The position numbers and the translations under genes were made by a program. A model generated the notes under the pieces. It was given only the letters and a program-made list of their open reading frames with translations. It had not been told where the DNA came from and ran no database searches. From Dawidia soli (GTDB lineage: Bacteria; Bacteroidota; Bacteroidia; Cytophagales; Cyclobacteriaceae), in the NCBI RefSeq assembly GCF_018598185.1, contig NZ_JAHESC010000059.1, forward strand, positions 1-37,139: a stretch of 37,139 nt of DNA, written 5' to 3'. The stretch's first letter is position 1. Every line of letters begins with the position of its first letter. Of this stretch, positions 1 to 37,139 are shown piece after piece.

Positions 1-90
1 TTTTTTTTTAAGTAACCGCGTCCAACGCAGTTCTAACACGCCAACTTGTGGGGATGCGTCGTTGGTTATTATCCCCAATACCGATATTAG

Positions 91-1059
91 GCGGGTAAAA
101 GACCGGGGCGAAATGAAATTCTGGTTAAGGTTATCGCATGCGGTGTTTGCCATACGGACCTTCATGCGGCGAACGGCGATTGGCCGGTAAAACCTAATTT
201 ACCCCTGATCCCGGGGCATGAAGGCCTCGGCTATGTCGCTGCGTTGGGAGAAGGTGTCGACTATATCAAAGAAGGAGATATCGTGGGTGTTCCTTGGTTG
301 TACAGCGCATGCGGCCACTGCGAACATTGTATCACAGGCTGGGAGACACTATGTGAAAGCCAGCAGAATGGAGGCTACAGTGTGGATGGTAGCTATGCCG
401 AATATGTCGTAGCCGATGCCCGGTATGTAGGACACCTCCCACACGGTATCGATTTTACCGCGATGGCACCTATATTATGCGCCGGTGTAACGGTTTACAA
501 AGGTCTCAAGGAGACGGAAGTCAAGCCTGGTGAATGGGTGGCAATCTCCGGCATCGGGGGCCTAGGGCACGTAGCGGTTCAGTACGCAAAGGCAATGGGT
601 ATGCACGTGGCCGCCATCGACGTGGCAGAGGACAAGTTAGAACTCGCCAGGAAACTGGGCGCCGATCTCGTGGTCAATGCGCGCAAGCAAGATCCAGGGC
701 AATATATCAAAACGGAGACGCATGGGGGTGTTCACGGTGTACTAGTCACAGCAGTATCCACCATAGCATTTCAGCAAGGACTATCGGTGATGCGGCGTAA
801 AGGCACCCTGGCACTAAACGGCTTGCCCCCGGGCAGCTTTGAGCTCCCGATCTTCCAGACCGTGCTTAACCGACATACGATACGAGGCTCCATTGTAGGT
901 ACCCGCAAAGATCTGCAAGAGGCGATCGAGTTCGCGGTAGAAGGAAAAGTAGCCCCTACGGTTCACGCCGCCAGACTGGAAGATATCAACGTTGTCTTCG
1001 ACGAAATGAAGAAGGGAGACATCGAAGGTCGTCGTGTGCTGGAAATCGCTCAACCGTAA
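91..1059 (+). pseudogene. Zinc-dependent alcohol dehydrogenase, N-terminus lost
   Basis: This is a medium-chain, zinc-dependent alcohol dehydrogenase of the AdhP type, expected to interconvert alcohols and aldehydes with NAD. The reading frame shows CGVCHTDL with the catalytic Cys codon at 148, the GHEG motif with the His codon at 217, four clustered cysteines of the structural zinc site (CGHCEHC and LCES), the third catalytic ligand in [10 protein letters not shown], and a [14 protein letters not shown] cofactor-binding loop. The C-terminus is complete. The frame is closed upstream by TAG at 88-90 and has no ATG before 244. A start at 244 would drop two of the three catalytic zinc ligands. 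About 20-25 N-terminal residues of the family are missing, and I could not find them in the other frames of bases 1-110. I therefore call it 5'-truncated or frameshifted; a sequencing error is the alternative. Confidence 0.8.
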
Positions 1060-1060
1060 G

Positions 1061-1442
1061 CTACGTTATGTAAACGCGCAAGTACGTGGCATTGTTGCTG
1101 AGAATGCCGTTGGTGGTCATGTTATTGATCACGAAGTCTGCGGCCTTCTGTGCGTCGGCAAGCACACCGGCATCGCCGGTGATGCGATAAAGATGCGCTG
1201 CAAAATCAACAAAGGTGCCCTGGTTGCAAACGGCACGCCCGATAGACAGCGTATTGTCGCGGTATACTTCGCCTGTACCGGCATTGTAAATCCGCGAACG
1301 CGACCGATCCCAGATTCGTTGAGCCTTTGTTCCGTAGTCCATGTTTCCCGTTATTTCGAAAGGCCGGGCCGGTATGCCCGTAAAGGAAGAAAGTTAAAAG
1401 AATGGCTGACAAAGCCTGTGCTGCGATTCCACATTTTTTCAT
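1061..1442 (-). pseudogene. GH76-like (alpha-1,6-mannanase family) remnant
   Basis: Bases 1061-1342 on the minus strand encode a short stretch resembling the middle of family GH76 glycosidases: RIYNAGTGEVY, then CNQGTFVDFAAHLYRITGD and DAQKAADFVINNM, followed soon by a stop. GH76 enzymes are normally about 350-400 residues and cut alpha-1,6-mannan; only about 90 residues remain and no catalytic Asp-Asp pair is present. Upstream, in another frame starting at 1442, lies what looks like a signal peptide (MKKCGIAAQALSAILLTFF), joined to the GH76 segment only through a frameshift. The arrangement suggests a gene that lost most of its body by internal deletion and was then frameshifted. It abuts the 3' end of the alcohol dehydrogenase on the opposite strand. 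The family assignment rests on motif memory only. Confidence 0.55.
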
Positions 1443-1642
1443 CGGTCTGAGAAATTAAGAGAGTGCTGGGTGTTACTTCGTGAATCGTAAGCATAGAGGC
1501 ACGTAAACCGATTCTAACTCACACGAAGCGGATTTTTTTTACACCTTGTCCATTTCCGCCAGCCCCTCGTTCATGAAAGAATCACGTACTGGTTTTGCAA
1601 CCACCGACGGAATGGTTTTTTAATGCGGTAGTCATTAAACGA

Positions 1643-2809
1643 ATGAGTATGCGGCAGCAATTCACCGTTAACATTGGCGAAGACGTGTTGGATGACCTTC
1701 GCAAACGCCTGTCTTTAACCCGATGGCCAGATGAGATCGACAATGACGAGTGGAAGGCCGGTACGCGCAAATCCTACCTACAGGAGCTTTGTGCCTATTG
1801 GCAAACGGAATTCGATTGGCCCGCGCAACAACGCCATCTGAATAGTTTTAAGCACTATACAGCTGTCTTCGACGACATCACCCTTCACTTTATTCATGAG
1901 AAAGGCCAGGGCAGAACCTCGCTCCCGCTATTGCTGACGCATGGTTACCCGGACTCATTCACCCGTTTTTTAAAGCTGATCCCACTGCTTACAAAAGCGG
2001 ATGAGGACGGATTCTCCTTTGATGTCATCGTGCCATCCATCCCTGGCTATGGCTTTTCAAGTATACCGACGACGCGGGGTATGGATCCAAGTAAGATTGC
2101 CGGGCTGTTTGGCCGTTTGATGATGGAAGAGCTCGGGCACCAAAAATTTGTTGCCCATGGAGGTGATTGGGGAAGTACAATTACTGAAATGCTTACACGT
2201 CTTTATCCGGCCAATATGCTGGCAATTCATCTTACCGAGATCCCCTTTATTCATCTTTTCTCCATACCGGAAAGCGCGTTAACACAAGAAGAAAAGCACT
2301 ACCGGGAGAAAGGCAAATTGTGGCAGCAAACGGAAGGCGCCTACGCTATGATCCAAAGTACGAAGCCGCAAACATTGGGATATGGCTTAAATGACTCTCC
2401 CGCAGGACTAGCTGCATGGCTTATAGAGAAGTTTCACAGTTGGAGCGACAATGACGGAAATTTGGAATCGGCCCTTACCAAAGATGATCTACTGACAAAC
2501 CTGACCATTTATTGGTCTACCGGTACGATCACTTCGGCGATTCGGCTGTATTATGAAACTGCGCAGTCACAATACGCCACCGACGGGAACAAACCGTCTC
2601 AAACGGAAAAGCTGCAAACGCCAACCGGCGTATCCATTTTTCCCAAAGACTTAGTCACTGCCCCGAAAGCCTACGCGAACCGGATATTCAATATTCAACA
2701 TTGGACGGAATTCAAAGAAGGTGGCCACTTCGCAGCTATGGAAAAGCCGGAGCTCTTAGCAAAAGACATTCGCACTTTCTTTAAAGTGTCCACTGGCAGG
2801 GGCAAATGA
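1643..2809 (+). CDS. Epoxide hydrolase (EHN domain plus alpha/beta hydrolase)
   Basis: This alpha/beta-hydrolase is expected to open epoxides to vicinal diols through a covalent aspartyl ester. Residues 1-110 look like the epoxide-hydrolase N-terminal (EHN) domain (LRKRLSLTRWPDEI and WPAQQRHLNSF). The oxyanion region is HGYPDSFTRF, the nucleophile elbow is HGGDWGST with Asp175, and the catalytic base is His362 in EGGHFAAMEKP. A length of 388 residues fits the family. The frame is open from 1595, but family proteins begin near MRQQFTVNI, so I prefer ATG 1643 (or 1649). No signal peptide is visible, so it should be cytoplasmic. It stands alone, with no obvious operon partner. The family match is clear; the natural substrate cannot be told from sequence. 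Confidence 0.85.
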   Translation: MSMRQQFTVNIGEDVLDDLRKRLSLTRWPDEIDNDEWKAGTRKSYLQELCAYWQTEFDWPAQQRHLNSFKHYTAVFDDITLHFIHEKGQGRTSLPLLLTHGYPDSFTRFLKLIPLLTKADEDGFSFDVIVPSIPGYGFSSIPTTRGMDPSKIAGLFGRLMMEELGHQKFVAHGGDWGSTITEMLTRLYPANMLAIHLTEIPFIHLFSIPESALTQEEKHYREKGKLWQQTEGAYAMIQSTKPQTLGYGLNDSPAGLAAWLIEKFHSWSDNDGNLESALTKDDLLTNLTIYWSTGTITSAIRLYYETAQSQYATDGNKPSQTEKLQTPTGVSIFPKDLVTAPKAYANRIFNIQHWTEFKEGGHFAAMEKPELLAKDIRTFFKVSTGRGK

Positions 2810-2975
2810 CCTGGCCCAATATCTTCGGGATGCCCTAACTTCGTCTGACCAGTTCCGGATGTTTTTGTACGAAAACGGACAACACGAAACGCAAACAATT
2901 TAGTTTTTTTGCCCTCTCACTAACGTTTTCGATTGGCATGATGTTAGACATATCGTTGTGAAATATGCTCTTATG

Positions 2976-3025
2976 GGAACCGATCAACGAGAGCTTTAGC
3001 GCAAGGGCGCTACCTGTCAGGTTCC
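2976..3025. repeat. Nested inverted repeat in the gap before the lipoprotein gene
   Basis: Outer arms GGAACC (2976-2981) and GGTTCC (3020-3025) extend to about ten base pairs with one possible G-U pair (2972-2981 with 3020-3029). Inside them sits a perfect TAGCGC/GCGCTA stem with a 4-nt loop (2997-3012). The structure ends about 75 bases before the lipoprotein start. It could be an RNA leader structure, a terminator for something upstream, or a small palindromic repeat; nothing decides between these. The rest of the 2810-3098 gap shows nothing else convincing. Confidence 0.5.
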
Positions 3026-3045
3026 TATAAGGAATGATCCCCTCG

Positions 3046-3073
3046 TTGGATATGATCATTAATAGTTATTTTG
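3046..3073 (+). promoter_or_regulatory. Possible Bacteroidota-type promoter of the lipoprotein gene
   Basis: TTG at 3046-3048 is followed after 18 bases by TATTTTG (3067-3073), one base short of the Bacteroidota -7 consensus TAnnTTTG. It lies about 25 bases ahead of the ATG at 3099. Match by eye only. Confidence 0.25.
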
Positions 3074-3098
3074 AAATTTATTATCGAATAATTGACAA

Positions 3099-4202
3099 GT
3101 GAAATCAACCCAGCGTTTCTTCTTTCTACTGGTATCGATGTTCATGGCATGCTCATCGGATGACGGCCATGACAATGATGTCGATCCTCCGGCCCCAATA
3201 TATATTGATTTTGATATGACCGACGCTGTGGCAGTGGTATATCATATAGGGCCTGGCGCGATAAACGGCCGAACGCGTGAGACCGGCCCAAATTCGAACC
3301 TTTACAAGCTAAATGCCGCAGGGGAACGAAGCGTGATAACCTGGACGGCTACGTTCAAAGAGGTAATAGGCCTGCGGCGCGGATTGTTTGTGTCGCTGTA
3401 CCAGAAAGCCACAGAAAGCAATGTATATTACATCGTGGAACTCGACAACTCGGCGACCCGTTACGAAGGATGGCTACAACCTTTTGTGGGAGAGAACGAG
3501 CAGGGCGATCTAATCTTCGCCGATGGCATGGTCTTTCGCCGCGCCACCAGGGAGCTTGCTAAAATTTCAGAGAAAAATGCCAGCCTTCGCGTGGTAAGCG
3601 TGTCCGGCAACTTCGCTACTGTACGGCGAGGTGCTGACTTTTGGGTGATCGATACCCTGTCAGGAGAGGAAAGGCCGATTCAAAACTGCAACGGCCCTTC
3701 AATAGTGGCCCTCGACGAAAGCAAAGTATTTGTAGATGATTGCTCGGAGGCAGACCTGTTGCTGTTCGCCTCGGGCGAGCGGGCAAACAGCTATATCCGG
3801 CCGTTTGAAATATTCGCGCGCACGCGTGTCGGCGTGGCAACGCTAGGCAACTATCCTTTGGCCGACGTGACGAGTCTTCGGGAGTATAATACCAGCGGCG
3901 AACTCACATTCGACGTGCCCTACCAGGCGGCATCGGGCATAATATCGCTGAGCAGCAGTGGCGATTTTTTTATAGTCAAAGAACGCACTCGCATGGTGAT
4001 CGTCAGACGCGGCGAACAGTCCGCAAAGGTTATCCTTTCCGATGTAAAGGTAACGAGCTTCTCTGCGGCCGGGAACGTCCTACACTATGTGGCAGAAACC
4101 AAGGAGGGCCAACCGATTGTAGGTAGGTATAACCTTGAAACCGGAGAAGATAAATTGGTTGTCAATCTGGCGGTAAACGCACGCGTGCACACGTTCGAAT
4201 AA
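3099..4202 (+). CDS. Lipoprotein of unknown function
   Basis: I do not recognise a named family. The protein has 367 residues. It starts with a lipoprotein signal (KSTQRFFFLLVSMFMAC) whose lipobox Cys is followed by SSDDGHDND, an acidic stretch like the surface-export signal of Bacteroidota lipoproteins. The rest alternates short beta-rich segments such as KVTSFSAAGNVLHYVAETKEG and SLSSSGDFFIVKERTRMVIV, which is compatible with a beta-propeller of irregular repeats, but no clear repeat motif is visible. It is therefore probably a lipid-anchored, perhaps surface-exposed protein. It is monocistronic: the upstream gap holds a structured repeat, and a hairpin follows about 85 bases after the stop. 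No enzymatic motif was found. Confidence 0.75.
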   Translation: MKSTQRFFFLLVSMFMACSSDDGHDNDVDPPAPIYIDFDMTDAVAVVYHIGPGAINGRTRETGPNSNLYKLNAAGERSVITWTATFKEVIGLRRGLFVSLYQKATESNVYYIVELDNSATRYEGWLQPFVGENEQGDLIFADGMVFRRATRELAKISEKNASLRVVSVSGNFATVRRGADFWVIDTLSGEERPIQNCNGPSIVALDESKVFVDDCSEADLLLFASGERANSYIRPFEIFARTRVGVATLGNYPLADVTSLREYNTSGELTFDVPYQAASGIISLSSSGDFFIVKERTRMVIVRRGEQSAKVILSDVKVTSFSAAGNVLHYVAETKEGQPIVGRYNLETGEDKLVVNLAVNARVHTFE

Positions 4203-4285
4203 TACCGAAAAATTCCATAGATTACTTTGTAAGATCGACAACGCATAACGAGGAACATGTCGCCCACCGGCTGTTTCGAAGCGGC

Positions 4286-4308
4286 AACACCACCGGCAAG
4301 GTGGTGTT
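4286..4308. terminator. Perfect 9-bp hairpin after the lipoprotein gene
   Basis: AACACCACC (4286-4294), a 5-base loop, and GGTGGTGTT (4300-4308) form a perfect stem between the lipoprotein stop (4202) and the convergent rhodanese remnant. There is no immediate T-run on the plus strand; the first (GTTTTTG) comes about 15 bases later. It is likely a transcription stop shared by the two strands, but this is inferred from shape only. Confidence 0.4.
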
Positions 4309-4317
4309 AGCTATCCA

Positions 4318-4560
4318 TTAGTTGTTTTTGTCGTTGTAAGGCGCTGCGACCTCGAGGCCGTCTGCCTTCCAGGCTTTAAACCCGCCCACCAGGTTGTAAT
4401 GGCGCCTACATCCGAGGCGTTCCATGACGTCAATGGCCTGGTCGCTCCGTACTCCGTTGCCACAATATAAAATACGTCCTGTCCTTGTCGAGGGCGGCAA
4501 TTTGCGTCTCGAAATCTTCGCTCCGATACACTTTCAAAAAAGGCTTCTGTTTCTCTTCTT
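4318..4560 (-). pseudogene. Rhodanese-domain remnant with frameshift
   Basis: Two overlapping minus-strand frames together give the second half of a single-domain rhodanese (sulfurtransferase). One frame reads DFETQIAALDKDRTYF. A different frame continues with ILYCGNGVRSDQAIDVMERL and NLVGGFKAWKADGLEV, which contains the active-site loop CGNGVRS with its catalytic Cys and the typical GG-x-x-x-W end. The change of frame falls near 4465-4475, at the TATTTTATATTG stretch on the coding strand. The first half of the domain (the DVR and GHIPGA region) is absent. The remnant is thus both N-terminally truncated and frameshifted. Homology is clear from motifs; loss of function is inferred. Confidence 0.7.
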
Positions 4561-4595
4561 TTAATGGTCTCTGTCCGAACCGACAGGTATTTATG

Positions 4596-4634
4596 CATCC
4601 ATGTTGCATGGATGAAAGAATGTAAATATTTTTA
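4596..4634 (+). promoter_or_regulatory. Promoter with overlapping palindrome, methyltransferase gene
   Basis: TTG (4604-4606), a 20-base spacer and TATTTTTA (4627-4634) match the Bacteroidota promoter pattern. The TTG is exactly the 3-base centre of a perfect 8-bp inverted repeat, CATCCATG (4596-4603) and CATGGATG (4607-4614), a plausible operator. Transcription would start near 4641, which favours the ATG at 4667 over the ATG at 4637. Confidence 0.45.
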
Positions 4635-4666
4635 ACATGCTAGTAACCATTAAACTGAAAGAAAGG

Positions 4667-5293
4667 ATGACTGAATTTTGGGAGACGGCATTTTCTGAAA
4701 AACAGGAAATGTGGGGTTGGGATCCGGCAAAGTCCGCTGTAATTACCGCGGACCTCTTTTGCAAGAAGAAGGTAAAGAATGTTCTGATCCCGGGAATCGG
4801 GTATGGCCGGAATGCTAAGATCTTTCAAGACAACGGAATGGCGGTAACAGGCATTGAGATCTCAGCAACCGCTATCGAGTTAGCGAGAAAACATTATGGT
4901 GATACGGTAACCATTTTTTACGGATCGGTAACAGACATGCCCTACGATAATCAGCTATACGACGGGATATTTTGCTATGCCTTGATTCATTTGCTGGATG
5001 CTGATCAGCGTAAAAAACTTATTAGCGATTGCTACAATCAACTCGCAGCGGGCGGATATATGGTCTTTACTACCGTTACCCGGAAGGCATCCATTTATGG
5101 ACAGGGTACTTTAGTAGGCACGGACAGGTATGAAATGTTCGGAGGTGTAAGCATGTATTTCTATGACGAACACACGATCGAAGAAGAATTTGGAGAGGCG
5201 GGCCTGGTGGAGGTGACGGAGATCGCTGAGAACTACCCGTTTTATTTAATTACATGCAAGAAGGGCGGTAAATCACCGATGGCTTCGGCCTGA
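4667..5293 (+). CDS. Class I SAM-dependent methyltransferase
   Basis: This soluble Rossmann-fold methyltransferase of 208 residues is of the Methyltransf_11/25 kind. It begins FWETAFSEKQEMWGWDP, a start typical of this group. The SAM-binding motif I is LIPGIGYGRNAKIF, the acidic end of strand 2 is GIEIS, and motif II is around DMPYDNQLYDGIFCYALIH. The C-terminal part (EEEFGEAGLVEVTEI) fits the family's last strands. The frame is also open from ATG 4637, but the promoter-like -7 element at 4627-4634 would put the transcript start after that codon. A GAAAGAAAGG purine stretch directly precedes 4667. The acceptor substrate is unknown. The gene stands alone between two pieces of intergenic DNA and converges on the VWA gene. 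Confidence 0.85.
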   Translation: MTEFWETAFSEKQEMWGWDPAKSAVITADLFCKKKVKNVLIPGIGYGRNAKIFQDNGMAVTGIEISATAIELARKHYGDTVTIFYGSVTDMPYDNQLYDGIFCYALIHLLDADQRKKLISDCYNQLAAGGYMVFTTVTRKASIYGQGTLVGTDRYEMFGGVSMYFYDEHTIEEEFGEAGLVEVTEIAENYPFYLITCKKGGKSPMASA

Positions 5294-5313
5294 CACCGGT
5301 ATGCTGAGCATGC

Positions 5314-5345
5314 GAAGGAGGTGCCCGTTGAGACACCCCCTCTTC
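5314..5345. terminator. Imperfect hairpin between convergent genes
   Basis: GAAGGAGGTG (from 5314) and CACCCCCTCTTC (to 5345) can pair imperfectly across a short loop in the 64-base gap between the methyltransferase stop and the VWA gene stop. This is a candidate bidirectional terminator; the stem contains bulges, so the call is weak. Confidence 0.3.
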
Positions 5346-5357
5346 ATCCAAATACAC

Positions 5358-6530
5358 TTACTGCCAGCGTAATTTCTTTGCAGCAGCCTGTTTCTTGATC
5401 GCCTGGATCATGGCCGCGTCAAGCATGCTCGCTTCGCTGCCCTGTTTCGCTTGCGCGGTGATATACTCCTGGCGTTTTTTGCTCAGTTCCTGGATCTCCG
5501 TCTGGATCTGCTGGCGCTCGGTGGACTTCTGCTTGATATAGCCCTTGCGTTGCTCCACGCTCATGCCTCTCATCTCCTCCGGCAGCTCCTCGGCCTTTGC
5601 TTTCTCAATTGCTTTTGAATCGTCTTTGGCTGCATCCACCAGGTCCCAGCCCGAGTTTTTGTAGGCATGCGTGCTTTTCGAGATCGCCCGCTCCGCCTTG
5701 TTGGACTGTCCGTAGCTTTCAGCGTTCTTGTCTTGTGCGATCTGTGCTTCCTTCTTGGTTTTGCCCGAAGAACCGTAGTAAACGTACGTGTTGTTCAACC
5801 GATCGTTCAGCGCATCGATCTTTTCGTCATACGGTGAAGGGATGTATACCGTCTTCTGGTTTTGCTCGATGCTCATATACGTCCCACCGGTGATCGTCGC
5901 GCCCGTTTGCCAGTTGGTCTGCGTGCCTTCGCCGAAGCTGCCGCAAAAGATCGTGTTGATCACAACACCTTTCTCTTTGGCCCGTGCACACGACTGCCGG
6001 AACGATACGGGTCCTTGCGTGAACGGTTCGTTGCCCGCGATGAAGATCAATTTCAGGTCGGCCGCCGACGCCGACCACGCCAGCTGGTGCAACGAAGTCT
6101 GGATCACCTTGCCGCAATATTCTTCGCCGCCGTTTGTCGTCAGCGCAAAGAGCTTTTCAGAGATCAGGTCGAGGTCGTCCGTCAGGCCGTTCACCTGGCG
6201 TACATAACCCTCGTCAGGAGAGAGATTGTCGTTGCCATACTCATAGAGCGCGATCTTGATGCTTGGCCGCGCGCCATCGGCGCACTTGGCGGCCGCCAGT
6301 TCGTTGACTATCTTCCAAAGCTGCGACTTGGCCTGCTCGATCAATCCGTCCATGCTGTTGCTGGTGTCGAGCAGCAGCGCCAGCATGATCTTTTGACCCG
6401 TTTCGGCAGCGGGTCCATCTCCATGGCGGTTTTCGGAATGTACCGGTTGGCAATGCACCGTCACCAGCATTAAAAGAAGCACAGTTGCCAAACGCGGCAG
6501 AAGTTGAAAGGAAGTGTATAGCGTCTTCAT
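5358..6530 (-). CDS. Secreted or lipid-anchored VWA-domain protein
   Basis: The protein has 390 residues. An N-terminal signal sequence reaches a Cys at 27 (LVTVHC), though this is not an ideal lipobox, so it may be a lipoprotein or simply exported. Residues 46-235 form a von Willebrand factor A domain with the metal-binding DTSNS (55-59) and the later strands KLIFIAGNEPF and INTIFCG. The C-terminal 130 residues are highly charged and probably helical or coiled coil (KAIEKAKAEELPEEM, TEIQELSKKRQEY). VWA domains bind partners through a metal-dependent site; no partner can be named here. The gene is divergent from the TPR kinase gene, with about 178 bases between the starts, so the two could share a control region. 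It resembles Bacteroidota VWA proteins whose function is unknown to me. Confidence 0.85.
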   Translation of the reverse strand: MKTLYTSFQLLPRLATVLLLMLVTVHCQPVHSENRHGDGPAAETGQKIMLALLLDTSNSMDGLIEQAKSQLWKIVNELAAAKCADGARPSIKIALYEYGNDNLSPDEGYVRQVNGLTDDLDLISEKLFALTTNGGEEYCGKVIQTSLHQLAWSASAADLKLIFIAGNEPFTQGPVSFRQSCARAKEKGVVINTIFCGSFGEGTQTNWQTGATITGGTYMSIEQNQKTVYIPSPYDEKIDALNDRLNNTYVYYGSSGKTKKEAQIAQDKNAESYGQSNKAERAISKSTHAYKNSGWDLVDAAKDDSKAIEKAKAEELPEEMRGMSVEQRKGYIKQKSTERQQIQTEIQELSKKRQEYITAQAKQGSEASMLDAAMIQAIKKQAAAKKLRWQ

Positions 6531-6708
6531 GATCTTGGATGTTTTTGGTAAATTTTACGCTAAAAACGCGGCAACGGTACCCACACTCCGTAACCGTGCC
6601 ATGCCGCTGGGTGAAACGGCCTCCAGGCTGAGTGAACCCCGGCCCACGGACTGGTGGCCCCGAAAAAGGGTAAGAATTAAAGTGCTAACTTTCCGGCGAT
6701 TGATACAC

Positions 6709-8730
6709 ATGATCCGCTATACCCTCACCTGGTGCCTGATGGCATTCCTCTGCGTCAGCAACGCTGTCGCGCAGGACAAGAAGGCCTCACCCGCTAAGCA
6801 ACAGGCAACTGAACACGAGCCGGACGCAGTCGAGGACAAAGCGTCGTACAAAGCCTTCAAGAAATTATCCCGCCGTACCAACCCCACGGAGTTGCTGGAC
6901 GAGGCAGCGGCGTTGAAGGACAGCAACCCGGGCGAGGCGTTCAACAAGGTGCGCGAAGCGCTGGGCTTGAGCCTGGCCTCGGGTGACGTGCTCAACGAAG
7001 CACGCAGTCACATATTGATCGGCGAGATCAACGAAGGCATCCAGGAATGGAAACTCGCCCGCGAAAACTACCTGCAAGCCTACCAGATCCTCCAGGCCTA
7101 TAAAGATTCGAAAGGTGTCACCACGACGACGGCCGACTATCAGCGCACGTTGCGTGGCCTGGGCACTACCAACCTCGAGCTCGGCGACTTCCCATCGGCG
7201 CTCCAGTATTTTCAACAGGCACTCGACCTCAGACCCGATCGCAACCAACGCATCGACCGTACCCTCGACCTCTCGGAGACCTACTACCAGATGGGCCAGT
7301 ACACCGAAGCGCTCCGGGCATTAGACGATCTTCCTCCGCCCGTGGGTAAGAAGGAAATCAGCAGTAGTAATACGTTGGACATGCGTGTACAAAATCAAAA
7401 GGCAAAGATCTTTGCCCGGTTGAACGACATTCCACAAACCAAAGACCTCTACGATAACTCCCTTACCCAGCTGCGCGCCAATAAGAGCGACGCCGAAGGC
7501 GTGAAATCGCTGCAGGAGACCAAGGAAGAAATAGCCGATGTACTTCGCGGGCAGAACCTATACGACGACGAGATCGAGCTACGCAACAAGTCCATCGCAT
7601 TCAACCTGGAGAGCAAGAACCTCGACGAGGTTACGAACGACAAAGTGGAGATCAGCAAGACACTCGTGGCGAAGGGAGAAGATGCCGCAGCCCTCCGCGA
7701 GATCGAAGAAGCCGCCCGCATCGCCGATACACTGACGAACCCCCAGGCGCAGGCCAATGCGTACCGCACCCTGGCCGACATTTACGAAAAGAACGGCAGG
7801 ACGACTCAGGCACTTGGCGCCTACCGCAAGTACAGCGACGCCGTGACCCGATCGCAACGTATCCAGGAAGAACGACAGATCACCAACTCCTCGCTCCTTC
7901 GCCAACAACGCGACATCGAAGAGCTCAGCAAAGAAGTATCCGTCGGTAAACGCGAAGAAACGATCGAACAGGCTACCGTATCGCGCCAGCGACTCGCCAT
8001 CTATGGCCTCCTGGTCATCCTGCTCATCACGACCGTTACTTCATACTATATCTATAAGAACGCGCAAGCCAGCAAAGTAGCCAACCAGCTACTGGCCCTC
8101 AAGTCGCTGCGCAGCCAGATGAACCCCCATTTCATCTTCAACGCCCTCAACTCCGTGAACCATTTCGTCGCCGAGCAGGACGAGCGGGCCGCCAATAAAT
8201 TCCTCTCCGAATTCTCTCAGCTCATGCGCCTGGTGCTGGAGAACTCGCAGGAAGACTTCATCCCCCTTTTCAAAGAGCAGGAGATCCTCGCGCTCTACCT
8301 GAAGCTGGAACACTACCGCTTCCGCGACAAGTTCGATTATCGCATCGATACCGACGAGAGCATCAACGCCGAAGCGATCGAAGTACCCCCCATGCTCATC
8401 CAACCCTATATCGAAAATGCCGTGTGGCATGGATTGCGCTACAAAGAAGAGAAAGGCATGCTCACCCTGCGTATCTATCAACAGGACGCAACCCTGATGG
8501 TCGAGATCACCGACGACGGCATCGGACGCAAACGCTCCGCTGCACTGAAGACTGCTAATCAGAAGAAACACAACTCCACCGGACTGAAGAATATTCAGGA
8601 GCGCCTCGATATTATCAACAGGGTATATAACGCCGACTACCGGGTCACCATCGAAGACCTGGAGCCCGGCCCGGGCACGCGTGTACGCATCGCCCTGCCC
8701 CTTCATACAACAAAAAGGATACTGCCATGA
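6709..8730 (+). CDS. TPR-containing LytS-type sensor histidine kinase
   Basis: The protein has 673 residues. A signal peptide (RYTLTWCLMAFLCVSNAVAQ) is followed by a periplasmic region of tetratricopeptide repeats (about residues 60-400), for example LGTTNLELGDFPSALQYFQQ and TLADIYEKNGRTTQALGAYR. A short coiled coil and one membrane helix near 427-450 come next. The His_kinase domain begins at LRSQMNPHFIFNALNSV with the phosphoacceptor His474. An HATPase follows, with its N-box in YIENAVWHGLRY, the DDGIG box and a GTRVRI end. The start at 6709 gives the signal peptide; the frame is open back to 6514, but that stretch overlaps the divergent VWA gene start and has no family-like sequence. It should phosphorylate the LytTR regulator encoded immediately downstream, whose start overlaps this stop by four bases. 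The signal is unknown. Confidence 0.92.
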   Translation: MIRYTLTWCLMAFLCVSNAVAQDKKASPAKQQATEHEPDAVEDKASYKAFKKLSRRTNPTELLDEAAALKDSNPGEAFNKVREALGLSLASGDVLNEARSHILIGEINEGIQEWKLARENYLQAYQILQAYKDSKGVTTTTADYQRTLRGLGTTNLELGDFPSALQYFQQALDLRPDRNQRIDRTLDLSETYYQMGQYTEALRALDDLPPPVGKKEISSSNTLDMRVQNQKAKIFARLNDIPQTKDLYDNSLTQLRANKSDAEGVKSLQETKEEIADVLRGQNLYDDEIELRNKSIAFNLESKNLDEVTNDKVEISKTLVAKGEDAAALREIEEAARIADTLTNPQAQANAYRTLADIYEKNGRTTQALGAYRKYSDAVTRSQRIQEERQITNSSLLRQQRDIEELSKEVSVGKREETIEQATVSRQRLAIYGLLVILLITTVTSYYIYKNAQASKVANQLLALKSLRSQMNPHFIFNALNSVNHFVAEQDERAANKFLSEFSQLMRLVLENSQEDFIPLFKEQEILALYLKLEHYRFRDKFDYRIDTDESINAEAIEVPPMLIQPYIENAVWHGLRYKEEKGMLTLRIYQQDATLMVEITDDGIGRKRSAALKTANQKKHNSTGLKNIQERLDIINRVYNADYRVTIEDLEPGPGTRVRIALPLHTTKRILP

Positions 8731-9461
8731 AAGCCGTGATCGTAGATGATGAAAAAGACAGCCGCCAGATCCTGGCCGGGTATCTCAAAAAATACTGCGC
8801 CGACGTAACCGTCTGCGGCTTTGGCGAATCGGTCGTTACAGGCCTGGAGGCTATCCGGCAGCACAACCCCGACATCGTCTTCCTCGACATCGAGATGCCC
8901 TATGGCAACGGCTTCGACCTGCTGGACAAAGCCGGCGACATCTCTTTCGAAACCGTCTTCGTCACCGCCTTTGACAATTATGCCATCCAGGCGCTCAATC
9001 AAAGTGCCGCGTACTATCTGCTCAAGCCGATCGATATCGACGAGCTCGTCAAAGCCGTTGAGAAGATCAAAGCCGAGCGCGCCGATAGCCACGTTCGCCA
9101 CGCAAAAGTGCTCGTGGATAACATCCGCGCCACCGGCCCCCAAAAGATCATGCTGCCGACGATGGAAGGGTTCGAGATCGTTCCCGTCCAGGACATTCTC
9201 TACTGCGAAGCCGTCGATAACTTCACCCGCTTCCATTTCGAGCACACGGCCCCGCTCCTGATCTGCCGCACGCTGAAATATTTCGAAGAAGTCCTCACGC
9301 CCCACCGCTTCCTCCGCATCCACCGATCCTACATGATCAATCCCGGGTATGTGATCCGCTATTCCAAAGGGAAAGGCGGATACGTCACGATGAAGAATAA
9401 CCAGGAACTGGAGGTATCTTCCACGAAGAAGAAAGAGTTTCTCGACCTTTTCGAGAAATGA
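8727..9461 (+). CDS. LytTR-family response regulator
   Basis: The protein has 244 residues: a receiver domain (1-120) and a LytTR DNA-binding domain (about 140-243). In the receiver, the acidic pocket is VDDE (6-9), the phosphoacceptor is Asp54 in FLDIEMP, the switch Thr lies in VFVTAFDNYAI, and the Lys is in LLKPIDI. The LytTR part shows GFEIVPVQDILYCEAVDNFT, FEEVLTPHRFLRIHRSYMIN and the SSTKKKEFLDLF end. The ATGA overlap with the kinase gene implies translational coupling and a cognate pair. LytTR proteins bind paired direct repeats in promoters; no target could be picked out here. Confidence 0.94.
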   Translation: MKAVIVDDEKDSRQILAGYLKKYCADVTVCGFGESVVTGLEAIRQHNPDIVFLDIEMPYGNGFDLLDKAGDISFETVFVTAFDNYAIQALNQSAAYYLLKPIDIDELVKAVEKIKAERADSHVRHAKVLVDNIRATGPQKIMLPTMEGFEIVPVQDILYCEAVDNFTRFHFEHTAPLLICRTLKYFEEVLTPHRFLRIHRSYMINPGYVIRYSKGKGGYVTMKNNQELEVSSTKKKEFLDLFEK

Positions 9462-9486
9462 GTCACGCATACGCCCTTCATGTACA

Positions 9487-9525
9487 CGGCCCACATAAAC
9501 CTGCTTGTGGCCGGACGTTTTATTT
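9487..9525 (+). terminator. Likely terminator of the kinase-regulator operon
   Basis: CGGCCCAC (9487-9494) pairs with GTGGCCG (9507-9513), with one bulged C, and is followed shortly by TTTTATTT (9518-9525). It lies 25 bases after the LytTR stop. Stem and T-run fit a rho-independent terminator. Confidence 0.5.
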
Positions 9526-9579
9526 CCTAGATTAGGATAACGTTCCGGATCCATTCTCTTCACCAAAATCTGAAAGTTC

Positions 9580-10029
9580 ATGGAGCTGCTGATCAACAAC
9601 AAAAAGCATACGGTCGAGCCGTACAAAGACGAGAGCCTGCTCAGTGTGCTCCGTAACCACCTCGATCTCACCGGGAGCAAATATGGATGCGGCGAAGGCA
9701 TGTGCGGCGCGTGCACGGTGCTCGTCAATGGAGCAGCGGTTCGATCGTGCGTTACGAAGGCAGAGAACGCCGCCGGCAAAAATATCACGACCATCGAGGG
9801 ACTCGAAAAGAACGGTCGGCTTCATGCTGTCCAACAGGCCTTTTTGAACGTCGATGTCTTCCAGTGCGCCTACTGCGCCTCCGGCATGATCATGTCTGCG
9901 GTATCCCTGCTGGAAAAGAACCCGAAACCAAGCGATGAGGAGATCATCCGGTCGATGCAGGGGAACATCTGTCGCTGCGGAACATACCCGCGCATCATCA
10001 AGGCTATCCAGCAAGCTTCAACAATCTGA
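9580..10029 (+). CDS. 2Fe-2S subunit of molybdenum hydroxylase (IorA type)
   Basis: This is the small iron-sulfur subunit of a xanthine-oxidase-family enzyme, 149 residues as usual for the isoquinoline 1-oxidoreductase alpha-subunit type. The N-terminal plant-type ferredoxin site has Cys37, Cys42, Cys45 and Cys57 (GCGEGMCGACTVLVNG). The second cluster domain has Cys96, Cys99, Cys131 and Cys133 (CAYCASGM, NICRCG). It passes electrons from the molybdenum site of its partner subunit, encoded 11 bases downstream, to an external acceptor. No FAD subunit and no cytochrome subunit are encoded nearby, which matches the two-subunit Ior class. The true substrate is unknown. Confidence 0.92.
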   Translation: MELLINNKKHTVEPYKDESLLSVLRNHLDLTGSKYGCGEGMCGACTVLVNGAAVRSCVTKAENAAGKNITTIEGLEKNGRLHAVQQAFLNVDVFQCAYCASGMIMSAVSLLEKNPKPSDEEIIRSMQGNICRCGTYPRIIKAIQQASTI

Positions 10030-10040
10030 CCGGTGTAGCG

Positions 10041-12173
10041 ATGGAAACCAAGCAAGAGCATAACATGATCGCACCCGAGCAGTACGAGCTGCAGGTACCA
10101 CCCGCGTATGACTTCAACATGAATCGACGGACATTCTTCAACGTCCTGGGAAGCGGAATGGTGGTTGCTTTCACGGCAAGCAGAAGCCTCGGCGCAGCGC
10201 TCACAGAGAACCCCGCACCTGCCGACGACCAGGTCAATGCGTGGATCCACATCGGTGAAAAGGGAAATATCACGGTCTATACCGGTAAAGCGGAGGTCGG
10301 TCAGAATATCCGCACTTCACTGGCTCAGATCGTTGCGGAAGAGCTGAAGGTCGCCGTAGAAAGGATCAGCATGATTATGGGCGATACGGCCCTTACGCCC
10401 TATGACCGCGGTACATTTGGAAGCCGTTCCATCCCCTACATGGGCCCGCAGCTTCGAAAAGCGGCCGCCACCGCACGGGAACTCATCATGGATATGGCAG
10501 CGGAGAAATGGAAGACTGACCGGGCTTCTCTCTCCATTAACAACGGGGAAATAAAAAACATCAAAGACGGGCGCATCATCGGGCTCGGCGAGCTCACACA
10601 GGGCAAAGCGCTGGTAAAGCCTGTAGACGACAGCGTTGCCGTGACCCCGGTTGATCAGTGGCGGATAGCAGGCACCGCTGTGCCCAAGGCGAACGGCGCG
10701 TCGTTTATTACCGGCCGGCATCGATTTGCATCCGATATGAAACTGCCGGGTATGCTATACGGTAAGATCCTGCGGCCGCCGGCGTACGGTGCTTCACTGG
10801 TTTCGGCCGACGTCAGCGCTGCCAGGAACATGAAAGGCGTAATCGTCGTAAAAGATGGCGACTTCGTCGGTGTCGCAGCGTCGCACCCCAACCTTGCCAC
10901 GGGAGCCCTGAAAGCTATCAAAGCCGAGTGGAAAACCACGCCTCAGCCGTCACGCAGCGAGATCTTCGATTACCTCAAACAAAAGGCAGAAACACCCAAT
11001 AGCCGCAACACCGATAAAACAGGCGACGCCGGCAGTGCATTCGCAAAAGCAGACGTTACGCTGGAGCAGACCTTCCGTATCGATTACATTGCGCATGCGC
11101 CCCTGGAGCCACGCGCCGGCGTGGCCGAGTGGACCGGTGACAAGCTCACGGTCTGGACCGGCACCCAAAGGCCATTCGGGGTGCAGGAAGATCTAGAAAA
11201 GGTCTTCCATATCCCCAAAGAGAATATCCGGGTAATTCAGCCTGATACAGGCTCCGGCTATGGCGGAAAGCATACCGGCGAAGCTGGCATAGAGGCGGCG
11301 AGGCTGGCGAAAGAAGCGCAAAAGCCGGTAAAGGTTGTGTGGACGCGTGAGGAAGAGTTCACGTGGGCATATTTCAGGCCGGCGGGCGTCATCGATGTGA
11401 AAGCAGGCGCCTCGAAAGCAGGCATCGTCACATCGTGGGAATTTCACAACTACAACTCAGGAGGTTCCGGAATCGACACGCCGTACAATGTTGCCAATAC
11501 TGAAATTAAGTTTCACCCCTGCGACTCTCCCTTGCGCCAGGGCTCCTACCGTGGACTGGCAGCCACGGCCAACGTGTTTGCCCGCGAATCCATGATGAAC
11601 GATCTGGCCCTTGAATTGAAGATGGATCCGCTTGCCTTCCGTCTCAAGAACCTGAAAGAGGAAAGAATGATCGCTGTGCTGGAGGCCGCCGCCAAAGCGT
11701 TCGGATGGAACAAGGCTGCCCCGCCCCAGGGTCACGGGTTTGGCATTGCCTGCGGCACCGAAAAAGGCAGCTTTGTTGCCACCTGTGCCGAGGTAGCGGT
11801 CGATGCGGAGTCAACGGAAATTAAAGTGATACGCGCCGTCACGGCGTTTGAATGCGGCGCGATCATCAACCCCATACATTTGGAAAACCAGATCGAGGGT
11901 GCCGTGATTCAGGGGCTCGGAGGCGCATTATTTGAGCGGATAGATTTCAAAGAGGGCAAGATCCTCAACCCGACATTTTCGCACTATCGCGTACCTCGCT
12001 TCAACGACCTCCCTGCGATCGAGACGGTAATGATCAACCGTCCCGATCTACCGTCTGTTGGTGCAGGAGAAACGCCGATTCTCGGCATTGCGCCCGCTAT
12101 ACGGAATGCCGTCACCAACGCCACGGGCACCAGGCTTTATAGCCTTCCCCTGGCACCTAACCCAATGAAGTGA
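10041..12173 (+). CDS. Molybdopterin-binding subunit of aldehyde/xanthine-type hydroxylase (IorB type)
   Basis: The protein has 710 residues and is the catalytic subunit paired with the 2Fe-2S protein. Residues 29-60 look like a twin-arginine export signal (MNRRTFFNVLGSGMVVAF), set behind an unusually long N-terminal extension. The molybdopterin region shows GSGYGGKHTGEAGIEA and QGSYRGLAATANVFARESM. The C-terminal GAGETPILG carries the expected catalytic Glu at 677. Known relatives hydroxylate N-heterocycles or aldehydes using water. The Tat-like signal predicts a periplasmic enzyme carried across together with its small subunit. I see no XdhC/CoxI-like chaperone gene or molybdenum cofactor gene in the window, so maturation must be supplied from elsewhere. 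Confidence 0.9.
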   Translation: METKQEHNMIAPEQYELQVPPAYDFNMNRRTFFNVLGSGMVVAFTASRSLGAALTENPAPADDQVNAWIHIGEKGNITVYTGKAEVGQNIRTSLAQIVAEELKVAVERISMIMGDTALTPYDRGTFGSRSIPYMGPQLRKAAATARELIMDMAAEKWKTDRASLSINNGEIKNIKDGRIIGLGELTQGKALVKPVDDSVAVTPVDQWRIAGTAVPKANGASFITGRHRFASDMKLPGMLYGKILRPPAYGASLVSADVSAARNMKGVIVVKDGDFVGVAASHPNLATGALKAIKAEWKTTPQPSRSEIFDYLKQKAETPNSRNTDKTGDAGSAFAKADVTLEQTFRIDYIAHAPLEPRAGVAEWTGDKLTVWTGTQRPFGVQEDLEKVFHIPKENIRVIQPDTGSGYGGKHTGEAGIEAARLAKEAQKPVKVVWTREEEFTWAYFRPAGVIDVKAGASKAGIVTSWEFHNYNSGGSGIDTPYNVANTEIKFHPCDSPLRQGSYRGLAATANVFARESMMNDLALELKMDPLAFRLKNLKEERMIAVLEAAAKAFGWNKAAPPQGHGFGIACGTEKGSFVATCAEVAVDAESTEIKVIRAVTAFECGAIINPIHLENQIEGAVIQGLGGALFERIDFKEGKILNPTFSHYRVPRFNDLPAIETVMINRPDLPSVGAGETPILGIAPAIRNAVTNATGTRLYSLPLAPNPMK

Positions 12174-12201
12174 TATTGTTCCTGCTACACCTAACGCTAC
12201 G

Positions 12202-12297
12202 ATGAATAAGGATGTGAAAGCATTTTATAATCTGCGGGCCGCCATATCGGAGACGTCCGATAAATTTGCAGCTATAACCATAGTATATTGCCAATAA
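12202..12297 (+). CDS. Possible 31-residue leader-like ORF
   Basis: ATG at 12202 opens a 31-codon frame (begins MNKDVKAFYNLRAA, ends VYCQ) whose stop overlaps the proposed TTG start of the next gene by ten bases. It could be a translationally coupled leader or chance. No homology recognised. Confidence 0.2.
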   Translation: MNKDVKAFYNLRAAISETSDKFAAITIVYCQ

Positions 12298-12848
12298 AAA
12301 TCAAAAATCTATCGATTTCTACGGTAACGGCTCTCGCGCTATTACTTTTTCTGACCTCGGCTGGTCGGCGCGGGAACCCGTCGGCAGCGATGAAGTTCCA
12401 TTGCAGATTCGCTAACATGCGGATGACAGAACGAGAGGGATATGCCTCTGAATCGGCGTTAGAACTGGCATCTACATTGTCCGCTGCGGCGAAAAAAGAT
12501 TCAGAAGTCCTGCTGAAGATGTCAGAAAAAGCAGACTCGCTAAAGGGAGCTTCAAGAAAAGTGAATTTATCGTTGGTCACGAATCTTGAAAAGGCCATCA
12601 AAATGGCAAAGAAAAAAAGATACATTGTATCTCCCGAATTCAGAGAGCTTTACGAATATCACGTGAATGGCCTTTGTGTGTTTGAATATCTCATTAAAGA
12701 CTATTCTCCGCCGGAGGAAGAAGGCTATAAAAGGTATAGTAGAGAGTTTTTACGAATCAGTGATGATTTCCACAAAATAGCCGACGATCTAAAGAATAAA
12801 CTTTCCGATAAGAAAACTCGTCCCACGAGCTTCAGCGAACGACCGTAA
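12288..12848 (+). CDS. Hypothetical exported or membrane-anchored protein
   Basis: I do not recognise this 186-residue frame. It opens with TTG at 12288 and shows a hydrophobic N-terminal helix (STVTALALLLFLTSAG) after a basic stretch (IKIKN), so it would be exported or anchored. The rest is helical and rich in Lys and Glu (for example LLKMSEKADSLKGASRK and ISDDFHKIADDLKNKLSDKK). Codon use is more A/T-rich than that of its neighbours. The 3' end overlaps that of the convergent LRR gene by 17 bases. If TTG is not used, the next ATG is at 12390 and the hydrophobic helix is lost. It may be a real orphan gene of foreign origin; coding status is likely but not sure. Confidence 0.5.
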   Translation: MPIKIKNLSISTVTALALLLFLTSAGRRGNPSAAMKFHCRFANMRMTEREGYASESALELASTLSAAAKKDSEVLLKMSEKADSLKGASRKVNLSLVTNLEKAIKMAKKKRYIVSPEFRELYEYHVNGLCVFEYLIKDYSPPEEEGYKRYSREFLRISDDFHKIADDLKNKLSDKKTRPTSFSERP

Positions 12849-15762
12849 ATTTCTGATTTATTGTTCTGGTCTTTGTTGACAGTGTAAGTATATATACACC
12901 GGGCACAACGTTTTCAAGAGAATAGGAAAATTCACCCTCCGCCCCGGAGATCTTCGTCAGGGGAAACCGACGGCCTACGGCGCTCGTCAGATGAGCCTCT
13001 ACCGAAGCATCGTCGGCTGATCGTACGAACAACGTAGTAGTTGCGGGATTGGGATAGGATACAATAGGAGGAAATTCACCAGCATCAAGACCTGTTACAA
13101 CGGCGGCATGGAATGATAGATCCGTCCGTGGCTCCTGAATGTTATCGACGGTTGCCGATGCAGGAAAAAACTTCAGACCCGGCGCGGTGGGCATGATCGT
13201 CCCCGACCATCCCTCCGGCACCTCCGCATAAAAACGTCCGTCGGGACCGGTCACAACCGCACCCCTTGGAAATCCTTGAATCAATACATCCGCCAGCGGC
13301 TCCCCACTTGCTGCGTGGACCACGCCGGCGACATACAATGCCGGTAGCACGTGATAAGCTACCTTCACCTGACGGGATACATAGGTATTCATGACCGGAT
13401 AGGCTTCGTATACGATCGTGTCTGTGCGAGGCTCGTATGCCAGCGGCACGGCAACGGCTGCGCTGCCTGAAGGCATATCCACCCGCAGATAAGAAGACAT
13501 CGGGTACGCGCGCCACGCCATGTCCAGGGCGCTATAGTGCGCATGGTGGACATAACGCTCCAGATCCAGAAGTGGAAACGCATGGTCGCCCAACGTGGCA
13601 AATTGATCCGGGATGGGCTCGATGGAAGGCGGCACCAGGCTTGTTTCGGGAATTGAGAACGTAACCGGAACATCGGTCACGGCTCCTTCCCGATCCGCGA
13701 CATGCAGTGTTATCGTACTCACAAAGGCCGTATCTGTATCGTTGAAATGGCTGACCTCGAGCATCCATCGGTTATCCGATTCACGAAAAACAACGAAGAA
13801 TATATCTTTTTCGGCCAACGCCTCGGCTTTTTCCTCGTCGACTGTAAGCATCAGCTGGTCCGTTCGGTCCAAATCGTCGGTTATAAACCGACCGATCTCG
13901 CATTTAGCCGTCCAGATCCAGAATGGAACACACCCTGGTTCAGTACCGCACGGTATCGCTTCTTCCAGCAGGTATACTACAGGCAAACCTCCTGCTACCG
14001 GCGCCTGGTTGCCGGCCGGCAGCGACGTGATCGTGAACGTACGCTGCGATGTATGCCCTTCCCCATCTGTCGCGAGAACGATCATGGTATCTGTACCCGC
14101 CCAGGCAGGTGCTTTTAGTGATAGTTGATAAACCGTCGTGCCTTGACCTGTGCTGGAAGGAGAAAGGATGAAGTGTTCCGTTTCGAAGGGAACCGCGACG
14201 GTGATCTTATCGGCCGTACTGAAGTCGTCCGTCACAGATATGACCAGGTCTGGTATCGTATTTCCCTGACGGAAAATGATGTCTGACACCGAAATAACCG
14301 GTGGCGCATTGCGGCCTATGAGGCGTACTTCGTTCGAGTATAGCCGCCAATCGCCGAGCTCTGGATGCGTGATCATGCAATGGTAGATGCCCGCTGCTTC
14401 AAACAAGTCGACTGCCGGCAAGCGCAGCTCCTGCGCTTGCGACACAACCCTGGCGCTTTCATTCAAGGTACGGCGCTGATACCAGGTATAGACGCTGCCG
14501 TCGAGCGGGACATACCCGTCGATCCCAATTGTGACAACATCCCCTTGTTTCGGCTGTATCGTTCGTGCGGTGCCAACGCGGACCTGATCATTAAACACCA
14601 TGGTAACGCCTGCTGCCCGAAGGCTGGCATATACTTCGTAGAGGTCCGTGAACCGGTAGCGGTTACCCGACAGGCCGAGGAATCTTACCGAACGGGCATT
14701 GGGTATCTCTATTTTCCCGGAGAGCTTATTATCGCTGACCTCGAGCGATAGTGGTCGGGTTGCCGGGCGATTCCACAACGCCGCGGGCAGGCCCCCTTCC
14801 ATTTGATTCGTCGACGCCTGAATGGTTTGCAGCCTCGATAATGCCGCGATAGAAGAAGGGAACGAAGCCAGTCGGTTATTCCGCAGATCGATACCTTCAA
14901 GCGCACTGAGCTGCGCAAATGTCGCCGGCAAGGCGATCAGTTTATTTCCCCTCAGGTTCAGCTGCTGCAATCCGGTGGCCCAGCCCAGCGCCTCCGGCAG
15001 GCTTTCGAGCTGATTATACGAGGCATCCAGTGTATGGAGCTTCGCAAGACGGCCTATTCCGACAGGTAATTCCGTCAGCTTGCAGACGTCAACGTGAAGC
15101 TGCTCCAGGTTCACCAGGTTCTGAATGTCGTCTGGCAGCGAGGAAAGGCCCCCCCATCCCAGATCTATATACGTCAGATGGGTAAGGGAAAAGAATGATG
15201 CGGGAAGCGCAGCAAGATCTTTATTTTGTGACGCCGTCAACCGGGTTAGTTTTGACAAACCACTCAGGTCCGGCAACGTAGAAAAGGTGTTGTTATCGAG
15301 CGAGAGCGTGGTCAGGTTTGCCATGCGGGTCACCTCCGGCGGCAGACCGGAAAGCCGGTTATTGGCCAGTTCCAATGATTGAATCTGCGTCAGCTGAGCA
15401 AGCTCCGCGGGAAGAGATTGTAACCCGACATGTACTCCAAAGCTTTCCATCAACGGAAGGTCCTTGAGCATCGCAACGATCGCAGGTAGTGTCGGGGTGG
15501 TAAAGTCCCCATTCCCTAATTTATTGCCGACAATAGAAAGGCCCGTAACACGATAGGGCTCCGGCGCCCGAAATGTGACGCCTGGCCACGTAACCGCCGG
15601 CTTTGCGTTATCCCAAAGTGGCGGCCAGCCATGCTGTTGCATCGCCACATTAAAATTGGCCAGCACGGCCGAGTCACCGGGATGTACTTTTGCGTACTGC
15701 GGTTGAGCATGCGACATGCCGATCGCAGCCAGTATCACAAGGGAGCTGAGGAACAGTTTCAT
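12832..15762 (-). CDS. Leucine-rich-repeat surface protein with T9SS sorting domain
   Basis: The protein has 976 residues with a signal peptide (KLFLSSLVILAAIGMSHAQ), which fixes the start at 15762 rather than the further upstream frame opening. Residues about 55-340 are leucine-rich repeats of the bacterial/plant type, e.g. LTTLSLDNNTFSTLPDLSGL and LQQLNLRGNKLIALPATFAQ. Next come beta-sandwich segments with PKD/cadherin-like character, including APVAGG and an Ig-like stretch with paired Cys. A carboxypeptidase-regulatory-like module follows (VAGVVHAASGEPLADVLIQG). The last 80 residues match a type A C-terminal sorting domain (SYPNPATTTLFV, GVYILTLSTKT, INQKFTVV). It should be exported by the type IX system and attached to or released from the surface, perhaps for adhesion or binding. 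No catalytic motif was seen. Confidence 0.9.
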   Translation of the reverse strand: MKLFLSSLVILAAIGMSHAQPQYAKVHPGDSAVLANFNVAMQQHGWPPLWDNAKPAVTWPGVTFRAPEPYRVTGLSIVGNKLGNGDFTTPTLPAIVAMLKDLPLMESFGVHVGLQSLPAELAQLTQIQSLELANNRLSGLPPEVTRMANLTTLSLDNNTFSTLPDLSGLSKLTRLTASQNKDLAALPASFFSLTHLTYIDLGWGGLSSLPDDIQNLVNLEQLHVDVCKLTELPVGIGRLAKLHTLDASYNQLESLPEALGWATGLQQLNLRGNKLIALPATFAQLSALEGIDLRNNRLASFPSSIAALSRLQTIQASTNQMEGGLPAALWNRPATRPLSLEVSDNKLSGKIEIPNARSVRFLGLSGNRYRFTDLYEVYASLRAAGVTMVFNDQVRVGTARTIQPKQGDVVTIGIDGYVPLDGSVYTWYQRRTLNESARVVSQAQELRLPAVDLFEAAGIYHCMITHPELGDWRLYSNEVRLIGRNAPPVISVSDIIFRQGNTIPDLVISVTDDFSTADKITVAVPFETEHFILSPSSTGQGTTVYQLSLKAPAWAGTDTMIVLATDGEGHTSQRTFTITSLPAGNQAPVAGGLPVVYLLEEAIPCGTEPGCVPFWIWTAKCEIGRFITDDLDRTDQLMLTVDEEKAEALAEKDIFFVVFRESDNRWMLEVSHFNDTDTAFVSTITLHVADREGAVTDVPVTFSIPETSLVPPSIEPIPDQFATLGDHAFPLLDLERYVHHAHYSALDMAWRAYPMSSYLRVDMPSGSAAVAVPLAYEPRTDTIVYEAYPVMNTYVSRQVKVAYHVLPALYVAGVVHAASGEPLADVLIQGFPRGAVVTGPDGRFYAEVPEGWSGTIMPTAPGLKFFPASATVDNIQEPRTDLSFHAAVVTGLDAGEFPPIVSYPNPATTTLFVRSADDASVEAHLTSAVGRRFPLTKISGAEGEFSYSLENVVPGVYILTLSTKTRTINQKFTVVR

Positions 15763-15872
15763 GACGTGTATTCCCGTTAAACTTAGCCAATGCTTTTTAC
15801 AATTTGCAGCGGACGTAAGAAACCGATGCATATTGATAGTTCCTGCTCTGAAACAGCGCGGAGAAGGTGCTA

Positions 15873-15938
15873 CTATTGTATAAATCAGAAGATTGAAGAA
15901 GTGTTGAGCCGGTACTGCTATTGTATAAATCAGAAGAT
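15873..15938. repeat. 21-bp direct repeat, two copies 45 bp apart
   Basis: CTATTGTATAAATCAGAAGA plus a following T occurs exactly at 15873-15893 and again at 15918-15938. Copies start 45 bases apart. They lie upstream of the LRR gene start (minus strand) and beside the M23 pseudogene. They could be a short tandem duplication or a pair of binding sites. Confidence 0.75.
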
Positions 15939-15967
15939 CGGAAATAACCTGCGCACGAGCCCTTCAC

Positions 15968-16534
15968 TTACCCGGCGGCGCGTCGCCCCGGCCGGATCAG
16001 GCTTTTCTCACCCGGTATACCCTTCCCCTTCAGTGGCGACCAGGCCGAGGGTAACGTCGTATCGCCGTATTGTCCGTGGCCAATAACATAGCCGTTGCTG
16101 AAGATAAAGGGCGTGATGCCGCCGTCGGCGCGCTGCACGCAGCGGTGCAGATGAGGACCGCTGGCATGGTAGCCCGAGTTGCCTGCCATGCCCAGACGGT
16201 CACCCGGCCTTTACCTTTGCCCCTACCTTGAGGCGGGGTTGAGTGAGCCTTGCTTGATATGCACATAACACACAACATAATCTATAATCTCCAAGATCAT
16301 ATTGGCTTTGTCCGTATCGCGCACACTACGCTACGGCGCCACCTTCCAATGGCGTGATCGCTATAGAGACCGGCGGAGCATTTTTTGCCAGTGTAAGCTT
16401 TTCACGTTTCAATTTAGAAAGGTCCGTCTCTTCCTCTTCCGCGTCTTCTTCAGTATCGTTGCTGCGCTGGGCATAGACGAAAGTGGGTCCGGCACTCAAT
16501 ACGAGGCACAGGAGCACGGGTAGAACTGTTTCAT
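15968..16534 (-). pseudogene. M23 peptidase (LytM-like) pseudogene, several frameshifts
   Basis: Minus-strand frames together give the end of an M23 metallopeptidase, which would cleave peptidoglycan cross-bridges. One frame reads RDTDKANMILEII, then YVHIKQGSLNPA. A second frame supplies LKVGAKVKAG. The first frame then resumes with DRLGMAGNSGYHASGPHLH, which includes the HxH zinc motif and the family GNSGY-GPHLH signature. One shift falls at the CCC run 16203-16205. At the 5' end, ATG 16534 followed by one missing base would give a signal peptide ending in LLCLVLSAGPTFVYAQ, now in a different frame. An acidic linker (DTEEDAEEEETD) follows, and the first zinc-ligand region is missing. At least three indels and one internal deletion make this a pseudogene. 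Sequencing errors could explain single shifts but not the deletion. Confidence 0.7.
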
Positions 16535-16776
16535 AGAGAGGGATGGGTGTACGGGCGTAGGGTTCTTCTTTTTAGAAACTTCAAAGGCGATTAATACAAC
16601 TCAGCAACCAAACGCAACCGTTAAAGAAGATTCCAGATAAAATTCCTTTCATGTTTCGAATCATATATTTACTTTCCACACGCCTCTGCCGGAGTTGTAA
16701 TTACGTGCGGTTGTAAAAAGATCCAGTCGGTGCGTGCAGAGGTTGCGGTCAACCCATGGAACATTTTATTTAAGAT

Positions 16777-18585
16777 ATGCAGGAACTACAATTATCCCCG
16801 GGGGCCTGGGGCAGGCTGATCTTCCGAAGTGTAACCGGTATGGGTGTAGGCTTATTGATCTTACTGTGCACCCGGTGTTCGCCGGGCGATAGGAAAGTCC
16901 CACCTCCCCCGGATGATCCGAAAGCCTCGCTTCCCCCCGGTGATGCTGACAAAGGAAAGCTTGCCCTGGCCGACGGTTTCGAGGCTTTGGTGGTGGTAGA
17001 CAGCGTGGGCAGGGCACGACACCTGGCCGTGAACGACAACGGCGACATCTATGTGAAGCTCCGTGCCGTCACACCCCGGGGTGGATCGGTGGCTCTTCGT
17101 GATACGACCGGCGACGGCAAAGCGGATCTCGTAAAATACTTCGGTACGTACAAAGACCCGAGCGCATACGGCACCGGTATGCGTATATACAATGGCTATA
17201 TCTATTACGCGTCTACCGGCGTCGTATACCGCAGCAAGCTCGTGCCCGGCCAGCTGCTGCCCGATACTGTAGAAGAGCCGATCGTGATCGACGATGCGTA
17301 CAGGGCCAATCCCCGTGGAACCGAGCATATTACCAAATCGATCACGTTCGACGACAAGGGGCACCTCTATGTTCCCTTCGGCGCTCCCGGCGACGTGTGC
17401 CAGGCAGAGAACAGAACCCCTGGCGCGCCCGGTATGCTTCCCTGCCCGCAGCTCGACATCCACGGCGGTGTCTGGCAATTCGACGCCAACAAGCCCGGTC
17501 AGGTACAGGGTGATGGAAAAAAATATGCTACCGGCATGCGAAGCCTGGTGGCGATGGCCTGGAATTTCGAAGACGGCAATCTGTTCGCCGTGCAACACGG
17601 GCGCGATGATTTTGCCAGGACGTGGCCGGGGCTTTACTCTCCCTGGCAGAGCGCGCTGCTTCCGTCAGAGGAGTTCTTCCGGATCACCGAAGGCACCAAC
17701 GGCGGCTGGCCCTACTATTATTTCGATCAGATGCAGGATAAGAAAGTGCTGAACCCGGAGTACGGCGGCGACGGCAGAAAAGCCGACGGTGCCGACACGG
17801 TCGCACTACCGCTCATCGGTTTTCCCGGCCACTTTTCACCCAATGACCTGCTTTTCTACCGCGGCGACCAGTTTCCCGCACGCTATAAGAACGGCGCATT
17901 CATCGCCTTTCACGGTTCGACCATACGGGCGCCCTATCCGCAAGGGGGATACTTCGTAGCATTTGTGCCCATGAAGGGGGGGAAACCCACAGGTCCATGG
18001 GAAGTGTTTGCCGATGGCTTTGCGCAGCTGGATACGATCGTCAATACGTCCGACGCCAAGGCGCGGCCCATGGGGCTTTCCGAAGGACCTGACGGCTCGC
18101 TGTATGTGACCGAAAGCGTGAAAGGAAAGATCTGGAGGATCATGTTCAAGGGCGACAAGGCAGCCTTTGGCGAGCAGCAGCTGGCCGGAATGGAAACCCG
18201 GAAACAAACAGCCACCAATATCAAGCAGCCCGATGAGAAGAAAGACAACCTGTTCAAGGATACACCCGGCTCCGTCGCCTACACCCAGTACTGTGCTTCC
18301 TGCCACCTGCCCGGCGGCCAGGGCGATGGCAACCGGTATCCACCGCTGTTCGGTTCAAAATGGGTAAGCGGCCCGAGCAAGACGCTGATCGAAGTCGTAC
18401 TGAAAGGACTGACCGGCCCGATAGAGGTCCGGGGAAAGACATACGATGGCGTCATGCCCGCACATGCGTTCCTTTCCGACGAGCAGGTGGCCGATATCCT
18501 CACCTACGTGCGTACACGAATGACCCACGGAAGCTCGGCGATCAAGGCAGACGAGGTGCGCGCCGTGCGTGCGGGGCTGAAATAG
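16777..18585 (+). CDS. L-sorbosone-dehydrogenase-like propeller with fused cytochrome c, lipoprotein
   Basis: The protein has 602 residues. The N-terminus carries a lipoprotein-type signal (GMGVGLLILLCTRC), predicting lipid anchoring outside the cytoplasm; a later start near 16840 would also keep it. Residues about 60-470 form a PQQ-type sugar/sorbosone dehydrogenase beta-propeller (GFEALVVVDSVGRARHLAV, GNLFAVQHGRDDF, TEGTNGGWPYYYFDQ, GLSEGPDGSLYVTES). Residues about 495-590 are a mono-haem cytochrome c with CASCH (Cys506, Cys509, His510) and a probable axial Met560 in GVMPAHAF. The domains in one chain suggest sugar or aldose-derivative oxidation with electrons passed directly to the haem. 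The gene is monocistronic and faces the small lipoprotein gene. The family call is firm; substrate and cofactor are inferred. Confidence 0.88.
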   Translation: MQELQLSPGAWGRLIFRSVTGMGVGLLILLCTRCSPGDRKVPPPPDDPKASLPPGDADKGKLALADGFEALVVVDSVGRARHLAVNDNGDIYVKLRAVTPRGGSVALRDTTGDGKADLVKYFGTYKDPSAYGTGMRIYNGYIYYASTGVVYRSKLVPGQLLPDTVEEPIVIDDAYRANPRGTEHITKSITFDDKGHLYVPFGAPGDVCQAENRTPGAPGMLPCPQLDIHGGVWQFDANKPGQVQGDGKKYATGMRSLVAMAWNFEDGNLFAVQHGRDDFARTWPGLYSPWQSALLPSEEFFRITEGTNGGWPYYYFDQMQDKKVLNPEYGGDGRKADGADTVALPLIGFPGHFSPNDLLFYRGDQFPARYKNGAFIAFHGSTIRAPYPQGGYFVAFVPMKGGKPTGPWEVFADGFAQLDTIVNTSDAKARPMGLSEGPDGSLYVTESVKGKIWRIMFKGDKAAFGEQQLAGMETRKQTATNIKQPDEKKDNLFKDTPGSVAYTQYCASCHLPGGQGDGNRYPPLFGSKWVSGPSKTLIEVVLKGLTGPIEVRGKTYDGVMPAHAFLSDEQVADILTYVRTRMTHGSSAIKADEVRAVRAGLK

Positions 18586-18622
18586 TCCGGCTCGTTGGCA
18601 AGCTCATCGTCAGGAAAATACT

Positions 18623-19072
18623 TCACGGCCGCTGCCGGGCCGTAAACCCTACCGGGATCTTCAGATCACCCCTGTCATACATGTTGATGTAAAGAACCAC
18701 CGTATCCGCAGCCCCGGCCCAGGTAACCTTATAGCGATCCAGCATACCGGTGTTGTCAAACAGGCCGTTGGGCGTTTTAAAGGCGCAGCAGCTGCCTTCG
18801 CGGATATAGGAGACCGGCTCACCATGGGGTCCCAGGAGTGCATTCAGGTAGCGGCGTTCGTTCGCCGGGCCGCCGCCCGTATTGCCTACACTCACCGGAT
18901 TCTTACGATCGAATCCATAGGTCGTGTCGGTCGTGGTTTCGGTAAGCTCAAAGGTGGCTGCATCGAGCGATGTCACGGGTTTGGTACGGGTGTTGCCGCT
19001 CATGCGGTGGGCGCCGCACCCCATAGCGGTAACAACGCAAAATAAAAATACTACTGCATGGATCGGTCTCAT
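18623..19072 (-). CDS. Small conserved Bacteroidota lipoprotein
   Basis: The protein has 149 residues, with a lipoprotein signal (AVVFLFCVVTAMGC) and then a compact domain. Recognisable segments are YGFDRKNPVSVG, NERRYLNALLGPHGEPVSY, GSCCAFKTPNG and VVLYINMYDRG. I have seen similar small lipoproteins in Flavobacteriia and Cytophagia, where they sometimes carry an improbable sugar-acid aldolase name. There is no aldolase fold here and I do not transfer that name. The invariant-looking CC pair could form a disulfide or bind metal. The gene converges on the sorbosone-dehydrogenase gene. Function unknown. Confidence 0.8.
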   Translation of the reverse strand: MRPIHAVVFLFCVVTAMGCGAHRMSGNTRTKPVTSLDAATFELTETTTDTTYGFDRKNPVSVGNTGGGPANERRYLNALLGPHGEPVSYIREGSCCAFKTPNGLFDNTGMLDRYKVTWAGAADTVVLYINMYDRGDLKIPVGFTARQRP

Positions 19073-19129
19073 AGATGGATTGGTTTTGCTTCCTGAGATG
19101 CGGGGCTACGCGTTTTTCCACAACCACCG

Positions 19130-19642
19130 TTACAATATTTTCTTCCTGCAAGAACGCAGGATCAACAGCGCCGCCAGGCAGCCGGCGCCGCCGAACAAAT
19201 AGATCGACGGATACCCCCACCCTGCCGCCAGCAGACCGGCCACAGGACCGGCGATGCTCAGCGAAAGATCAAAAAACGCAGAATAGGCGGCCAATGCCGT
19301 CCCCCGCATCTGCAGGGCTACCCGCTGAATGGCAAGTACCCCCAATGCCGGGAAAACGAGTGAAAAACCAATTCCCGTCAGCGCACAACCCGCAATGGCA
19401 AACGACGGGGTGGACGAGAATCCGATCAACAGCTGCCCCGCCATTTCCACGATGAACGATACAAGGGCTACGCTATATCCTCCAAACCGGTCGGGAAAGG
19501 AAGCAAAAAAGACCCGCGTCAAAATATAGGAGCCCCCGAAACCTATAAATCCCCACGACGCGTGCTCCCAGCCTTTGGCTGCAAACAACAACGATATGAA
19601 CGAAGCGATACAATCCGGCACAAAATTCATGAATCGGGGCAA
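19130..19642 (-). pseudogene. MFS transporter, C-terminal half only (YhhS-like)
   Basis: About 170 residues match the second half of a 12-helix major-facilitator transporter of the YhhS/UPF0226 sort: ILTRVFFASFPDRFGGYSVA, the helix-rich GCALTGIGFSLVFPALGV, RGTALAAYSAFFDLSLSIAG, and a basic tail. Full-length relatives have about 390 residues. The first six helices are absent, and the frame starts within 17 bases of the AraC stop on the same strand. The N-terminal half therefore appears to have been deleted up to the AraC gene. Half transporters of this family are not known to me to work alone, so I treat it as a pseudogene; a short translated product from TTG 19642 or ATG 19630 remains possible. 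Confidence 0.7.
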
Positions 19643-19658
19643 CGGCGGCGATAGCCGC

Positions 19659-20522
19659 TCAATGGCTATGATTGGACAAATAATGGCTGGCTCTGAAGTC
19701 CGTGGCCGTTACGCCGGTATGCTTCCGGAAGAACCGTGAAAAATAGGCGTGATCCGCATATCCGAGGTCAAAGGCGATCTGTTTGATATCCAGGACCGCA
19801 TACCGGAGCATGCGCTTGGCCTCCAACAGGATCTCCTGCTGGATCCAATAGCTCGCGGAAAAACCCGTAAGGTCTTTTACAACCTCATTCAGATAAAGTG
19901 GCGTGATATGGAGTAGTGCTGCATAATCCTGCACCTGCTTTTTTTCCTTGCAGTGTGCTTTTACCAGCTTTTTAAACCTGAGGACGGTATGATACTTCGG
20001 TCCACCGATGATGGCGACGGTATCTTTTGCCTCCGCGATCCTGGAAGCGACCATCCCCGCCAGTGTATCGACCAACGACCTGGACAACCGCTCGCGAAAC
20101 AACTGCGGCTCCCGGTCCAGCATTTCCACCAGCAACAGCGTTGTAGTAAAGACTGCATCGCCCTTTTTTAAAGGCACACCTTGTCCGGAATGAAGGTATG
20201 CGTCAAAGATTTCCCGATAGGTGCTATCGATCAGGTCCGGCGCCACAAAAACAAACCATCCTGCGGTACGGTGAAATGATACGTACCGATGCACTTGCCC
20301 GGGGATGACATAACTAAGGGAAGCATCTTTTAACACAACCTCCTGGAAATCGAATTCCCACACAAAACGTCCGTGCTGCTGGATGATAAACATATAATGA
20401 TCATCCCGGTGTGAATCCCGCACATTTTCCGTCAGGCTACTGAAAGGTGCAACGCTAATACCGATGCTTTTCAGTTCATTCTCATGGAGCGTGATCGCTT
20501 GTTTCTTCCGGGACATCGTCAT
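19659..20522 (-). CDS. AraC-family transcriptional regulator
   Basis: The protein has 287 residues. The N-terminal cupin-like sensor domain (about 20-150) includes DHYMFIIQQHGRF and SYVIPGQVHRYVSFH. The C-terminal AraC DNA-binding domain (about 185-283) has two helix-turn-helix units: VQDYAALLHITPLYLNEVVK and IKQIAFDLGYADHAYFSRFF, then the RKHTGVTATDFR end. Bacteroidota commonly place such regulators beside an MFS exporter, here reduced to its C-terminal half just downstream, so the regulator's original target may be gone. It also lies immediately downstream of the PUL on the same strand, so a PUL role cannot be excluded. Start 20522 or 20516 (MSRKKQ). Confidence 0.92.
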   Translation of the reverse strand: MTMSRKKQAITLHENELKSIGISVAPFSSLTENVRDSHRDDHYMFIIQQHGRFVWEFDFQEVVLKDASLSYVIPGQVHRYVSFHRTAGWFVFVAPDLIDSTYREIFDAYLHSGQGVPLKKGDAVFTTTLLLVEMLDREPQLFRERLSRSLVDTLAGMVASRIAEAKDTVAIIGGPKYHTVLRFKKLVKAHCKEKKQVQDYAALLHITPLYLNEVVKDLTGFSASYWIQQEILLEAKRMLRYAVLDIKQIAFDLGYADHAYFSRFFRKHTGVTATDFRASHYLSNHSH

Positions 20523-20536
20523 GCTTTCTTTGCCGG

Positions 20537-20566
20537 TAAAAATACAATTTCACCAGCGTTCCCCAA
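20537..20566 (-). promoter_or_regulatory. Bacteroidota-type promoter of the AraC gene
   Basis: Read on the minus strand, TTG (20566-20564), a 19-base spacer and TATTTTTA (20544-20537) match the TTG/TAnnTTTG pattern in seven of eight -7 positions. It sits about 15-20 bases before the AraC start, which separates AraC expression from the PUL upstream. Confidence 0.4.
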
Positions 20567-20609
20567 CCTGCTGCCGTCCTGCCCGGCGGATTTTCAACAT
20601 GGTGCTTCG

Positions 20610-21761
20610 CTACCGGACGATTTCCAGTCCATCCTTCGAATGGATCTTCGGAAACGGCGCATGCGGCTCCGTTTGATACCAGAACGCCACGGAAGAAATA
20701 TCATCCTGTAACGGCAGGTAGCGGCCACCGCTGCGCCATCCCAGCGCCTGGATCGTAATCTTCAGATCCTTATTAAAACGAACGGGATCGGTGATATGCC
20801 ACCGGTACATCCCGAACATGGTCTGCGATTTGAACGCGCCGTCCGGTTTGAACACGTGGAAACCCGCGTACGAAGTTGAATAATCCTCATACTGCTGCTG
20901 GCCGTTCTTGTCCTTCACGGCAAACGCATAGGAGCCGCAGAAGTAGTCCTCCGTGCCCGTGCCACAGATCGTGGGGTATTGTGTGTCACCATCCATATAG
21001 AACTTGATCTCCCCTTCGCCCCACCAGCCATTGCTCTTGCTCTGCCACAGCATATACGTGCCGACATAATGCCCTTTACCCTTGATCCCGTCTACGATGG
21101 TATACACGTCCTTATACGGCACCGGGTTCACCCGGCGGAACTGCGCATGAAAATATGCGGCATCATCGGGCACGGTGGTGCGCGTGTAGTCGATCTGATA
21201 GTACAGGATCATTTCCTCATCGGCGACGTTTTCCAGGGTGATGCGGCACTTCTTTCGAAAGGGCATCGCCCAATAGCTGTTGAAGGCGCTACCAGGATTC
21301 ACGCACACCGCCAGCGACGAGATCGGCTTGTACTCATAGGCGGCGGCAAAGAAGTCGCCTACGGGCACCTCCACAGACGGCTCTTTCTCGTCGTCCCAAT
21401 ACATGCGAAGAATGCTGTAACGCCAGTTGCCCGTCGGCGTCATCCAGATGTGTTGTATGGCCCCTCCGCCCTCGATCTCGGCGAGTGTATAGGTGGTGTG
21501 CGCGGCAATGCGGATAAAGGGATTGACCTTCCATCCAGGGCCGAGATCTCGCGCAGGGCCCGAGGCCGTGCCTTCCTTCGCCATGCCGCCCTTGCCTTTC
21601 TCACCAGTAGGGTTCTCCGGACTGATCGACCGCGTCTGCGCATCCGAAAGCCTGTAGAGGTTATCCATGTTTGTGCCTATACCGTCAAAGCCCCCCTTTT
21701 GCGCAGCGGCCTCTAATGTCAGGAAGGCTGCCAGGAGGAAGAGAAATGCCCGTAGTCTCAT
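20610..21761 (-). CDS. GH172 (DUF2961) glycoside hydrolase
   Basis: The protein has 383 residues with a signal peptide (RLRAFLFLLAAFLTLEAAAQ), which sets the start at 21761. The DUF2961 fold, now family GH172, is seen in DNLYRLSDAQTRSISPENP near the mature N-terminus and in the beta-rich middle (GGGAIQHIWMTPTGNW, GSAFNSYWAMPF). The core motifs GEGEIKFYMDGD and GTGTEDYFCGS contain the conserved acidic residues that act in catalysis in characterised members. Known GH172 enzymes act on alpha-D-fructofuranosyl or alpha-D-arabinofuranosyl linkages, some as exo-D-arabinofuranosidases on mycobacterial arabinan. It is the last gene of the PUL, 57 bases after the esterase gene. Periplasmic location is likely. 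Confidence 0.9.
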   Translation of the reverse strand: MRLRAFLFLLAAFLTLEAAAQKGGFDGIGTNMDNLYRLSDAQTRSISPENPTGEKGKGGMAKEGTASGPARDLGPGWKVNPFIRIAAHTTYTLAEIEGGGAIQHIWMTPTGNWRYSILRMYWDDEKEPSVEVPVGDFFAAAYEYKPISSLAVCVNPGSAFNSYWAMPFRKKCRITLENVADEEMILYYQIDYTRTTVPDDAAYFHAQFRRVNPVPYKDVYTIVDGIKGKGHYVGTYMLWQSKSNGWWGEGEIKFYMDGDTQYPTICGTGTEDYFCGSYAFAVKDKNGQQQYEDYSTSYAGFHVFKPDGAFKSQTMFGMYRWHITDPVRFNKDLKITIQALGWRSGGRYLPLQDDISSVAFWYQTEPHAPFPKIHSKDGLEIVR

Positions 21762-21818
21762 CGTATTATGGTTGGTTGAATATCGAAGCATACTTTACAG
21801 TTTATAGTTTACCAAAAC

Positions 21819-23825
21819 TCAAAATCTCGGTTGTCCCGTCTGAAATCTCTTACCGGCTGTAATGCCCGGCCAGTCGTCGGTGCGGAAGGGTACGGCCGGA
21901 AGACCATCGGCGTTGTAAAGATCCAGCGGCCCGGGGTTGTCGTCCCACGCATAGCGCACCGCCACAGGCTTTGATACCTGGCGACACGTAACCTCCACCG
22001 TTCCGTTAACGAGCGTGGCCTGCGCCCAATAAAACTTCCTGTCCTCGCCGGCCATCTGGAATCCACGCACAAAGCCGTATTTGTCCTTTGTTATCAGACC
22101 ACCGCCAGTATTGTCGTATTCAATAGTCGCCGTACCACCGCCGAGCTTCATTGACCGGAACGTCGGTCCTGCGCTGACGATGTTCTTCTGGTATACTTTA
22201 TTTAGCGCACCGAGTGCCAGGCGCTTGCCGACATCTTCCTTGTTCCGGGGGTGAATGTCGTTCGCTTCACCCAGGTCGATGGACACGGCCATGGCGGTGT
22301 TGGGCAGGGCCAGCGCAGCCGCCTGCGCTTCCCTCAGTTCGGCCCAGGCACTCGGTGCCGGCAGCGGCGACTCCGCCATATAGTTAGCAAGCTGCACAAA
22401 GAGAAAAGGAAGCTCGGGCTGTTTCCATGTTGAACGCCAGTCTGCGATCATCGCGGGGAACAGCTTGCGGTATTCATCGGCACGATCGGCGTTGGCCTCT
22501 CCCTGATACCAAATTACGCCTTTGATGGACATGCGCGTGAGCGGCGCAATGCTCCCGTTGTATAACACAGCGGGCGAAGAAAAAGGTGTAGCATTGGGCA
22601 CCAGCACCTTCGGAAATTTTGCAGCATCGATAGCCTGGCCTTTCCTGTACAGCCAGTCACCCGATAGATGTTTGTGCGCCCACATGGAAGGTGTGGTGAA
22701 CCCACCCCTGCCCCCGACGTCAAAGACACGTACCACCAGCACGTTGCCCGTAGGCTTCAAAATGTCTGTCGGCACGTCGTAACCATGATGATTGTAGTTG
22801 CCGTAGCTCTCGCCCACTTTTACACCGTTCACCCAGGCGATGTCGTAGTCGTCGACCTGCAGCAGCCCCACATGAAATGTTTTGCCCGTATGGTTTTCCG
22901 GCAGGTCGAACGTTGTCCTGAACCATACGGCACCGTCGTGGTCACGCAGGTCGGGTACATTTTCCCAGGTGTTGCCAAGGGGCTGGATCGGCTTCCATTC
23001 CGAAAGGTCGGTATCCACGTCGAACCATTCCCCCACGATGCCCGGCCCCTTGTAATAATACTTTTTATACCACGCGGGCTTCATTTTCTCAAAGTCGGCC
23101 CGCATCGCGGCGAAGTTCTTATTACGCTTCAGCACGGGCTCGATGTCGGCCCTGAACTGATCAAACGCCAGAAGCGCCTCGTTACTCATCCAGCTTTCAA
23201 CGCTGGTAGCCCCCAGGTTGTCGCTGACCAGGCCGATGGGCACGTTCAGTTCCCGGTACAGCTTCTTCCCGAAGTGATAGGCTACGGCCGAGAAATATTT
23301 TATATTCTCTTGGCTCAGCGTGTTCCATCCCGTTCCACCCTTGATATCTTCTGCCGGCAAATAATCGATATCGACATGCACGGTAAAGAGACGGACCTGT
23401 GCGTTCTTCAGAAAAGCGCTGTCTTTCTCGTCAAAGCCGGTCTGGTCTATTGTCCACTGCATGTTGGACTGCCCGCCGCAGATCCAGACATCGCCGATCA
23501 GAACATCCGACAACACAATAGTGTTTCTCCCCTCCACGGTTAACGTATAGGGCCCGCCGGCTTCCAGGGCCGGCAGCACGACGCTCCATGTACCCTGCTT
23601 GTTCGCGATCGCCGTAGCCGATTTCATCATGAGGGTGACAGCGACCTTTTCTCCCGGCGAAGCCCACCCCCACACGTTAACAGGGGCGCCTCGCTGAAGT
23701 ACCATGTGATCGCGAAAGATTGCAGGCAGCCTCACGTCGGCCATGGCTGCCGGAACCATGACCAGAAGGACCATACAAAAGATCAAGCCCCTGAAAGGCA
23801 TAACACCACCGCGCGTGCGCTTCAT
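21819..23825 (-). CDS. Sialate O-acetylesterase-type carbohydrate esterase with jelly-roll insert
   Basis: The protein has 668 residues with a signal peptide (FRGLIFCMVLLVMVPAAMA). The SGNH/SASA esterase core is split. Part one has the IFRDHMVLQRG opening, a beta-sandwich, and the nucleophile motif WICGGQSNM (Ser120). A galactose-binding-like jelly-roll insert follows (VWFRTTFDLPENHTGKTFHV, QVDDYDIAWVNGVKVGES). Then the second catalytic part has GVIWYQGEANAD and the Asp/His motif NDIHPRNKEDVGKRLALGAL. Such enzymes remove O-acetyl groups from sugars. In this PUL it should strip acyl decorations that would block the glycosidases; sialic acid itself is not implied. ATG 23825 leaves a 7-base gap to the upstream stop; an earlier start at 23846 would overlap it. 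Confidence 0.9.
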   Translation of the reverse strand: MKRTRGGVMPFRGLIFCMVLLVMVPAAMADVRLPAIFRDHMVLQRGAPVNVWGWASPGEKVAVTLMMKSATAIANKQGTWSVVLPALEAGGPYTLTVEGRNTIVLSDVLIGDVWICGGQSNMQWTIDQTGFDEKDSAFLKNAQVRLFTVHVDIDYLPAEDIKGGTGWNTLSQENIKYFSAVAYHFGKKLYRELNVPIGLVSDNLGATSVESWMSNEALLAFDQFRADIEPVLKRNKNFAAMRADFEKMKPAWYKKYYYKGPGIVGEWFDVDTDLSEWKPIQPLGNTWENVPDLRDHDGAVWFRTTFDLPENHTGKTFHVGLLQVDDYDIAWVNGVKVGESYGNYNHHGYDVPTDILKPTGNVLVVRVFDVGGRGGFTTPSMWAHKHLSGDWLYRKGQAIDAAKFPKVLVPNATPFSSPAVLYNGSIAPLTRMSIKGVIWYQGEANADRADEYRKLFPAMIADWRSTWKQPELPFLFVQLANYMAESPLPAPSAWAELREAQAAALALPNTAMAVSIDLGEANDIHPRNKEDVGKRLALGALNKVYQKNIVSAGPTFRSMKLGGGTATIEYDNTGGGLITKDKYGFVRGFQMAGEDRKFYWAQATLVNGTVEVTCRQVSKPVAVRYAWDDNPGPLDLYNADGLPAVPFRTDDWPGITAGKRFQTGQPRF

Positions 23826-23832
23826 GAACGGA

Positions 23833-25020
23833 TTATTTTCTGTCAAAGATCACTTTTATAAACCGGGGATGATAGAAGTTCGGAGTTTTCTTGAGCTGCT
23901 CCAGGAAGTTGAAGCTATTGATGTTATAGCTGATGAGCAGCTCTCCCGGCTTCGATAGCGCGGGGTGGGCCTTCGCATTATAGGTATAGATGTCTTTCTC
24001 CGTCAATTCGGAAGATGTATTCCAGATCACCTGGCGTCGTTCGAAAGGCCCCACCGGCGAAGGACCGATCTGCATACAGATTTCCGAAAAGATACCGCCG
24101 AGCTGATAGATCAGCGCGTACTGGCCGTTGCCGATGGCGGAGACGCTCATCTCGTTTGAAACACTGTCGGCCAGCGCGGCAGCAGCCTTCAGGTCCTTCG
24201 TCCATCCGTCGGATGTCCTGAACTCCCAGGACGAGAATGTTGCCAGCGTTCCCGCTGGGGTCCGCGCAGCGATCAGCTCCTTTGTCGGGCCGCGAACGCC
24301 ATAGATGTATAGATAACCATCCGGATCGGGAGCTCCCGACTCCCGGGTATTGGCATAGATGCCCGCCCCGAAGGCCGTCGCCGCCGGGTCGTCGCTGGGC
24401 GATACAAGGGGAAGGTCCACCTGCCTCGACTTTGTAAGATCCGTAGTATGCGGCGGATAGATCAGCAACGTTGTACCTACCTGGCGGAACGGGAACTTCG
24501 AACCGTCGTTGGTATTATGAATGAGGTAGCCGAAGATATACAGGCTGTCTCCCGCTTCATGATCCACCACGCCGTCGCCCAGCCAGTAGTAGTCGCCAGG
24601 CTGTGTCCGGGGCGTTGACGGCAGGAATACCGAGCTTGTATCGTCTCCCACGATGAACGTCGCATGGTCTTCCCGCGGCTCGTTCCCGCGCAGCAGCATC
24701 ACCGAATTATTGATCATGGCCATACCGGGCGCGCCGGATTGCCGGGGGTCGCCCGCCTCGCCGAACATGGTGTCGCTGAAAACGAAGAGCACGGTATCGC
24801 CCGACGCCCCGGCATCGTTCCCTTTCAAGGGAATGGAGTAGATGCCGTCGGCGCCGAACCATCCCCGTGACCGTGTGAACAACGCTGTCCATTCCGGTGC
24901 GGCCTGCACCGTATAGGTCACCTCGTGCAGTTCTTCTTTTTTCTGTTGACAGGACGTCAGTACACCGGCTGCGGCCAGCGCGATCAACACACAATAGGAA
25001 GCGATCTGTTTCATCATCAT
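23833..25020 (-). CDS. DUF5005/DUF4185-like beta-propeller lipoprotein, putative glycosidase
   Basis: The protein has 395 residues. The lipobox is in ALAAAGVLTSC, with a start at one of three consecutive ATGs (25020-25012). The body begins WTALFTRSRGWFGADGIYSI and continues with VLFVFSDTMFGE, NNSVMLLRGNEP, PGDYYWLGDGVVDHEAG and DSLYIFGYLIHN. These repeated strand-turn-strand units with acidic residues after aromatic strands resemble the five-bladed propeller glycosidases of the DUF5005/DUF4185 group. DUF4185 has since been recognised as an endo-D-arabinanase family (GH183). I place this protein near that group from memory, not by search. It is encoded between the lipocalin-like lipoprotein and the esterase with very short gaps, so it belongs to the PUL operon. 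Confidence 0.75.
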   Translation of the reverse strand: MMMKQIASYCVLIALAAAGVLTSCQQKKEELHEVTYTVQAAPEWTALFTRSRGWFGADGIYSIPLKGNDAGASGDTVLFVFSDTMFGEAGDPRQSGAPGMAMINNSVMLLRGNEPREDHATFIVGDDTSSVFLPSTPRTQPGDYYWLGDGVVDHEAGDSLYIFGYLIHNTNDGSKFPFRQVGTTLLIYPPHTTDLTKSRQVDLPLVSPSDDPAATAFGAGIYANTRESGAPDPDGYLYIYGVRGPTKELIAARTPAGTLATFSSWEFRTSDGWTKDLKAAAALADSVSNEMSVSAIGNGQYALIYQLGGIFSEICMQIGPSPVGPFERRQVIWNTSSELTEKDIYTYNAKAHPALSKPGELLISYNINSFNFLEQLKKTPNFYHPRFIKVIFDRK

Positions 25021-25033
25021 CAATTTACAGGTA

Positions 25034-25873
25034 CTATTTAGGAGCGGCAACGTATTTATAAATAAATACTTCGTCGTTCGTCTCTCCGGCCCACGAAAGG
25101 TCGATGTGGATCTCGAGCTCGAGCTTGTCGACGGTAAGCGTTTTCACGTTGAAGACATCGGTTGTAAACACATCGGGACTGAATATGCTGTGATATTTCA
25201 TCTCAAACGTGGTCTCGTCTTCTGAAAGGGCCCAGGTGTCGTAGTCGTTGAATTCTTCAAGCTCGCACCCGCCGGCGTGGCTCGTGCCATAGAAGGAGTC
25301 CATGAGACCGTCGGCATGGAACAGATAATAATTATCTTTTTCACACTCCCGGATGTCTTCCTTGTTCCCCTTGTTCACCCAGATCTTCGAGGTGAACATC
25401 CACTTCCTGCGCGAAAGGTTTATGCGCGGCGCGGCGGCCACCGCCAGCGTAAGATCGCTGTTCACCACATCGCCGGATGCCGTCTCCGCACGGAAGGCAA
25501 AGCCGATCAGCTGGTCAATGTCTTCTTCCCGGCCCACGTACCGGAAGGTATATTCGCCGCCCGGCGAAAGCGCCGCAGCGTCCACCGCGAGCATACCGTC
25601 GATGCCGTAACCCCCGTCCACGGTCAGGTTTACGGACTTCGTAATGGTCAGCGCGCGCACGTCCGGAGGTAGCATTACGGTGACCACCGCTTCGCTGCCC
25701 TCCCGCACCTGCGTGCGGTACTGACCGTACCCGGCAATCTTGATATTCTGTCCCGGAATAGTGAGCTCCAGGCCCGGCTTGTCCGAATTGGACTCATAGT
25801 CGTCTTCGCACGAAAGCGTGCCTGCACACGCCACCAGCATAAGACCGAAAAGATATTGACGAATGTTTTTCAT
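25034..25873 (-). CDS. PUL surface lipoprotein with lipocalin-like C-terminal domain
   Basis: The protein has 279 residues. The lipobox ends GTLSC and is followed by EDDYES, an acidic surface-export signal. The first 130 residues after the signal form a beta-sandwich-like module (SVNLTVDGGYGIDGML, GEYTFRYVGREEDIDQL). The last 120 residues, from RKWMFTSKIWVNKGNKEDI to the end, resemble the lipocalin-like domains (DUF5004/lipocalin_5 type) of Bacteroidota outer-membrane proteins: NYYLFHADGLMD, EDETTFEMKYH, VDKLELEIHIDL. Encoded directly after SusD (19-base gap), it takes the position of the SusE/F-type surface glycan-binding proteins. Binding of the target glycan is inferred from position. Start at 25873 preferred over 25885. 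Confidence 0.78.
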   Translation of the reverse strand: MKNIRQYLFGLMLVACAGTLSCEDDYESNSDKPGLELTIPGQNIKIAGYGQYRTQVREGSEAVVTVMLPPDVRALTITKSVNLTVDGGYGIDGMLAVDAAALSPGGEYTFRYVGREEDIDQLIGFAFRAETASGDVVNSDLTLAVAAAPRINLSRRKWMFTSKIWVNKGNKEDIRECEKDNYYLFHADGLMDSFYGTSHAGGCELEEFNDYDTWALSEDETTFEMKYHSIFSPDVFTTDVFNVKTLTVDKLELEIHIDLSWAGETNDEVFIYKYVAAPK

Positions 25874-25892
25874 CGCTTTATGCATTTACCGT

Positions 25893-27365
25893 CTAATAAT
25901 CGTTTTGAGGAAGGTTCACGTTCAGGTCGCGCTCGCGCTGTGGAATGGGGAACAAGTAATGGTTCGCCCGCGGCGTCACACCGGGTTTGGCCAGGGGTAC
26001 CAGGGTCTCCAGCTTCCCGGTGCGCACCAGGTCGAACCACCGGTGACCTTCTGCCGCCAGTTCTAGCCTGCGCTGCGCGAGTACTTCGTCGCGGAACTGT
26101 TCTGTGGTAAGACCCGAGACGTCGCCCTGGTTGGCGCGGTGGCGCACCATGTTGAGGTAGGTATAGGCGTCGGCCGTCGGGCCGTTTTCCTCGTTCAGCG
26201 CCTCCGCATACATCAGCAGCACGTCGGCATAGCGGATCACGGGAAAATCCTGGGCCGCTTTCGCATTGGTGAACTCCTCGGGGTTGGTGACGTCCCAATA
26301 CTTTCTGAAATAATATTTATCAAACGGAACATCGTAGGTCGTTCCCGCCACGGTCTCCTTGAACTCGTTGAAGACGGTTACAGAGTCACGCTCATCGTTT
26401 GTAGGGTATGCATCGACCAGGGCCTGCGTAGGCACCTGCCATCCCAGGGTGTTGTTGGTGATGCCCGCCTTCACCAGCGCATTGGGCAGCAGCCGTGTGT
26501 GAAATTGTCCGCTTTCCCAAAAGATGATCTTGCCGCCGGCATCGCCGAAGCCCACGCTGAAGATCGCTTCCTTGCCGCCGCGGTTCTGGATCTTGAATAC
26601 ATCCACATAGTCATCCCAGAGCTCGTAGTTTCCCGAGCCGATCACCTCCAGCGCCTTGGCTGCAGCCATTCCATATTCCTGACGGGTCAGATACACTTTC
26701 GCCAGCAGCGCTTTGGCCGCACCCTGCGTGGCTCTTCCCCGGCCCTCTGCCTGTTCTTCCGGAAGCCCTTCCGCGTCGGTCAGGTCGGCAATGATCTGGG
26801 TATAGATCTCGTTCACTTCCGCAACGTTGGGTTTTAACGGTTCCTCTATCTTCAGCAACAAGGGGATCTTTCCGAACATCCGCACCAGGTTGAAATACAA
26901 CAGGGCCCGAAGGAACTTCGCTTCGTTCACAAGCCGGGTCCTCAGCGTGGCATTCATGTCGATCGCGGGGATCTTCTCGATGGCGATGTTCGCCAGCGAG
27001 ACGGCCTTATAGTGCTGTTTCCAGACATCGGTCACGATTCCGTTCTGCGGCGAGTACGTGAAGTTCGAAAGCTGATCGGCATCGGTCATGCCCACCTGGT
27101 TGTTGAGCATCTCGTCAGAAGCCAGGCCCATCATGATCCAGAAGTTGCTGTGGTATACGCCGCCAAAAGTATCACCGCTCTGCGAGTTCAGGTGCCCGTA
27201 AATAGCGTTTACGGCCGACACGGCGTCTGCTTCGGTCTTATAGAAGTTCGATACCGCCACAAAGTTCTGCGGATCTTCTTCCAGAAAATCCTTGCATGAC
27301 GGGGCCAGGAACGCCAGCAGTAGCAACATGCCGGCGAGCTTTATATTTCGTTTCATGAATTTCAT
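25893..27365 (-). CDS. SusD/RagB-family nutrient-binding lipoprotein
   Basis: This is a 490-residue surface lipoprotein that forms the lid of the SusC transporter and captures glycan fragments. The lipobox is LLLAFLAPSC, followed by KDFLEEDPQNFVAVSNFYK, a classical SusD opening. The TPR-like helices include EADAVSAVNAIYGHLNSQ and LVNEAKFLRALLYFNLVRMF. The C-terminal part has PVIRYADVLLMYAEALNEEN and LAQRRLELAAEGHRWFDLVR, both hallmarks of the family. The gene follows SusC after about 20 bases. ATG 27365 or 27356 can start it; both keep the signal. Confidence 0.96.
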   Translation of the reverse strand: MKFMKRNIKLAGMLLLLAFLAPSCKDFLEEDPQNFVAVSNFYKTEADAVSAVNAIYGHLNSQSGDTFGGVYHSNFWIMMGLASDEMLNNQVGMTDADQLSNFTYSPQNGIVTDVWKQHYKAVSLANIAIEKIPAIDMNATLRTRLVNEAKFLRALLYFNLVRMFGKIPLLLKIEEPLKPNVAEVNEIYTQIIADLTDAEGLPEEQAEGRGRATQGAAKALLAKVYLTRQEYGMAAAKALEVIGSGNYELWDDYVDVFKIQNRGGKEAIFSVGFGDAGGKIIFWESGQFHTRLLPNALVKAGITNNTLGWQVPTQALVDAYPTNDERDSVTVFNEFKETVAGTTYDVPFDKYYFRKYWDVTNPEEFTNAKAAQDFPVIRYADVLLMYAEALNEENGPTADAYTYLNMVRHRANQGDVSGLTTEQFRDEVLAQRRLELAAEGHRWFDLVRTGKLETLVPLAKPGVTPRANHYLFPIPQRERDLNVNLPQNDY

Positions 27366-27385
27366 ATCTCAAATGGGGTAAGATG

Positions 27386-30300
27386 TTATAGGCCAATGTT
27401 CACTCCGACCAGGTAGGTCTTCGTCATCGGGTAGCGTCCCTGATCGACGCCGGGCATGGCCGTGGCGACGCCGTAGGAGCTTCCTTCCGGGTCATAGCCC
27501 GTGTACCGGGTGAACGTCGCCAGGTTGGTGGCGCTGACATAGAGGCGCAGTGTCTTCACGTTGGCCCGGCTCAGGATCGCCGAAGGAATGTTATAGCCGA
27601 GCGTAATGTTCTTGATACGCACGTACGACGCGTCTTCCACATACGCCGAAGAGAACGTGCCCACATCGATGGTGCGGTTCGCCAGGGCACGCGGATAACG
27701 GTTACCCGGGTGCTCCGGGGTCCAGCGATTCAATCCCGCCTCCGCGGAGATATTCTGCACGCCGCGGAAGTCTTCCAGCGCCAGCGCGTTGAAGTTCGCC
27801 ATCTTGTTGCCCTGCGATCCCTGGATGAACACGCTCAGGCTAAAGTTGCCGTATGACAGCGTATTGTTGAATCCCCAGGTGAAGTCCGGAAGCGCGTTAC
27901 CGAGGATCGTTCGGTCGTTCTCGTTGATCACCGTGTCGGGGGCGGACAGATTCCGGTACCGCCTGTCGCCGGCGCGGGCACGCGTAAGTTCGTTACCCGG
28001 AATGTTATGCTGCCCGTTGAGCACCGCCGCAGCTTCCGCTTCCTCGTCGGTCTGGAAAATGCCATCGAACTGCAGACCGTAAAAGGTACCCAACGGCTGA
28101 CCTTCCCGCAGGATCAGCCCCGAGCCCAGGTTCACGTCCTTCCCGTCTTCCGCCAACCGGGTGATCTTGTTGGTGTACGTGGAAAAGTTGATGGACGAGT
28201 TCCATTTCAGTTTGCCGGTGGTGTTTACGGTTCGAATGTCGATATCGAGCCCCCGGTTCGTCAGGTCGCCGATATTCAGGGTCGTGGCATCAAAGCCCGA
28301 GGTGAACGGTATGGGCGTGCTCAGCAGAAGGTCATAGGTATATTTCTGGTATACATCGGCCGTGAGCGTGATCCGGTCGTTCAGGAACCCGGCGTCGATA
28401 CCGATATCGAACTGGCGGGTGGTCTCCCACTTCAGGTTGGGATTGCTATAGGCCGTCGGTTGGCTACTGGAATAATAATCGACCGTGGCGCCGTGATTAA
28501 AGACACCCTCGCCGTATGCGCCCACCAGCGCGAGCGACTGGTACGAGTCGATCGCCTGGTTTCCGATGATCCCCAGGGAGGTGCGCAGCTTGAGTTCGGA
28601 TATAAACTCCACGGGCTTCATCCATTCCTCTTCCACGATCCGCCAGGCCAGGGCTGCCGACGGAAAGAACGCGTATTTGTTATTCGCGCCGAACTTCGAA
28701 GACCCGTCTACCCGGCCCGTAAGAGTAGCCAGGTACCGACGGTTGAACGAATACTGCACGCGGCCCAGATAGGACTGCATGGTCCACGTGGCCTCGCCTA
28801 CCACCGGGGGCTGGGGCTCGGCGGCACCGCGCAGGCTGTGGTATCCCAGGCGGGGATCGGAAATGCCGAACACATATCCGTTGAGCCGCTCGCTCTTGAA
28901 TCCCTGCAGGGTATAGCCCGCCACCGCCGTGATCGAATGTTTCGTAGCGATGGTCTTGTCGAAGGTGATCGTATTCTCGTTCAGCCACGTCGTGGCTTCG
29001 AGGGTCGCAACGCTTGCTTCGCCCTTGGAGCCGGCCGCCGATTTGAGGAAGTCGGGAGCGAACGCCCGGTCCCTGGACGAAATGCCGTCAATCCCAAAGG
29101 TGCTCTTGAGCTCCAGCGACGGCAGGATCTTGTAGCGCGCCTCTACGTTGCCGAGAATACGCTGGGTGGTGCTATAGGCCTTGTGCTCCTTCGCTTCGGC
29201 GACGGGGTTTCCAATGACGATGCCCCGGTCGTTCTCATAGGTATAGCCGCCTTTCACCGTAGGGTCATACACCGGTTGGATGGGGTTCATCCCCAGCGCA
29301 CCGCCGATCACACCCGGCGTGATCTGCTGCAGCCCGGTGTTCACCGAGTTACCCTTGGTATAGGCATAGGCGATGTTGGCCCCGATGCTGAGCTTTTTGG
29401 TCACCTCGGTCGTGACGTTCGAGCGAAAATTGTAACGCGAAAAGTCGGAGTTTATCACGATCCCCTGCTGGCCGAAATATCCGCCGGAAATGGTATACGT
29501 CACCTTGTCGCTTCCACCGGAAACACCCACCTGGTGACTCTGAATGGGCGCCGTGCGCAGCATCTCCTTTTGCCAGTCCGTGCCCTGGCCCAGGGTTGAG
29601 GGGTTGACATACTCGGCCTGCTGGCCACCGTTGATACGCGCTTCATTGACAAACTCGGCAAACTGCTGCGCATTGAGCACGTCGATATATTTTGACGGTT
29701 CTTGTACACCATAGTAGCTGTCGACCGTCACGGCACTCGTCCCCTTCCGCCCATGCTTGGTGGTGATCAGGACCACGCCGTTCGCGCCGCGCGCACCATA
29801 GATGGCCGTGGCCGAAGCGTCCTTCAGGATCTCAATGGACTCGATGTCATTGGGGTTGATGGCCGCCAGCGGACCGATGCGCGGCGCGCTGCCCACGGTG
29901 GCGTTGGTCACTTCTGCGGTGTTGCTGTTCACCAGCATACCGTCAATGACATAGAGCGGCTCATTTCCCGCCAGAATGGAGCTGATCCCGCGGATACGGA
30001 TAGACGCCTCGGCTCCGGGCGCACCCGATGTCTGCATCACCTGGACGCCCGCGGCCCTGCCTTGCAGTGCCTGGTCGAACGACGTAGTGGGCACCGCCGT
30101 GATCTCTTCTGCCTTCACCGATGCCACGGACCCGGTAAGGTCCGTTTTCTTTACCGTGCCGTATCCGATCACCACCACCTCCGACAACGTCTCGAGCGAC
30201 GGTGTCAGCGTAACGTTTACCGTCGTCTGCGTGCCCACGACGACTTCTTCCGGCGAAAAGCCGATGAACGAAAATACCAGCACCGCATCCGCACCGGCAC

Positions 30301-30523
30301 GAATGGTATAATTTCCGTCGGCATCCGTCACCGTGCCGATGCTGGAACCTTTTATCAGGACGCTGACACCCGGCAGCGATTCGCCCGACGAAGCGATCAC
30401 CTTTCCACGCACGGTCCGCTCCTGAACCATTCCTTCGGGAAATGCTTCCAGCGGGACGCCCAGCTCCACCGATAACAGCAGCAAGAGCCACCGGCATAAA
30501 TTGTGGTAAAACTTTCTATTCAT
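27386..30523 (-). CDS. SusC/RagA-family TonB-dependent outer-membrane transporter
   Basis: The protein has 1045 residues. A signal peptide (CRWLLLLLSVELGVPLEA) is followed by a carboxypeptidase-like regulatory domain, VRGKVIASSGESLPGVSVLI to VNVTLTPSLETLSEVVV. Then comes the TonB-box region VVVIGYGTVKKTDLTGSVAS, typical of the SusC class. The plug covers about 120-240 (GAPGAEASIRIRGISSILAG, ATAIYGARGANGVVLITTK). The 22-strand barrel runs to the C-terminal YLVGVNIGL. It imports oligosaccharides with SusD across the outer membrane, driven by TonB/ExbBD encoded elsewhere. The gene is preceded by a regulatory element at 30552-30576 shared with the region ahead of the GH92 gene, so it may have its own promoter as well as being transcribed with the upstream glycosidase. 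Confidence 0.97.
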   Translation of the reverse strand: MNRKFYHNLCRWLLLLLSVELGVPLEAFPEGMVQERTVRGKVIASSGESLPGVSVLIKGSSIGTVTDADGNYTIRAGADAVLVFSFIGFSPEEVVVGTQTTVNVTLTPSLETLSEVVVIGYGTVKKTDLTGSVASVKAEEITAVPTTSFDQALQGRAAGVQVMQTSGAPGAEASIRIRGISSILAGNEPLYVIDGMLVNSNTAEVTNATVGSAPRIGPLAAINPNDIESIEILKDASATAIYGARGANGVVLITTKHGRKGTSAVTVDSYYGVQEPSKYIDVLNAQQFAEFVNEARINGGQQAEYVNPSTLGQGTDWQKEMLRTAPIQSHQVGVSGGSDKVTYTISGGYFGQQGIVINSDFSRYNFRSNVTTEVTKKLSIGANIAYAYTKGNSVNTGLQQITPGVIGGALGMNPIQPVYDPTVKGGYTYENDRGIVIGNPVAEAKEHKAYSTTQRILGNVEARYKILPSLELKSTFGIDGISSRDRAFAPDFLKSAAGSKGEASVATLEATTWLNENTITFDKTIATKHSITAVAGYTLQGFKSERLNGYVFGISDPRLGYHSLRGAAEPQPPVVGEATWTMQSYLGRVQYSFNRRYLATLTGRVDGSSKFGANNKYAFFPSAALAWRIVEEEWMKPVEFISELKLRTSLGIIGNQAIDSYQSLALVGAYGEGVFNHGATVDYYSSSQPTAYSNPNLKWETTRQFDIGIDAGFLNDRITLTADVYQKYTYDLLLSTPIPFTSGFDATTLNIGDLTNRGLDIDIRTVNTTGKLKWNSSINFSTYTNKITRLAEDGKDVNLGSGLILREGQPLGTFYGLQFDGIFQTDEEAEAAAVLNGQHNIPGNELTRARAGDRRYRNLSAPDTVINENDRTILGNALPDFTWGFNNTLSYGNFSLSVFIQGSQGNKMANFNALALEDFRGVQNISAEAGLNRWTPEHPGNRYPRALANRTIDVGTFSSAYVEDASYVRIKNITLGYNIPSAILSRANVKTLRLYVSATNLATFTRYTGYDPEGSSYGVATAMPGVDQGRYPMTKTYLVGVNIGL

Positions 30524-30551
30524 AATTGATTGGTTAAGACGTTTTATATTG

Positions 30552-30576
30552 GGTTCACATAAAAATGTATACGTTC
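30552..30576 (-). promoter_or_regulatory. Shared 25-bp PUL element, SusC copy
   Basis: The plus strand begins GGTTCACATAAA and ends GTATACGTTC. It matches 20 of 25 positions, without gaps, of the element at 33418-33442 upstream of the GH92 gene. It ends 28 bases before the SusC ATG and includes TACATTTT on the minus strand, close to a -7 box. Likely a promoter or regulator site. Confidence 0.45.
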
Positions 30577-30577
30577 A

Positions 30578-33283
30578 CTACTCCGCTGTTCCCCAGGCCT
30601 GATTCGGTTTGTCACCCAGCCAGATCTCGAGCGCTCCCCCTTTTGCATAGTCCTCATGCGTAAACCAGAAGCGCTGCTGCGGCTTTCCGTTCAGCGATGC
30701 GTTTTGTATATACATATTCTCCGGAGCGTTGTTGTGCGTGGTGATCACGAACTGCTTTCCCCGGTAATACTTCGGATCGAGCTGAATGGTGATCTTGTCG
30801 AAAATAGGACTGGTGATATCGTACGTGGGAACAGCCGATGCATTGCCCTGAAGGCTGAACAACCCCATGGCCATCAGCGCGCTCACGCCGCCCATCTGCC
30901 CCTGGTCTTCGTCATGCCCGCCATAGCCAAGGTCGGGCGTTGTGCCGCCATAAGCTTGCTCTTTTACTCTTCTTACCCAGTATTGCGTAAGCCAGGGCTT
31001 GCCTGCGTAGTTGAACACGTGAGCGTTGGAACAACCAGGTTGATTGGCATAGCTCACATAGCCGTCGTTGTAGGCAAAGACAAAGTCGCTGGCGCTTGCC
31101 TGCTCAAAGGCATGGTTCAGCTTATGACAAAGGGTATCGTTCCCGCCCAGTAAGGCGGCAAGGCCCGGGATGTCGTGTGACACGCCCCATGTGGCCTGCC
31201 ACGCATTGGCTTCCACCCATCCCTGCCCGCTCAGCGGATCGCGATGTACAAAGTGTCCGTTGTCGTCTTTCGGGAACAGTAACTTCTGCTGGGGATCGTA
31301 GCACTTCTTCCATCCCTGCGCACGGTTCATAAAGAAAGTATAGTCTTTCTTCTTTCCGAGGCGCTGCGCCATCTGTGCGATGGCCCAATCCTGGAAGGCG
31401 GCCTCCACCGTAATGCCGGCGTTGTTGCGCCACCAGCCATTCTTCGTATAGAAGTTGATGTCCTCCGCAGACCCCAGCATGCCACCGGGAAGATGGTTGC
31501 GTTTCAGGATTTCGAAAGCGTGCCGGGGATCGGCCCTGGTAAGCATGCCCTTCATGTACGTGCTCACGATGAGGTTGGTGGTCGGGCAACTGGTCATGAT
31601 ATACGAATATCCACCGCCCGAAGGACCGCGGGGAAGTAAATAGCCATTGTCCGCATATTGCAGCATCGATGCCGATAGCTCATCCTGGACACCCGGCCAC
31701 GCCAGCCCCCACAGAATATTGAGGTTCCATTGCGACAGCCAGAAGGCATCGGAATTATACATGTTGTAGCGCAGACTGCCGTCGGCATTCCGGGGCAGGG
31801 TTTTGACCTTGAAAACGGACTCGGTAAATGTTCCTTCGCGCGTGCCCTGCGTACGGTCCGGATAATCGCCCGAAATGTCGTTGATCTTGTGCCGCCCCAG
31901 CAGCACGTGCCACAGGTCGGTATAGAATTTCACGCGCTGGTCCGTACGCCCACCCTGCACATCGATCTTTCCGAGCCACTCGTTCCACGTAGCCTTCGAC
32001 TCGTTGCGCACAGCGTCGAAATCCCAGCCCGCACATTCTTGCTGAAGATTGTTGCGGGCGTTATCGATGCTGGTATACGAAATACCGATCTTCATCTGCA
32101 CCACATCGCCCGCCTTCACCGCATACGCCGCGGACAAACCGAGGCTGTCGCCTTGAAGCGTGGTCACCTGCTGATGGTGCTCATTTCCGACCCAGCCGTT
32201 GAGCTGATCATACGGCTTGTCGAACTGCACCACGAAGAAGACCTTCACATCCCGGGGACCACCCCAGTAGCGTTTCACGGAGCTGAATGACCCTTCGAAC
32301 TCCGTGCGGCTGTTCTTCTTCACCGACGCGCCGGCCATCGTCGTCCCACAGAGATACCCGCCCAGGTTTGTGAGCAGTTGCGTCGGCTGGTCGGCCGTAA
32401 ACCTGAACCGGTAAAAGCTCACACGCTCCGTCGCCGTCAGCTCCACCCACGTGCGCGGATCCTGCAGGTATACCCGGTGGTAGCCGGGCTGAACAATTTC
32501 TTCCGCATGCGTAAAGCGCGATTTCCATGCCTGTTCACCCCGCGACGGGTTGACGTCCGCACGGGCCGGCATGATCTCGAGTCCCGACAGCATCCAGCAG
32601 GCGATCTGACCGAAGCCCAGAATGTGTGACTCGTTATAGTTGTAACCGCCGCCGCCCTGGTTCTTGTTGCGGGTATGCGGCGCCGCCCCCGTCATGCCAA
32701 AAGGCCGGCCGCCGGTAATAAAGAAAAAGTGGCGCCCCCGGTTCGTCTCGATATAAGGGTCCACCATCGATACGTAGTCGGTGAACTGATCGGCCGAAGG
32801 GAACACCTCGACCTCCGAGAATCCGAGGTCCCTGCCCGTACCATCCGTAACAACGATCTTCACCCATCGTATCGTTTTTGTCTCGAATTCCACCGCCCGG
32901 CCCGTACCGTCATTGGGGATCTGGTTCACCCAGAGCGTACTGCCGTCGCTGAAAAGCAGTTTGCAGGTGGCGATGTGGTTGCGCTGCGTCACCCGGTCGT
33001 ACAGCACGATACGGTTCACCTGCTGGGGTGACTGCCATGCCAGTTGAAGCCATGGAAAGCGTATATATCCCCAGTCGGTAGTGTCGCCCTGGCAGGCCCA
33101 TTCCCCCTGGCCGTCAATATGAATGATACCATCCACCACGTTGGACGGCTTGTACGTCTCGCCCCGGTACGTCGATGCGGTGACCGTAGCGTGCGGAGCG
33201 ATGCTGTCCGGCCCCGCCCAGGCTTTCAGCGTAAAAAAGAAAAGGAGGACGATCGAATGTGTCGAAAATTGAAAGATTCTCAT
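30578..33283 (-). CDS. GH92 exo-alpha-mannosidase with N-terminal F5/8C-like module
   Basis: The protein has 901 residues. The start at 33283 gives a signal peptide (MRIFQFSTHSIVLLFFFTLK, cleaved near AWA). Residues about 25-165 form a discoidin/F5/8 type C-like carbohydrate-binding module (YKPSNVVDGIIHIDGQGEW, RWVKIVVTDGTGRDLGFSEV). Residues 170-895 are the GH92 catalytic region: VDPYIETNRGRHFFFITGGR, SHILGFGQIACWMLSGLEIM, a helical middle with VEAAFQDWAIAQMAQRLGK, and the GYGGHDEDQGQMGG motif with the DED acidic group. GH92 enzymes are calcium-dependent, inverting exo-alpha-mannosidases, usually alpha-1,2. This one is a divergent member: the usual G-N-M at the front and SAW after the DED motif are not matched well. 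It lies 54 bases upstream of SusC on the same strand and is the first gene of the PUL. The upstream extension from 33364 is open but adds no recognisable signal. Confidence 0.85.
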   Translation of the reverse strand: MRIFQFSTHSIVLLFFFTLKAWAGPDSIAPHATVTASTYRGETYKPSNVVDGIIHIDGQGEWACQGDTTDWGYIRFPWLQLAWQSPQQVNRIVLYDRVTQRNHIATCKLLFSDGSTLWVNQIPNDGTGRAVEFETKTIRWVKIVVTDGTGRDLGFSEVEVFPSADQFTDYVSMVDPYIETNRGRHFFFITGGRPFGMTGAAPHTRNKNQGGGGYNYNESHILGFGQIACWMLSGLEIMPARADVNPSRGEQAWKSRFTHAEEIVQPGYHRVYLQDPRTWVELTATERVSFYRFRFTADQPTQLLTNLGGYLCGTTMAGASVKKNSRTEFEGSFSSVKRYWGGPRDVKVFFVVQFDKPYDQLNGWVGNEHHQQVTTLQGDSLGLSAAYAVKAGDVVQMKIGISYTSIDNARNNLQQECAGWDFDAVRNESKATWNEWLGKIDVQGGRTDQRVKFYTDLWHVLLGRHKINDISGDYPDRTQGTREGTFTESVFKVKTLPRNADGSLRYNMYNSDAFWLSQWNLNILWGLAWPGVQDELSASMLQYADNGYLLPRGPSGGGYSYIMTSCPTTNLIVSTYMKGMLTRADPRHAFEILKRNHLPGGMLGSAEDINFYTKNGWWRNNAGITVEAAFQDWAIAQMAQRLGKKKDYTFFMNRAQGWKKCYDPQQKLLFPKDDNGHFVHRDPLSGQGWVEANAWQATWGVSHDIPGLAALLGGNDTLCHKLNHAFEQASASDFVFAYNDGYVSYANQPGCSNAHVFNYAGKPWLTQYWVRRVKEQAYGGTTPDLGYGGHDEDQGQMGGVSALMAMGLFSLQGNASAVPTYDITSPIFDKITIQLDPKYYRGKQFVITTHNNAPENMYIQNASLNGKPQQRFWFTHEDYAKGGALEIWLGDKPNQAWGTAE

Positions 33284-33417
33284 GGTTGCCGTTATAAAGT
33301 AATTGACTCGTTTCCCTGCAAAGTCTTCAGCTGCTGATATCGGTGCCATGAAGGAGGTGTACATACATCGGGAGGATCGTCCCTGTCATTACCGGCCATT
33401 TCATAGGTTTGGTTTTT

Positions 33418-33442
33418 GGTTTACATAAATGTATATATGTTC
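33418..33442 (-). promoter_or_regulatory. Shared 25-bp PUL element, GH92 copy
   Basis: The plus strand begins GGTTTACATAAA and ends TATATGTTC, 20 of 25 identical to the SusC copy at 30552-30576. On the minus strand, TTG occurs 21 bases before TACATTTA inside the element, a fair Bacteroidota promoter. It is 134 bases ahead of the GH92 start at 33283 (53 before the open frame at 33364). Confidence 0.45.
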
Positions 33443-33554
33443 ATACTTATTATGCAAGAACTTTCTACAATCGTTTGCACTGAAATTGGAAATACCGCAA
33501 AAAATCCCGCTTTTTTAGTGAGTGGTCGCTGTCCCGCCGGCGAATGCCGTCATA

Positions 33555-33582
33555 TATACATATCGATACTATACATATAGAT
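33555..33582. repeat. Short direct repeat TATACATAT-GAT
   Basis: TATACATATCGAT (33555-33567) is followed by TATACATATAGAT (33570-33582): 12 of 13 bases equal, copies starting 15 bases apart, in the gap between the SNF2 gene and the PUL. This may be a regulator site; its distance from the GH92 start (about 270 bases) is large. Confidence 0.4.
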
Positions 33583-33735
33583 CGGTATGTCCTATGGTGT
33601 TTAAACATGAATATGAATACCGCATCGGTAATGCACATCGTGAGGCATGGGCGATCCTTTCCCGTACCGAAGAATGGATTTTCGAAACCAATGATTATGC
33701 ACAACGGCCCGGCCCCCGGCGTGGAAGGCGACTTG

Positions 33736-36700
33736 TTACTGCAACAACTCCAACAGATCCCGTGAAGTGAGCGATTTGAGTATCGACGCATCGCTATGGA
33801 TCAGGCTTCCCACAAGGTCCCGTTTCGTCTCCTGTAACTTCAGGATCTTCTCCTCGATGGTATTCGGACAGATCAGCCTTACCGCCACTACATTCTTATG
33901 CTGCCCGATGCGATGCGCGCGGTCTATAGCCTGGTTTTCGACGGCTGGGTTCCACCACGGATCGACCAGGTATACATAGTCCGCCGCGGTAAGATTCAGT
34001 CCCGTGCCGCCCGCTTTCAGGCTGATGAGGAACACCCGTGTATGCGGGTTGTGCTGAAAGTCCTTGATCCTTTCGGCCCGGTTCCGCGTCTGTCCCGTAA
34101 GATATTGAAACGGAATGTTCCGCAACCCGAGCTGTATCCGGATCAGGTCGAGCATGGTCACAAACTGCGAAAATACCAGGATCTTATGATGTACATGCTG
34201 GTTCTCGATATGCTCGATCAGGGTATCGATCTTTGCCGACTCGTTACCAAAGTACTCATCGTCTTTAATGATCGCCGGCGAGTTGCACAGCTGCCGCAGC
34301 TTTGTCAGTCCCTGTAAAATATGCATACTCTGTGCGGCGATCTTATCCTCCGGAGTGGATTCGAGAAAATCCCTGAACTCCCGTTCACACGCGTCATAAA
34401 CCTTGCGCTGTTCCGGTCCCATCTCGCAATGTACGATCATCTCGGTCTTCTCCGGAAGCTCCGCGGCCACCTGCTCCTTGGTCCGTCGCAGGATAAACGG
34501 GTTGATCCGCCGCTGCAACGCCTTGGTATGCTTCATGCTTTTAAACTTGTCGATCGGAATAGCATAATGATCGCGGAAGTGCCGCAACGTACCCAATAAT
34601 CCCGGGCACGCAAACGACAGTTGCCCATAGAGATCGAATGTATTGTTTTCGATCGGCGTACCACTCAGCGCGACCCGGTTCCGCGCGTTCAGCAAACGCG
34701 CGGCCTTATACCGCTGCGAGTCCGGATTCTTTATGGCCTGCGATTCATCCAGGAATATATAATTGAACGCGTACTCCTTCAAATGAACCACGTCCGCCAG
34801 TAACGTCGTGTAGGATGTAAGAATGATCTCATAACCATCGAACGACTGTACGTCACGCACGCGCGACGTCCCATAAAGCGTCAGCACCCGCAGCGAAGGC
34901 GCAAACTTCTGCACCTCTTCCTGCCAGTTATAAATAAGCGAAGCCGGCACCACCACCAGGTTGGTATTACGCTTCTGTTTGGTCCGCTGCGAAAGAATAA
35001 AGGCGATGATCTGCAACGTCTTTCCAAGCCCCATATCGTCCGCCAGGCACCCGCCAAAGTTGAAGTCGTCCAGGAAGCCGAGCCAGTTGAGGCCTTGCTG
35101 CTGATACGGGCGGAGCGTCGCCATAAGCCCTTCCGGCACAGCGACAGGGTCGATGGTCTCAAAGCTGCCGGCCTTTTGCTGTACGCGGCTCAGAAGCGAG
35201 CTTGCCTCGGGTGTAAGCTGCTCCTGGTCATACAAACTGGAAATATCGCTGAAGCGTGAAACCGGCGTCCGCAATACACCGTCCGCCGTGATCTCGCCCG
35301 CCTCGAAATAGCGTTCGAACTTCGCCATCCACTCCTCCGGCAAGATCCCCAGCGTTCCGTCATCAAGCTGAATAAACCGGTTCTTGTTCCGTATTGACCT
35401 CTGCAAGTGCTTCAGCGATACCTGTTGCTTGTCAAACTTCACCGAGATGTTGGTATTGAACCAATCAACCCCGCTGCTCACCCGTATCGTGATCTTCGAC
35501 TTGAACGGATTCAGATTGTTATGCGCAAGCGTATTGAACCCCAGGATCGAAATGCCCAACGCCCGCCACGCCTCAAACGCATCGAGGAACCAATCATTTT
35601 CGAGAAAGCGCTTCTTATGGATGTACAGGAAATCGCGCGCAAGTCCCTCCTCGAGCTGTGCCTCAAAATCCGGATGCTGCCGTATCAGCACACCCGCAAA
35701 CTGCAGCTCCGCCTCCTCGTCGCGTTTCAACGTAAACGGTTTGCCCTGTTGATCTACGGAAAGGATCTGCCTCCGCGAGAGCACAGGCACCTCCAGCGAA
35801 CCATACGTAAGCACCGGTGTGATCTCTATAAAATCACCCGAGTCCGACAGATAAATGATTCGCCGATGCGGCTCGTCAAAACCGTTCTGTTTCAACTGCC
35901 GGGCTGTCGCCCGGGCCATGTCCGGATAGGACAGGTTCACCTTACGCTCATACCGCGCCAGAAAGTCATGGTGGAACTCCGGCAGCTTGGACTTGTGAAC
36001 CAGCAACACATTGTCCGACTCCTTGAACCGCTTCAGCACAGCCAGCAGGTCCGCATCTTCGATCAGATAGGCCTTGTTATCGACCATCATAAAATGATCG
36101 TATCGTATATCCACCTGTGCGACATCGAGGTGCTTCGGCCCGATGCGTATGAGCAGCGAAGCCTCGTAGAATATATCCCGGCTGCGGACCGTCAGATCCA
36201 GCTCCACGCGCTCCGGCCGCAGCTGTATCGGCACCAGCGAGCCCACCGTTATATTCGCGGACGCCGCGGCATTGTGAAAGTAAAAGTCGTATTGCAACGG
36301 GTTGCGCACCAACGCCTGCAAACCGGTAACATCGGTCTCAGACCGTGTCGTCCTGAAATTGCTGTGGAATTTGGAAAGCGCCGCAAAGAATTTTGTCTCC
36401 TCGGGTTTCTCCGTCTTCCAGATCAAATCCATCGGATCGAGTGGCGTGAGCGGCGCCTTGACCTTCCCCTCTTTGCTCAGCGGGGCGATAAACAGCTCGA
36501 TAAAAAAATGCCCGTAGTATTTATGCTGGCTCAGCACAACGATGGTCCGTGTCCGCACGGGCTCTCCCGGTGCCGGCGGCGTTGTCTTCTGAGGAAGTGC
36601 CCGGATAGCCGGCGCGGTATTGAACGAAACCAGCCCCTTTAGCTTCGGCTTGATATGGACCGACTTCTGATCGTATTCCAGCGTAAAGAATTGCGAAAGG

Positions 36701-37113
36701 TCCTGCTCCTGCTCCATCCCATAATGCCGGGCCGCAGTTGCCAATTTCGCCTGACGCATCGGGCCATCGAAGAAAATCCGCAGCTCCTCGCGGTTCATGA
36801 TCAGACTCAAAACCTGCCGCTGATGCTCGCACAGCTTCCGTTTCGGAGTGACGCACGTGCAATGAAGCATCAACGTCTTCCCGTCGTATCGCACCTCCAC
36901 CCGATTGGCCGCCTGCACGGGGGTGGCCTCCCGGAACGTCGCACGGTCTATACTTACTTCCTCCGGAATAAAATCCGACACCCGCGCCGACGCGCTCAGA
37001 TCCGCGCTATGACGAAAAATGAACGTCGATGTCAGCTCTGCGATGTTAAAATCCGCAATTTGGTAAGCATGCAGATCGGGCTGGGGATCATGGGATTTCG
37101 GCATCGTGTTCAT
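33736..37113 (-). CDS. SNF2-family helicase with SWIM zinc finger
   Basis: The protein has 1125 residues. The N-terminal SWIM zinc motif is HCTCVTPKRKLCEH (Cys85, Cys87, Cys95, His97). A long middle region (about 110-640) is rich in beta strands and specific to the bacterial SNF2 group. Then comes the SNF2 ATPase: GLNWLGFLDDFNFGGCLADD with Walker A DDMGLGKT near 691, the DESQ box near 789 (LDESQAIKN), and VALSGTPIENN. The helicase C-terminal lobe has KILVFSQFVTMLDLIRIQLG, FLISLKAGGTGLNLTAADYV, WWNPAVENQAIDRAHRIGQ. It should be an ATP-driven double-stranded-DNA translocase; its partner process in bacteria is unclear. ATG 37113 is chosen (ATG 37104 also possible). The gene is complete within the window and independent of the PUL. 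Confidence 0.95.
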   Translation of the reverse strand: MNTMPKSHDPQPDLHAYQIADFNIAELTSTFIFRHSADLSASARVSDFIPEEVSIDRATFREATPVQAANRVEVRYDGKTLMLHCTCVTPKRKLCEHQRQVLSLIMNREELRIFFDGPMRQAKLATAARHYGMEQEQDLSQFFTLEYDQKSVHIKPKLKGLVSFNTAPAIRALPQKTTPPAPGEPVRTRTIVVLSQHKYYGHFFIELFIAPLSKEGKVKAPLTPLDPMDLIWKTEKPEETKFFAALSKFHSNFRTTRSETDVTGLQALVRNPLQYDFYFHNAAASANITVGSLVPIQLRPERVELDLTVRSRDIFYEASLLIRIGPKHLDVAQVDIRYDHFMMVDNKAYLIEDADLLAVLKRFKESDNVLLVHKSKLPEFHHDFLARYERKVNLSYPDMARATARQLKQNGFDEPHRRIIYLSDSGDFIEITPVLTYGSLEVPVLSRRQILSVDQQGKPFTLKRDEEAELQFAGVLIRQHPDFEAQLEEGLARDFLYIHKKRFLENDWFLDAFEAWRALGISILGFNTLAHNNLNPFKSKITIRVSSGVDWFNTNISVKFDKQQVSLKHLQRSIRNKNRFIQLDDGTLGILPEEWMAKFERYFEAGEITADGVLRTPVSRFSDISSLYDQEQLTPEASSLLSRVQQKAGSFETIDPVAVPEGLMATLRPYQQQGLNWLGFLDDFNFGGCLADDMGLGKTLQIIAFILSQRTKQKRNTNLVVVPASLIYNWQEEVQKFAPSLRVLTLYGTSRVRDVQSFDGYEIILTSYTTLLADVVHLKEYAFNYIFLDESQAIKNPDSQRYKAARLLNARNRVALSGTPIENNTFDLYGQLSFACPGLLGTLRHFRDHYAIPIDKFKSMKHTKALQRRINPFILRRTKEQVAAELPEKTEMIVHCEMGPEQRKVYDACEREFRDFLESTPEDKIAAQSMHILQGLTKLRQLCNSPAIIKDDEYFGNESAKIDTLIEHIENQHVHHKILVFSQFVTMLDLIRIQLGLRNIPFQYLTGQTRNRAERIKDFQHNPHTRVFLISLKAGGTGLNLTAADYVYLVDPWWNPAVENQAIDRAHRIGQHKNVVAVRLICPNTIEEKILKLQETKRDLVGSLIHSDASILKSLTSRDLLELLQ

Positions 37114-37139
37114 TCGCCGCAATAATAGAGATTTTACGT

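Follow-up and report, generated by a model that had tools for sequence, protein, structure and literature searches.

A candidate mannoside utilization locus of Dawidia soli with an added GH172 glycosidase gene

The stretch of DNA analysed here (the window) comprises 37,139 nucleotides of Dawidia soli (assembly GCF_018598185.1, contig NZ_JAHESC010000059.1, positions 1-37,139 of the forward strand) and contains seven minus-strand open frames (20610-33364) that encode, in order, a GH92 enzyme, SusC, SusD, a lipocalin-like lipoprotein, a propeller lipoprotein, an SGNH esterase and a GH172 enzyme. The intergenic distances (54, 20, 7, -17, -14 and 27 bases) give the set an operon-like character, and the neighbouring SusC/SusD pair plus glycan-active enzymes place it among the PULs. 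An HMM search of the seven proteins, suggested by the initial annotation, assigned six of them to families, while the propeller gave only a weak hit, just under the cut-offs. The nearest relative, in Parachryseolinea silvisoli (L034), carries all seven genes in unchanged order, with proteins 81-91% identical, and the other frames of this 21 kb P. silvisoli stretch have no matches to window frames at E 1e-4; because the seven genes recur and nothing further matches, the unit and its limits can be regarded as real. The open frames, the Pfam and TIGR matches and the P. silvisoli copy thus bear out the initial description of one PUL of seven closely spaced minus-strand genes; of its proposed span (20610-33442), the start holds and the end moves to 33364, where the GH92 frame stops. 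An AraC-family regulator gene (19659-20522, minus strand) lies 87 bases downstream and was set aside as a PUL regulator; nothing related to it occurs in the P. silvisoli stretch, which makes its membership doubtful. Promoter and terminator scans gave counts near shuffled expectation (11 versus 8.6 and 14 versus 12.9).

The SusC/RagA TonB-dependent transporter (27386-30523, minus strand; TIGR04056, 942 bits) and the SusD lipoprotein (25893-27365, minus strand; PF07980, 137 bits; PF14322, 85.9 bits) precede the lipocalin-like lipoprotein (25034-25885, minus strand), which scores 23.6 bits against PF13648 (Lipocalin_4; cut-off 22.4) and is a probable surface glycan-binding protein. Acidic residues follow its lipid cysteine (CEDDYES), a lipobox-like motif is present in 23 of 24 relatives, and its structural model is all-beta; none of the structures retrieved with this model is a strong match (E 2.7e-5 at best, full-length TM ~0.3 or less), and some partial matches reach TM 0.57. 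The SGNH/SASA carbohydrate esterase (21819-23846, minus strand; PF03629, 75.8 bits) has an inserted GH2-type sugar-binding domain, is nearest in structure to 9h4u (E 2e-151), and contains the motifs GGQSNM at 124 and NDIHP at 529. As judged by eye and with a lipobox pattern, the esterase, the GH92 and the GH172 each appear to carry a signal peptide and no lipobox.

The first gene of the PUL (30578-33364, minus strand) had been assigned to a GH92 exo-alpha-mannosidase, and this is upheld by domain scores over cut-off (PF07971, 395 bits against 24.6; PF17678, the N-terminal domain, 168.8; PF24135, 94.1), by the nearest structure (6f8z, E 2e-76), and by retention of the acid Glu in WVEANAW and of a DED motif with the base Asp. 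The protein also has an N-terminal DUF7402/F5-F8 domain, and its true start is probably near 33283, judging from the 901-residue frame of L034. In an alignment of 15 orthologues (at least 55% identity and more than 700 residues; L035 and L045 are too short at the locus edge), one loop reads YANQPGCSN in 14 and YANQPGCSD in one, and YANQPGCS is kept in all 15, including the two that come with GH172, so the mannoside is probably unchanged by the presence of that gene. In LAM, mannose occurs in alpha-1,2-linked side chains and caps. The His-Glu pair of the 580 loop (BT3990 H584, E585) is absent from the window GH92, which is gapped there against 2wvx; the available parts of PMC5930347 and PMC12858847 describe the role of this motif in GH92 alpha-1,2-mannosidases. 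Therefore, while the combination of GH92 and GH172 fits the arabinomannan or lipoarabinomannan target that had been proposed for the PUL, the missing alpha-1,2 loop counts against it.

The last gene (20610-21791, minus strand) encodes a GH172 (DUF2961) protein of the exo-alpha-D-arabinofuranosidase type (306.7 bits, cut-off 27). Its nearest structure is ExoMA1 (8ic8; E 1e-117, residues 42-391), far ahead of the fructosidase alphaFFase1 (E 3e-39), so the initial view of an exo-D-arabinofuranosidase-like enzyme is sustained as a prediction from sequence. Both catalytic glutamates of ExoMA1 are shared (E259 and E281, corresponding to Glu270 and Glu291 of alphaFFase1), and Glu occupies these sites in 19 of 19 aligned rows. 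ExoMA1 differs in lacking a signal sequence, according to the accessible portion of PMC10509167, and in having Asn253, a residue said in that same portion to block fructose, where the window and P. silvisoli enzymes have alanine (Ala289 in the window); across the close GH172 set this site is N in 10, D in 6, A in 2 and G in 1 (n=19, leaving out a paralogue at L157 5698-6876 with 34% identity). A fructan PUL was rejected as the main reading because the GH172 is far closer to ExoMA1 than to alphaFFase1, but Ala289 keeps a related alternative under consideration, namely that the enzyme acts as an alpha-D-fructofuranosidase, or as an alpha-furanosidase of relaxed specificity, on a mannose glycan with fructofuranose-like or other furanose decoration. 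This alternative, which would also agree with the failure to match a fucose isomerase in the genome, appears quite unlikely in view of the ExoMA1 likeness and of the ties between part of the close GH172 clade and fucose-isomerase-type catabolism: a member of the fucose-isomerase cluster occurs in 3 of 17 neighbourhoods of this clade, of which three one was scanned. With respect to a galactofuranose target, the available part of PMC10115798 reports no galactan activity for the GH172 enzymes assayed there.

The propeller lipoprotein (23833-25050, minus strand) had been described as a DUF4185/DUF5005-like propeller of the GH183 type; its fold and carboxylates agree with this description, but it narrowly misses both Pfam cut-offs (DUF4185, 33.6 bits, or 33.5 in a second search, against 39.5; DUF5005, 29.2 against 29.6). 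An orthologue with 40% identity, from a mannose-type PUL of genome G549, passes the DUF4185 cut-off at 62.7 bits, which places the clade at the border of the family and not beyond it. Structural comparison with GH183, another check proposed at the outset, used an AlphaFold model (pLDDT 90.3) and revealed an EndoMA1-type beta-propeller with catalytic carboxylates; a count of five blades would follow by analogy with EndoMA1. In Foldseek, 4hbs ranks first, directly followed by EndoMA1 (E 2e-14, TM 0.55, rmsd 6.5), and AraH2 ranks eighth. The 4hbs protein (BACOVA_04882, a putative hydrolase) is the best match by both sequence and fold (profile E 3e-23, Foldseek 2.5e-21), yet is only ~20% identical in structural alignment. 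E300 of the propeller aligns with the catalytic E243 of EndoMA1, and motif order and 4hbs suggest that D68 and D93 correspond to EndoMA1 D33 and D51; D68 and D93 are kept in 65 of 65 rows and E300 in 64 of 65, K257 is also conserved, and 58 of 93 frames of propeller relatives have a lipobox-like motif. Characterised GH183 members are endo-D-arabinanases in the available text of PMC10115798 and PMC10509167, and the literature available for the window propeller clade yielded no reported activity. A phylogeny groups the window propeller with its Chryseolinea and Chryseosolibacter counterparts (support 95/90), and its sequence is 49% identical to the Chryseosolibacter protein whereas the two sisters share 61%, with GH92 at 78% in both comparisons.

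Several of these features are those of an arabinomannan or lipoarabinomannan PUL, in which the propeller would be an endo-D-arabinanase, the GH172 an exo-alpha-D-arabinofuranosidase and the GH92 a mannosidase: the nearest relative of the GH172 is ExoMA1, a GH92 is present, the propeller resembles EndoMA1 and AraH2 and has GH183 carboxylates, its G549 orthologue scores as DUF4185, and its extra divergence would fit a change of substrate. This reading is nevertheless unlikely, given the GH92 loop and the gene neighbourhoods and genome content described below.

Orthologous PULs in Chryseolinea, Agaribacillus, Sinomicrobium, Gramella and Chryseosolibacter keep the GH92, propeller and esterase genes, add a sugar porter, a mannose-6-phosphate-isomerase-like gene and, except in Chryseosolibacter, a ROK kinase, and contain no GH172. 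The order GH92, SusC, SusD, lipocalin-like lipoprotein, propeller, MFS porter, ROK, isomerase, SASA esterase, GntR is found in L035, L036, L063, L067 and L068, and in L045 without a detected ROK. The isomerase matches two mannose-6-phosphate isomerases in the PDB (E 7e-9 and 3e-8), and the ROK kinases score under the curated glucokinase cut-off. Since these PULs carry mannose-use genes and no GH172, release of mannose is the most likely function of the core system, and the GH172 is a lineage-specific addition to a mannoside PUL. The same picture emerges from 80 propeller loci, drawn from 199 confirmed relatives, in which genes were called as open frames and took their names from BLAST matches to proteins of the window, L023 or L026, such that diverged copies count as absent: GH92 occurs in 40, the isomerase in 34, both in 17 and either in 57. 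All 24 of these loci with a lipocalin-like gene have GH92 or the isomerase (21 have the isomerase), while 11 of the 58 with full flanks, some from Pedobacter and Chitinophaga, have neither; in one locus of the latter kind a tricorn-like protease adjoins the propeller. Some propeller relatives adjoin GH92, GH38, GH2-type or GH29 genes. In 14 of 16 genomes searched, at least four of which were picked after the pairing had been noticed, the isomerase has a single match, and in 12 of these 14 the match falls within the propeller locus.

By comparison, a GH172 gene is present in one of the 80 propeller loci, that of P. silvisoli, and among 17 GH172 neighbourhoods none has GH92 or the isomerase and none has GH92 or the propeller. 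The DUF2961 model, which does find the window GH172, has no match in 11 other genomes of the same order that have a propeller relative (at least 39% identity in 8, weaker only, 28-34%, in 3), and is silent in 14 control genomes as well. GH172 and DUF4185-type matches occur together in 7 of 26 GH172-bearing genomes. In G549, the GH172 gene lies with a fucose isomerase at one locus (L157), and the orthologous PUL of mannose type is at another (L179). This rarity, together with the position of the GH172 last in the operon, could indicate a passenger, that is, a gene that has lately come to lie beside the mannoside PUL and has no role on the same glycan. Such a proposal seems very unlikely, because the esterase and GH172 genes are just 27 bases apart, the catalytic residues are intact, and the gene is retained in P. 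silvisoli at 90% identity though the flanks differ.

The content of the D. soli genome (98.5% complete) also bears on these alternatives. Searches for GH116 and fucose isomerase, both found in known D-arabinan clusters in the available parts of PMC10509167 and PMC10115798, gave no match in this genome and did match some control genomes, making the full known D-arabinan pathway unlikely and leaving no D-arabinose route found; according to the accessible text of PMC10115798, a fucose isomerase-type enzyme is abundant in Dysgonomonas gadei grown on D-arabinan. A DUF6786 search gave no match in the genome, nor in controls, so it is no evidence of absence. The joint presence of GH172, GH183, GH116 and D-arabinose-use genes expected of a D-arabinan PUL was therefore not seen, and with 79 of 80 propeller loci devoid of GH172, the claim that the whole PUL is a D-arabinan degrader is not supported. 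Mannose-use genes are present elsewhere: contig C78 has an isomerase and porter near two GH92 genes and a GH38 (no ROK kinase was seen at this locus), and in P. silvisoli an isomerase and porter lie next to two GH92 genes.

Considering this evidence together, there is a somewhat better than even chance that the PUL serves a mannose-containing, probably O-acylated glycan, with the GH172 added for alpha-D-arabinofuranose-like residues. In this model, the lipocalin-like lipoprotein and SusD would bind the glycan at the cell surface, where the propeller, as a putative GH183-fold retaining glycosidase, may make the first cuts, and SusC would bring fragments in. The esterase may then strip acyl groups in the periplasm, where GH92 would take off terminal alpha-mannose and the newly gained GH172 could remove terminal alpha-D-arabinofuranose or a close furanoside; uptake and use of mannose would depend on the porter and isomerase from another locus in the same genome. 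More tentatively, and at somewhat less than even odds, the propeller clade, which occurs in many Bacteroidota, may comprise glycosidases with the GH183 fold and carboxylates that cut a mannoside and not D-arabinan, with the member in the Parachryseolinea-like lineage re-tuned, alongside the acquired GH172, for a D-arabinofuranose-bearing mannan.

As far as the available parts of PMC10115798 and PMC10509167 describe them, the D-arabinan clusters of D. gadei (PUL42) and Microbacterium arabinogalactanolyticum likewise combine an ExoMA1-type GH172 with a GH183-fold propeller. The window differs in having a GH92, an esterase and a single GH172, in the lack of GH116 and fucose isomerase matches in its genome, and in a propeller that is just below the DUF4185 cut-off and belongs to a clade often linked to mannose-use genes. 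With Bacteroidota alpha-mannan and N-glycan PULs (GH92, GH38 and others), it shares the combination of SusC/D with GH92; unlike them it has a GH183-fold propeller, whose relatives bring porter, ROK and isomerase genes, and Pfam finds no GH76, GH99 or GH18, nor any endo-mannanase of known family, among its seven proteins. The portion of the LamH paper available (PMC11233589) provided no PUL useful for comparison.

If a wide propeller clade with the same carboxylates often travels with GH92 and mannose-use genes, naming its members D-arabinanases would mislead, and the propeller would become a testable candidate for an unknown step in the breakdown of mannoside glycans. Among 130 records from a plasmid search for GH172, two show 60-80% identity. 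The gain of the GH172 offers a natural experiment on the acquisition of a new side-chain specificity by a PUL.

The seven-gene unit, which the initial annotation had read as a single PUL, is real. It occupies open frames on the minus strand at 20610-33364, in a Dawidia soli genome of 7.48 Mb (98.5% complete) whose contig C77 is the window, and Pfam and NCBIfam name its members as GH92, SusC, SusD, Lipocalin_4, a weak DUF4185/DUF5005 match (the propeller lipoprotein), a SASA esterase and DUF2961 (GH172), with intergenic spacings of 54, 20, 7, -17, -14 and 27 bases. In Parachryseolinea silvisoli, the closest named relative judged by the propeller (87%, among the 80 relatives kept of 199 in a scan of the species-genome collection), the identical set and order recur at 81-91% identity, and the remaining fetched frames of that stretch gave zero matches to the window. 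Elsewhere in the window, the product of 12832-15831 is a leucine-rich-repeat protein of 999 residues, whose match to a Por secretion tail is weak and below the cut-off.

As a single query, the window propeller matched BACOVA_04882 (4hbs; E 3e-11) and the GH183 endo-D-arabinanase EndoMA1 (E 0.008), and a profile of 65 propeller sequences matched them at 3e-23 and 4e-10, respectively. Comparison of its AlphaFold model (pLDDT 90.3) with GH183, a check proposed earlier, did recover EndoMA1 (2e-14), with 4hbs the better match (2.5e-21) and AraH2 at rank 8 (3e-6) amid sialidases and other propellers. Residues D68, D93 and K257 are conserved in 65/65 sequences and E300 in 64/65, the latter aligned to E243 of EndoMA1, which the EndoMA1 study lists with D33 and D51 as essential (PMC10509167). 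Given these fold matches and kept carboxylates, the window propeller looks like a GH183-fold enzyme. It scores under the DUF4185 cut-off and an orthologue in genome G549, from a PUL with GH92, porter and mannose-6-phosphate-isomerase-like genes, scores over it (62.7 bits), so on these profile scores the family line runs through the window's propeller clade. DUF4185 members also occur in locus L180 of genome G547, where one of two propellers (8564-9640 and 15314-17251) scores 103.6 bits and GH38, ROK and isomerase-like genes are present, and on D. soli contig C44 (4635-6275), where a protein over the Pfam cut-off lies near an amine oxidase and a CBM6 protein and the surrounding frames have no SusC or SusD match.

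Judged by the genes that accompany the propeller, this is most likely a PUL for a mannoside, to which the lineage has added GH172. Propeller relatives at E 1e-10 or better occur in 12 of 291 genomes of the order, the window's genome counted, and no DUF2961 match was obtained in the 11 others; the controls of that search were silent, but the model used does detect two loci in the D. soli genome. Across the 80 loci kept, the propeller lies near SusC (56), SusD (50), GH92 (40), the isomerase (34), a sugar porter (28), GntR (26), a lipocalin-like gene (24), an esterase (23), ROK (22) and GH172 (1). GH92 or the isomerase is present in 57/80 loci and in 47 of the 58 with full flanks, the other 11 having neither; more distant propeller loci contain GH2-type, GH38 or GH29 genes. 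A second D. soli propeller PUL (contig C56, ~186001-206000) has a distant propeller, GH92 genes, GH38, GDSL and SASA esterases, two SusC and one SusD.

The isomerase is named after two mannose-6-phosphate isomerases that it matches in the PDB; Pfam and NCBIfam gave it no name. It had one match per genome in 14 of 16 genomes tested, some of them picked after its pairing with the propeller was known, and lay inside the propeller locus in 12 of 14 (exceptions, P. silvisoli and genome G004). The protein (5620-7371 in locus L023) and its orthologues have ~583 residues, with the isomerase match restricted to the later part and no match found for the first ~240 residues.

The window GH92, one of 12 GH92 matches in its genome, retains its acid Glu together with an Asp-Glu-Asp stretch. 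Its closest structure is 6f8z, or BT3130, which serves as the alpha-1,3-mannosidase in a comparison in PMC9522356, and the His-Glu loop to which BT3990 is reported to owe its alpha-1,2 specificity (PMC5930347, PMC12858847) is a gap in its alignment. Of 15 orthologues, 14 retain the loop YANQPGCSN and the 15th departs from it at one residue; these come from PULs with and without GH172, so both kinds probably recognise the same mannoside.

A tree of 94 propellers places the window's copy with that of P. silvisoli (100/100) and groups the two with those of Chryseolinea serpens and Chryseosolibacter (support 95/90), whose PULs both contain porter, isomerase, esterase and GntR genes. Propeller identity is 49% between the window and Chryseosolibacter and 61% between the two sisters, and GH92 identity within this group is 77-78% over the part compared. 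From the tree position and the sisters' mannose-use genes, it is most likely that the lineage of the window and P. silvisoli lost these genes from the PUL and gained GH172. In D. soli, isomerase and porter persist on contig C78 with SusC, SusD, two GH92, GH38 and a sulfatase, no ROK being seen at that locus; in P. silvisoli they adjoin two GH92.

The top PDB match of GH172 is the exo-alpha-D-arabinofuranosidase 8ic8 (E 1e-117), with the difructose dianhydride enzyme 7v1v at E 3e-39. Residue numbering identifies 8ic8 as ExoMA1 of PMC10509167, which places ExoMA1 and DgGH172a in a clade separate from the fructosidase and has Asn253 of ExoMA1 blocking fructose. Catalytic glutamates E259 and E281 are intact (19/19 aligned rows), and the residue that the enzyme takes off is probably alpha-D-arabinofuranose or a furanose related to it. 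Its alignment indicates an unusual active-site change, the Asn253 position being Ala in the window and P. silvisoli and N (10), D (6) or G (1) in other rows. Among 395 genomes searched throughout the phylum, 16 others have close relatives (60-70%), and two plasmid records fall at 60-80%. In the 17 neighbourhoods fetched (16 genomes and a Parabacteroides plasmid), no GH92 or propeller match lies beside GH172; a fucose-isomerase cluster member is near it in three and a DUF6786 cluster in six (L145, L148, L149, L152, L157, L158), each cluster being named from its scanned member (in the fucose-isomerase cluster, one member was scanned). Since fucose isomerase was abundant in D. gadei grown on D-arabinan (PMC10115798), part of the clade is consistent with the release of D-arabinose. 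The DUF6786 protein is a candidate for using the released furanose.

The proposed D-arabinan/mannan target probably holds in its mannoside part; the D-arabinan part is weakened, because GH116 and fucose isomerase had no matches in the D. soli genome (controls positive in both searches) and because of the propeller's company. An arabinomannan-like target is possible. In the open-licence literature, PMC11748540 (GH92, GH172 and PUL terms) aside, no work was found linking the propeller clade to mannose or describing the seven-gene set.

Two other observations concern GH172. On a Parabacteroides distasonis plasmid (locus L159, 12134-16119), a close relative lies next to a GH140 gene and one related to GH28, and SusC/D are present; this company may point to a different furanose, such as apiose. 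D. soli itself has, on contig C43 (~64000-66000), a second GH172 frame, which contains two DUF2961 stretches, shares 24% identity with the window GH172 and adjoins SusC and SusD.
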